Of a DNA stretch of 64,000 nt, positions 1-64,000 are shown one piece after another. The notes below the pieces were generated by a model, which saw nothing but the letters and a program-made list of their open reading frames with translations, did no database searches and was not told the DNA's origin. The DNA is taken from contig OY987244.1 in assembly GCA_963920765.1 (NCBI GenBank), positions 18,084,358 to 18,148,357 on the forward strand. Reading direction: 5' to 3'. A program made the translations under genes and the position numbers. The stretch is from Ulota crispa. Its lineage: Eukaryota > Streptophyta > Bryopsida > Orthotrichales > Orthotrichaceae. Position 1 is the stretch's first letter. Each line of letters starts with the position of its first letter.

Positions 1-543
1 TTGTTCTAGGGGTAGCTTCATACTAGGAAGTGAGGCCATGAAAACTTGGAGCTAAATCAAAATTTCAAGCATTAATTAAAATAAGAATATAATGCAGACC
101 TTTTCTCATGTGATTAATGCCTTGAGCCCATGATTACAAGCAATGAATTTATAAAGAGAGAAGGAAGGAAGAAAAAGACCAGTTCATTGAGATTTTATTA
201 TGCATTTTTTGTTTCTTTAGTTTTTCACTTTAAATAACCGTTTTCTATTGAAATAAGATATCAACCTAAGGCCACAAACTAGCCTTCCATTCTCCATGTG
301 ACCAATTTTTGGACGTCCGGATGCATTAAATATTGTCTTTCAAATATGTTTCAAAGTTTTGACGTTGGCTCCTAGTAGTGTAAAAATCTTAAAAGTTGGA
401 GCTGATTTCAAAAATGAAACCAATAAGAAGCAAGGGGTGGAAACGTGCTGAAAACTACAAATGGCGTTTGATTCCTATTGGAGAGTGGCCCTAACTCACA
501 CATAAAAAATCACGCCAACCAAGCATAACATGGCTTTTACTAA

Positions 544-938
544 GGAAAATGATATATGCACACCCACGGTTTGTTGTATGGACACCTGGGGGGGTAAATT
601 TTAGAAAATTTATAATCAACAAGTTGAATTTGGAAAATTTGAATTCACATCAGATTTAGTCTAGATTCACAAAGAGGTTACAATTGAACAACATTCAATA
701 AAAAAAGCTTAACTAGGGGTCAAATTAATATTTTTACTCTTGCTTGTAAAAAAAAGTTAAACATTTCCATTAGGCGTTGTTCAATGGTATCCTCTTTTGT
801 GGTTATAGGTTAAATCAAGGTCTCTGAATCCAAATGTGAACTCAAATTTCTCAAATCCAACTTGTTGATGTTAGATATCTAAAGTTTACCCCTCATGTGT
901 ACATATAACAAACCCTAGGTGTGCAAATAACAATTCCC
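544..938. mobile_element. Mutator-type foldback MITE, copy 1 (9-bp TSD)
   Basis: The two halves are inverted copies of each other, with arms of roughly 190 bp. The ends resemble the GGGAATTG...GTGCACAC termini of the copies at 24641 and 25526. The 9 bp just outside each end are identical (TTTTACTAA at 535-543 and 939-947), which is the target-site duplication length of Mutator-like elements. There is no coding capacity, so it is non-autonomous. The left terminus has drifted (GGAAAATGATATATGC). Confidence 0.85.
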
Positions 939-1241
939 TTTTACTAAATATCACCCTAGATATAATGACTCTAGCATCTTGTTTGTCAGCCAAAGTGTAA
1001 CAATTTTGCTATTTATGAATAAGGATAAAAGTAAAATAAATTGTCCCAATTTTGAGGTTAGTCATTTTTACTCTCTACCAAGGTTCTTGTCCTAAATTAG
1101 GGTCATTGAATCCAAATGTGAATTCAAATATCCAAAATTCAATCTCCTAATGGTGAATTTCTAGACTCCTATTTTTATTGGCATGTGAAATAGCTGAGCT
1201 TTTCCATTCTGGCCCCATAAACCAAACATCATAGTCATTAA

Positions 1242-3112
1242 CCCCTAAAGGACCAAACAACGTGTTTTGGTAATGTAGTAAGTTTGGGCAAACTAGTACT
1301 TGTAAAATAATAAATAAATTTTCACATTAAAATTACAAGATGTGTGTCATGCAACAAATTTCAAACCATTCCAATTTGTAAAAAAAAAGTTATGACGGAA
1401 TATGCAACTCTACTTAACTTACTTATAGGACATGACGGGCAAAACTATTTATAGTGCAATTGAAATTTTGGATCTTGCCCAAAGGTTGAGGTGGAGAGCT
1501 ACTTCCTTGTCAAACCTTGACCCAACCTCATTCCATGAAGGCAACTCTTTTTACTTATAGCCCTTTACTTCACCTCATGTGGATGTGGCCCTATGTTGAT
1601 CAAGCTTGTCAAAGCCACAAATTTTGACCAATTTCCTTTTTCAATATTTCCCTTCTTCTAAAACTCATTAAAATCTAAAACTCCACCATTCACATTTTGA
1701 AAAGATTATTGTATGTTGAAGCCAATTTTTTTTGGAAAATGGCTTTGTATGAGAATTTCTTGAAACTAGCTTCTTATGCTAGATTTGTAGGATGTGTTCC
1801 TCAATTCCAAATGTTGTAAAAAAAATTGAGCATATAGTAAGTTCTATTGAAATCATCAGTCTAAAAAATTACAAATAAATAGTGAAATTAGCTAGTGCAA
1901 AAGCCTCCATGAATTAGAGTTGTCCAAAATTTGAATGCCCCCAAAAAAATATTATTCATCACTTCAAACCCTGTAATCTCAAAAAATTTGTAGTAAACAA
2001 CTTTCGTCATTTTACTATAGCGTAATGACTTAGTCTTATACTAGTTTCTGTAGTAAATTTTATCAAGATTTCATTTCACATTTAAAAAAAAATCTCTGCT
2101 ATCAAAATGACTCATTCTTTGTGTTTTTGGTGAAACATAGTCAAGAATTGTAGAGGTTGAATGTAGGATGACAAATTTTAAAGATAAAATAACTACATCA
2201 TTTTAATAAATTTTTGAATATTGCATCACATTGTTCTTGTAGAGAAAAACAACATGAAGTCTTCCTTAACCCCTAAAGGCCCAAGGGCCAAGGGGGTAAG
2301 AGCAAAACATAGATGTGTTATAAAATGGTACTTTTGTTAATTTGATGAAGTTTGCCTCAAGAGAAAAAATAAGAATCATAATATTTAGTAATTATCTATA
2401 TGGTCAAACATTCAAAAAAAGTTTTGGATTTTTATGTAATGAATTTAGAAGCATTTACCATTTAATATTCACCAAAATTACAAACTTTACTCATAGATTT
2501 CAAAATTTGGTGTGATTAGTTAAAAATAGACATTCTATCCAAAACTTCAAAAATGTAATTTTTTGAAAGGAGAAAACATCATTAGTTTCCCAAAATAGTA
2601 AATTTTACAACACTAGCAAATATTGAAGTGTTTGTCTTTGAAAAGTTCTCCTTGGTGGAGTTTAACTTGGATTGACATGATTCAAGTTAAGTTGGAAAGT
2701 AGACTTGATTTTCTATTACAAAAAAATGTTTTTTTGAATTTTTTTTGGTCTCAAACAGCCTAGAAAAGACAGGTAGCAACCAAAAAATGGTCAATTGAGC
2801 GCTTAGGGGTTAAGAAACTTGAAATTTTTAGGATCATGTGATTGAAATGTGGAGTTCTTTTAGGATATTTGATGTGTTGTTTTGTTATTTTGGTCCATCT
2901 TTAACAAAAATATATATAAACCTTAAGGTCATATAAACACTATTATTTGCCAACTCACGTACTTGATTCCAATGTAGTCTTTTTAGTTGGATGCAAATTT
3001 CTTGTGATTACATGTGTTCTTCAAGACCAAATTCTAAATTATTGAGCAATTTTATTTGTATGCCAAAAACTACTCTCTGCAACCAAACTATGATTGTGTG
3101 GCCTCTAAAGGG
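1242..3112. mobile_element. possible TTAA-flanked element, outer copy
   Basis: The left end reads TTAA then CCCCTAAAGGACC. The right end reads GGCCTCTAAAGGG then TTAA, roughly the inverted complement. A second element of the same type (2270-2809) sits inside. Without that insert the element would be about 1.3 kb, longer than the other copies, so the pairing of these two ends is uncertain. It is AT-rich and has no credible reading frame. Confidence 0.4.
2270..2809. mobile_element. TTAA-flanked TIR element, 540 bp
   Basis: It starts TTAA|CCCCTAAAGGCCC and ends GCGCTTAGGGG|TTAA. TTAA occurs on both sides (2266-2269 and 2810-2813). The terminal match is short, about 8 bp (CCCCTAA), so the call leans on membership of the family described at 21522. 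Confidence 0.6.
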
Positions 3113-3116
3113 TTAA

Positions 3117-3769
3117 CCCCTAAATGTGGAAGGCATCAAATTTTGGTGCCAACAATACTTTGAAGTTCAATAAAACCTAAATAAGTAGCTATAAGTTGCT
3201 ATTTGTAGTAGTTTACATTTTGAAATATTCTATTTGAAATGTAGATTCAACATCAAAAATCCAATTTTGAAAACAATTGATTATGAATTTTTTGTTTAAG
3301 ATTTTGTGCAAGGGTGTCCATTGCAATCTTGACTATTGTAGTGTTGAGAGTTCTTGGAAATGAGCCTCAAATACACTAAATCTGGAAGAAATTTTTTCAC
3401 TAGAAATTTATTTTAAAAAATTGTAAAAAAGGTTTTGAAAAACTGCAAGTTGATTGGAGTTATGTATGTTGTGTCTTTTAACCTCATATTTTTTTGGTGG
3501 CCAATTTTTTAGATTTGACATGTGAAAAGAGGATTGAAAGACTTCAAGTCATTTTCACATATTTAACACCGTCATGATCAAACATTATAATCTTTTAACC
3601 TTTAAGCAACATTGATGTGTTTTCTTTTCTTATGTGATCCCGAAATATCTAATTTGAATTTGTACGGTTGCAAAATTTAAAAATTGATACAACTTATCAA
3701 AATGTTGACTTTTTGTTCAGTTTAGAGCAAACTCCTATAAGCTCTAAAAAGGCCTTAGGCATTTAGGGG
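3117..3769. mobile_element. TTAA-flanked TIR element, 653 bp
   Basis: The left terminus is CCCCTAAATGTGGAAGGC and the inverted right terminus is CCCCTAAATGCCTAAGGC, a clear match. The left flank is TTAA (3113-3116) and the right flank is ATAA, one base off. The left TTAA is shared with the right end of the possible outer element at 1242-3112, and a Tourist-like element starts four bases after the right end. Confidence 0.65.
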
Positions 3770-3773
3770 ATAA

Positions 3774-4318
3774 GGGCTGCTTCACAATATGGCCAACTAA
3801 GTTGAGAGGACGTGCAATTGAGTGGCCAAACTTTGTTGAGGGACCTAAGAAATGGGTTGAATATAGGCAATAAAATATATTTTTTGACACCTTTGGCCGC
3901 CTTAGTGTGAAGCCTCCAAAAGCCAAGTCCAAAGGCCAAACTCTTGGCAATGAGTTTCCCCGGCCTTTCAACTTGAATGGCCATAGTGTGAAGCCTCTAA
4001 AGGCCAAGCCCAAAGTCCAAAGCCATAGCATTTATTAGACCTTCCAAATCTAAAGGCCAAGATCTTGTAAGCTTTTGATTATTTTATGAAAACAATTTAA
4101 TGGCATCTCAACAATAGTTTGGGTCTCCATTTTTCCTTTATTCAAACTTTTCTTAAGAGGCCATTGCTTGCTGTTGCCATGTAGGCATTTGAAGGATTAC
4201 GGCCTTTGAAGTTTGGCCTCTAGTGTGAAGGGTCAAGAAGTCAAACTCTTGGTTTCTTGCAATGTGGTTGATGGAAACTGACAGCCTCTTGACCTTCGGC
4301 CATAGTGTGAAGTGGCCC
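3774..4318. mobile_element. Tourist-like MITE (PIF/Harbinger type), copy 1
   Basis: The terminal inverted repeats are GGGCTGCTTCACA at the left and, inverted, GGGCCACTTCACA at the right, continuing into ATGGCC. A 3-bp TAA duplication flanks it (3771-3773 and 4319-4321), typical of PIF/Harbinger elements. A full-length relative in the same orientation lies at 49629-50160. Short open frames inside are chance products. Confidence 0.75.
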
Positions 4319-4321
4319 TAA

Positions 4322-4640
4322 GTAAGTTACCGTAAGAGGTTCTAAAATGAAACATTTAAAGGCTGAAACTAAATTTTGGGAGGTGAAACTTCTTGAAATA
4401 TTTTTCAGTAAATTTTCCTTGAAAGACGAGAGGAATTGACATCTAACCCAAGTTGTTTCATATTTTTTGAAACTTTGTGGAATTAGCTGTGAATTTTTGA
4501 AGTGCAAAGACCATAGGTCTCTAAAATGGTGTACCTCCTCAAATACACATTACCTGTACATTATTGAAGGATTATGAAAAACAGCATGTACAAATTGAGC
4601 ACATTTGAGGAGGTGCACCATTTTAGAACCACCTACCTCA
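4322..4640. repeat. relic of TA-flanked AGGTAG-type MITE with internal hairpin
   Basis: The segment shares interior sequence with the element at 33417-33743: the stretch around TCTTGAAATATTTTTCAGTA is present in inverted orientation. It also contains a hairpin with arms near 4522-4545 and 4603-4626 (TGGTGTACCTCCTCAAAT and its near complement). The right end still reads CCACCTACCT; the left end is degraded. Confidence 0.5.
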
Positions 4641-6198
4641 GAGGGTGGGTTTTAGTGAAATCCCTGTTCGGTTGTGTCCTTTGTCCAACGGTCCTAGAGT
4701 CAAGTCCAAAGCCATAGTTGACATTATGAGAAGCAGGTGCACTGAGCCGCCCACCTACCCTGACATCTACAAACATGTGTGAGCTCTGTCACACCTTCAG
4801 ATCTGATCCCACCTTGAGGTAGCCAACTCCACCCAGGTTTTTTTTCGAGTTTAACCGTATTCAGAAAATTCCAGTTTTTACGGTAATGCCTAACTCAGTC
4901 TGGTTCAGCAAATTAGGAAAATAAAAGAAAAAGAAAAAAGAAAAAAGAAAAACAAGCCAAGAAGTGGAGGTTGGGATTATTAGTTCTTGGAAAATTCTAG
5001 AAATGAAGGAATGAGGAAAAGAGATCAAACCGAGTTTTTGATATATTTAGTTCCATCTTGTATAGTTGATTGTTTGTAGAGAAAATCTTTAGTGAGTTGA
5101 TTGTATTTAAACTAAATTCATGACAAAGGATCAATGTAGAAAATTGATCTTTCACTACTGGTAGATCCAATCCTTGGAATTGGATTGTGCGAGATCTTAT
5201 CATTTGAGCAATAAAACATCTTTTAAAATTTAGGTTTTTGGTGTTGGTAAATTTAACTAACGAGGGGCTAGAATTGGAACCTAATTGGGTTCAAAGGTAG
5301 CCTTAATTGTTGCGCGTACATTTTGTACTCCTAAGGTGACATATGAGTATGAGAGTATAGAGGGGCAATATGAGTTTTCGATGTAAAGTTTGATGGTGAA
5401 TAGATCTTATAGGCTTTCAAAGTCAAGCAATCAATTCTTATTTAGTTGTAATATTTTAACCGCATAAAGCCTCAGAGTACAAAACAACAGCTCTAATAAG
5501 CTATTTCCTCCTCATGTTCCAAGATTTATTAGCAATAAAAATTAACAACCATTTAAATGCAATATTCATTAGATATAAAACTTGAACCGTTTACACCAAA
5601 TTTCTACATATACCAATATAAACATGATGTTAGTCACTATTATCTCCTTATTTACTAAAATTTTCTTACTCTCTAAAGCATAATTGTGATTATTATGATT
5701 TTTGACAATACATTGTAAGAAAACCATGTAAACATTGCAATTGTATTTGAATTCTAAAAAAACAAGGACAAATCTAAAATTTATATTGTTACGCAAGAAA
5801 AAAATCAAATCCTTGAAAATATGTTCAAGTATAAGAAGTTGATGTTGTTTGACAAGGCAAGTATCACCCATGGGCCATGAGTTGGGTAAACACGGCCTGG
5901 GGTCAACAGAATATTCAATATTGACAGACTTGGAATGCACAGTGTATTTAATTCTTGCACATTGAACACCCTAGCCTGCATAGCTACTCTCACCAGATTT
6001 TGCATCCGCTATTTATTGGAAATAAGTACACAAGTTATTATAACTACTGCTCTGAGTGCGCTCCCCACACTAATAACACTAATGTGTACTAATTCAAGAA
6101 ATATGTGAATTTTGAAGCTTCAAGGACATTAGATCTGCTCTATTGTCATGTCACATCATTGGTCAATAAGAGTTCAACAAAACCCAAACACACGCCTA
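4641..6198. other. intergenic DNA, no gene supported
   Basis: This stretch is AT-rich. The only open frames on either strand are short (123 codons or fewer) and unrecognised. A purine-rich A/G tract lies near 4918-4955. No RNA gene or element ends could be recognised. Confidence 0.5.
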
Positions 6199-6430
6199 AA
6201 GGATGTTGTGTTGTATTGTATACGCTCTCATGATTTGTATATGGGTGGGGTGCTTGGGTAGCATACGAATCTCATTAGAGTTGTAAATTTTAAGCCAAGT
6301 CACAAACATAGTACTAGTTATCTATGATTTTTTGAAATTTTTTGGCATTTTTCATAAAGCCATTTCTTGAAGTACTAAATGGTTCTTGTATGAATATAGC
6401 GAGCACTTTTGGTAGGCAACGTTCTTCAAG
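6199..6430. repeat. MITE-like repeat pair, unit 1
   Basis: This unit starts CTAAAGGATGTTGTG and ends near GGTAGGCAACGTTC, a weak inverted match to its start. It is a diverged direct copy of 6700-6927. Shared interior landmarks include TTTTTGGCATTTTTCATAAA and AAGCCATTTC. The function is unknown; it is probably a small non-autonomous element. Confidence 0.5.
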
Positions 6431-6699
6431 GGTTGAGTGGGAATAGCAAATACATCCTAAAAACAATGAATCACTGAGAAGTTTCAAGACCAATATTTTA
6501 ACATTATCCCTCAAGGTCTAACAAAAGTAGGGCAAACTTCCATGCTAACTTAGAATAAAAAAATGCAAAAACAAAAAATATACTTTCTACTTTAAAATTA
6601 TTTCTTACCCTTAGATTTTCCAATTCTAAGATTGACGTGGAAGTTTGCACCTAGTCCTTGTTGTCTTTAAAACCTTAAACCCCATCTCTTCAACCCCCT

Positions 6700-6927
6700 A
6701 AAGGATGTTGTTGTTTTGTATACGGACTCTCGTATTGTATACATACAAAACATTTGGGTAGCACATGAATCCCATTGGAGTTGTAGATTTCAAGCCAAGT
6801 CATAAACATACTATTGATCAACTTGGATTTTTTGGGGCTTTTTTGACATTTGTCATAAAGCCATTTCCTCAAGTACTATATGGTCCCGTATGAATACAAA
6901 CAACACTTTTATAAGGCAACATCCTCT
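6700..6927. repeat. MITE-like repeat pair, unit 2
   Basis: This unit starts AAGGATGTTGTTG and ends GGCAACATCCTC, giving an inverted terminus of about 9 bp (GGATGTTG). It is a direct relative of 6199-6430, about 270 bp downstream of that unit. No coding sequence is seen. Confidence 0.5.
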
Positions 6928-6991
6928 TTAATTTATACAAATATTTCAGAATACCAAGTGAGAAAAATAACTTAAAAGCAGATGATGACTA

Positions 6992-7389
6992 AGGTAGTGT
7001 GCTCTAATTGCGACCCTCACATTTAAAGCATTCCATAGCCAATCCAAAGAATGGATATGAGATAGTTCTTGAATGGACCCTTCTTAGTCTTAAAAGAACC
7101 GGTGTATTTTATTGCAAGAGGCAATCATACTCCTTTATTCACTTGATCTCTTTACAAGTTGCAAGGGGACGCTTTATGGGAGACCTAGAGTCACAAATAG
7201 GTGCCTACTACAAAAAACTTTGAAAATTCATCAACAATTCAATAATGCTTCAAAAAATATGAAAAAAATTGGATTACATTTAGCATCCATTTCTCTTTGA
7301 CAGAAAATTAGGCAGTAAATCTTCATGTCTTTAAAAGCCCATGAAAATCCAGAACAGCCCTTAAAGTGACGGTTTTAGAGCGACTACCT
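6992..7389. mobile_element. TA-flanked MITE (AGGTAG termini) upstream of HCT copy 1
   Basis: The left end is TA|AGGTAGTGTGCTCTAA and the right end is TTTTAGAGCGACTACCT|TA, forming inverted repeats with a TA dinucleotide on both sides. TA target duplication suggests a Tc1/mariner-type (Stowaway-like) non-autonomous element. It ends 412 bp before the HCT start codon. Confidence 0.7.
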
Positions 7390-7644
7390 TACCTAGCTCT
7401 GCCGCAACTTGGTTGCTATTCAGGCTCCACAGATAAAAAAGCACTGCAAGTGTCAACACCCCAGACAACCGAAGCATTTTAAATGGCCACAAACACCCGC
7501 ACTAGGAGCATGCCGAAACCGCAGACCGTCTTTCTAGAGGAAAGCAAGCTTTGTCACTTCATGCTAAACTTATACAGTTTCTCATCATATTGAGCTTTGT
7601 GTATTGATTTCGCTTCAGCGGTGCCGGTGGGCTGTGTCGCAGCT

Positions 7645-10030
<2,386 letters not shown>

Positions 10031-10493
10031 ACCGCCGGTTTTATTATTATTTTGTCCCGCCCAAATCCACGTCAGCTGTGGCTCCACTCCGGCACATTCC
10101 TCAGGGACGATCACTGGATCGATTGATCGTCGTCTCCGAACTCGCTACAATTCTTCACATATTGCCTGCATTTAACTGTAGCCTACGTAGCTGGAGAATG
10201 TTAGGATTGACTGCAACAGTGATGTGCTTGCATTGCAGTACTGTATTGCTGTGACATGCCCGTGAACTGGGGCATTTTTTCGTGGTCTGTACTCTGAACT
10301 GTAGCACTCTGCAGCCCAGCTGCGTGTGGCGTGGCTTTCCAGATGAGTAGTTCCTTTTTCTCCGAATTATTTGCTGCCCAATGCAATGCCGCCACGTAAG
10401 TGCGAAAATGAAACATTCCTCATATCGAACTGTTTCGTCAACTTTCATGTCTTACTGTGTGTCTGTTATGGAGATCATGTGACTCAACCGTCT

Positions 10494-10790
10494 CTTGTAC
10501 ACTAGATCCTTAGTACCCTGGAAAGTTACCTCGTGACTCATTGCTTGGCCACTTTGAGGCACATTGACCACTTTGAAGCACATGCAACTCTAAATATTGC
10601 GCATGGTTTCAAATCTAGACGTAGTTAGTTTATTTTTCTACAGCTTTGCTGTTGTTGTCGTCATGCTTTATAAATTTTATTTATTGCAGTAATTGTTGAT
10701 GAAAATTCCTATAGTGTATTCACGTAGTGTAAAACGTTGATAAATTAGTGTGGGCCAATTTAAATGCAACATCCAATGTACAAGTCTAAG
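10494..10790. repeat. diverged copy of TA-flanked CACTAWATAGTG MITE, 3' of HCT copy 1
   Basis: It shares ordered landmarks with the elements at 16601-16901 and 54415-55008: GGAAAGTTACCTCGTGACTC, then the run around TTGCTGTTGTTGTCG, then TTTATTGCAGTAATTGTTGA, then GGGCCAATTTAAATGCA. Its termini are too worn to place exactly. It lies about 460 bp past the HCT stop codon. Confidence 0.55.
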
Positions 10791-11924
10791 AGTAGTTTCA
10801 TTGCAAGCAGAAGGTGACACTTTTCCTGTATTTAACCCATTAAGGACTGGTCGACCAATTTTTGGTTGATTTTGACTCATTTCATCTTGTAGAGAGAGCA
10901 TGTCAAGGAATTTGATGATGTGGCAAAGTGGACAGGTATAGGGAATTGGAAAATGAAGAGTTTACGACAATAATCAGGCCAATATGAGGTGGCATGTGGC
11001 CAGAGGGTTGAAAAAATTAAATGAGTACCGGTTGAAAATACACCAATAACACTAGTAGAAAATCTAGCACAAAATCAACAGAATTTCAACCAAAAACTGT
11101 TGATTTTTTCTGTGAACTTGATCAAGTTGATTTGGGTACTTTTTTGTTGATTTTCTGTTGATTATTTACAGTATTTTGTTAATTTGTTGTTAATTTCTAT
11201 TACGTATTTTATGTTATTCAATTCTATTTCTTTTCATTTTTAAATTTTTTTTCATAGAATTTGTTTTTATTTTACAAAAATGTGAACTTTTTAGGGGACG
11301 GGCAACTGCCCGAGCCCCCAAGCAGCTATTGGTAATGGGGTTTGAACCCTCCACCTCTCCTCTCACACTCCATAACCTTAGCACATTTTCAAAACCACTA
11401 AAGAATGTGCAAATGCAAATGCATACATTAGTATCTTAATTCTATTTGTACATTAAATGTTCATGTCTTTAATAATCCAGTAGACTTTGGAGGCTATTTC
11501 CGCCCATTAAAGGACTTTTTTTTCAAAAAACTTAGAACTAAGAATATTTGGTAAATGTGTTTTTCTTTCACCTCCAACAATTTTTTTTGGATTTCCATCT
11601 TTTTATCAAACGTTATGAACTAAAATCAAAGAAGGTGTTTAGAAATTTTAAATAAATTGTTTATTTCCATCCTTTTGATTTTGTTTATAATTGTTTTTTG
11701 GAATTCACAAATCTCATAAGGATTGTTGCAGGCAAAGGTTGGATTCATTAATAATTATTATTTAGTGTTAGTTCTTTTGTAAAAAGAACCTTATTTTGTT
11801 AAAATAGCCTCCATAGTTTGATAGCTTCAAATAACATGAAGTCGTGAAAAGTTACGGAATTAAAACCTTGCAATTATAAAATCAAAATTCTATTGACTTT
11901 TGAATAGTTTTGGATATTTTTTAA

Positions 11925-12336
11925 GGGCATTAATATGTGAACCACACCCTTTGAACTACTGTACCACACCCGTGGGGTAAATTTTAGATTTCTACCATCA
12001 AAAATTTGAGTTTGAGAATTTTGAATTCAAATTTGGACTTAGAGACCATGGTATTGTCTAGGACCATAAAAAAGGTTGCAATTCAACAACACCCAATGAA
12101 AAAGCTTATCTTTTTTTACAAACAAAAGTAAAATTAACAATTTTCTCCCTAACTAAACTTTTTCATTGGGTGTTGTTGAATTGCAACTTTTTTTATGGTT
12201 CTAGACAATACCATGGTCTCTAAGTCCAAATCTAAACTCAAAATTTTCAAATTCAGCTTTTTGATGGTAGAAATCTAAAATTTACCTCGTGGTGTGGTAT
12301 AGTAATTAGAAGGGTGTGGTACACATATCAATTCCC
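11925..12336. mobile_element. Mutator-type foldback MITE inside CACTA copy A
   Basis: Long inverted arms meet near 12120. The arm landmark CATTGGGTGTTGTTGAATTG is mirrored as CAATTCAACAACACCCAATG. Flanking 9-mers are ATTTTTTAA and ATCTTTTAA, one mismatch. The same element sits at the same relative place in CACTA copy B, so it inserted before the two copies separated or was copied by conversion. Confidence 0.8.
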
Positions 12337-13204
12337 ATCTTTTAAAGCTTATAAAAATATTTTATAAGATTGTTTTTTTTTTAATTCATTTAGTTAGTAA
12401 TAGAAGGAAAATTACTAAAAATATCCTTTAAGTCTTTCAAAATATCAAGTTTACGCCAAAAATATGTGAAACATAAAAAGTAGTCCTTATTTTTTGTAGG
12501 AATATCAATTATACTCCTATTATTTTGGAAAATTAATAAAATAACTCTTCTATTTTGAAATGTTAAATATATCCTTGTGTTATTTGAAATGTAAAAATCA
12601 CTTTTGGTTTCTTGTAAGAATTTGCATTAAACTATACACTTGGTTATCATGTAACACAAAGATATTTTTGGTACTTTTAATCCTTAAGGGACATTTATGA
12701 TTTCTTCAAAGAATTGAGGAGCATCATTTACATTTGTTTGTAAAGAAATTTTGGTATTTAAAACAACAAAATGTTGTACTTTTTATATAAAATTTTGTTG
12801 AATTAGTGAAGTTGTGTACAAAAGTGTCCAGATCAACAGAAAACTATTAATTTTTTTGTTATTATGGTCATGTTTTTACTTGACTTTAAAGGCTGCTAAT
12901 TTTAAATCTTACCAAATTGTGAAAAGTAAAGAAAATAAAACCAGTCCATGTACACTCAAACTTCTAAGAGATTCTTTTTTTTAGAAAACTTCTTTTATTT
13001 TTTAAAACTTCAAAAAAATTTAATGAGGTCCAAAAAGATTTTAGAAAGATTTCAAAAACAAACCTAAACTATTGTGATAGTTTTTTTGAAAGTATTTTGA
13101 TGACTTACAAAAAGATTCCTAAAGGACTCTAATTCAGTCTAAGAGATTCTATTTCTATAAGTATTTTGAAGTACTTTAACAAATTCCATAAAGATTTTAA
13201 AAAG

Positions 13205-14215
13205 ATTCTCAAAGATTCCAAAAAGGTTCTTGAAAATTCTCAAAGATTTTCAAAGATTTTTTGAATTTCAAAAAAGATTCTCAAAAGATTTCCAAAGATT
13301 CCCAAAGCTTCTCAAAGCTTCCAAGAAGATTCCAAGATTAGTCATAAAGATTTTCAAAAATTCTCAAAAAAATTCAAAATTCTTAGAACATTTCCAAAGA
13401 TTCTCAAATATTCCAAACTATTCTCAAAGATTCTAAAGAATTCTCAAATCTTCCTAAAAGAGTCTCAAAGATTCCTAAAAGATTCCAAAAGATTCTCAAA
13501 GATTCCTAAAAGATTCTCAAAGATTCTCAAAGATTCTTAAAGATTCTCAATTGTTCTCAAACATTCTCAAAGATTCCAAAAAATTTGAAAAGATTTCCAA
13601 AGATTCCAAAAGATTCTCAAACATTCTCAAACATTCTCAAACATTCTCAATTGTTCTCAAACATTCTCAAAGATTCCAAAAAAACTTGAAAAGATTCCAA
13701 AAGATTCTCAAAGGTTCCAAAAAGATTCTCAAACATTCTCAATTGTTCTCAAACATTCTCAAAGATTCCAAAAAACTTGAGAAGATTCCCAAAGATTCCA
13801 AAAGATTCTCAAAGATTCCTAAAAGATTCTCAAAGATTCTCAAACATTCTCAAACATTCTCAAACATTCTCAATTGTTTTCAATTGTTCTCAAGCATTCT
13901 CAAAGATTCCAAAAAAACTTGAAAAGATTCCTAAAGATTTCCAAAGATTCTCAAAGATTCCAAAAAGATTCTCAAAGATTCTCAAAGATTCTCAAAGATT
14001 CTTAATTTTTCTCAAACATTCTCAAAGATTTCAAAAAAACTTGAAAAGAATTCCAAAGATTCCAAAAGATTCTCAAAGATTTTAAAATCTCAAAAAGATT
14101 CTTAAATATTCTTAGAAATCATGAAAAGATTCTCAATGATTTCCAAAAGATTCTTGAAGATTCTTAAAGATTCACAAAATATTCCCAAAAGATCTTCAAA
14201 AGATTCCAAAATTTT
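13205..14215. repeat. AAGATTCTC-type minisatellite in CACTA copy A
   Basis: About 1 kb consists of a degenerate tandem repeat with a 10-11 bp core (CAAAGATTCTC, CAAACATTCTC, CAAAGATTCC). It produces long open frames rich in Lys, Phe, Ser and Gln, such as 13551-13922. These are by-products of the repeat, not genes. Confidence 0.85.
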
Positions 14216-14562
14216 TGTTGATTTAGATAATGATGTCCAAATCAACAGAACGTATTTAGTTTTTTACAGAATTCTATTAAATTAGTCAATTAGCGTGGGC
14301 AAGTGCCCAAATCAACAAGAAACTGTTGGTTTTCTGTTGTTTTGGAAGGAGTTTTCTACTAGTGTAAGTGCAAAAAGATGACCATAACAACTAAAGAGTG
14401 AGCATAATTCATGATGCATAACACTAAATGTTGCAAGATACTTCCATCTGTACGGTTAGATCTCTGATAGACATATGTATTCAATAACCCTAAAATGTCC
14501 CCCAAATGGAAATATAAAGGATTACCCACCCCCAGAATTGACCATGGTCGTTAAAGGGTTAA

Positions 14563-16598
14563 GCAAGAAGACTTATAGTGTGGACCTCCATTGCATCATT
14601 GTTATTGGTTTTTGCTCTTTGTAAAGAGATGCCACAATGTTTTTGTTCATGTCTTTTTGTAGATTATTTAAGACCATGTTAGAGTTCATGTGACAACTCA
14701 ATTTCACCGTTGTCACAAATGAAATGAGGGAGTTACATGGCTGTTGCCATAGATGGGGTGAGAGCAAGAAGCAATGCAAGTGTGTGAGAAACAAAAAAGT
14801 TTCTCCAAGTGGCACACAATGTGACTTTTCAAAAAAACAAAAAAAAATTGTTTGAAATTGTGGAGCTGTTCTAAATTTGCAGCTCTTTTGTTTGGTACAA
14901 TATGCTCTGAAATATTGTTCATCAATTGGTAAGTGAAAGCTCACAAGAATGCAACTCTCGTATGCAAGGAGGAGCCTTTTGGAACTAAAACTTTAGAAGT
15001 TGGCTTTGATCCTATTAGGACATTATAGTCTTGCAAAGGAAGTAAGAGAAAGCCTTGAATTTTTGAAATAAAATGAAAAGCATCTTGTTGTAATCAAGTA
15101 TCCAATCTTAGAAGGAGTTGTAAAATTAGATATTTATTCTCTATGTAGAAGGTTAGGGCCCATATTGCAAAACATATAGCTTTGGGATCTTTAGATGAAA
15201 GGGGAACAATTAATGCATGAACTTGTCAAATCTTTTTTCTTAGCATAGCAAAGAATTGAAATTTTTATGTGCACAACAACTACATCAAATACTATCTTTT
15301 CTTTTACAAATTCTATGTTGGATTATCAATAATGGAGAGTCTATTTATTTTTGCAAATAAGGAGAATTTTAATTGATTGAAATTGAATGTGTGTAGTTGG
15401 ACAGGTGAACAAAACAAAGTGGTCAATATTGAAAACAAGAAACAATGTGTTCCCTACTAATGAACTTTTAATGTATTTAATGCTAATGTGCAAAAGCATT
15501 TACTTGTTGTTTTATTGAAATGAACCCTTGAAGTCCTATGCACCTTATCTAAGTAAGAGGCTACAAGAGGTTATAGTTGTTTACTTGAATTTTTGTGAAT
15601 TGATGAGGGGAGCCATGTACTTTATCTTTGTTAGTTGATTTGCTTTTAATGGACCATGGATCCAAATGGAATTAGCTCAATTACCTTGTTTTATGAGCTA
15701 TCTGGTTTTTGAATCTACTAAAGAACTAATTGTGTGTGAAGTTTGAAGAGAGAAGAAAACCCTCATGTGATACGCTTAAAAAACGTGGTCACCCAAATTA
15801 AACACATGCCACTTATAAAACATCAAATTATTTAATTAATTAGTCTATTATAGTCTTGGAAAACCCCTGGATTCTGACTTATTAATGACTTTCATGATTG
15901 CATGTATTTTCCATTTCAATTTTGAGTGCAATTCGAAATAGTTAATCTATTGTAAATAGTACTTAACGGAATGAAATTGTGGACATGCCTACTGTGCAAG
16001 TCTACAATTTGTATGTATTTTCACTTGCAAACATGGAAATTTGGAACCTACTTAAGGTGGACATGTTTGTAGTTAGACAAAGGACACCTTTACATAAATA
16101 CACAATATGCTAAGCTTAGATATATTTAGAATTTAAAGTCTATGTGGTCTAAAGGAAGACCACCTTTTCATTATAAATCAGTGCACATTGCATATGTGAT
16201 TTGGTGTGGTTTTCCAAGTGTTGCTTTCAACGCATCTTGTGATAAAATGAAGAATGAAAGTTGAAACTTTAATTACTCTAAAATTGTCATCCAATTGAAG
16301 AAATAGAATAGGATATATGGAGGCAGCAGTAAAAGGCTTGTGAAACCAAAAAAAAGAGCCAAAATTGAAGAAGGTGCTCAAAGTTTTATCCCCTTGGTTG
16401 GCTCTTGTGAAATCCAAATTTTGCTTATGGATTGGTCATCTTTGAAAGTAGAACTCTTCAAAAAACCTAATTTGAAAAATCCTTCTCAACCCCCACTTTT
16501 ACATTCTATCAATTGGATAACTTCATACGTTGCCCCTGTGTTTCATGTGCTAGTAAATTTTCATGAATTGAGAGTTTGAAAATCAAAACTTAAAACCT
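14563..16598. other. intergenic DNA, no gene supported
   Basis: This AT-rich stretch has only short unrecognised open frames (for example 14573-14944 on the minus strand). No element ends or RNA genes could be supported. Confidence 0.5.
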
Positions 16599-16600
16599 AC

Positions 16601-16901
16601 ACTAAATAGTGTATTTAGGTTGCCTTAACAATTAAGTTGTCTTACCTTAGAAAGTTACCTTGGGACTTGTCACGTGATCAATTGAAGGTGCATGCAACTC
16701 TCTAAATGCTTGAATTTCATGTGTTTAACAACTTGGAAGTAGCTATTTCATTTTTCCACACCTTTGTTGTTGTTGCTAGGCCATCTAAAATTTATTTCTT
16801 GCAGTAATTATTAATGAAAGTAATTGTAGTAAAAGTGAATGTTTATATAGTGTAGAATATCAAGAAATTAACATGGGGCAACCTAAATGCACTATTTGGT
16901 G
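16601..16901. mobile_element. TA-flanked MITE with CACTAAATAGTG termini, copy 1
   Basis: The left end is TA|CACTAAATAGTGTATTTAGG and the right end is CCTAAATGCACTATTTGGTG|TA, forming inverted repeats of about 20 bp with TA on both sides. The interior is shared in order with 54415-55008 and, more diverged, with 10494-10790. Despite the CACTA start it lacks the AGAAAA end and 3-bp duplication of the CACTA elements. TA duplication points to a Tc1/mariner-type MITE. Confidence 0.65.
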
Positions 16902-17179
16902 TAACGTTGTGTACTACGTCTCAAACTCTCAATTCACTTTTAAAATGCCAACAAACAATTTTACAATACAACTTGCTTGCTGTTTTTGTGTTTACTATTC
17001 CAAATCAATATGGAAGTTTGCTTTAAGTCTCAACAAATCATTCAAAGAGAGGTTTCAAATTTCAAGTTTATTTTAGGATTTCTTTTCATCTTGACAACCT
17101 AGAAGATTTAAGATTGAACATCAATTTGGGACTTTGCGAAGGTAGGCATGATTTGGTTTTTGCGCAAAATTTTGGTATA

Positions 17180-17538
17180 AGGTAAAAATACCATAAACGG
17201 TTACTGCCCAATAATGGCAGAGTAGAGTGTCCTTAAATCAACAAGAGCTGGGTTTGAAAGAGATTTCAAAAAGATGCTCTTTCCTTATATTTGATTGGTT
17301 CAAATTTATTTTGGAACAAGGTTCTAGAGGTAACTATTTAAAGTGCACCTATGAAACCATAATTGGTCGAAACCCTAAATCCACATTTATATTGCAAAAA
17401 ATATTCAATTTCGAGTTTTTTTTTTTTCCCACTCTTCCTCATCCTTGTTTTTCCACAAATTGAGCTTAATTTCTCAAGAAATTCCCCATATCTTTAGGCT
17501 AAACTTCCTTATTTTAACCGTTTATGGTATTTCTACCC
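17180..17538. mobile_element. TA-flanked MITE, AGGTAAAAATACC subfamily
   Basis: The left end is TA|AGGTAAAAATACCATAAACG and the right end is CGTTTATGGTATTTCTACCC, good inverted repeats of about 25 bp. The interior matches the element at 39335-39713 in reverse orientation, including the run CCTAAATCCACATTTATATT. The right flank reads TG where TA is expected. Confidence 0.7.
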
Positions 17539-18335
17539 TGAAGCAACACCATTTTTTATAACAGAATGTTTAGTGATACATTCCAACTTTTCTGGTGGAT
17601 GAAACTGCTGATTTGCTCCACGATTTTGAGATGATGAGGCTATGTTTGGATGAATGTGCACTTTTTTTTTTTGACAAAGCAATAAGTTTTCATTCATGAG
17701 TTCCATATGGCATCCATGTCCTTGGATGAAAATAGTTGAGCCACTCTGCTAAAATTTGCTTTCTGCACCGCCCAAACTATCCGGAAAAATTACCGCTTGG
17801 GCCTGGGAGTGGGATTTGGAGCCTTCTGTGGCCGCCTTTAGATCCACACATTGCACGCTTAAAGCTAATCACGTCATTTACGTGGATCGAATGGGGCCTT
17901 GGGGAGTTCTAATTTGGATTCGAACACCCAATCATTGGACAGCTCACGTAAAGTAAGCTTACTGCAGAGTATAAACTGTTTCACTGTAGAGGAGAATAAA
18001 ACCAAAAATCTGTTCATAAATGAACTGACTCCAATTCTCTTAAATGGCAATCTAGATGGAGAATTTTGGAACGGCATCTCAGCATCTGTAAGTTACCCAC
18101 AACCCAGGATTAACTCCAACAAGTAGTTGGCAGTCCCTCCATATTGGCTGCCGTTCATTGGCGCAGATAAGCGTTCGGAGAGGAATTTTCACTTCACCGC
18201 CTTAAATCCGGCATTTTCCATACTTATTTATTTTTGCTGAATTGCATCAGATATTTCCTGTATTTTCTACATTTACACTGCAACATACTGTTCTTAGATA
18301 TTTGGTAAAATTGACCAGTTTCTACCTGATATTTA
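17539..18335. other. intergenic DNA, no gene supported
   Basis: GC content is somewhat higher around 17750-18190. Short overlapping open frames occur on both strands, but none has a recognisable domain or splice context. Confidence 0.45.
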
Positions 18336-18794
18336 GAGCATCTCCATCGGTTGATTTCGGCTGCTCAAGTAGCAAGTGAAATTGGTAATGCTCCCAAACA
18401 CAAACCCCACTGGTGCCCCTTTCAGATCTTTTTTTTTGCGGGCTCACCACAAAGAGGTTTGGGGACGGCATGTTGCCGGGGTTCTTCATTACTCTAGCAA
18501 GCTTGAATTCCAATCCTTTTCAAAAATCCCAGACTATTTCGAGGTTGAGTGACACTTGCTATTGGTAATGTCGGGAGAGAGCGGTTTGTCTGGTTCTGTT
18601 TGCAGAACAAAGAGTGCGTCGCGCTGTAGAGATAGAGGCCAGGCCGTTCAGGAGCTGCGCTGCAGATTCTTTGTTGTGTCCATTCCACTCTAGACCAGTG
18701 GAGGTTCGACGTTCCGCCCGGCCAATTAAGCAAGTACATGTCTTCGCAAACGTTCTTGGCGAGTGCAGTTTTCCCCCAACGGGTGGAGATGCTC
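18336..18794. mobile_element. PIF/Harbinger-like MITE with GAGCATCTCCA termini
   Basis: The termini are GAGCATCTCCATCGGTTG and, inverted, GAGCATCTCCACCCGTTG. TTA flanks both sides (18333-18335 and 18795-18797), fitting the 3-bp TWA duplication of PIF/Harbinger elements. The 459-bp interior is relatively GC-rich, which explains open frames on both strands. Confidence 0.72.
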
Positions 18795-18797
18795 TTA

Positions 18798-20499
18798 CAA
18801 ACTCAATCGAGTTTTTTTCAATTTGAACCAACTCACATTCTCACAGTACACTAAATGTCAGTTCCCTTGGACTGTGTTGTATGTCACGTGCACAGAACAA
18901 TGTTAACAACATACTGATGTAGGGCTTGTAAAGTGTATGTTTCTTCTATTTTGGATTTTGGTAGCTTGTAAATGGAAATAATTAGAGGAGGATATGGATA
19001 GTTTACTCTACTATCACACCTACACTATGATTAGTTTTATGTTTTTAAATACCCATATCTGTTAGTGGTTTGTTTTAAATCTGGATTTATTGGTATTACA
19101 AGAAAGGTCTCACAGATATTTAGCAAGACCTCAATTAAACATACAATGTAAGGCCTCATAGATATTTATGTAACAAAGTAAGACCTCAATTAAACATACA
19201 ATATATAGCCTTATTGGCCTAGTTGTAGCAATTTCAATTGCAAAATATCATCAACAACTAAAATTTGTCAACCTAGCTAGCACTTATGGATGACCACAAA
19301 GGCCAAGTAAAGGAACAAGAAGGCCAAACATGAAATGACAAATATGATCACGTATGACCATGGTTTTTTTTTGTAAAGTTCATGAATAGTAAAACTCTAC
19401 GTGCCCTTTGATGTGAGGATAATTTTGCAAAGGACAAAAGTGCATTGACTCAAATCAAATCTAACGTAAATGCCAAAAGAAAAAAAAACCATGTGTATGA
19501 TTGCCAAAATCTCTAAATAAGTGACAACAGGACAATTTCAAGTTTGAGCTTAGAAATGGCCCTAACTCATTGAAACCCCAATAACTATCACATTTTTGAA
19601 ACTTGACACAAAACCTTGACTCAGTTACCTTTTAAATGATACAATAATCATGTCATTTGGTGTTTTAAAGTTTTTATAACTAGTTTTGAATTAAGGCCAA
19701 ATGGTAATAAAACATTCCACTTATACCTCATGTTTTTTTCTTTGGCTTTATACCATATAAAAGGAGCTTAGGCTAGATGGCATGCTGTTTTGTGGGGCCA
19801 AGGTGAACTAACCCCCACATTGCGCATCATGGTTTATTGCACAAAAGGTGAAAAACTCAATTTTTTTTCAATCAAGGTAATAGTTTATCTTGTATTTTGT
19901 TGTTGTTCAATTATATCCTTCCATGTGGTTCTAGGTAAAAGCAAAGTCCTTGAATCCAAATTTGAATTCAAATTTCCCAAATTTAATCTCATGATGGTGA
20001 ATATTTAAACTCTTACATTTTTTGACCATTGAAAAACCAAAGCTTTTTCATCCTAACCCCACATAGATTTATGGTATACTGCAAGGGAACATTGTCAATT
20101 TGATCATTTTTGTGAATTAAGACATTTTTTTGTGAATTAGGACACTTTTTTGTCAATTTGGACACATTTAGTCAATTAGGATGTGTCGATTTGGACACCA
20201 TTTCCTTGTAGTATATGTATGTGGTAAACCTCAAACCCTCATTGTCCCTTGTCTAGATGAATGGGGCCCAGAGCTTGGTCAACCATTTTATGAGTTTGTG
20301 ATGAGACTAAGGTGAAAAAGCTTTGCTCCTTCATATTTCAAAAATTGTGAAAGTTTGGAAACTTATCATTAGGAGATTGAATTTGGGAATTTTGAATTCA
20401 CATTTGGGGATTCAAAAACCTTGATTTAATTTAGATATACAGAAGAGGGTACAACTAACAAATGCCGCATAGGTGGTAAATTACTAATTTTACCCTTGT
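18798..20499. repeat. intergenic DNA with a worn Mutator-foldback relic
   Basis: Sequence at 19855-20010 (with CTTGAATCCAAATTTGAATT) is mirrored at 20330-20490 (AATTCACATTTGGGGATTCA), like the arms of the Mutator foldbacks, but no clean ends or duplication remain. A short direct repeat with CAATTAAACATACAAT lies at 19131-19202. No gene was seen. Confidence 0.5.
20075..20217. repeat. short element with spaced TTTGGACAC / GAATTAGGACA motifs
   Basis: The ends read ATACTGCAAGGGAA and, inverted, ATACTACAAGGAAA. Between them, short motifs (GTGAATTAAGACA, GTGAATTAGGACAC, TCAATTTGGACAC, TCAATTAGGA) recur about every 18-20 bp. A related block in the opposite orientation lies at about 52880-52975. Confidence 0.5.
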
Positions 20500-20503
20500 T
20501 TAA

Positions 20504-21399
20504 CCTCTAAAAGACCAAAGTCCCTTTAAGAGACTTATAGGTTTTGGGTAGGCTTGTGTGACCTTAATTTTTTACATGATTTTTTGAAACTTTTTATGAG
20601 TGTGTAGGAATGTATAAAATTTGTGGGATGCAAAAAATCATGTGACTGTGTCACATGGTTCACAAGTTATGGGTTTTTTTTGCCAAAAGCGGTTCAAGGG
20701 GTAGCGTGGGCAAGGGAAAAATTATTGACTTTGGAAGGGGGGAGCAAGGAGGGGTTGCCACATATTGTTGTGGTGGTCCCCATTATTTCGTCATTGGCCC
20801 GTTTCATTTTCATTTAGGAGGTTAGATTGGGCTTTGGGAGCTTCTAAATTTTACAGATTTTGAGTTGTTTAATTTTTGTTTTTTGACGTTTGAAGTGCAT
20901 TTTTATCTTCAAACACACATGCAAACACACCGTTTGGATTCTCCATATCTAAATACATGTGGTGGGAAACTTCACTCAAAAATGTCGTAGTGTATTTGCA
21001 AAACTTGTCATATAGTGGCATTACAATATTTTTTAGGATGTGTTTTGTGTCTTTGATTGCCTTGAAAATTGGTGTACAAAGCTCTAACTTGATTGCTTGT
21101 AAGATAAAATTACAATTTCAAGGTTTGTAGTGCAAAGAAAATCAGCAAATGGTGGTCAAAGCCATTTTAAATTTTCGGGCGTAATGGAAACGAAAAGAAA
21201 AATCTCTTCAGATGCTCATAACTTTCAATCCGTACGGTCAAATGTCACAAAATTTTCAGCGATTATTTTTCTACAAGTGCATTACAAAAGTCAATGGTTG
21301 GATTTTCAAGAACAGTATTTTATTGAAATTTTTGATGAACGCATCAATTGGGGTAGTTTTGAGTGATTTTCACAGAAATTGGTCTTGGTAGTTTAGGGG
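20504..21399. mobile_element. TTAA-flanked TIR element, 896 bp
   Basis: The left end is TTAA|CCTCTAAAAGACCAAAG. The right end, inverted, is TTAA|CCCCTAAACTACCAAGACC. TTAA lies on both sides (20500-20503 and 21400-21403). Open frames inside (for example 21130-21366) have no recognisable domain. Confidence 0.6.
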
Positions 21400-21521
21400 T
21401 TAAAAAAAAGCAAAGCTTTTATTGACCTTAACCCAAAACTATGGATGTGCAATAGACAATTCATCCAAATGGGAGGGCAATGAGGGGTCAATTCACCTCT
21501 GCCCAATTGCGTGCCATTTAA

Positions 21522-21888
21522 CCCCTAAAGGACCATGGCCTTTATTTTGTCAAAAGAAACTCAAAATTGTCACTTCTATGGCAAAGAGTAAAAAAGATTG
21601 AAAACCAGTCATTTTGCATATCTAACTATAAAATCTTGTACTAAACTACAATAAGAATGTGTCATACAAAACTCAAGTACTTTGACCACACAAATTGGAA
21701 GATATTTGCATTTAAAGTGTAAAAAACAACTTTTTTGCACCTTGCCTGACTAGATTATTTCACTTTAAACTTTTTTAACTTATAATTTTTTCTCCACAAA
21801 GTTTCAAAAAATTAAGACAAAAATTGAGGCCGTAGGTACTTGCTCAAAATCCCATTTGTCCCTCGTAGGGACAATGGTCCTTTAGGGA
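21522..21888. mobile_element. TTAA-flanked TIR element, best-preserved copy (piggyBac-like signature)
   Basis: The left terminus is CCCCTAAAGGACCATGGCC and the inverted right terminus is TCCCTAAAGGACCATTGTCC, about 17 of 19-20 matching. TTAA flanks both sides exactly (21518-21521 and 21889-21892). At 367 bp it cannot code for a transposase. Its interior is repeated, reversed and 5'-truncated, at about 52505-52835, and its right half matches the left end at 50288. TTAA target choice plus CCC-starting termini are the hallmark of piggyBac-type elements; the assignment is inference. Confidence 0.78.
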
Positions 21889-21892
21889 TTAA

Positions 21893-24640
21893 CCCTAGCC
21901 TATGAAGGGGGATCAGCCACTTTCTTTAGTTTAGAGGAGCTGCAACGTGGTGGATTGATGGTCCTTTTTGAGGTTGCATAGACCAAAAACATAAATGATT
22001 CTAGCAATAGCCTATTTAAACAAGTATTTAGAGCATTCTCAATCCAGTAGGTATATTGAATCTATAATGATATTCTCATAGTGGGTTCTAGCTTGAGAAT
22101 TGCAAACTTGGTCCAATGCATCTTGCATGTGAGATATGATTTTTAAAGGGATAGTAAATTATGGGACATACCCAGTAGTTTTTGCGACCCTCAAGAGTTA
22201 TTCAAATTGCTCTTTATATTTTTGTTAGAGAAATGATGACTACTTTACAATTCAGAAGTTTAGATCTTGTAAGAAAAGCCTAACATAAATAAAGTTTACA
22301 TTTCTCTCTACTAGCGTGCATTAAGTCGGAGGAGTCGATGTGTCGCCCGCTTTGCTCTAGGCCACGCAACAAAGCTCTGTAGTTGCCATCGACAAGCCTC
22401 ATTGCATGGTCTGGATTGAAGATGCATTGAGGTCATTGCTATTGATAGCCCTTCAAGCTTGTATAGAAAGAGCCAATTGGAATGCTTCTCTTCACTCTCA
22501 ATATTAACAAGAACTACGTGAGAGCCAATAACCCTCGTGAGTTCTCTTCAAAAAGTACGATGAAGGCTTTTGTAGCTTGCATCTGAAAAAACTACTCCCT
22601 CTATCTCTCTAAAAAACTCTAAATTAGACACAACTCTTGTAACCCTAAAAAAACTCCCATTTGTTGATTTCAAACGTTGAGAAAGCCTTTGCCATGTTCA
22701 ATGATCTCGTGAGTGCAAGTTAAGCAATTAGAGAGCATTCCTCTCTTAGCAAGCTTGGCCTTGCCCATACGAGGTACCATTGTTGTTATCAATCTTCAAA
22801 TTGTTAATAATGAGGAGCTAGCAGCATGCACATATACTTTTTGCTTGGAATTTGGGTGCCCAAATGGTAGACATCAAAGCTAGAGATTTGCATACAATTG
22901 GTAAATGGCATATCAATTCTAGAATGTATTTGTCACAAACACAAAGATTAAAATAATGAGGAGTTGGCAACAATCACAAACTATGCACAAATATGATACT
23001 TTTTGCATGGGATTGGGTGCCTAAATGGCAACATTAGAACTGGAGATTTTGGATACATTTGGTAAATGGTGTATTGATTCTAGAATGCATGTGTCACTAG
23101 CACAAAGACTAAAAAGACAATTAATCCTTCACAAGGAAAAAAATTGGACGTTTTTACAGGGAGAGAGGAAGTATATTGGACTAGATGACATGGTAGTTAT
23201 GCTGAATTTTCTGTTCCTGCCATCTGAGTGTGGACAAAGAATTTACAAAATACTCCGAAAACTACGCTACAAGGTTATGAAGAGTCACATCAAATTGCCC
23301 TCATGTTGGAGATGATGGTTTATGAAGAATTTTGAAAAATCTTACAGTTAGAGGAGATGTTGGTGGAACTCTAAAATAATTTACCTTGTGTTGTAATAAA
23401 GCTGAAAAGAACACTAGAATGACTAGCGGTGATTCTCTTTAATCCTTGTAATTAATAAGTGTGTTCTAATGAAACCATCTCTAGAGGCGTGCATAAATTT
23501 GCACTTACACTTTATGTTAAAGATGGTCTAAATAATGAAACTTGCACATACTTTTGAAATAAAGTCATATGCTAAGATCACTCCTAAAATCACATGCAAA
23601 TGGATTTTGGATCATGGTCATTTGGATGCAACTTTTCCGTGGTATGTATAGTGGAAACTAGGTGAACAATTATTGAGGCAATTATTTCTTTGTATAATGG
23701 ATTTAGCTCCAAGGACCTAGCATTCAAATCAATATAACATTCATAAATACCATCAATTACCTACATATCATGAACTTGGTGTGAAAAAAGCCTTCATTTT
23801 TTTGGAAGATTGAGCTTGAAAGCACAAAATGTCGGGTATTTGAAAGCCATACAAAAACTTAGTTACCTATCATTTTCAAAAATGACGTTCTACCTTTTAT
23901 AGCTTAATTCTACCTTTTATGACTTATAGTCAAATTTCAAAAATCATTTTAGAAGGATATTTAACTCTCCCTAATTGCAGTGTCTTAAAAAGACAACATG
24001 ATACTTTTACAAAAAATAACTATCTAAATTATAGAGGTATTCCCCTAAGAATGCCCTGAAACAAGAGATTTTCAAAGTAAATTATATCTATTACTTTATT
24101 TTTCTTTCTTTTGTTGCAACGTGGAATCATTAATCATAGAGTCTCTGAACATGCAAGATTTATTCTTAGACAAAATCTGGCTTAGAAGAAAAATACTAGC
24201 ATTATTAATTTAGAAGAATACTACCATTGTTAAGTTAGAAGAATACTACCATTGTTAAGTTAGAAGAATACTAGCATTGTTAAGTTAGAAGAATAGGATG
24301 TTTTTAGATTTTTTTTTCTTAAATTTTATAAAAGAGAAATTAAATAAATAGAATTCAACTTGAAAGTTCTTGTTGCAGTTATGCTTAATGACTTAAGCCA
24401 TACTAGCATACCAAAGCCTCTTTATATAGCCATTTTTATTATCCTAAACAATTATTGTAAATGCATTCTAATCTCCAACTATAATTCTTTGATACGTTAC
24501 AAATATTTTAGAAAGTACAACGATTTTACTTAACCACCTAATGACTTGCAACATTTCAAATTAATACTTTAATCACTTGTTTTAAAATCACTACCTTTGA
24601 TTACTATAATGTTAGGGAACTCATTGTTCATAATGTGTAT
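21893..24640. repeat. intergenic DNA with a 150-bp direct duplication
   Basis: A unit at 22806-22950 (AATAATGAGGAGCTAGCAG ... CACAAAGATTA) is repeated in diverged form at 22952-23112. The open frame 23025-23315 (96 codons) starts in the second unit and has no recognisable domain, so it is not called a gene. No element ends were seen. Confidence 0.45.
24182..24295. repeat. 25-bp tandem repeat
   Basis: About four and a half units of TTAGAAGAATACTACCATTG followed by TTAAG, the first unit degenerate. It is non-coding. Confidence 0.85.
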
Positions 24641-25048
24641 GGGAATTGATATGTGCACACCGGGGTTGATATTTGCACACCCCTCGGGGGTAAATTTTAG
24701 ATTTCTACAATCAAAAAGCTTAATTTGAGAATTTTGAATTTAGATTTGGACTTAGAGACCATGATATTGTCTAGATTCATGAAAAGGGCTACAATTGAAC
24801 AACACCCAGTGAATAAGCTTAGCTAGGGCAAAAAGTGTTACATTTACTTTTGTTTGTAAAAAAAATAAGCTTTTTCATTGGGTGTTGTTCAATTACAACC
24901 TTATTTATGGTTCTAAACAAAATCATGGTCTCTAAATCCAAATTTAAATTCAATATTCTCAAATTCAACTTTTTGATGGTAGAAATCTGTAATTCATCCC
25001 CAAGGGGGTGTGCAAATATCAACCCCCCGTGTGCACATATCAATTCCC
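24641..25048. mobile_element. Mutator-type foldback MITE, copy 2 (9-bp TSD)
   Basis: Termini are GGGAATTGATATGTGCACAC and its inverted complement. The 9 bp on each side are identical (AATGTGTAT). The arms of about 190 bp are near-mirror images, with landmarks GGTAGAAATCT and TTGGGTGTTGTTCAATT. There is no coding capacity. Confidence 0.88.
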
Positions 25049-25462
25049 AATGTGTATATTGTATACATTCACTAAAATGATCATTCTATAAATGATTTGA
25101 TATTTGCTTTTTGGGTGACAATCAAATCTAATATGATCCATAAATTATAATCCATAAATTGTAAAGACTTGTTTTTCCATCCATCCAAATGGTTTTAAAA
25201 GGTTTTAGAACTTTTCTCTAACATGTGTGGTAGATACCTCCAAAAACATTTTACGTAAATCATTATTTCAATCAAAGAGTGTAGGTATGCTCACCAAAAG
25301 ATGAACCCTTTTGCGATTCAAAAGTTTCCTCTAAATTTCAAACATAACCTGATATTAAAATGCCTAAAGAATCTAAATCAAAATAAAGCAATCAAGTCAT
25401 TTCTTTTTTGTATTTGAATCTAGTGAAAGTTTAAAGTATTCCAATTATTTGTAGTCTAACAA

Positions 25463-26256
25463 GGGAATTGCTAACATGACACCTCCTATGAGCATGAAAT
25501 ATGATAATTTAGTGCTATTTTTTATGGGAATTGATATGTGCACACCAGGGGTTGATATTTGCACACCCCCTGGAGATAAATTGTAGATTTCTACCATGAA
25601 AAATTTGAATTTGAGAATTTTGAATTCACGTTTGGATTTAGAGACCATAATTTACTCTAGAACCATTAAAAAAAGTTGTAATTAAATAACACTTAGTGAA
25701 AAAGCTTAGTTAGTGGACAAAGTGTTACTTTTATTTATGTGTAAAAAAGATAAATTTTTTCATTGGTTGCTGTTCAATTGCAAACTTTTTTATGGTTCTA
25801 GAGTAAACCATGGTCTCTAAGTCCAAGTCTAAATTCAAAATTCTCAAATTCAAATTTTTGATGGTAGAAATCTATAGTTCACCTCCCAAGGGGGTGTGCA
25901 AATATCAACCCCCCAGTGTGCACATATCAATCCCCTTTTTTATTTATTCAAGTGTTCTGTCATTCATTCAATCACAACATTATCACCTCCTTGAAAGAAA
26001 ATATGACAAATACAATTTTTTGTTGAAATATTATTGCAACAATACAATTTTTTGATGTATTTTTGCTTTAAGTAACTCAAAAGTCCTATATTTAGTTTCA
26101 AATTTAAATACACTTATTTTTTGATAGTATAGCCTTAGAATAATAAAAGTGAAATAAATATTTTGATCCAAACAAAAAATCAGCATTAAAAATCACATTT
26201 TCATGCTCACATGGGGTGTCTTGTTAGCAATTTAAGTTGTCAAGTTAGCAATTCCC
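25463..26256. mobile_element. GGGAATTGCTAAC-ended element hosting a foldback
   Basis: The left end is GGGAATTGCTAACATGACA and the inverted right end is GGGAATTGCTAACTTGACA, followed on both sides by a TGAGCATGAAA motif. Without the foldback at 25526-25933 it is about 380 bp. No convincing flanking duplication was found. The first 8 bases match those of the Mutator foldbacks, so it may belong to the same group. Confidence 0.6.
25526..25933. mobile_element. Mutator-type foldback MITE, copy 3, nested
   Basis: The left terminus is GGGAATTGATATGTGCACAC and the right terminus is its worn complement ending CAATCCC. Flanking 9-mers ATTTTTTAT and CTTTTTTAT differ by one base. The arms are mirror images as in copies 1 and 2. 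It sits inside the element at 25463-26256. Confidence 0.8.
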
Positions 26257-26823
26257 TAAAAGAATATATATGAAATATTCATTTTCCAAATTTATTAAGA
26301 TCAATGCAAGGGCAAATTCAATAACATGGATGTCATTTGTGGATCATATACTAACACTATTGTTTTAAGCTCATTGTTATACTGTTCTTCTAAATTGCAC
26401 TTAACATCTCAAACATTTAAGTGTTTTTGTGTTAGAGTTTACAACCACGTATCTGCCGCCAATAATATTACATTATAATATAAGAAATATATAATTTTTA
26501 TTAATTTTTCAAAAACCAATAATAAAACCACTCTCAATATAAAGGTATAATTGTAATTGATGTATAGTGCATGCACTAGTAGAAAATTCAGCACAAAATC
26601 AACAGAATTTCAACCAAAAACTGCTGATTTTTTCTATGAATTTGGTCAAGTTGATTTGGAAACTTTTCTGTTGATTTTCTATTGATTACTTACAGTTTTC
26701 TGTTAATTTGTTATTGATTTCTACTACGTATTTTATGTTGTTCAATTCTATTTCTTTTCATTTTTAAATTTTTTTTCATAGAATTTGTTATTATTTTACA
26801 AAAATGTGAACTTTTTAGGGGAA

Positions 26824-26920
26824 TGGGCAGCTGCCCGAACTTTTTGGGCAGCTGCCCAAACTTTTTGGGCTGCTACCCAAACTTTTTGGGCTGCTACCCG
26901 AACTCCCGGGCAGTTGCCGA
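26824..26920. repeat. 21-bp repeat with palindromic GGGCAGCTGCCC core
   Basis: About four units of GGGCAGCTGCCCAAACTTTTT with variants (GGGCTGCTACCC). Copy A has only one shortened unit at the matching place (about 11310). The open frame it creates (26785-27027) is a by-product. Confidence 0.75.
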
Positions 26921-27512
26921 CAGCGGGGTTTGAACCCTCCACCTCTCCTCTCACACTCCATAACCTTAGCACATTTTCAAAACCACTAAAGAATGTGCAA
27001 ATGCAAATGCATACATTAGTATCTTAATTCTATTTGTACATTAAATGTTCATGTCTTTAATAATCCAGTAGACTTTGGAGGCTATTTCCGCCCATTAAAG
27101 GACTTTTTTTTCAAAAAACTTAGAACTAAGAATATTTGGTAAATGTGTTTTTCTTTCACCTCCAACAATTTTTTTTGGATTTCCATCTTTTTATCAAACG
27201 TTATGAACTAAAATCAAAGAAGGTGTTTAGAAATTTTAAATAAATTGTTTATTTCCATCCTTTTGATTTTGTTTATAATTGTTTTTTGGAATTCACAAAT
27301 CTCATAAGGATTGTTGCAGGCAAAGGTTGGATTCATTAATAATTATTATTTAGTGTTAGTTCTTTTGTAAAAAGAACCTTATTTTGTTAAAATAGCCTCC
27401 ATAGTTTGATAGCTTCAAATAACATGAAGTCGTGAAAAGTTACGGAATTAAAACCTTGCAATTATAAAATCAAAATTCTATTGACTTTTGAATAGTTTTG
27501 GATATTTTTTAA

Positions 27513-27924
27513 GGGCATTAATATGTGAACCACACCCTTTGAACTACTGTACCACACCCGTGGGGTAAATTTTAGATTTCTACCATCAAAAATTTGAGTT
27601 TGAGAATTTTGAATTCAAATTTGGACTTAGAGACCATGGTATTGTCTAGGACCATAAAAAAGGTTGCAATTCAACAACACCCAATGAAAAAGCTTATCTT
27701 TTTTTACAAACAAAAGTAAAATTAACAATTTTCTCCCTAACTAAACTTTTTCATTGGGTGTTGTTGAATTGCAACTTTTTTTATGGTTCTAGACAATACC
27801 ATGGTCTCTAAGTCCAAATCTAAACTCAAAATTTTCAAATTCAGCTTTTTGATGGTAGAAATCTAAAATTTACCTCGTGGTGTGGTATAGTAATTAGAAG
27901 GGTGTGGTACACATATCAATTCCC
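27513..27924. mobile_element. Mutator-type foldback MITE inside CACTA copy B
   Basis: This is the same element, with the same flanking 9-mers (ATTTTTTAA and ATCTTTTAA), as at 11925-12336 in CACTA copy A. Confidence 0.8.
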
Positions 27925-28792
27925 ATCTTTTAAAGCTTATAAAAATATTTTATAAGATTGTTTTTTTTTTAATTCATTTAGTTAGTAATAGAAGGAAAAT
28001 TACTAAAAATATCCTTTAAGTCTTTCAAAATATCAAGTTTACGCCAAAAATATGTGAAACATAAAAAGTAGTCCTTATTTTTTGTAGGAATATCAATTAT
28101 ACTCCTATTATTTTGGAAAATTAATAAAATAACTCTTCTATTTTGAAATGTTAAATATATCCTTGTGTTATTTGAAATGTAAAAATCACTTTTGGTTTCT
28201 TGTAAGAATTTGCATTAAACTATACACTTGGTTATCATGTAACACAAAGATATTTTTGGTACTTTTAATCCTTAAGGGACATTTATGATTTCTTCAAAGA
28301 ATTGAGGAGCATCATTTACATTTGTTTGTAAAGAAATTTTGGTATTTAAAACAACAAAATGTTGTACTTTTTATATAAAATTTTGTTGAATTAGTGAAGT
28401 TGTGTACAAAAGTGTCCAGATCAACAGAAAACTATTAATTTTTTTGTTATTATGGTCATGTTTTTACTTGACTTTAAAGGCTGCTAATTTTAAATCTTAC
28501 CAAATTGTGAAAAGTAAAGAAAATAAAACCAGTCCATGTACACTCAAACTTCTAAGAGATTCTTTTTTTTAGAAAACTTCTTTTATTTTTTAAAACTTCA
28601 AAAAAATTTAATGAGGTCCAAAAAGATTTTAGAAAGATTTCAAAAACAAACCTAAACTATTGTGATAGTTTTTTTGAAAGTATTTTGATGACTTACAAAA
28701 AGATTCCTAAAGGACTCTAATTCAGTCTAAGAGATTCTATTTCTATAAGTATTTTGAAGTACTTTAACAAATTCCATAAAGATTTTAAAAAG

Positions 28793-29775
28793 ATTCTCAA
28801 AGATTCCAAAAAGGTTCTTGAAAATTCTCAAAGATTTTCAAAGATTTTTTGAATTTCAAAAAAGATTCTCAAAAGATTTCCAAAGATTCCCAAAGCTTCT
28901 CAAAGCTTCCAAGAAGATTCCAAGATTAGTCATAAAGATTTTCAAAAATTCTCAAAAAAATTCAAAATTCTTAGAACATTTCCAAAGATTCTCAAATATT
29001 CCAAACTATTCTCAAAGATTCTAAAGAATTCTCAAATCTTCCTAAAAGAGTCTCAAAGATTCCTAAAAGATTCCAAAAGATTCTCAAAGATTCCTAAAAG
29101 ATTCTCAAAGATTCTCAAAGATTCTTAAAGATTCTCAATTGTTCTCAAACATTCTCAAAGATTCCAAAAAATTTGAAAAGATTTCCAAAGATTCCAAAAG
29201 ATTCTCAAACATTCTCAAACATTCTCAAACATTCTCAATTGTTCTCAAACATTCTCAAAGATTCCAAAAAAACTTGAAAAGATTCCAAAAGATTCTCAAA
29301 GGTTCCAAAAAGATTCTCAAACATTCTCAATTGTTCTCAAACATTCTCAAAGATTCCAAAAAACTTGAGAAGATTCCCAAAGATTCCAAAAGATTCTCAA
29401 AGATTCCAAAAAGATTCTCAAAGATTCTTGAAGATTCTCAAAGATTTTGAATTGTTCTCAAACATTCTCAAAGATTCTAAAAAAATTTGAAAAGATCCCC
29501 AAAGATTCCAAAGATTCTCAAAGATTCCTAAAAGATTTCAAAGATTCTCAAAGATTCTCAAAGATTTTCTAAGATTCCAAAAAAACTTGAAAAGATTCCA
29601 AAAGATTTCCAAAGATTCATGAAGATTCCTAAAAGATTCTCCAAGATTCTAAAATCTCAAAAAGATTCTTAAATATTCTTAAAAATCAGGAAAAGATTCT
29701 CAATGATTCCCAAAAGATTCTTGAAGATTCTTAAAGATTCACAAAATATTCCCAAAAGATCTTCAGAAGATTCCA
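28793..29775. repeat. AAGATTCTC-type minisatellite in CACTA copy B
   Basis: It has the same degenerate 10-11 bp repeat as in copy A, identical up to about 29405 and then with a different unit order. Open frames at 28818-29024 and 29139-29450 are by-products of the repeat. Confidence 0.85.
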
Positions 29776-29934
29776 AAATTTCTGTTGATTTAGATAATGG
29801 TATCCAAATCAACAGAATGTATTTAGTTTTTTACAGAATTCTGTTAAATTAGTCAATTAGCGTGGGCAAGTGCTCAAATCAACAAGAAACTGTTGGTTTT
29901 CTGTTGTTTTGGAAGGAGTTTTCTACTAGTGATG

Positions 29935-31192
29935 ACACTTATAATCAACAACTATTGGTCAAACAAGAAATACTAAAGCACAACACATATATCCACTAGC
30001 TCAAAAGTAATTCCACTATCAAGTTAGACAAACCCTAAATTTCATCTTGGTGGATTTGAATTTTTGATAACTTTTTTTTGACAAAGCCTTATGCTAACCA
30101 CTTGAATTGGGAGTTGTTGATTATAAGTGTTCTGCACCATAGAAATACAGTAGTAGTCAAGTGATTTAAATATTTTCCAAAAATCACACTAGAGTTCAAT
30201 GTAAAGTGTGTTTGACCAATTGCAAACAAGGAATTTATGTTTTAAACATCCTTATTGTTAAAAAGAAAAAAATATGGGTCCCATTTTTTTTCACTAAAAA
30301 TCCAAAAAGTCCCCCTTAATTCAATTAAGGAGGTCACCTAAAACCTACTTAATGGAACTTATGTCCAAAATTCTAAACTTTCTGTCCAAAAAGAGCTTAT
30401 TTTTGGATGATATATATCTCATTTCATTGGAAATCAATCAACGAATTCCCAATTCAATAAATATGGCGTCCTCAGAAGAAAAAAAAAGCCAGAAGTCCCA
30501 ATTTGTAAGAGTTGTACCCTTTTAATGAATATGATGTTATTATCTTTTAAATGATTGGAAATGTAGACTCGCTATAGGTGTATAAGGATAAAGCTGCATG
30601 TTGGTTCAAATTGAATAATTCATAATGACAAGCAAGTTTGCAATATGAAACTGCTTGTACATTTCAAGTTTTTTTTTATTCTACTGCTAGTATGGAAATG
30701 AGCATGGAATTTTGCTTCAACATATTAGAAACATTTTGATGAGCAACATTTAAACAATTTGAAGTCTTCACTCACAAAGCAAAGCAAGTACTTATAGAAT
30801 AAAGTGCGCACTTAGGGCCATCTTCCATGGCCCATGGGGAGTTGAAATTAGTCATGGCCACTGGCGTTGTACAACGTTCAAAAATTAAAATCCCCAAAAT
30901 TAAAACCCCCAAAATTCTTGTGCCTTTTACTAGAAACTTGCCTGAACACCTTTTTCAGTGACCAACTTTCATGTGCAACTGGAACCTTGCACGAAAGTAT
31001 GGTAGAAAATAGTTAAATGAAATACTAAAAATGGTGTTTTAGCAAGAATGTAGCAAGAAGCACAAATTTTTTGGGGGTCTCAGTTTCCCAAAGTTGAAAA
31101 ACGCTGACCATCATGGGCAATTCTGACAGCTCATGAAAATTGGCCCTTATAAGACAAAGCTGGCCTTATGGTTTACAGTGAATGATGCTTCA
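29935..31192. other. intergenic DNA, no gene supported
   Basis: This AT-rich stretch has no long open frame and no recognised element ends. A short pair AAAATTAAAATCCCC / AAAATTAAAACCCCC occurs at 30885-30910. Confidence 0.5.
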
Positions 31193-32068
31193 CCCCTGAA
31201 GGTCTAACTGGCCCCTCGGGGGTCAAGTGGGGTTTTGGGCATGTATTTACAACTAAATTATTTTGTGTGATTTTCTGAAAATTTTATTGAAGGTGGGGAA
31301 TTCAAAAATATGTGTAGGTGTTTATTTTTTTCTTCATTTCAACATTTATTGAAGAAGTTATGCATGGATAACTAAAAGAGGGTAGAATTGGGCAGCCCAA
31401 AACAAAAGATTGCATTTAAAAAAAATAAAAATGTGAAATTGGTTCTTTAAATTTATATACATGTGGGAAGCTTTGAATCATTCAATTTTGATTAAGGAGA
31501 TGAAAGTTATGAGAATTTTTAGTTTGCGGGTAGGTATGGGACTCCCAAACCTCCGTTTCTTTTGCCCCTTATAAAAATTGGTGCTTTACTTTTTTGAGAT
31601 CTTTGTTTTTTTGTGAATTTTTATTTTCCAAGTTGTAGTAGACTAAGATTCCTTGGTTTTCACCATTTGGATCATAATAATTCAAACTTCTGAATTTTAC
31701 ATATATCCTCCAATTTTGCCTAGTGTATATGCAAATTTCATGGCCTTATGGCATTGCAAGATTTTACAAAGTATGATTCACACCTCCAATTCATTTGAAA
31801 TTTCTCCCACACATACCTAACTTGGTTTTCTACATGGGAATAAATAAACCTCAACTTTGTGTAGATTTTTTTTCTTCACTTTAGATGTCAATATCTCACT
31901 CCTCTACATGTAGAATGAGTTGATTTTTTTCCTACAAGTACCCCCATAATCTAGGGCAAGATCTTGTGGTTGGATTTCCAAAAAAGGTTTTTTTCCTACC
32001 TTTCTACTCATCCAAAAGTGACAATTTTCAGTGACTTTCACAAGAAAAAGGGCTTGGGCCTTTAGGGG
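31193..32068. mobile_element. TTAA-type TIR element, 876 bp, worn left flank
   Basis: The left end is TTCA|CCCCTGAAGGTC and the right end is GGGCCTTTAGGGG|TTAA. The subterminal sequence (CCCCTCGGGGGTCAAGTGGG) resembles that of the copies at 21888 (inverted) and 50288. The left flank differs from TTAA by one base. Confidence 0.6.
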
Positions 32069-32240
32069 TTAAATAAGGTAAACATTTGTAGAAAAATGAT
32101 TAGATAGTGTCAAGGTCCCCTCTTTTTTTGTGTTATAAGCTCAATTAAATGGAATGTTTGTTTACATTCAATGTTTGAATATGATGAACATTTTCCTTGC
32201 CCTACACATTGACCTTATCTAATCATCACTATAGTATGTA

Positions 32241-33414
32241 AGGTAGGAGGCCCATATACCACCTAGGCTCTAAAACCGTCCACCCTTGCAAATGTATTCC
32301 ATTTGTACATGTTATTTTTCATAAGTTTCAACAATGTACAATACCCTTGCATATCTTTATGCCTAGCCCATTCTATCATTCAACTTAGCATTTTACACAA
32401 TAGAATTGGCAATTTTGTATTTTGCATCATTGGCCTATAATTCTTATACAATCCTAATCAAGCATACCAAATTTTGAGTTCCAAAAATCAAAATCCTATT
32501 TTCAGTGAAATATTTTAGATAAAATTCATAGTTTTACTTGACAATTGATTAAAAAAAATCGGTGATGAATTTTTGAGATTTGATTGCATGAGTATGTAGG
32601 AATCATCCGTACACATGTCTTTCCTTTGAACTAAAATCTTGAAAAAATTTCAAAATTCCTTCTACAAAGATTTTAGTGATAGACCCATCATGACCAAATT
32701 TAGTAAAATGGATATCTCCATTCTTCAATTAGTTTTTGGCAAAATAAACATATTGCTTTGCTCAAAGGTGCAAACTTAACCACATTGTATGAGTCAAATT
32801 TTAAAATCTAATTAAAAAATGGAGATATCTATTTTACTAAATTTGGTCATGATGGGCCTAACACTAAAATCTATATAGAAGGAATTTTGAAACTTTTTGA
32901 AGATTTTAGTTCAAAGGAAAGATGTGCGTACAGATGATTCCTACATATCCATGCAATCAAATCTCAAAAATTCATCACCAGTTTTTTTTTATCAATTGTC
33001 AAGTAAAACCATGAATTTTATCTAAATAATTCACCAAAAATAGGATTTTGATTTTTGGAACTCAAAATTTGGTATGCTTGATTAGGATTGTATAAGAATT
33101 ATAGGTTAATGATGCAAAATACAAAATTGCCAATTCTATTGTGTAAAATGCTAAGTTTTTGGAATGGTAAAATGGGTTGGGTGTAAAGATATGCAAGGGT
33201 ACTTTACATTTGAGGAGGGCGGTTCTAGAGCCCTATGCCACTTCAACTTCAAAATTCATAACTAATTCCACAAAGCTCCAAAACATATGAAACAACTTGA
33301 ATTAGATGCCAATTCCTCTTGTCTTTCAAGAAAAATTTACTGAAAAATATTTCAAGAAGTTTCACCTCCCCAAAATTCAGTTTCAACCCTTAGATGGTCG
33401 GTTTATGAGCCTCC
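32241..33414. mobile_element. long palindromic element, AGGTAGGAGGC left end
   Basis: Two arms of about 400 bp (about 32335-32730 and 32810-33205) are near-perfect mirror images around 32770, with landmarks GGTATGCTTGATTAGGATTG and CAAATCTCAAAAATTCATCA. The left end is TA|AGGTAGGAGGCCC; the right end retains only GCCTCC against the next element. The arms are related to the tandem palindromes at 44100-46731. Confidence 0.65.
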
Positions 33415-33416
33415 TA

Positions 33417-33743
33417 AGGTAGTGTGCTCTAAAATGGTTCATGCTCTAAAATGGTTCACTTGCTCAAATGTCTTGAGTTTGTACATGTTGTTTTTCATAG
33501 CCCTTCAACAACTTACATGTCATGTCCATTTGAGGGGGTGCTCCATTTTAGAGCCCTATGACCTTCCCACTTCAAATAATCATAACTAATTCCATAAAAC
33601 TCCAAAAATTATGAAATAACTTGGGTTAGATGTCAATTCTTCTTGTCTTTCAAGGAAAACTTACTGAAAAATAGTACAAGAAGTTCCACCTCCCCAAAAT
33701 TCAGTTTCAGACCTTCGATGGACGGTTTATGAGCACACTACCT
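33417..33743. mobile_element. TA-flanked MITE (AGGTAG termini) upstream of BUB3
   Basis: The left end is TA|AGGTAGTGTGCTCTAAAATG and the right end is GAGCACACTACCT|TA. It contains a short hairpin (GCTCTAAAATGG with a mirrored CCATTTTAGAGC). It ends about 450 bp before the BUB3 start codon. Confidence 0.72.
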
Positions 33744-33857
33744 TACCTTAGTAGGGCCCACCTTCCATCCGGCATCTCACGTAAATCGCGGGTCCGTTTG
33801 CAAATCCGAGGGCCTACATTTGCCGGGGGGCGGGGACTATTCTGATTCTCCCCAAAC

Positions 33858-33865
33858 TTTCCCGC
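33858..33865 (+). promoter_or_regulatory. candidate E2F site upstream of BUB3
   Basis: TTTCCCGC matches the plant E2F consensus TTTSSCGC exactly and lies 327 bp before the start codon of a cell-cycle gene. An 8-bp match can arise by chance, so function is inference. Confidence 0.4.
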
Positions 33866-34078
33866 CTAAAGTGGAATCCTTATATGGAATGGCACGCCAC
33901 CTGCCCGCCTTTTCCTCCATTTCAAATTTTCAAAATTTTCGCCTGTCTCTCTCACTCTCACCACTTCATGATTCTGGACGACTAGAAATGCGGCAGTCGC
34001 CGTTCTAGATGCGGCTTTTACATTAACATCAGGTATCAGTCAGAAATTAAGCGACCACGATTTGTAGCGAAGAGATCG

Positions 34079-34086
34079 AACCGTTG
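34079..34086. promoter_or_regulatory. candidate mitosis-specific activator (MSA) core
   Basis: AACCGTTG contains the reverse complement of the MYB3R-binding core AACGG, as CAACGGTT, about 110 bp before the BUB3 start. The flanks fit the full MSA consensus only partly. Confidence 0.3.
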
Positions 34087-34191
34087 TGTCCGGCGGACGG
34101 AACAAGGCGAGCATCCGTGCGAGTTGTTTTCGCAATTCGGCATTACGGCAGTGAAGTGTAGGAGGAAATCAGGGTGTTTCTTGGGAGCACA

Positions 34192-37100
34192 ATGGTGTCG
34201 AGGGGGGACAGACCCCTGCTAGGCCGGGAGCTATGGCCACCTCCAGCGGATGGGATCACCAAACTCCGCTTCTCCGATCACAGCGACACTCTCCTCGTTT
34301 CTTCGTGGGATTCTGTGAGTGTCTCGTCTTGCTCTTTTTCTTTGCACTTAGGGTTTCGCCATTTTCTCCGCCATATATCTTGGATTATTTGAAGATAAAG
34401 GTCTGTTTCGTGAAATTAGTTTTATTCCGTTCTTAGCTTTCCAGTTTGTGTTGGACATAAAATTCTGGATGGTAAATGTCCTTGGCAATAGAGTTAGTGG
34501 ACAGTAATTACGGTACATGTAAGCAATCCCCTGTTCATGGAGTTGTGGCGCTTAATGGTGCATCAGTTAGTGCATTAAGAAGGCGGAGACGCTCTTAAAC
34601 TGTATATGTAATTTTATGTCGAGAGTTAGTCATTTCTCTGTATCATCGCTTACCGGTGCTTGAATCAGATTTTTTAAAGTTCAATAGTGGTTTGACGACG
34701 TTCTCATCGCATTCAAATTTTGTATGATCAGTGATATCTTAAGTACAGTTTGCGCAAACTGAGTCGAAAATTAGCAATAAATGTCGCAAATAAACAAATG
34801 CAGTAAATGAGAAAATTCCGATTTCCAGTAGTTATGAGATAAGGGCATTGGGAATGTTGAAATGCAGAAGCTGAGGTTTTATGATGCGACTGCGTATGCG
34901 TTGAAGGCCGAGTTTGAATGCCGAGGCCCTGTTCTTGACTGCTGCTTCCACGATGACTCTTCTGGTTATAGCGCCAGTGCTGATCACAATCTCTCCAGGT
35001 ACGGAGAACACTATTCCGCTTTACACATCATTTGGATCATTTTAGCTCTTCAACGATGTGCTGCAACTCTTATTCTTGAAGCTTTAGCACTTTAGGCTTT
35101 TCTCTTCTCGTGTCCCTCAAAAATAGATTCGATTGAGATTGATGCAATTTAGAAAAATATTTTGTGGCGAAGGAATCACTGTTGGATACAATGTTTTTTT
35201 GTGGAATTTAAGTTGAACATTGTGGTTCAGTATTCAGTACTGATTAGCGCATGCTCTCTTGCTTTTATCTAATCAGAAACTAATTTTGAGTGCCGATGTA
35301 CGAACAGGTTTGATTTTAACACCAGTTCAGAAACTACTCTGGGTTCGCACGATGATGCCATTTGCTGTGTCGAATACTCGTCTGGGACTGGTGAGCCACT
35401 ACACGATACCATTGCCACTCAGTCCTTGGCTGATGAGTCTCAATTATAATTGTTGCATCTTTCATTCTCGAGTTGTGCTTATCAAGCTATAAGAGTAGTC
35501 AAGTTAGATAATTTTGAGTTTTAGAGTAGTCTCCAACTTTACCAGAAGAAGAATTTTCAAACCTCTTCTTACATCTGACTGATACACGGTTTGGTTGATC
35601 ATCGCATCCCCGGTTTTCTTTTTACACCTGACTGATACGTGATAGTTTAAGCCCTTGAAAGTGTCTAGGTTCTAGTGCTATTTTGAATGTGAACATCTGA
35701 CATGATTTCATTGTGGAATTGCTGCAGGCCAGGTTATAAGTGGGAGCTGGGATAAAACACTTCGATGCTGGGATGCAAGGAGTAACTCACTTGCAGGTAC
35801 ATATGTGCAGCCTGCCCAGGTGACGAGCATGTCCCTTCTTGGTCATCATCTGGTGGTCGCCACCAAAAGGTACCATATACTTTTATATGATATTAGGAAG
35901 ATGTCAGAGGCTGAGCAGTCGACTGAGACTCCTGGCCATTTGCAAGCGCGCTCTATTAGTTGCTTTCCTGATGGCACAGGTACGCCTACTTGATCAGTAC
36001 GTCTGTTTTTTCATCAAATTTTTTTGTTCCTATGAGCCACTGAATATATTTCCTTGCAGTGTCAGTTGTGTCTTCACGTGATAGGTGAACGTCTGATTCA
36101 TTGGTGATGTATTTCTTTCATGTTTCTGATTTCAAATTCACGTGTGACTCCGGTGGAGCCAATCCTGCAGGTTTCGCATTTGGTTCTATTGACGGCCGCG
36201 TCGTTATAGATTGCTTCGATCCCTCTGCAGCTGAAGGGAAAAAGTAAGCTTGAGATGCTACAAGTAGGCGTGGCCGTTTCTATGCGCTTCCTTGATGTCA
36301 TAGCATTCTGTTTCCTAGCTTACCTGTTTCTCTTTTCCTCAAATCTCATGTTTGAATTCTTGACTGAACCAAATCGAAAATTTGCTATTCTGGTGGCATT
36401 TGAGTAATTTTCTGGTTGTACGATGCAGGTACCTTTTCAGGTGCCATCGTAGCCCTGAAGGAGGTCCAAGAGTATGTTACCCTGTTAACGCTCTCGCGTT
36501 CCACCCCCAGTGAGTATTCTGGTCTTTAAGTGCTGGTCACTTTGTGGTCGCATTCCCTTGGAGTGCTCAAACCTGTAGTACGTGCACAATTTGATTGCCG
36601 TTTCAAAGTAAACCTTCCTCATCCAGAATCTCTAGGGTCAAAGAGTTGCCTTCTCTTTGCAAGTCACTCGCCTCCGGGGGCTTTCTAGATACCAGGTGGT
36701 GATAGTAGTTCTTTATGTGTTTGGCACCGTGTGTGCAAGGCTTTCTGGCGATTTGATTTCTACGCAAACTCTTTTAGTGTATCAATTCTGAACCCCGAGT
36801 CAAAATATTGCAGGTATGGGACACTGGCCACTGGGGGCGGCGATTGTCTCGTCAACGTCTGGGATGTTCAAATTAGGAAACATCTTTTTCGGGTACCACA
36901 AATAATCCTTAAGAGCATTTTACGTCAATATTACAGTATGCTGACTCGAATACTTGTTCTGGATTTTTTCCGATTGACTTGCTCTACTCGGTTAGTTCTG
37001 CAGACTGAATTTCAAATGTACTGTTGACATCATTGCAGTGAAGTTAATGAGATGGTGAGGGCTGACATCATCATCTTTTTAGGATATTGCCATTGTTGAC

Positions 37101-37475
37101 GCGCCTTTTTTCCTGTGCGTGTTTTTTGTGCTCAGTATTTTAGGTGTCCCAGTTCAATCTCTTCGCTAGCTTTTAACAGAGATGGCCAACTTCTAGCTGT
37201 TGCGTCCAGTTCCACTTTCGAGGACGGCGAAGAGTCGTAATCATTTCCAAATCATCCCTCAACATTTATATTATCACTTTCTATCTCTATTGATCACCTT
37301 TAAGTCTTCCTGGTCCTGATTTATCGTTCAGTAGTCATCAATTGTTAGTGTGGCACCTTGCAATCTAAACCGGAGACGTTTTCAATTGTCTATATTCAGG
37401 AGTGGCCCTCACAAGATATACGTGCGGAAAGTTGGTGAAACAGAGGTGAAGCCCATCAGGAGAACCGCACGGTAG
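34192..37475 (+). CDS. BUB3: BUB3 mitotic checkpoint WD40 protein
   Basis: BUB3 forms a seven-bladed WD40 propeller that brings BUB1 and BUBR1-type proteins to kinetochores through their GLEBS motifs. Nine exons join in frame with GT/AG borders: 34192-34314, 34868-34998, 35308-35390, 35728-35979, 36171-36243, 36429-36509, 36814-36892, 37136-37236 and 37400-37475. The product is 332 residues, close to the usual 330-340. Family landmarks are [18 protein letters not shown] at the N terminus, [16 protein letters not shown], the conserved [12 protein letters not shown] at about 117-128, [19 protein letters not shown], and [10 protein letters not shown] followed by TFEDGE near the C terminus. The last exon ends [15 protein letters not shown]. 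The reading frame is intact, so it looks functional. E2F-like and MSA-like motifs precede it. Confidence 0.96.
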
Positions 37476-39332
37476 CTGAATAGAAACGGTTTCCATCATA
37501 TTTAAAGAAATGTCCGGCTCCATTTACTAGCTGAAACAGCTCCAGCTTCCGTCCAGCATCCCGTTCCCTGAATGGACAAGCCGAGGGAGTCGTATTTAGA
37601 CCTACGAGGAAGATTTGTAAACAGAGGACAAATCTTGTTAATGAGGTTTGCACTTCATGTTCCAACATCCCCTCCAAAAAAGGGATCTCTGAATCCATGA
37701 AACAGTCTAGAAAGCCTTGTATTATAGCACAGCTAGTTGAAAGCAGAAATCTAACTTCACATAGCGGTTAGTGTATAGATAAATCAAAATTTATAGATTT
37801 TCTTCCTGGAATTTGTTTTCAGTGAAGAAAAAATCCAGACTTGGCGGAAATAAACCTGGTTGCTTTTCAGTATCCGGGAGGGTTGGCGAGCTTCTGGTTG
37901 TTCATTACACGACTGCAACGAAGTGTACAAAAGAGAAGGGGTTATGTGTGATTACGCAACTAATCGCGAGGTTCCTGCGGAAGACCCTGTTCTAAATGCG
38001 GTATGGACGTGCTCATCAGGATAAAAAATATACCCTAAATGAGATGTATTTTGGCTAACTATATTAGTGTACCGGTTTGTGGTTTGGAGGCCATATCGGT
38101 GCAGGTGTTTAACGAAGAAAAGAGCGGGGACTCCTTGTCGATGATGTCCTCCATTCAGCATCGCTGCGCAAGACCTCCATCTGATCAATACCGCGCTCCT
38201 GTTCTTCATGCCGTGACTGGTCTGCTATTCACTGCCCTTACCCTTGGCACCTTTCGCCGCTGTAGTCGTCCTCACCGGTCCTGCCGAACCTCACTTCTAA
38301 TTTCATACACTGGACCAGCGTTCCAGGAGTTTTTTGAGCTTCATCTGCAGTTGTCCCTCATCTCCCGTATTCCACTGGTTTCTGACGTACTTGCCCTGGT
38401 TATTGCCTCGTTTCATACTATAATTAGAAAGTTTTTGGATCATTTGATCGGTTTTATCCTGTAGTTTCATAATTTAACGGGGTTTTTTTTTTACCGTTTT
38501 CACAGATTAATAATGCGTTAACTGCCGTTTCTCCACGAACATTACATCGCCAACCTGGACGTGGACGTCATTACGCCGGAACCATTGTCGCCCTGGCTAA
38601 CCTGCACCTGGATCAACTCCACCTTCATAGACACAGACTTCATGTTGGGGATCAGCTCTCAAAAAGCGCAAACATCCCTTCAATCCGCTAGCGCACGACG
38701 GTATCACTCGAATTGAAACTGCAATGGGTGAAACCGAAAAGTGCTAAAGAGAGGAGAAAAGTTGAGCGTGGAAGTAGAAATGACAAACTGCAGTGGTGGA
38801 AATGTTGAAGCGAGCTGTGAAGGAGGCAGGGGCTGAAAGTATGACATGTATGAGAGGTTCTCCTGCAGACCGACGATTTTCGTTCTCAGGTTATTTAGTG
38901 GTTTGACAGATTTTACTTTTTTCAACTAGTTTTCGTAAGTGCGGCTAAAATTACATTATCTGACACCTAGAGATACATAAAATGTGTGAAAATTGAATTC
39001 TTTATCACACTTATTGCAGTGTTATTTTTGGGCACTTGTGCTAATTTTGAGAAATCACATTTGCGATCACAGCTGACAAACTCCTGGATACCTGTTCTTT
39101 GCTATGTGGGTTGACATTGGCATGAGCAGCGTTTGGGGAGAAATTTTAGCTTCACCAGCTCAAGTCTGACATTTTTCATTTTCAAACGGTGATTTGCTGG
39201 ATTGAACCGAGAATTTCCTTTAAATGTATTGAAAATACTATAATTAGCTTTTTGAAGAATTTGGCCGGCTTTTTAGCAGGTGTTTTAAGATTGAACCGAT
39301 TTTTTTACAATCTCAACCGGCTGGCAATATAC
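37476..39332. other. BUB3 3' region and gene-like GC tract without a recognised gene
   Basis: From 37476 to about 38930 the base composition is more like exons than intergenic DNA. Open frames occur on both strands (plus 38039-38464, 141 codons; minus 37952-38209). None shows a recognised domain, and all three plus frames are open over part of 38500-38700, as expected of composition alone. It could hold the BUB3 3' UTR and gene remnants. Confidence 0.4.
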
Positions 39333-39334
39333 TA

Positions 39335-39713
39335 AGGTAGAAATACCATAACCGGTTAAAATAAGCCACTTTAGCCTGTAAGATATGGGTATTTTTTGAG
39401 AAATTATGCTCAATCTGTGGAGGAACAAGGATAAGGAAGAGTGCAAAAAAGGAAAAGAAAAGATTATTCAAGAATGAATATTTTATGCAATATAAATGTG
39501 GATTTAGGATTTGGACCAATTCTGGTTTTATAAATGCACCTTAAACGACTACTTCTAGTACCTTGTTTCAAAACAATTTTGATCCAATCAAATGCAAGGA
39601 AATAGCATCTTCTTAGAATATTTCAAAAACTTTTTCAAATGCAGCTATTGTTGGTTTCAAAATATTCTACTTCTCCAAGTAGTGGTCAGTAACGGTTTTC
39701 AGTATTTCTACCT
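39335..39713. mobile_element. TA-flanked MITE, AGGTAGAAATACC subfamily
   Basis: The left end is TA|AGGTAGAAATACCATAACCG and the right end is CGGTTTTCAGTATTTCTACCT|TA. It is a reverse-oriented relative of 17180-17538. Its right TA is part of the left TTAA of the next element. Confidence 0.75.
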
Positions 39714-39716
39714 TAA

Positions 39717-40077
39717 CCCTTAAAGGACGGATGGATCACCGGGGCTTGCCTTGCCTATAGCATTCTACAGTGTTTTGCACATGGGCACCAGAAGTATTGC
39801 TTCAAAAAGTTGGAAAAGTTAATAATGCATAGTGCCCTCATGAAAATTGTAAGAAGGGCAGCTTGGGAGCTAACACCATATTTTTGAATCTCATCACAAT
39901 TTGAGTTACAAAAAAAATGAATGCATCTCAAAAGATAAATTTCTGTCTTCCATGATGGACCATGTGTTTATGGTCGCTTTTTTAAAAAAAAAAAAATCAG
40001 ATGAAGAAAATCTTTTTTCTGAATCACAGAATCTTTTTTCAGAGCCGGAGTTTTTCGTCCTCCTCGACGTTTAGGGG
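39717..40077. mobile_element. TTAA-flanked TIR element, 361 bp
   Basis: The left end is TTAA|CCCTTAAAGGACGG. The inverted right end is TTAA|CCCCTAAACGTCGAGG. TTAA lies on both sides (39713-39716 and 40078-40081). The interior shares the run CCTCATGAAAATTG and neighbours with the copy at 46995-47375. Confidence 0.68.
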
Positions 40078-40443
40078 TTAAATGCCGGTTCTCCGAGTAC
40101 ATTGAACATGATTTTACGCCGTACGCGCGCTAAAAAAGGTGGGCCAGGGTAACCATCCATTTGGGTTCATTTTTACTGTCAACTAAAATTAGGAATCCTA
40201 TCGGGAAACGTGGCCAAAGGGAATAGTATCGGAAATATTTAGGTTGTGCTTTCGTGCACTTTTGCAACGACCCTCCCTACGCCCTAGTCAACAGGAAATA
40301 CAATGAAAAACGTGGGCAGTTTTTATGGCGAAAGTTTCTCAGATGAAGAAACTCTGAGCAGGAGCGCCCAGGTACTGACCTATTCTGACAGCAGGACAGT
40401 GACTTAGTTGGCTTTTCATCCTCTTGGCATCTGCAGGAACCTA

Positions 40444-40837
40444 AGGTAGTACGCTCGAAAACCGCCCATCTAAGGGCTCATCCCTCTTTTTCATGGTCTT
40501 CCGTGCATGGAAGGATTTTTAGTTCATTTTTCAGACAAAGAGAAATAGATGCTGAATGCAACATAAGTTGTTTCATATTTTTTGAAACATTTTTGAGTTA
40601 CTTATGAATTCTCAAAGTACATGTGTCATAGGTACTTATTATTAACCTTAGACCTTTCAAGTTGTGAAAAGATTTAAGAAAGCAAGGAGAATGATTGGTC
40701 CTTGCAATTAAAAACAAATTTTTTTCATGCATTCAATGAATTGTAAGAGGCTAATGTAAGAACCACCAGTGTGCACCATTTCACAACAAGCTACTGGATG
40801 GTTCAAAATGAGCGAACTGTTTTCGAGCGTACTACCT
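40444..40837. mobile_element. TA-flanked MITE (AGGTAG termini) upstream of HCT copy 2
   Basis: The termini AGGTAGTACGCTCGAAAAC and, inverted, AGGTAGTACGCTCGAAAACA form near-perfect repeats with TA on both sides (40442-40443 and 40838-40839). It ends 258 bp before the HCT start codon, directly against the conserved leader. Confidence 0.78.
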
Positions 40838-40904
40838 TAGAGCATGCAGTTTTTTCCACGCTGTCCAAGTTTGGTTCACATGGCTCCGAATTGGCTGTTA
40901 CTAT

Positions 40905-41095
40905 ATTACAGTTCGTTCTAGAGAACCACGGCAATGTAGGTAGGGAGTGGGAGGAGTTCAATCTAGCAATCCAGTTCTCTAGAAGATTGCATCTGCAGTT
41001 CGAGGTTGTCGCTAACCTGTGACCTTCGAGTTAGTTGTGAGCTACCGGGAACTGCTTTGAAAGGTTCAGTTGCAGGAGCACATTCAAGCTTCACC
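40905..41095 (+). promoter_or_regulatory. 5' leader of HCT copy 2, conserved with copy 1
   Basis: It shares GGCAATGTAGGTAG, GGAGGAGTTCAATCTAGCAA and TGCAGTTCGAGG in order with the leader of HCT copy 1 (7645-7801). Upstream of about 40905 the two genes are unlike. Confidence 0.6.
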
Positions 41096-43171
41096 ATGGA
41101 CGTGACCATCCGGAAGCAATCGATGGTTCGGCCTTTGGAACCGACGCAGAAGAGGATTCTCTGGAACTCCAGTGTCGACCTCACCACTGCTCGCATTCAT
41201 GTGCAGAGCGTGTACTTCTACAAGAATGACGGCAGTGCGGACTTCTTCAACCACGAGAAGCTGGCGGAAGCGCTGGGGAGGACCTTGGTGCCGTTTTACC
41301 CGATGGCTGGCAGGATGAAACTCGGAGAGAAAGGGAGGATCGACATTGACTGTAATGCGCAAGGGTCGTTGCTCGTGGAGGCGAAGACCAGTGCTGCAAT
41401 TGCAGACCTTGGCGAGTTTGCCCCGGATCCCTGGTTTCGGCAGTTGGTGCCTCAAGTGGACGACTCCCAGGGCATCTCTTCGTTCCCTCTTCAAGTCATC
41501 CAGGTCAGTGCCGCGCGCTTTCTCTGCGAGGTTTTCGAAAGAACGGTGTTCGAGACCTTTCTCGCTCAGCTTCAACTGTAACGTTTTTGCAACATCTTTC
41601 GAGAGGTTACAGCTCAAAATCGATGAGTGTCGAAATGGAAGTAGAAAACCCTAAAAAGCGCAGGCGGAATGACTCGAATCTGGAGGATGGGACCGTCCCT
41701 GGTGGCAATAGCTCCCTCCCTTTTCCCAATGCGTCCGCAATATTGTCCTCATCGTTGTTTCGACTGCCCTGATCTCGGACGTTTTGGTTGCAGGTCACGT
41801 TCTTCAAGTGCGGGGGTGTATCAGTAGGAGTCGGGCAGCACCACTACGTTGCGGATGGCATGTCGGGCATCCACTGCATCAACTCGTGGTCGGAGATGGC
41901 GAGAGGGGTCCCTCTGACGGTCCAGCCGTTCATCGACCGAACTCTGCTGAAAGCGAACAGTCCTCCGGTTCCGAAGTATACACACATCGAGTTCGAAGAT
42001 CCGCCACAACTTCTGAAACCGGAAATTGGCAACGGTGTTGGAAACGGGAACGGATATGTGAAAGGCGTCTCTCACATGAACGGAAACGGGCATGGAGTCA
42101 ACGGATCTCATGCCACAGACGGGAGGAGCAACGGGAGGCACGGTGAGAACGGGGATGGCAGCAGTGTCAATGATGGAACGCACCAGGTCGCGCAGTTGAA
42201 GCTGACAAAAGAGTTTCACAACGTGAAAGAGGAGGACATTCCTATGGCAGTGCGGGTCTTCAAATTCACGAAACAGCAACTGGCTAGGCTGAAGCAGATG
42301 GCGGTGGAAGCAAAGACCGACGTGACATTCAGCAGCTATGAAATGCTGTCGGGCCACATATGGAAGTGCGCCACACAAGCTCGAAACTTGGAGCCGTCTC
42401 AAGAAGTCAAGCTGTTTATTGCGACAGACGGGAGATCGCGGCTCGTACCACCATTGCCGGAGGGCTATTTCGGCAACGGGATCTTCACTTGCACACCAAT
42501 GGCGACGGCGGGCGAGTTGGTGCGGAATCCAGTGACCTACGCTGCTCGCAAGGTTAGCTCTGACTTGCAGACCAATTTCCAGCATCGTTTTAGACCTTGT
42601 GACATGTTTTTTTGGAATATTGAGCCCTACCTTCGGTTCCTATTGCAATATCAAGTGGACATTTTCGATATTTCGCAGTCTTTGCGGTTTGATTGCAGAG
42701 TTGTTGGAAATAATTTCTACGAAAACACAGTTTCAGCTAATCTTAAGTGTAACCGAAACTTTGTTTGAAAGAGGGTGTTACTTTGTTTAGTACTTATGAA
42801 TTGCAAAGGATTTGTTGCACTGACATGTTCTTGTTGTGCTGTAGATTCGCGACGCGTTGGCGCAAATGAACGACGAGTACATGCGATCGGCGATAGATTA
42901 TTTGGAGTTGGAAGTGGATTTGAGTCAGCACGTACGCGGCCCTCGCCACTTCAACTCTCCGAATTTAGCTATCACAAGCTGGGCGCGCTTGCCGGTGTAT
43001 GATTGCGACTTCGGCTGGGGAAAACCGGTCTTCATGGGACCGTGTGTCATCGCTTATGAAGGTCTGTCGTATATATTGCCCAGCCCTGTGCAGGATGGCA
43101 GCTTGAGCCTCTCCTTGGGCTTGAGAGCCGATCATATGGCTGCTTTTGCCGAGCTCATCCCAATCACGTAG
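41096..43171 (+). CDS. HCT: hydroxycinnamoyl-CoA:shikimate hydroxycinnamoyltransferase (HCT-like), copy 2
   Basis: Second BAHD acyltransferase, same orientation as copy 1 and 31 kb downstream of its stop codon. Exons are 41096-41503, 41794-42552 and 42845-43171, with the same phases as copy 1 and first and last exons of equal length. The product is 497 residues. The HXXXD motif reads HYVAD, with the active His and Asp again at 153 and 157, although the surrounding residues differ (GQHHYVADG against GMQHHVADG in copy 1). DFGWG lies at about 444. The interdomain loop is much shorter than in copy 1, with Gly/Asn/Ser-rich sequence of about 50 residues and one degenerate decapeptide unit, so the minisatellite expansion is specific to copy 1. 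Intron 1 is alignable with that of copy 1; intron 2 is longer (292 against 96 bp). No disabling change is visible. Confidence 0.93.
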
Positions 43172-44099
43172 ACTGCTGATTCTCATATTTTCTTATTACT
43201 GAGGTCCATTTGCATGGATCTGGATAGTTATTCCCCACATATTAATTCCATTTCTTATACATTCGTTCAAAAAATTCTCTCGATGACTCGACGGCGAATT
43301 GGTTTGGCACGAGGTCTGCATCGTCTTCTCAAGTTGCTTCAGTTCATCAGGTAATGCCTGCTTGGATCTGTCACCATTCTGCTAACTCAGGCGCTTGCGT
43401 TTACATTTGAATGCTACAGTGGTGAATACTAGTGTTTTTACCCTTGTAATGTGTTCAACGTGAAAACATTCAATGTAGAGGGTGTTTGAACATTCGGTTT
43501 TGTAACATAACATTGAACTTGGCTTTGTGCATATGCAGGTTTTGCCGGTGTCGATGTGAAAGCTCCCGATCTCAGGCATGGTTGGTGAACTGTTGGAATC
43601 TGGAGAGCGCGCAGGTTGTAGCTAAGAATCGATGAGATGAGGAATTTTGCAAGGTTTTTATCTTCAATTAGAATTGAAAGATCAGATAGGCTTGCCGTTT
43701 TTAGCGTTTTCATCAGCGTCTCTTCTTAGCTTGTTTTGCATTTTTTTTCCATCACTATTGTTTGTGTCTTATGTCTGAAATTTCTAGGACAGCAATTTCT
43801 GTAACCTCGGTTTTTCAGTTGAGAACAATTGGATGTTTAGAGTTGGGTGAGTATCCATTGTTGCAGTGCGGTGTTGTCAAATGCGACTGTCATAGTAAGT
43901 TGAAGTTGGTTGAAAAATCTTTTCATATAGTAAAAACTTAATTTCAACCTTATGATGTTGTTCGTTGATGAAAGATGTTTTTGGTAGGAAAGATGCAAAT
44001 GTAGCCGTATTTGTGCATACTGCAGTAGTGATTGCTTGCGCATTTAGCTGATAAGACACATTTGCACACACTTGATGGGTTGGTGCTTTGCATTTGGAT
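43172..44099. other. HCT copy 2 downstream region, no gene supported
   Basis: This probably contains the 3' UTR followed by AT-rich intergenic DNA. Open frames are short and unrecognised. Confidence 0.45.
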
Positions 44100-44969
44100 T
44101 GTACAATATCAGTTAGTATTGATAGGTAGAGCCTACTTTAGCATTTCAAAGAAGTTTGTAAAATAAAAAATGTAAAGGTTATTTTAATCTCATATTTTTG
44201 GTATATGACTCTCATGCAATCTCAAGTGATTATACCAATCTTGGTTACTAGAAATCAAAATCCTATTTTTGGTAAGTTGCATTGTGTGAAATCATGGTTT
44301 TACAAGAAAGTTGATTAAAGCACATTAGTGATGAATTTTTGAGATTTGATTGCATAGATAGGTAAGAGACATCCATATGCACATCTTTCCTTTTAATGAA
44401 CATCTTCAAAAAGTTTAAAATTTTGTCAATAGAGGTTCAAATGCTCGTGATAATGATCAAATTTAGTAAGATAAATATCTCCAATTTTTAATTAGCTTTT
44501 GGCAAAATAAACATATCATCATGTTCAAAGGTATAGATTTAATCATAATATATGAGTCAAATAGCACAATTTAATTACTATGAAGAATTATCTATTTTAC
44601 TAAATTTGGTCATGATTACTTGAGCATTTGAATCTCTATTGACAAAATTTTAAACTTTTTGAAGATGTTTGTTAAAAGGAAAGATGTGCATATGGATGTC
44701 TCTTACGTATCTATGCAATCAAATCTCAAAAATTCATCACTAATGTGTTTTAATCAACTTTCTTGTAAAACCATGATTTTCACACAATGCAACTTACCAA
44801 AAATAGGATTTTGGTTTTTAGTAACCAAAATTGGTATAATCACTTGAGATTGCATGAGAATCATATACCAAAAGTATGAGATTAAAATAACCTTTACACT
44901 TTTTATTATACAAACTTCTTTGAAATGCCAAAATAGGTTCTACCTATCAATATTAACTGGTATTGTACA
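44100..44969. repeat. tandem palindrome array, unit 1
   Basis: This unit is bounded by TGTACA and is palindromic over most of its length. The ends TGTACAATATCAGTTAGTAT and, inverted, TGTACAATACCAGTTAATAT match, and the mirror axis is near 44545. It shares interior motifs (CAAATCTCAAAAATTCATCA, GCACATCTTTCC) with units 2 and 3 and with 32241-33414. Very short open frames only. Confidence 0.8.
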
Positions 44970-45848
44970 ATATAGTTGGGTACCAGGTACATATGAACTG
45001 CTAGTTTGAGCCTGTGAGCTTTTTGGTTAAAACATGGAGTACAATGGGTCCATTTTGGTAGGAAAAAATATTGTTGCATCCTTATGCAATGTTAAGCAAG
45101 TATACCAAATTTCAGTTCCTAAAAACCAAAACTCCATTTTTGGTGAGTTGTTTTGTAAGTAATTCATGGTTTTACATGATGATTTATTAAAAAATATTGG
45201 TGATGAGATTTTGAGATTTGATTCCTTGGATATGTAGGAAACATCCATATGCACATCTTCCATGCTAAATAAACCCCCCTTAAGTAACAAAAACTTTACC
45301 AACTAAAGATTCAATGAAACCCGTGTTAGGCCCAAATTTTGTAAAATATGTATTTTTGTTTTTTAACTAGCTTTTCATCACGTAAAAAAAATATAATGTT
45401 TAGAGATACAAACTTAGTTACAATATTTGAATCAAACAACAAATTTTGATTTTCATTAAAAAAACACATATTTTACAAAATTTGGGCCTAACACGGGTTT
45501 CATTGAATGTTTTGTTGGTAAAGTTTTTGTTACTTAAGGGGGGTTTATTTAGCATGGAAGATGTGCATATGGATGTTTCCTACATATCCAAGGAATCAAA
45601 TCTCAAAATCTCATCACCAATATTTTTTAATAAATCATCATGTAAAACCATGAATTACTTACAAAACAACTCACCAAAAATGGAGTTTTGGTTTTTAGGA
45701 ACTGAAATTTGGTATACTTGCTTTACATTGCATAAGGATGCAATGATATATTTTCCTACCAAAATGGACCCATTGTACTCCATGTTTTAACCAAAAAGCT
45801 CACAGGCTCAAATTAGCATTTCGTATGTACTTGGTACCTGACTGTACA
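44964..45848. repeat. tandem palindrome array, unit 2
   Basis: TGTACA borders are shared with units 1 and 3, and the mirror axis is near 45420. Arms carry GGGCCTAACACGGGTTTCAT and its complement. Open frames on both strands give nearly the same protein (45027-45302 minus and 45446-45790 plus), which is simply the palindrome read twice. Confidence 0.82.
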
Positions 45849-46731
45849 ATGCCCCTCAATATGTTTAAGTTCGGGCTCATTTGCCCTTCAAAGGACTTTG
45901 GTTAAAATAGAGTATATTTTGCATTTTTTAAACTTGAATCACAGTTTTGTAAATCTTATGCACTCTCAATCAAGCATACCAAATTTTAATTCCAAAAAAT
46001 CAAAACCCCATTTTTGGTAAATAGTTTTGTATTAAAATCACAATTTTATATGAAAATTAATTGAAGAACATTGGTGATGAATTTTTGAGATTTGATTGCA
46101 TGGGTATGTAGGAAACATCCATATATACCCTTTTCATGTTGAGAACATATCATTAAGTAACACAAACATGATCTACAATGAAATCAACGTGAAATCAACA
46201 TGAGGTGTGGTAGGACCACAATTTGTAAAATAGACATCTCTAATTTTTAACTAGCTTTTGGTCAAGTGAACATATTGCCATGCTCATAGGTACAAACTTA
46301 GTCATAGCATATGAGTCAAATAGCAAAATATGACTAAAACAAAGAAATCTCTATTTTACAAATTGTGGTCCTACCACAACTCATGTTGATTTCTTTGTAG
46401 ATCATGTTTGTGTTACTTAATGATATGTTCTTAACATGAAAAGGGTGTATATGGATGTTTCCTACATACCCATTCAATCAAATCTCAAAAATTCATCACC
46501 AATGTCCTTCAATTAATTTTCATATAAAATTGTGATTTTAATACAAAACTATTTACCAAAAATGGGGTTTTGATTTTTTGGAACTAAAATTTGGTATGCT
46601 TGATTGAGAGTGCATAAGATTTACAAAACCGTGATTCAAGTTTAAAAAATGCAAAATATACTCTATTTTAACCAAAGTCCTTTGAAGGGCAAAATGAGCC
46701 CGAACGTAAACATATTGAGGGGCACTGTACA
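45843..46731. repeat. tandem palindrome array, unit 3
   Basis: TGTACAATGCCCCTCAATAT at the left is mirrored by TGTACAGTGCCCCTCAATAT at the right. The mirror axis is near 46290. Arms are close to identical over about 430 bp. Confidence 0.82.
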
Positions 46732-46994
46732 ATACAAAAACTGGAAGTTGGCTTCTTACAACACCCGGCCAGCTTTAGTTAGAATCACAAATTGACTGGA
46801 ACAGCGGTAATATTGATAGTTCTTGGTCATTGTATTTTCAATGGAGGTGTATTGAATATTTGTAAAGGAATCGCTACATGGACGTAATGCAAACTAGCAT
46901 TTTTCTATGACAATGGCTGTACTTTTCATTTTTTCCTATGTCATATGTTAGCTTGAATACACTTGGCATGAAACCTGAAGAAATATTGCTTTAA

Positions 46995-47375
46995 CCCTTG
47001 AACGCCGGGTTGGTCACAGTGACCAACCCGGCTACAGATCTCTCTAGTGTTCAATGCACATTGGCTAGTGCTCCACAATTATAATACTCTTTTTAAAAGT
47101 TGCAAAAGTCGATGATGCATGGTGTCCTCATGAAAATTGCAAAAAAGGTAGCTTGGGAATTGACACTGTGTCTCTAAATCTTCTCATGAATCTTCTCAAG
47201 AGTTGGGTTATCTAAAGATATGAGGGCATTTAATTAGGTAACTTATTGCCTTCCATGATGGAATGTGTGTTTAAGATCACTTTTGATAAAGAATCAAATG
47301 AAAAATGGCTTAAATCTTCAATACATAAGTTTTTTTTGGAGCTGGAGGATGAAAAATGTTCTTGGCATTTTGGGA
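46995..47375. mobile_element. TTAA-flanked TIR element, 381 bp
   Basis: The left end is TTAA|CCCTTGAACGCCGGG and the inverted right end is TTAA|TCCCAAAATGCC. The flanks are TTAA at 46991-46994 and 47376-47379. A short perfect hairpin (GGGTTGGTCACAGTGACCAA) follows the left end. The interior is related to 39717-40077. Confidence 0.65.
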
Positions 47376-47379
47376 TTAA

Positions 47380-49628
47380 GGTTATAAAACACAAAGAAAT
47401 GTTGGTGGGAGCGTTGTACCCAAATTTCTTCTTTTCATGTAACGCTTTTTAATAAACAACCTTGTACAACTATGTATCATCATGGTGAAGTAATATGGGG
47501 TAGGAAATTAGAACTTTTTTAAGTTAATTAATCTTTGGAAAGCTATCACGTTTTTTAATCAATGACTACTAAACAACATGAAAAGAATTTGCAACATACA
47601 TTTGGTATACCAGAACAATTCATGTAGCATTTATTAGTGACTTTTCTTTCAAAAAAAGGAGGACAAGATCAGAAAGGTCTCATGTAGTATTATCTTGTTA
47701 CATGCATTAACAACGTAGTATATTATTAGGATATCCATTAGCAAGATTATGAATACTTTAGATGCCCCCTTTAAACCCCTTTCAAAGGAACTAATATTGG
47801 TTTTAATGTGTATTTTGAGATATGAAAAATATCTTACAACCTACTTTTCTCAATTCAAATCTGAGAGTGCAATGATGGCTAAGACTCTTGAGTTCCCATA
47901 GAAACAAGGCAATCATTCAATCATGATACTGCACAACACCAAAAAATCATAACAAAATTATGGCACTGTACTTGATTGTGTCAACTCAAGTTTGGATACC
48001 ATATTACATTTGTGCTTTTGTAACACTTAATACAGGAAAGGCATACAAGATAGTGAACACTTGATACGCACTTCTAATGTACCCGACCGACCTAGGAGCA
48101 ATACATTTTAAGCGACTCACAAATTAAGGGGCACTTGAAAGACTCATAATTTTGCTAATGATTGTCTTTTTCATAACCAAGATCAACAACAACATTGTCT
48201 TACAATAAGAAGACAGCAACCAAGAAAATGATGAGAAAGAGTACAAGCAACAAGACAATCAACACCAACAGGACAGCAAGTCATCCATAATTAGAATAGA
48301 ATAGCAAAATAATTAGCAAGGTGAGGTTGGCAAAAGTGATGTGCACAACTGTAGTACCAAAGCTCACAATCATACTACGTCAACAACTAGACAAGGAAAG
48401 CACCGAAGGCTATAAGACAATGAACATGATCAATGCAACTAAGACAATAAGGTGCTAAGACAATAAGGCCAGCACCATGATCAATACAATTTGGAACAAC
48501 AAGGACAACAACAAAATGAGGATGTGATGGCGACGAGGATGCAGGGGCATTACTGGTGGGCAGAGAACGAAAGATGGTGAATCTCGAATCTCATTGGGGT
48601 TAATTTACTTGCAGCTTTTTGTTTACAAGTTTAGTTTTTACAGGATTGTCAACTGGTGTAGCCATCAAAACATAATAAAAAGTCAAAAATAGTATGACTC
48701 TAAGGTGGAACCCCCCATAGCCAACAACATCTCATATCCAACCAATAGGGTGCGTTATTTCCAATATTAGCACGGATAGGTGCTTTGGAATGTGTCCTTA
48801 TGTCCTTTTTAAGGTTGGGGCCATTTAAATTATGCCATGTCTCCTAAAGTGAAATAGGAAGTAATGAGCGGAAAGTAGTTTGGTTATTATCAGAATTACA
48901 TGAGTTTAGAGGTTAACAATGAGTTCAAAGCACTTTGTGACTCCCAAAATTCACAGTAATTTCAATTATGCAAATAAAATAATAAGAAATTTGCAATCTC
49001 AATATATCTTACCTTCCTACATGGGATAAACATTTGTTGCCTCAAACTCTTTGCAATTTGTTGCAGAATCACTTAAGCTATTGGGTAATCGCTTAAGTTA
49101 TTGGGTATGGGTGCTTCCACCTTGCCATTAAAATTTGAACGTGCAAAGTGCAAATCTCTTCTTTCATCTGACCTTGCTGACGGATATGTGAGAGTATTTT
49201 AAAGTCCTTTTTTTCCTTTTGAAAGTACATTGTTTGAAGTACCCAGATCATGTCAGAAATCTCACAGGGGTACAGTAGCTGGGTTGTTGCGAACTTCAGA
49301 GTTCAGGAGCTTTGCAAGCGTGGCTTGGTTTCATCCTTGCCATGGAGACTGACGTGGCTGTAATGCCAGAGTCCACGCTTTTTCAAGCAGATTTGCTGGG
49401 GGGTTCACGTGAGGAATGTCCAGGGAGATTTTGGGCGTCACTGGCAAAAAGTTCCGCATTTATATCTTTCAATTGAACGCTCATACCCAATTTCCCATTG
49501 GAACGTTGGACGCATTTATATCACAATATTTTGTTGTCTTCCTTGACGTGGGTTCACACTTCACACATGACTTTAAAATGCGTCCCTCAAATGTGTGGGC
49601 TAAGGTTAGATGGCATGTCATTTCGTGA
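47380..49628. other. intergenic DNA, no gene supported
   Basis: AT-rich with an A/C-rich stretch around 48170-48500 (repeated CAACA and AAGACAA words). A more GC-rich patch at 49300-49480 opens a 43-codon frame from an ATG at 49342, unrecognised. Confidence 0.45.
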
Positions 49629-50160
49629 GAGCCACTTATGGTTGACCAAGTTGAGAGGCCATGGAATTGAGTGACCAAATTTGGTTGAGAGGCCAAAGAA
49701 ATGGGCTGAAAATAGGTAGTAAAATATTGATATTGACACCTTTGGTTGTCCTTAGTGTGAAGTTTTCAAAGGTCAAGTCCAAAAACCAAACTCTTGGCAA
49801 TGAACTTCCATGGCTTCTCAACTTGAATGGTCATAGTGCGAAACCTCTAAAGGCCAAGTTCAAAGTTATAACATTTATTAGACTTCTCAAATCTATTAGC
49901 CAAAATCTTGTCAATTTTTATTATTTTAGGAAAAAGATTTGAGAGCCTCTCAAACATAGTTTGGGTCTCCATTTTTGCTTGACCCAAACTTTTCATAAGA
50001 GGTTGTCGTTTTGAATGAAATAATGATGTCATGGGGGTGAGGGACTTTGGACTTTGGCCTCTAGTGTGAAGGGATGAGAGGCCAAAGTCTTTAGTTTCAT
50101 GCAATTTGATTGGAGAATATTGATGGCCTCTTGACCTTTGGCCATAGTGTGAAACAACCC
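49629..50160. mobile_element. Tourist-like MITE (PIF/Harbinger type), copy 2
   Basis: It is a full-length direct relative of 3774-4318, with shared runs such as AACTCTTGGCAATGA and TAGTTTGGGTCTCCATTTTT. The right end CATAGTGTGAAACAACCC is followed by TAA; the left end (GAGCCACTTATGG) and its flank TGA are worn. Confidence 0.65.
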
Positions 50161-50287
50161 TAAGGATAGGATGGAAAATCTCACATTCTTCATCTGTCAA
50201 AAATCGTAAGAGTTTGGGTATTTGTCTTCAAAATATAGAATTTAGGAAATTTGAATCACATATGCATTCAAAAGACCTTGATTAAAA

Positions 50288-50734
50288 CCCCTCAAGGACT
50301 GTTGTCCCTTTGGGGGACAAATGGGATTTTTGGCAGGCACCTACGACCTCAATTTTTGTCTTGATTTTTTAAAACTTTTTTTGAAGATAGGAAAACACAT
50401 TAGCTTTTGTGGAATATGATTTAACTTCCAACATATGTCCGAGAGCAAAAGTTATGCCCAAATAAGCACAAATTTGGGGAGACTAGGTAGCAATTTTTTT
50501 TTACAAAAACTTGATTTTTTTCTCTCATAGGTTATAGTTTTCTCTACATCTAAAGCTTTGATTCATTTCATTTGGACTAGTTATGAGAAAGATATGAACC
50601 ATCTTGTTTTTTGGGCAATTTAAGCATCTTCTTGAAAAAATAACTTACAAACTTCATTTTTGAATGCAATTTTAACATTTTTTCAAAAACAATTGTTGGA
50701 AAGGGTGAAGTTTGCTTTCTGGAACAATCTCGCA
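50288..50734. mobile_element. TTAA-type element end, partial
   Basis: It begins CCCCTCAAGGAC after TTAAAA. Its next 70 bp closely match the inverted right end of 21522-21888 (GGGACAAATGGGATTTT, then ACCTACG and CCTCAATTTTTGTCTT). No matching right end was found before the next element, so it is probably truncated by it. Confidence 0.5.
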
Positions 50735-50738
50735 TTAA

Positions 50739-51648
50739 CCCCTAAAGTACCAAGCAAAGTTTTCACCAAAAACTCTTCAAAACTACCATTTCTAGAGCAT
50801 CAACCAAATTTGAAAACAAAAACATTTTTATGCATATGTGACTATAAGATCTTGTAGAAGAATAGTTTTAAAAGATGTAGAAAAAATTTCAGAGTTTTTC
50901 ACTACGTGGATTGGAAGTTAGAATGGTTTGAATATTCCAAAATGTCTTATGAAAAATCAGGCAGCTACCTTTTAGAAGGTGAAATTCCTAAGGAAAAAAG
51001 GCCATGTGGGTGGTGCTTCTCTAAATTCCCTATTCCACCTAAGTAAAGTACATGCCAAAAAAGTTTCAAATAATTTGGAGTTATATAACATATGGAAAAA
51101 AATTAGTAAAGAAAAAGAAGTATACAATGATTCAAACCACAAAATTATTAAGAATTTAATTGTGGAAATGAAAAATGCCAATCCCAAAGGTCATAATGTT
51201 GTCATAAACAATATTCATCCTTTGGTTGTGTTTTTTTTTCCAAAATATTGAAAATTGAGTAAAATAAAGGACTTCAAAGTTTATTTTGGAGTAGAGAGTC
51301 CATAACTGCCCACAAACAAAAAATCCTCATAACTTTCATCTCGTTGATCCAGATAGAATAATTCAAAGCTTCATACATTCACATAAATCTCCTAAACCCA
51401 TTAAATTTTTTTTGAAAGAAACGATTTCTAAAAATCTTCCTAGGCTGCTTGTCGAACGTTAAGAACAGCATATTAGGCCATAATTTTTTACTCAAAATTC
51501 CAAATGCCATGAAATTTAGTGCATATGAAAGATAATCCTTGTCCCCACATTCTGTTGAAATTTCAGCCTAAAATATGAAAAGCTTCAATCACAAGTACCT
51601 GCCCAAAATCGCTATGTTTCTAAAAAAGAGGGTCTGGTCCTTCAGGGG
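50739..51648. mobile_element. TTAA-flanked TIR element, 910 bp
   Basis: The left end is TTAA|CCCCTAAAGTACCAAGC. The inverted right end is TTAA|CCCCTGAAGGACCAGACC. TTAA lies on both sides (50735-50738 and 51649-51652). Interior frames are short and unrecognised. Confidence 0.7.
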
Positions 51649-51652
51649 TTAA

Positions 51653-52504
51653 AGGAAAAATGAGCTCAAGAGAAGGCCCCTATGGGAAGTGATTGGAGGG
51701 GTCAAAAGCATTTTAATGTAATGTCATTTTTCAAATAAAAAGAGACTAATCCCCTAGACCCGCTTACAAGTACTTCATGAGAAATATTTCTTTTTACAAT
51801 ATCATATGCTTTTAGTTTGATGAGTGTCCTTGTTTGATTGGGAATTCTAGTCCTAGTTTATTCTTGTGTCCCACTAAAGCAGGGCTTAATTTTTTTTTTG
51901 GTCAGGGTAGAGCAACCCACACCCCAAAATGCAAGCATGTAAGGAAATTTTGTCTGAAATTGGAGCAAATGAATGACATACAAAAGTTCATCCAAAAAAC
52001 TGCTAATACAAGTTACTTTCATCCAAACTTTGGCAAATTGGGATTGTCCTCTAGGAAGGATTTGGCTATTTCATCTAATTTTTCACATGGATTTCTTAGT
52101 CTAATGGTAGCCAGCAATCTTTTGAGGTAAAATTTTGGTGAAAATTTGCCAAAAATTTAAATGCTAACTGAAGGTCCTTGCATTTGTCATTGTCATGTTA
52201 TAATATTGTTTTCCATCATCAATCCTTTTGTTATGTACTATGATACACTTGAGTAGTTCACACACAAGGGAGAGACACATGTGTAGGTATCTTACCTATG
52301 CCTCTCCTACCTAAATAAAATAAGGTGGTTTGTCAAGGTTGGGAGGCCTTTTCTTGAGCTCATTTTTCCTCTAATGCTATTGGGATTATTGTGTTTCAAT
52401 TCCATTGCAGGGTTATTAACAAATTAAGTCTTTATTCAATTTCATACCTTCTTCTACCTAGTTTTTTTTAAGAATGAAATTAAGTATTATTTTTAAAATT
52501 CTTT
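51653..52504. other. intergenic DNA, no gene supported
   Basis: AT-rich, with one 98-codon open frame (51834-52130) without recognisable features. Confidence 0.45.
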
Positions 52505-52835
52505 TTGAAAGATTCTCAACTCAATTTTTGACCATAAAAATTAAAACCTCCAAACTTTGTGGTGCAAAAATTTTAAGTTAAAAATATTCAAAGTCAAATA
52601 ATCTAATCATGCAAGGTGCAAAAATTTTTTTTTTTACACTTTAAACACTAATATCTTGCAATATGTGCAGTCAAGGTTTTTGAATTATTATTTTTCACAT
52701 TTTTATACTAGTCTAGTATAAGATCCTACAATTAAATATGCAAAAAGCCCAATTTTCAAACTTTTTTACTATTTGCCATAGAAATGGCAGTTTTGAGTGT
52801 CTTTTGCCAAAATAAAGGTCTTGGTCCTTTAGGGG
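52505..52835. mobile_element. truncated TTAA-type element, reversed relative of 21522-21888
   Basis: The right end GGTCCTTTAGGGG|TTAA is intact. The preceding about 330 bp match the reverse complement of 21522-21830 (landmarks AATCTAATCATGCAAGGTGC, CATTTTTATACTAGTC, TATTTGCCATAGAAATGGCA). The other terminus is missing. Confidence 0.65.
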
Positions 52836-52879
52836 TTAAAACTACAAACGAGGACAAAATTGACTAATTTCAAAATCAC

Positions 52880-52975
52880 TAGAAAGAAACGGTGTCCAAA
52901 TTGACATGTCCTAATTGACTAAATGTGTCCAAATTGACACAAAATGATTAAATTGACAATATTCCCTTGTAGCTA
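52880..52975. repeat. spaced TCCAAATTGACA motif block
   Basis: This is the reverse-oriented relative of 20075-20217. GTGTCCAAATTGACA and related words recur at about 18-20 bp, ending AATATTCCCTTGTAG. Confidence 0.5.
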
Positions 52976-53130
52976 CTAGGTGTTTCTTAAGTAAAATCAA
53001 AATTTCTCATGAGAATACTAAAAAGTTTTGCATACCTAGCAAGGTGCAAAAATTACAAACATGAGCTATTTTGTGTGAGAAAGCAAGGAAAGGAAGATAT
53101 TCCAAAGTTAAGTAAATCCAACTTGAATTA

Positions 53131-53360
53131 AGGTAGGAGGCTCTAACTTGGACCATGCTCTAATTTTGATCAACTTTAGTAAGGGTGACATTTTAAATCA
53201 AATATCTATTATTGTTATTGATGCGTTGGGTGATGAGTTTAGCAAAATTGCTAAGCTCACCTAACTCGTCAATGATAGTAATAGATATTTGATCTAATAT
53301 ACCAACCCTTCTTAAAATTGATCCAAATTAGAGCATGGTCCAAGTTAGAGCCTCCTACCT
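53131..53360. mobile_element. TA-flanked foldback MITE (AGGTAGGAGGC termini), 230 bp
   Basis: It is almost a perfect palindrome. The left end AGGTAGGAGGCTCTAACTTG is mirrored at the right, arms are about 105 bp, and TA lies on both sides (53129-53130 and 53361-53362). Confidence 0.8.
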
Positions 53361-53362
53361 TA

Positions 53363-54329
53363 CACCCTCCGACCATCGAGGATTTTTTCATGCAATATAT
53401 AGGGATCACAAATTGGTTATAGTTTCCAACTTTTCATTGTCATGTAGTGTGGTTTCTCTGATTAGGTTTTTCGATTGGGCAAAATTAGTTAAATGTAGCA
53501 CAACAAGGGGAACGTTACGATAGCTATCCTTGCACTGAAAAATTCTTTGAGTTTCAACTGAAAAAGTGAGACCACATGGGGTTTTCTATGTTTTTGTGGG
53601 TGTGATTTTGTATTTTCTTGGCCCGTATATTGTGAAGATTTCAACCACCTCTAATAGTTTTTTGATTTAAAAATTTTAGAAAATCCTTAATATGGAAACT
53701 ATAAAATAACAAATTACTTAATTTTGTTGACTTTAGATTTCTAAAACCTATTAAATATCCATGTTTCTCCGATCAACCAAAGACGTAGATTTTTGTTTTC
53801 AAAATTTATAATTATGCTCTCTAGACTCACTGAATTCTATAAGTAGTTTCCTCAAGTTCAAGCCTACTAACTTACATAGATTTATAACCCCATGCATATA
53901 TATTTTCAACTTCCATTTTCTAGAAATCTTTGTTGATCTTTACATTTGAGAAATGTACAATTTATACCAAGAAAATTCCATGTATCTATTTTCTTAGAGC
54001 ATCTCTTGCAACCATGTAGTTACCGAGGTTCTTTCAATTCCCTTGTGTCCATTTAAGGTGAAATGGTCACTTATAATCCAATTAGTGCAATTGACTAAAC
54101 ATATTGTTAACCAATTGCAAGTTAAGGAATTTTCAAAAGTAATAAGTAAGCTATGACAACTTGATAATTCCAAGAGAAAATATAGCTTATAGAGGGTTTA
54201 GTGACCCCTTCAAATATGGCTTATTTAAAGAGGGAAAGTAAAAGTAGAGGCTAACACACACTAAAATTGATTGCTTATCATCCAAAAATTAAAAGGGAGG
54301 GGACGTTTGGAGGGTTACATGAGATGCTC
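53363..54329. other. intergenic DNA, no gene supported
   Basis: AT-rich; no long open frame, no recognised element. Confidence 0.45.
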
Positions 54330-54333
54330 TTAA

Positions 54334-54404
54334 CCCATTAACCCCCGGAGGTCCGGAAATACACGGGAAATTGACCATATTCTGGTCGATCGGGCGTTAA
54401 TGGG
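54334..54404. mobile_element. minimal TTAA-flanked TIR element, 71 bp
   Basis: The left end is TTAA|CCCATTAACCCCCGG. The inverted right end is TTAA|CCCATTAACGCCCGATC. TTAA lies on both sides (54330-54333 and 54405-54408). It is the shortest member, little more than the two termini back to back. Confidence 0.55.
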
Positions 54405-54414
54405 TTAATCACTA

Positions 54415-55008
54415 CACTATATAGTGTATTTAGGTTGCCTTACCTTGGAAAGCTACCTCATAACTCATAACATGGCCACTTGGGGGTGCATTGCAACTTT
54501 CTAGATATTAGAGTTTCACATGATTTGGGGCCTAAACACCACTAATTTATTTTTCACAACTTCATTGTTGTTGTTAAACCCTTTAAAATATGTTTATTGC
54601 AATAATTATCAATGAAAACTACTATAGTACCAATAAGTATACATATATTCTGGAATGTCAAGAAATTAGTATGGGGCAACCTAAATCAATGTTTTTGTTT
54701 GGGGTGACAAATTGCCAAAAAATGATTTTTTTTAGGAGCCTAAAATTAGTGCAAAAGCCAATGAAAACACTAAGTGTGATTCACCAAAATTCACCAATGA
54801 AGGGACTGCTTTTGCCCCCTTTTCCCACATATCATGCCACAAATCATTTACTTTAGATGTCTTTTTGCACTAAAAAAATTGAGGATCGCATGTGAACTTC
54901 ACTGAAAAATAAGCCAGATTTGCACCCAAAATAAACAAGGCAATCGCCAAACTAGCACCAAATACAAAATTCCAATTTAAATTTAGGTCCTAAATACACT
55001 ATTTAGTG
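54415..55008. mobile_element. TA-flanked MITE with CACTATATAGTG termini, copy 2
   Basis: The left end is TA|CACTATATAGTGTATTTAGG and the right end is CCTAAATACACTATTTAGTG|TA. The left 270 bp are shared with 16601-16901. The last 300 bp are extra sequence. It ends 470 bp before the SYP5 start codon. Confidence 0.65.
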
Positions 55009-55478
55009 TACCAACTTACTAACCTTTCTACCTTCCACGCGTTCCTACGATACCTTCTAGATTCCGTGAAAAGTTCCCGCGTCCCGACCGTAGTCCTCTT
55101 TCCCTGTTTTGCAAGCCTTCTCCTCCGCTGCCTCCCTCCTTGCCCTCGCAAAATTCCCTTGCAATTCATCGATTACACGCGACGGGCAACGGAGTAGCGC
55201 AGCAGTGAGGGTTTAGGATCTCTAATTTTGCATTAACGCGTTTTTAGGGATGTATTTCTGCGGTTTTTAAATTTTTTTTCACGTATCAACAATCCTGAAC
55301 TTATCGAAACCCTAGCAAGGGTTTGGAGTGGCTATTTTTGCAATTCGGAGTTATATTTGGAGGTTTAGTAGACGATACAATTGCTTTTTTGTGTGGTTGA
55401 ATCGGGACTCGGGAGTGAGGACTTGAGGGAATTGGAGTGGTCGTGTTTCTGTAGGATTGGGGTTACGTTGTTTGAGCG

Positions 55479-57477
55479 ATGGCGGATTCATGGACGAAGG
55501 AGTTCCAGGAGGCAGGTCGCGTGGTGGAGGAAATCGAAGGCCGGATCGCGGAGAAAAACAACTTTCCTCCTCACTCGAGTGAGGGCACGCGGATTGTTTC
55601 GGTCACTCGGCGGAAACTTGCGGTGCTGAATAATAAGCTGGATCGCCTCGAATCTCTTCTTCAGAGTGCGCCTTTGAAAGGAAGCTTGTGAGTTGCTAGT
55701 ATCTCTTAACTCTACTTTTATAGCTTTTGCTTGATCACTTGCACGTTTATGTGGAAATGGCGTGTACAGTCGATTCTGGATAAGTGTTGCGTAGTTGTGT
55801 GTCAATATTACGCGAGTGTTACCAAAAATGGCATTCCCGATTAAAATCCACTGCAAAAACACATCGTGAAGGCATTTCGAAATACACTATAGATCGCTAA
55901 GTGTACAATCTCTTCGCAACGGCATTCTCCTCTTCATCATCTTGTTCTTATCATGTCAATAGTGAAAATCAAGGTTCATTCATTCCCTTGTTATGTTGTA
56001 CTAACATTCTTCACTTGGTCTTTTGGTGTGACCTAATAAATCTTATCGCTTTGGGTAGATAAAAATGGTAATACTTGTTAAATTAGGGCGTTGTGCGATA
56101 TTTGATAGTTTTAAAGCTATCGCTTAAAAGGTGGATTGTTCATCGTCTTTGGCCCTCAGTCTGTAGGGATCGCACATGGATGAGCGTGCTTGATTTGGTG
56201 AATGGCGAAGTGTTGAGGAATGTATAACTTCGCAATTCTAGCAAACTGTATGGGAGTGATGGTATTTGTGAACTGGTTCCACCTTTGGGAGCGTTTGCGA
56301 ACCAGGTTTACCCTAAATTTTGCTTTTGTACTGAAAGTTGTCGTGTGTTGGATCTAGGAATGAGAAGGAGATTTATCGGCGACAAAATATGCTCTTGGAT
56401 TTCCGTTATAAGTCTAAGCAAATGGCTGCATCTCTTTCCTCCGTGCAAGCCAACAGGTTAGCGTTCTTTACTTTTTGATGAAATGCTATTAGATGTTTGT
56501 GTTTTGATTTATAGGAGGAAATACTGTGGGAATATGTTTGTAATTTGTGTCATAGATCGGGTCTGTAGTTGACTCCTGTTTTCAGTTTTTGTGCAGTTAT
56601 TTTTAACAGTATGGTATTGCAGGGAAAGTCTGATGGAAGGTGGATTTGCACCAGTGGAGACAAATCGAACTCAGGGTGTGGATAATAGTGGACTTGTGAA
56701 TTTACAAAGACAAATAATGAAAGGTAAACTAACGATGTGTTCTTTATTGTAAGCGCAATGGTTGTTTCTCTTGCTCAGTCTGGACGCTGACAAGTTTGTA
56801 CTTGGTGTTATTTGTTTCTGCTGGAGCTTACATAATCCTTTGTGATACAGAGCAAGATGAAGATTTGGAGAGTCTTGAAAAAACAGTACATAGTACAAAG
56901 CATATTGCACTTGCTGTTAACGAAGAGCTGGACCTTCACACCCGCTTACTGGTACATAGCTATTATCATACTCATGCCGAAATTGGTATTTTATCTTTTT
57001 GTTTTCTATGCCGTAACATCTTCAAATTGGATTTATGTATGCTTATGCATGTTCATTTAATTCTTGCAGGACGACATGAACGAAAGCGCAGATGTAACGA
57101 ACAACAAGCTTGTGGTAAGTTCCAACTTGGTCTAGAATATCATTGGTATGGATGCTTAGACTCCGTATGATGTCTCCAGGGTCTGTTGCAGCAGGAGTAT
57201 TTCAATGTTTCTTGATTGTACTTCTCTTGTTCATTTTGCAATTATCTGTTTCGTGTGTATGATGTGCTCGTGGCAAGTGAGATTCTACTTTCTTTATATA
57301 ACCATAAATCCAAAAGAGAATTGCAACTCACTCTGTCTCATTTCTGACCTACAGGCAGCTCAGAGAAGACTCGGGTTTCTGAATAAGAACTTAGGCCAAG
57401 GGTGGTCGCTGATGACGATGATATTCTTGATGATTGTGGTGGTGGTCTTGGTTTTATTCCTGTTCAAACTCTTGTAG
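55479..57477 (+). CDS. SYP5: SYP5-type syntaxin (Qc-SNARE)
   Basis: Plant SYP51/SYP52-type Qc-SNARE, a tail-anchored protein that takes part in four-helix SNARE bundles during fusion at the trans-Golgi, prevacuolar compartment and vacuole. Six exons join in frame with GT/AG borders: 55479-55687, 56358-56456, 56623-56723, 56851-56951, 57070-57114 and 57355-57477. The product is 225 residues, near the family's 230. The N-terminal half (from MADSWTKEFQEAG) is a predicted helical bundle. The SNARE helix runs from about 137 to 198 with the family signature STKHIALAVNEEL at 151-163. A membrane span of about 21 residues (about 202-222) ends the protein, with three residues after it. The residue at the expected zero layer, 166, reads His (codon CAC) in LDLHTRLLDD, where Gln is usual. 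It lies tail-to-tail with HMA5. Confidence 0.95.
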
Positions 57478-58848
57478 CATATGTTTTCTAGTAGACTATT
57501 GGAATTCATTTGGTGAAGTGTTCTAGTATTCAATCACACAACCATGTTCTATGGATTGTGTTGAAGGTTGTGATGACAGGAAGTGCTTTAGGGAAAAGGT
57601 GTAACTTGTTCGCCGTGGTGAAAGAACTTTGCTCCAAGTAGCTTGTACGGAACCTTTTGTTGCATCTGCGCACAAATATGTAAATAATTGTTGTAGTGGC
57701 ACCTATGCCTTCAGATCAGCGGGGGCAATCAGAGTTTCAAGTGGCTCTTAGGCTGTATACCTCAATTAGAACTGCACCAAATTTGTGCTAGAACCCTGTG
57801 ACTACCGAAGCAAAAGAATTGTACACAAATCTCTAGTTTCTCTGCTTTTCAAAACTAAACTAATCCAAAGTGAACAAAAGAAACATGAAACATGCTCCAC
57901 TCAATATTTCTGTCACAAACTCTCTAATCATTTTCACTTGAATCATAAAGCGGTCTGCATTCCAGAAGGCGTGTTCACATTACGCACTTCAGCAGCAAAT
58001 ATTTACACTAAATTGTTCAAACCGATATATTTATTACAGCTTCACCAGGTCCAGGCACACTTTGTCCGTTACTCCCCACACCTACACCTGAGCTATAATA
58101 CACCTCTTCATTTCTAGAGACCCACCGCCTGCTCGCAAGTGCAACTGAACACAACTACAACAACATAACATCCTAAAACCTATCTTAATACATCCTAAAA
58201 GAAAGGTTGAGCTAGTTCTAGTCCTACTCTGGATTCTTCCTAGTATCCTCTTTTGCCAAGCATATCATCCTTAAGAACCCAAATCGATTCCCAATCATCG
58301 AATGTCATGGGATAACAAGCATATACACATATTCTAATAACCATAACATCCTATAACCCATCTATCACACACCTTCAAAAAAGTTGAGTTGATCTTGATC
58401 CGGTTCTATTTCACTTTCACATCCTCTTACTACAAACACGGCACTCTATGAATCTAGTTTATTAGTTTTGGCTCAAGAGGTAAAAGGATGTGATGGAAAG
58501 ACAAGTATGGATAAAGGTTCAAACTAGAAAGTGGGGCGTCCTTCCATGTGAGGGGGTGGAGAGTGGTTTTGTAAAAGCAAGATCAAGCCCTCACTAATGA
58601 TTTCAGTAACAAGAAAGAAGCAAACTGAAACTTGAGAATGACCAATACATTAGTCACCAAACTTACTTAACGCTAAAGCCACTTCCATGCGCACCAATCG
58701 GGGAAACTCCTTGACGCTAGAGCCACTTCCATGAGCACCAATCAGGCAAACTCCCTGTCGCTAAAGTCACTTCCATGAGCACCGATTAAGCAAAACTCTT
58801 GTTGTGTAACGCTTTGACTGATTACGGATCCTGTATGAAAGGATGCCC
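57478..58848. other. convergent intergenic region between SYP5 and HMA5
   Basis: This 1.37 kb holds the 3' ends of two convergent genes. An open frame at 57785-58117 is unrecognised. Two weakly alike segments (GGTTGAGCTAGTTCTAGTCC at 58204 and AAGTTGAGTTGATCTTGATC at 58381) suggest an old local duplication. Confidence 0.5.
58671..58802. repeat. 44-bp tandem repeat, three units
   Basis: Units start at 58671, 58715 and 58759 with CGCTAAAGCCACTTCCATG and end near GGCAAACTCC; they differ at a few positions. The repeat lies just past the HMA5 stop codon, probably in its 3' UTR. Confidence 0.8.
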
Positions 58849-61800
58849 TTAGTGGTGGACACTACGTCCTATCTGCTCAACCACTGCAGGCCGTTTGTAG
58901 CGTTTGAGCCAAAGAGAGGAGCAAACCACGGAGACGGAGGAAGCCGCCATGGCGGCACCGGCAACCCAGGGAGGCAAGCGGAAGCCCGTGCTGGGGAAGA
59001 AGACGCCGGCGGCAACAGGAATGCCCAGCACGTTGTACCCGAGCGCCCACGCGTAGTTCAGCCGGATCCTGGCGAACGTCTTGCGCGACAAGTGGATGCC
59101 CGTGATGACGTCCTCCAAGTTGCTCTTCATGAGCACGATGTCCGCCGCTTCGATGGCGATGTCCGTGCCTGCCCCAATCGCCATCCCCACGTCCGCTGCC
59201 ACCAGCGCTGGTGAGTCGTTGATGCCGTCCCCCACCATCGCCACCGACGTCCCTGATGCCTGCACGCACCCCCCCCCCCATGCAACACCAAATACTCAAT
59301 CAACCAAACACACAAAGTTCATGTCATAACAGATTTTTTTGGCTACTGGTCCCGTGCCTCACAGGATTTCAAATTTAGGCCCACACATTTGTTGAAATCC
59401 GGCTATGGTTAGCCCAGAAAAAGATGTACTTAACCCCTAAACGACCCAGTGTGCTGCTGCGGCCAAAATAGGGTATTTTTCCCATATTTAGAGGTGTTGT
59501 TGTTTTGGATTTTGCTTAGATTTTGAGGTTTGTGTATTGCTGTTTGTCTCCACCTTTTGCAATGTTCAATATGTTTCTGCAATTGTTTTTCTAACTTTGC
59601 GAAGTGTTTGTATTGGAGGTGGTCTACGAATACGTAGCTGGAGCGTATCTACGACTTACGGATCCCTGCTGTGGATCCCAAAATGAACATGCTGTCGGAG
59701 CGCCAAGAACAAGCACTCTCGTCTAGCCGCTCGGATTCACAATCCGCGTCAAGAAAAGAACAAAAATCAGATTTGTATCACCGTAGAATTACGATACAGC
59801 CAGGATTTTACGGTTCCCTGTGGTCGTTTAAGGGTTTATGTGTGGGCTCCTGGCCACAGAACCAGAGAGCATGAATCTCAGATCTATCTAGGGATTAGAT
59901 TTCCGAGCTCCGGCTACTTGAATGTCACTTTATGGCAACGTGACCATCCTGTTTTAGGTTTTGAACGCTCCACTGAACTATTGGCACTCTATTTCCACCT
60001 TAGTCCATAAACCCATATGTGCAGTATACCAAGCCCAAGGGCATAAGCACAAAACATCTTGGGGGTTTTTCTTTGAAAATTTAAAGTACCCCATAAGAAA
60101 CAAGGGTATTTTATTGGACCTTCCGTATTTTTTTAAAACATTTATATCCACACTAAAGTATACGTTTTTCTATTTTAGCATAAAGAAAAGACACCTTGTA
60201 GTATTTATATATACCCTATCATATCTCTATGCATTTTACAAATTTTAGATTCTAAAAATAAAATCCAACTTATGGTGTTTTTCACATGGTTTCTAAGGGG
60301 CAAGTCGGACTCGATACCATGTCCCGTCTCTGCAAGTCCCACCTCAATGCAAGAGCCTAGTTTCATTGTGTTATTAACCGCAAAAAAGGAGTACTAATAA
60401 AATTCATGAGTATTTGGTACAAAAACACTAACTTAATGGGATTTGGGCTAAAAGTTGGGTCAAGCAAAATGGTTGGCCCAAACATTGAGTGAAGTACCAC
60501 CTTCTTTGACGCCAAAACTTCCAAAAAGTGTTGCCATGTAAGCAAAACGCAATGAACCAAGATGTGGGACTTCTAGTGTGACGTGCCAAGTCCCAACTTT
60601 TGACTCTACACCAATCAGATTCAAAGATTTCAGTGGGACGTGGGACATAGTGTGAAGTGCTTATAAGTTTTACGCCATTGACCACTCCCTCCGGAGCAAA
60701 GGGATGGGAACGAACCTGAATCTCTTTAACGATCCGAGCCTTGTCTTCTGGCAAGGACTCAGCGTACACGGAGGGCCGGTCAATGCCCAGCTCTCGGGCA
60801 ATGGCCATGGCGGTACCCCAGTTATCGCCCGTGACCATCAGGCTGTGCACGCCCATGGACTTGAGGATGCTGATCACCTTGCTCGCCTCGGGCTTCACCG
60901 GGTCCGCAATGGCCACCACGCCCACCAGCTCCCCGTCCAGCGCCACTAGCACCCCCGTCCTCGCCAGCGTCTCCGTCTCGTGCAGGTGCTCCCGCGCTTC
61001 CTCGGACACCAGCACTCCAGCCTCCTTCATGAGCCTCGTGTTCCCCACCAGCGCTGCCTTGCCGTCCACCAGGGCCCGCACCCCTTGCCCCGGCACTGCC
61101 TCGAACTCCCGCACTTCATGCTGCTGGGCGCTCTCTCCGTTGATCCTCCTTGCGTACTCCACCACCGCTTTTGCCAGCGGATGCTCACTGTTCACCTGCA
61201 CCGCACAAAAAACGTTGCATCACCAACTCCAACAAGGCTTTAGAGCTTTGTATATGCTTGGATAAACCAAACCTAGAATGCTGCATTTAATTAAACCATG
61301 GATTATCCAAAGTCTATAAGTAAAAGTCCAAAAAATGCTTTGGTTTGCAAAACATTGGAACGTACTTGCAAAACATTGAGAAATATGTCTAAATTGGAAA
61401 ACATGCAAACTTTTGGGAAAAATGTATGCAAGTATTGGAAAATGGACATAGAAAGTCCACAGTTACATGAAACCATGTTTAGTTAAATTTGACATAAGAG
61501 CATTTTTGGAGAGAACCAAGCAACCATGCATTTGATGATTACAAAGCTTGGGACATACTATGAGATCAATAAGAAGATTACAATTCACATTGGGCTACTA
61601 AGTACCTCTTAAGCCACCAATTAATGAGTATTTAACCCTTTCATGCTCATACTCTCAGATGTACCAATGGTAGCATTTCTTGTTTTTTTTAGTGGACGAT
61701 TTGAAGGCAATGCATGGCAAACTCTAGAACAGTTTCAGCAGTTCCCACCATACCAACGGACAAGTTAGATAAGTTGTTTTTGGGCGTCAAATTTTGAGAC

Positions 61801-64000
61801 TCAGCTACCATCCGCTTTTTAGAGATTTTTTTTTGATTTGCCAAGCGCAAGGCATAAATTTGACACTTTTGTAAAATAAGCGGAGGACACACTCTTCTAA
61901 AATTTGGGTGTCAAAATGCCTATTTGTAATATTGTTTAAGTGTCAAAACTTCCTTTATTTTAGAAATCTAGATGTCCTACTTGGTATTTCTTCCAATTTT
62001 TTTCCCTAGTAACATTAATTTCCAGAATTGCATAATCAACAGATACCTTTTTGTAATTTTTGGAGGTATCAAAATGACACTTTCTACAAATTTATGAGTG
62101 TTGAGAGAGAAGTAGTCGAAGAGGAGAGAGATGTTACTTCAGCTGCTGCAATGGTATCGTAGAAGACATGGAGACGAATGCTTGTGAAGAGCTTGGTGCC
62201 CACAACGATAGGCTTGCCAATGGTCAACGTCCCTGTTTTATCAAAAATCACCGTCTTCACCTACAGCCAGAAAAGCACAACGAAGCAACCAATCCCCTTT
62301 CATGGCATCAGCTTCTGAGTGTCATAAAGCAGTACGACTAGACGACTTTTCTTTTGCTTTTTCTTTTTCTTTTTCCACACTTTCAATGAGTGGCAGTACC
62401 ATCTAAGGTATCACTTTTTTTCTGGACGAAAGAAATTGCAGCAGTTATTGTAAAGATAAAGTAGCCAATGGAAGGGGAGACAAACCTTATGTGCAGCTTC
62501 AAGGGCCTGACCTCCTTTGATGAGAATACCCTGAGTGGCGCCTTTCCCGGTTGCCACCATGATTGCCGTGGGCGTGGCAAGGCCAAGAGCGCAAGGACAG
62601 GCAATGACAAGTACGGATATGCCGAACTGTAGTGCTAGCTCGAACTCATCCATTGAAGAAGGAATCCATGACCTGGGGTAAGACCGTAGTCTGCCTCCTA
62701 GATACCAAGCTAGCCACGTGATAAACGATGCAATCACCACCTACACACCACATGCACTTCACAAGCTCAGAAAAAGAGCTAGACCAATTCCAAAAATTCA
62801 TTACAATACTTATACCTTTCTGAAACACACCACAAAACTGTTACTAGTTTCTTCTACACAGCAAATATGCTCCACCAAAGACCGATCACTGGTATGATAT
62901 GGATCTGCAAGGTTGCAATTAGTCAAGAGGAGTGTATAGTTCGCTTTGTGTCATAAGTAACTTAAAAACTTATGTTTTGACTTGATTAAAGTTCAAAGAG
63001 GCTCAATTAATCTAGAAGAATAGGGAGTACTCCATTGGATTGTTAATTTACACTTATATGTAGGAAGTCAAAGGAAAACACAACATGAAAACCCAGGATA
63101 TCTCTGGTAAACCATTTCTTTAAACCACGAAAAAATAAGCCAATGTTACAATAAGGTGAGAAACTTTTACCGTGGGCACAAAATACGTGGAAATACGATC
63201 GGCATACTTTTGAACTGGAGCTTTGCCCATTTGAGCAGCTTCCACCAGGCGAACAATCTGTGCTAAGGCAGTCTCCGCCCCAACATGAGTGGCTTGGATA
63301 TGAAGCACACCGTTGTCGTTCATGGTGCCACCTATGACTTTGTCTCCGAGTATTTTCGGCACAGGGCGAGCCTCACCCGTGATCATGCTCTCGTTCACAA
63401 ACGATTGTCCCCACACGACCAGCCCATCAGTGGGAACTTTGGAACCTGGCACGACCTGCTCAAACTCAGTCATGGTGTCTGCCCTTGTTACGGCAAGCGA
63501 GAGAGGCATGCAGCAGAACTAGAATAATAACAACAATAGCAGTTAACCAGAGTTGGTGCTCCACAAAGTATCTTAAATTGCAAATCCTCCAAAACACTAC
63601 AAACAAGCACGAAGTGCAGCTTACTGGCCGGGGCATTGATAAAAGAATAGTATCATTAAACGTGAAAAACATACCTTGATGATGTCTCGTCTTTGAATGA
63701 GCTCAGAGTCGATCTCTCTCTCGTTGGTCACAGTCCCGTGCTCGTCGAGGGTGAGCAGAGTGGCGGTGTCCGGAGCCAGATCCATGAGCTTAGCAATAGC
63801 TTCGGAGGTTTTTCCTTTCGCCATGACTTCCAAATACTTCCCAAGAATGATGAACGAAATCAGCATGGCGCTGGTTTCGAAGAAATCTGTTCCTTTGAAA
63901 GTAGACGAGGTAGCAGCTCGCAGAACCGTGTAAACAGAATAAAAGTAGGCTGCATTGGTGCCTAAGGCAATCAACACATCCATGTTCGACGAACCACGAC
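58849..64000 (-). CDS. HMA5: HMA5-type copper-transporting P1B-ATPase, 5' part outside window
   Basis: Heavy-metal P-type ATPase that exports Cu(+) across a membrane using ATP. Six exons, all phase 0 with GT/AG borders, read on the minus strand: 64000-63675 (partial), 63455-63171, 62740-62486, 62260-62138, 61195-60716 and 59259-58849, giving 625 residues. The metal-binding N-terminal domains lie outside the window. Landmarks in order are [25 protein letters not shown] (actuator TGE), CPC in the sixth transmembrane segment, DKTGT (phosphorylated Asp), SEHPLAKA (nucleotide domain HP), [21 protein letters not shown], and the Cu-specific GYN and MAASS motifs in the last two membrane spans. Sequence and C terminus resemble HMA5 more than RAN1/HMA7, judged from memory. 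Intron 59260-60715 contains a TTAA-type element. No inactivating change was seen. Confidence 0.95.
59434..59834. mobile_element. TTAA-type TIR element in an HMA5 intron, 401 bp
   Basis: The left end is TTAA|CCCCTAAACGACCCAGTG and the inverted right end is TAAA|CCCTTAAACGACCACAGGG. The right flank is one base off TTAA. It lies within the intron 59260-60715 and does not touch the splice sites. Confidence 0.65.
60297..60663. mobile_element. possible Tourist-like element in an HMA5 intron
   Basis: The right end GGGACATAGTGTGAAGTGC resembles the right end of the Tourist-like MITEs (GGCCATAGTGTGAAGTGGCC). The left end after TAA reads GGGGCAAGTCGGAC and then ATGTCCC. The match between the ends is partial. 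It ends 53 bp from the exon at 60716. Confidence 0.35.
61196..62137. other. HMA5 intron of 942 bp
   Basis: The intron is AT-rich. A TTAACCCTTTCATGC at 61632-61646 resembles the left end of the TTAA-type family, but no partner end was found. No other feature was seen. Confidence 0.5.

Follow-up and report, generated by a model that had tools for sequence, protein, structure and literature searches.

Short TTAA-flanked, CCC-ended elements in a land plant genome are very probably piggyBac-superfamily transposons

The window, a stretch of 64 kb (G000:C3:18084358-18148357) from an assembly of 274.8 Mb and 157 contigs, contains a BAHD acyltransferase gene (PF02458) with a long repetitive insertion at 7655-10048. 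A second copy of this gene, recognized by DNA match, lies about 33 kb away at 40919-43189 and shares 79-88% DNA identity with the first. The long insertion in this HCT-like BAHD enzyme and the genome size are features which we take to point to a moss. The LEAFY SAM domain was detected in the genome with six matches (best 1.2e-27), and in none of 14 control genomes; as this domain is presumably plant-specific, the genome is regarded as that of a plant. Long near-perfect palindromes occupy 44098-46693 and 32382-33157. Their arms of up to 387 nt are 90-97% complementary, the palindromes are related to each other, and a relative is present in the C4 locus L078. An Rfam search of the window at gathering thresholds gave no match.

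Elements with CCC ends next to TTAA account for 6,320 of the 64,000 bases in the window (Table 1). All 11 starts listed in a first-pass annotation were found where stated; the four bases directly outside were TTAA in ten cases and TTCA at 31193. The same annotation had placed TTAA on both sides of most elements, which holds for seven of the 11 assigned ones, those at 3117, 31193, 50288 and 59434 being off on one side. Some of its pairings required revision: the start at 20504 was kept and its partner moved to 21399, and the start at 50739 was kept and now opens an element nested inside a 921-type copy.

Table 1. Elements of the window with their flanking bases and terminal inverted repeats (TIR)
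Position	Strand	Element	Flanks	Remarks
2270..2809	+	540-bp element	TTAA both sides	TIR 12/16
3117..3769	+	653-bp element	TTAA left, ATAA right	TIR 13/16
10836..14558	+	lineage-1 element, ~405 bp	TTAA both sides	arms 10836-11049 and 14365-14558; split by CACTA
20504..21399	-	896-bp element, CCCCTAAAGG group	TTAA both sides	TIR 12/16
21522..21888	+	367-bp non-coding element	TTAA both sides	internal-deletion derivative of 921-bp family
31193..32068	-	876-bp element, CCCCTAAAGG group	TTCA left, TTAA right	ends 76% and 73% to 921-bp consensus
39717..40077	+	361-bp family member	TTAA both sides	92% over 375 bp to 30-copy consensus
46995..47350	+	diverged 361-bp relative	TTAA left	47095-47349 73% to consensus
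50288..52835	-	921-type element, interrupted	AAAA left, TTAA right	own sequence 50288-50731 and 52379-52835
50739..51648	+	910-bp element nested in 50288-52835		inserted in TTAA of a TIR
54334-54404		candidate element		71 bp, ambiguous starts
59434..59834	+	401-bp element	TTAA left, TTTA right	TIR 12/16

The terminus TTAA followed by CCCCTAAAGGACC was counted in 25 places of the 64-kb window at up to four mismatches, compared to 0-5 in ten Markov shuffles. The pattern behind this count was the 17-base terminus TTAACCCCTAAAGGACC, searched on both strands with at most four mismatches; the individual third-order Markov sequences gave 1, 1, 0, 0, 5, 3, 0, 2, 3 and 1 matches, and the comparison is flattering to the observed count because the motif was picked from the same window. 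The genome-wide count is independent of that choice: exact TTAACCCNTWAANGACC occurs 12,909 times, its reversed pattern not once, and the family is thus real, as had been claimed. This corresponds to about one exact MITE end per 21 kb; the window holds five exact copies, where the genome average would give 3.0. Starts specific to one family numbered 558 for the 921-bp type and 261 for the 361-bp type (reversed controls 0), both lower bounds on copy number because ends decay. In a blind scan of the window for inverted ends bounded by a tetramer, TTAA did not stand out, with 16 pairs against 0-54 for other tetramers; CCC ends were present in three of the 16 pairs and most of the remaining ones lay inside the long palindromes.

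The boundaries proposed for the 367-bp element at 21522-21888 proved exact, with TTAA on both sides and 14 of 16 terminal bases matching between the ends. When this element was used as query, the best 40 of 5,270 candidates were scored and 30 loci, including the window copy, were taken; the right end was located in 28 of these, and L020 and L028, which lacked it, were left out. The resulting family is non-coding and belongs to the CCCCTAAAGG group. Its two ends differ in their subterminal sequences, named L and R, and lie 906-931 bp apart in 27 of the 28 copies, against 367 bp in the window copy. Relative to the 921-bp consensus, the window copy is 91% identical over 289 bp of the L part and 94% over 95 bp of the R part; 283 bp are left of its L side and about 90 bp of its R side, which makes it the product of an internal deletion. 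TTAA was present at the left of 27 and at the right of 26 of the 28 copies, and on both sides of 25. The bases beyond TTAA were at background level in these copies, and neither here nor in the 361-bp type described below do the termini extend past the four bases.

The 896-bp neighbour at 20504 matches the R end of the 921-bp consensus at 20499-20599 (75%) and the L end at 21352-21406 (79%). The copy at 50288-52835 follows the consensus from 7 to 472 at 84% and from 476 to 936 at 87%, with an interruption near position 473. An element with a TIR of about 30 bp, GCATTA(A/G)AGGAAAAATGAGCTCAAGA, was observed at 51649-52378, inserted in this copy.

For the 361-bp family, the best 40 of 2,989 candidates obtained with 39717-40077 were scored and 30 copies taken, 21 of which carry TTAA on both sides. 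The family termini CCCTTAAAGG and CCCATTAAGG themselves hold TTAA, and neighbours appear to be inserted there, which would account for some of the cases with one flank off. GGG adjoins TTAA inside the terminal CCCTTAAAGG at L041, L044, L054 and L062, four of the nine misses, and also at L051, which is among the 21; the arrangement suggests that other elements landed in the internal TTAA at these loci. A right end for the diverged relative at 46995 was sought and could not be placed.

The window copies being too short to code, a transposase had been expected elsewhere in the genome. It was found: 120 matches to PF13843 (DDE_Tnp_1_7), spread over contigs C1-C11 and reaching 254.5 bits (E 1.3e-73), were obtained, some genes being counted in two pieces, and coding elements of about 5.5-8 kb were delimited. 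At least one stop interrupts 110 of the 120 matches, in a reading which ignores introns and in which a few stops may be intronic. Locus L073 on C4 has a stop-free frame of 476 aa that matches PF13843 at 8e-60 and the solved piggyBac transposase 6X67 at 4.1e-20; D268 and D346 are aligned, and the third catalytic D is lost, with N in its place (GGVNV). The 363-aa frame of L070 on C7 (PF13843 3.2e-44; 6X67 1.8e-17) aligns TIDE, TLDN and GVDVADQ to D268, D346 and D447 of 6X67. All three catalytic motifs are likewise kept in the frames of L075 and L074. A Cys/His-rich stretch recognized by eye at the C-terminus of L070 was matched by no Pfam model, and the frames of L073 and L075 showed no such Cys-rich stretch. 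Locus L074 (G000:C1:1178709-1183995) contains a PF13843 gene at C1:1180709-1181995 in two stop-free pieces with three catalytic aspartates. Across its 5.3 kb no TTAA-CCC end of at least 14/17 was found, two weak matches of 13/17 both being without TTAA; judged from its sequence, this could be a domesticated piggyBac gene.

Eight PF13843 loci were first examined with 2-kb flanks, and a terminus of at least 16/17 was located beside the gene in L070, L073 and L075; L069, L071, L072, L074 and L076 had none within 2 kb (best for L076, 15/17). A genome-wide query with the left end of the C8 element (L075) gave 36 matches. Four of them (C8 itself, C5a, C5b and C6) precede a same-strand PF13843 match by 2.3-4.4 kb; the remaining 32, with no PF13843 within 12 kb, are candidate MITEs. 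Right ends of one type follow the domain at 1.6-1.7 kb in C6, C5b and C8 and at 1.8 kb in C4 (L073), bordered by TTAA in C6, C5b and C4 and by TCAA in C8, while a right end was looked for in C5a and none was found. The termini of these elements, here called lineage 1, read CCCATTAAGGACC and CCC(T/A)TTAAGGACC. The coding elements measure about 5.5 kb: 5,508 bp in C6, with TTAA at both ends; 5,648 bp in C8, with both ends; and, in C5b, where the left end is partly degraded, 5,420 bp from a partial left-end match. C4 retains an intact right end, C5a only the left one. The left end of C4 resembles the interrupted left ends of the 361-bp family; no coding element with the ends of that family was seen among the loci examined.

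The right-end pattern of lineage 1 has 204 matches in the genome (reversed control 0). Among the 100 of these that were listed (61 exact, and 39 with one mismatch, the latter from C1 and C2 only), six lie 1.5-2.4 kb downstream of PF13843 in the expected orientation, compared to 0.07 expected by chance, and none lies in any other arrangement within 3 kb of the domain. Other pairings of ends enclose 6,637 bp with no PF13843 nearby, and short segments of 403, 404, 622, 630 and 630 bp. MITEs of roughly 403-630 bp arose from lineage 1, among them the window element 10836-14558, whose left arm is 66-67% identical over 211-212 bp to the left ends of the coding elements C8, C6 and C5a (L079, L080 and L082) and whose right end matches coding element C4 (L073) at 81% identity in 36 bp.

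The CCCCTAAAGG ends were found on coding elements as well. The C7 element (L070) measures 8,025 bp (11814408-11822432) and is bordered by TTAA at either end. In comparison with the 921-bp consensus, its left end corresponds to the R end (86% identity, 57 bp) and its right end to the L end (80%, 55 bp); an 893-bp MITE matches its final 594 bp at 75% identity. MITE ends are so dense that any one of these ends, taken singly, could belong to an element lying there by chance, and a second coding copy was therefore tested. This copy, on C5 at 3050379, has 56% protein identity to C7. Downstream of its transposase match, at a distance of about 1.3 kb, it carries TTAA followed by CCCCTAAAGGACCGTGGCATTTTTTCTG; the terminus fits at 17/17 and shows 80% identity across 54 bp with the MITE end that the right end of C7 also matches. 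That the C7 ends are merely unrelated neighbouring MITEs is disfavoured by the repeated right end of the C5 copy, the search with the C7 right end being indecisive. Taken together, a second lineage with CCCCTAAAGG termini and two coding copies is likely to have founded the 921-bp family, including 21522-21888. The genome contains at least two transposase lineages. The coding relatives with such termini encode DDE_Tnp_1_7, and none with a different transposase was seen among the elements examined, which had been chosen for PF13843. A relative of that kind was one of three outcomes named in the first-pass annotation as refuting its reading, and in the material covered none of the three was encountered.

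The superfamilies Kolobok and Sola3 also use TTAA. The CCCCTAAAGG MITEs, and with them the 21522 family, might hence derive from one of these, the piggyBac transposases merely coexisting in the same genome. The association of piggyBac with CCCCTAAAGG ends is provided by two coding copies only, and in a search with the last 500 bp of C7 (best 40 of 1,271 candidates scored) 39 of the best 40 matches had no PF13843 within 12 kb, C7 alone having it. However, the two ends of the 921-bp family are asymmetric, and both flank the PF13843 gene of C7, correctly oriented and bordered by TTAA; the right end recurs in the C5 copy, and lineage 1, which is tied to PF13843 by position, has the near-identical terminus CCC(A/T)TTAAGGACC. 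An origin from Kolobok or Sola3 is accordingly considered improbable, and the piggyBac assignment proposed at the outset is retained on account of coding elements with PF13843, matching termini and TTAA as target.

The role of TTAA was assessed with 67 elements (28 of the 921-bp type, 30 of the 361-bp type and 9 from the window), for each of which the two flanks, with a single TTAA between them, were matched against 357 kb of sequence. A spanning and hence informative match was obtained for 14 elements; 53 were uninformative. In nine of the 14 the match crossed the junction without a gap and had exactly four bases in the position of the duplication; none of the nine lacked the four bases. All ungapped matches had a single TTAA in L019 (4/4) and L025 (6/6), the best matches of L026 and L027 also had TTAA, and those of L014, L021, L036, L064 and L068 (five of nine) were one or two bases off. 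The remaining five (L016, L018, L032, L061 and w2270) were gapped near the junction or had weak flanks; the relatives of L018 and L061 contained 7 and 6 extra bases there, and those of 2270-2809 (e.g. L007) a single TTAA with gaps nearby. The single TTAA which the first-pass annotation had proposed to look for was thus seen, as TTAA or a variant one or two bases off present once, in unoccupied relatives of nine elements. The window additionally offers a built-in empty site: 50739-51648 lies in a GCA-TTAA-AGGAAAAATGAGCTC arm, and the opposite arm, GCA-TTAG-AGGAAAAATGAGCTC, is without insert. No TTAA empty site was obtained for the 50288-52835 copy at consensus position 473, because the outer insertion is another TIR element. 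What the unoccupied sites establish is TTAA as the target; they do not show how the cut is made, since a TA duplication with a strict preference for TTAA would look identical in sequence.

These data also bear on the families to which TTAA-flanked plant MITEs might first be referred. TTA, TAA and TA are all contained in TTAA, and Tourist and Stowaway MITEs appear as plant families in the available part of a published list (PMC10004981), so that Tourist-like PIF/Harbinger elements with a 3-bp TTA or TAA duplication, or mariner-type elements with TA, might be invoked. Yet all four bases are near-fixed in the 921-type copies (left 27/28, right 26/28), and the coding relatives with such termini carry PF13843, which renders this origin very improbable. 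That TTAA forms a conserved portion of the terminal repeat and is not target DNA, as its presence outside nearly every end might suggest, is practically dismissed by the single 4-mer in nine of 14 informative unoccupied relatives (TTAA in L019 4/4 and L025 6/6) and by the single TTAG in the TIR arm opposite the 50739 insertion.

We conclude with high confidence that the window elements are piggyBac-superfamily DNA transposons, mostly short non-coding MITEs, in a land plant. The evidence consists of the TTAA boundaries, the single TTAA or a variant differing in one or two bases at unoccupied relatives, the PF13843 genes and the termini shared by coding and non-coding elements. The MITEs would be moved in trans by piggyBac-type DDD transposases from the longer elements. 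By analogy with T. ni piggyBac, we infer that the transposase would bind the ends common to long and short elements, that cutting at TTAA would leave TTAA overhangs, and that insertion would occur into a new TTAA, with excision restoring the site; any present-day activity is likewise a matter of analogy. The best-matching copies agree with their consensus at 93-95% (921- and 361-bp families) and most transposase matches are broken, indicating that transposition is probably largely past.

Genome engineering makes wide use of piggyBac, a transposon whose best-known hosts are animals. The elements described here share PF13843, the TTAA target and the CCC termini with T. ni piggyBac (6X67/6X68) and the Myotis piggyBat (9C0F); D268, D346 and D447 of 6X67 are aligned in L070, and the protein match is distant. 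They differ from T. ni piggyBac in their plant host and in their length of about 5.5-8 kb, versus 2,472 bp according to the accessible part of PMC10803768. In the portions available, the published record describes TTAA-specific integration and footprint-free excision for T. ni piggyBac (PMC7351741; PMC8086355) and lists CCCTT and CCCAT among piggyBac end motifs (PMC10813416). Short non-coding MITEs of two coral genomes, an animal host, were discussed together with piggyBac and TTAA (PMC2872659; 'piggyBac' 57 times and 'TTAA' 13 times in the accessible text) and are likened to the present ones by description.

The first-pass annotation had regarded piggyBac as unusual in plants, which needs qualification. 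In the excerpts available, plants are named among the hosts of piggyBac-like elements (PMC8086355), PiggyBac is tabulated in all taxonomic groups studied (PMC4438587), and the same superfamily name is applied in land plants to 1,230 copies (122,417 bp) in the fern Ceratopteris (PMC6890710) and in a list of angiosperm MITE superfamilies (PMC10004981). The record found, as far as these excerpts extend, consists of lists and repeat-annotation tables; compared to the fern and angiosperm annotations, transposase genes, termini, flanks, empty sites and 12,909 exact termini are available here. The accessible text of a paper on a moss genome uses the word in no other form than 'piggybacking' (PMC10619864). 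The literature covered, seen partly in excerpts and with the survey by Bouallegue et al. outside its scope, yielded no description of coding piggyBac elements together with MITEs in a bryophyte. Our data support an abundant addition to the piggyBac elements already known in plants, and no first is claimed. A more far-reaching reading is offered tentatively and seems to us somewhat less likely than its contrary: in this land plant, which is probably a moss, piggyBac would have undergone an unreported multi-lineage radiation with MITEs in the thousands, and the gene at C1:1180709-1181995 may be a domesticated one.

This one land plant combines non-coding families with coding relatives that have matching termini and with built-in empty sites, which strengthens a plant piggyBac record that has so far, in the literature found and the parts of it available, comprised lists and annotation tables. 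The genome provides a tractable case for the entry and multiplication of piggyBac in plants, whether by vertical descent or by horizontal transfer. It also cautions against classing a TTAA-flanked plant MITE as Tourist by default.

The element starting at 10836 was annotated with the correct start; its right end is at 14558, the element of about 405 bp being split by a CACTA insertion. Its 3.3-kb interior was considered as a part of the element itself, and as a tandem duplication shared with 26573-29931. Both were rejected: the two sequences have the same CACTA...TAGTG ends and 3-bp repeats (TAA and ATG, respectively), which identify the interior as an inserted CACTA element. The CACTA-type copies at about 11050-14364 and 26573-29931 are 97.7% identical over 3,030 bp and end in CACTAGTAG...CTACTAGTG, with 3-bp duplications of TAA around the 11050 copy and ATG around the 26573 copy. 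Both contain an array of diverged tandem repeats.
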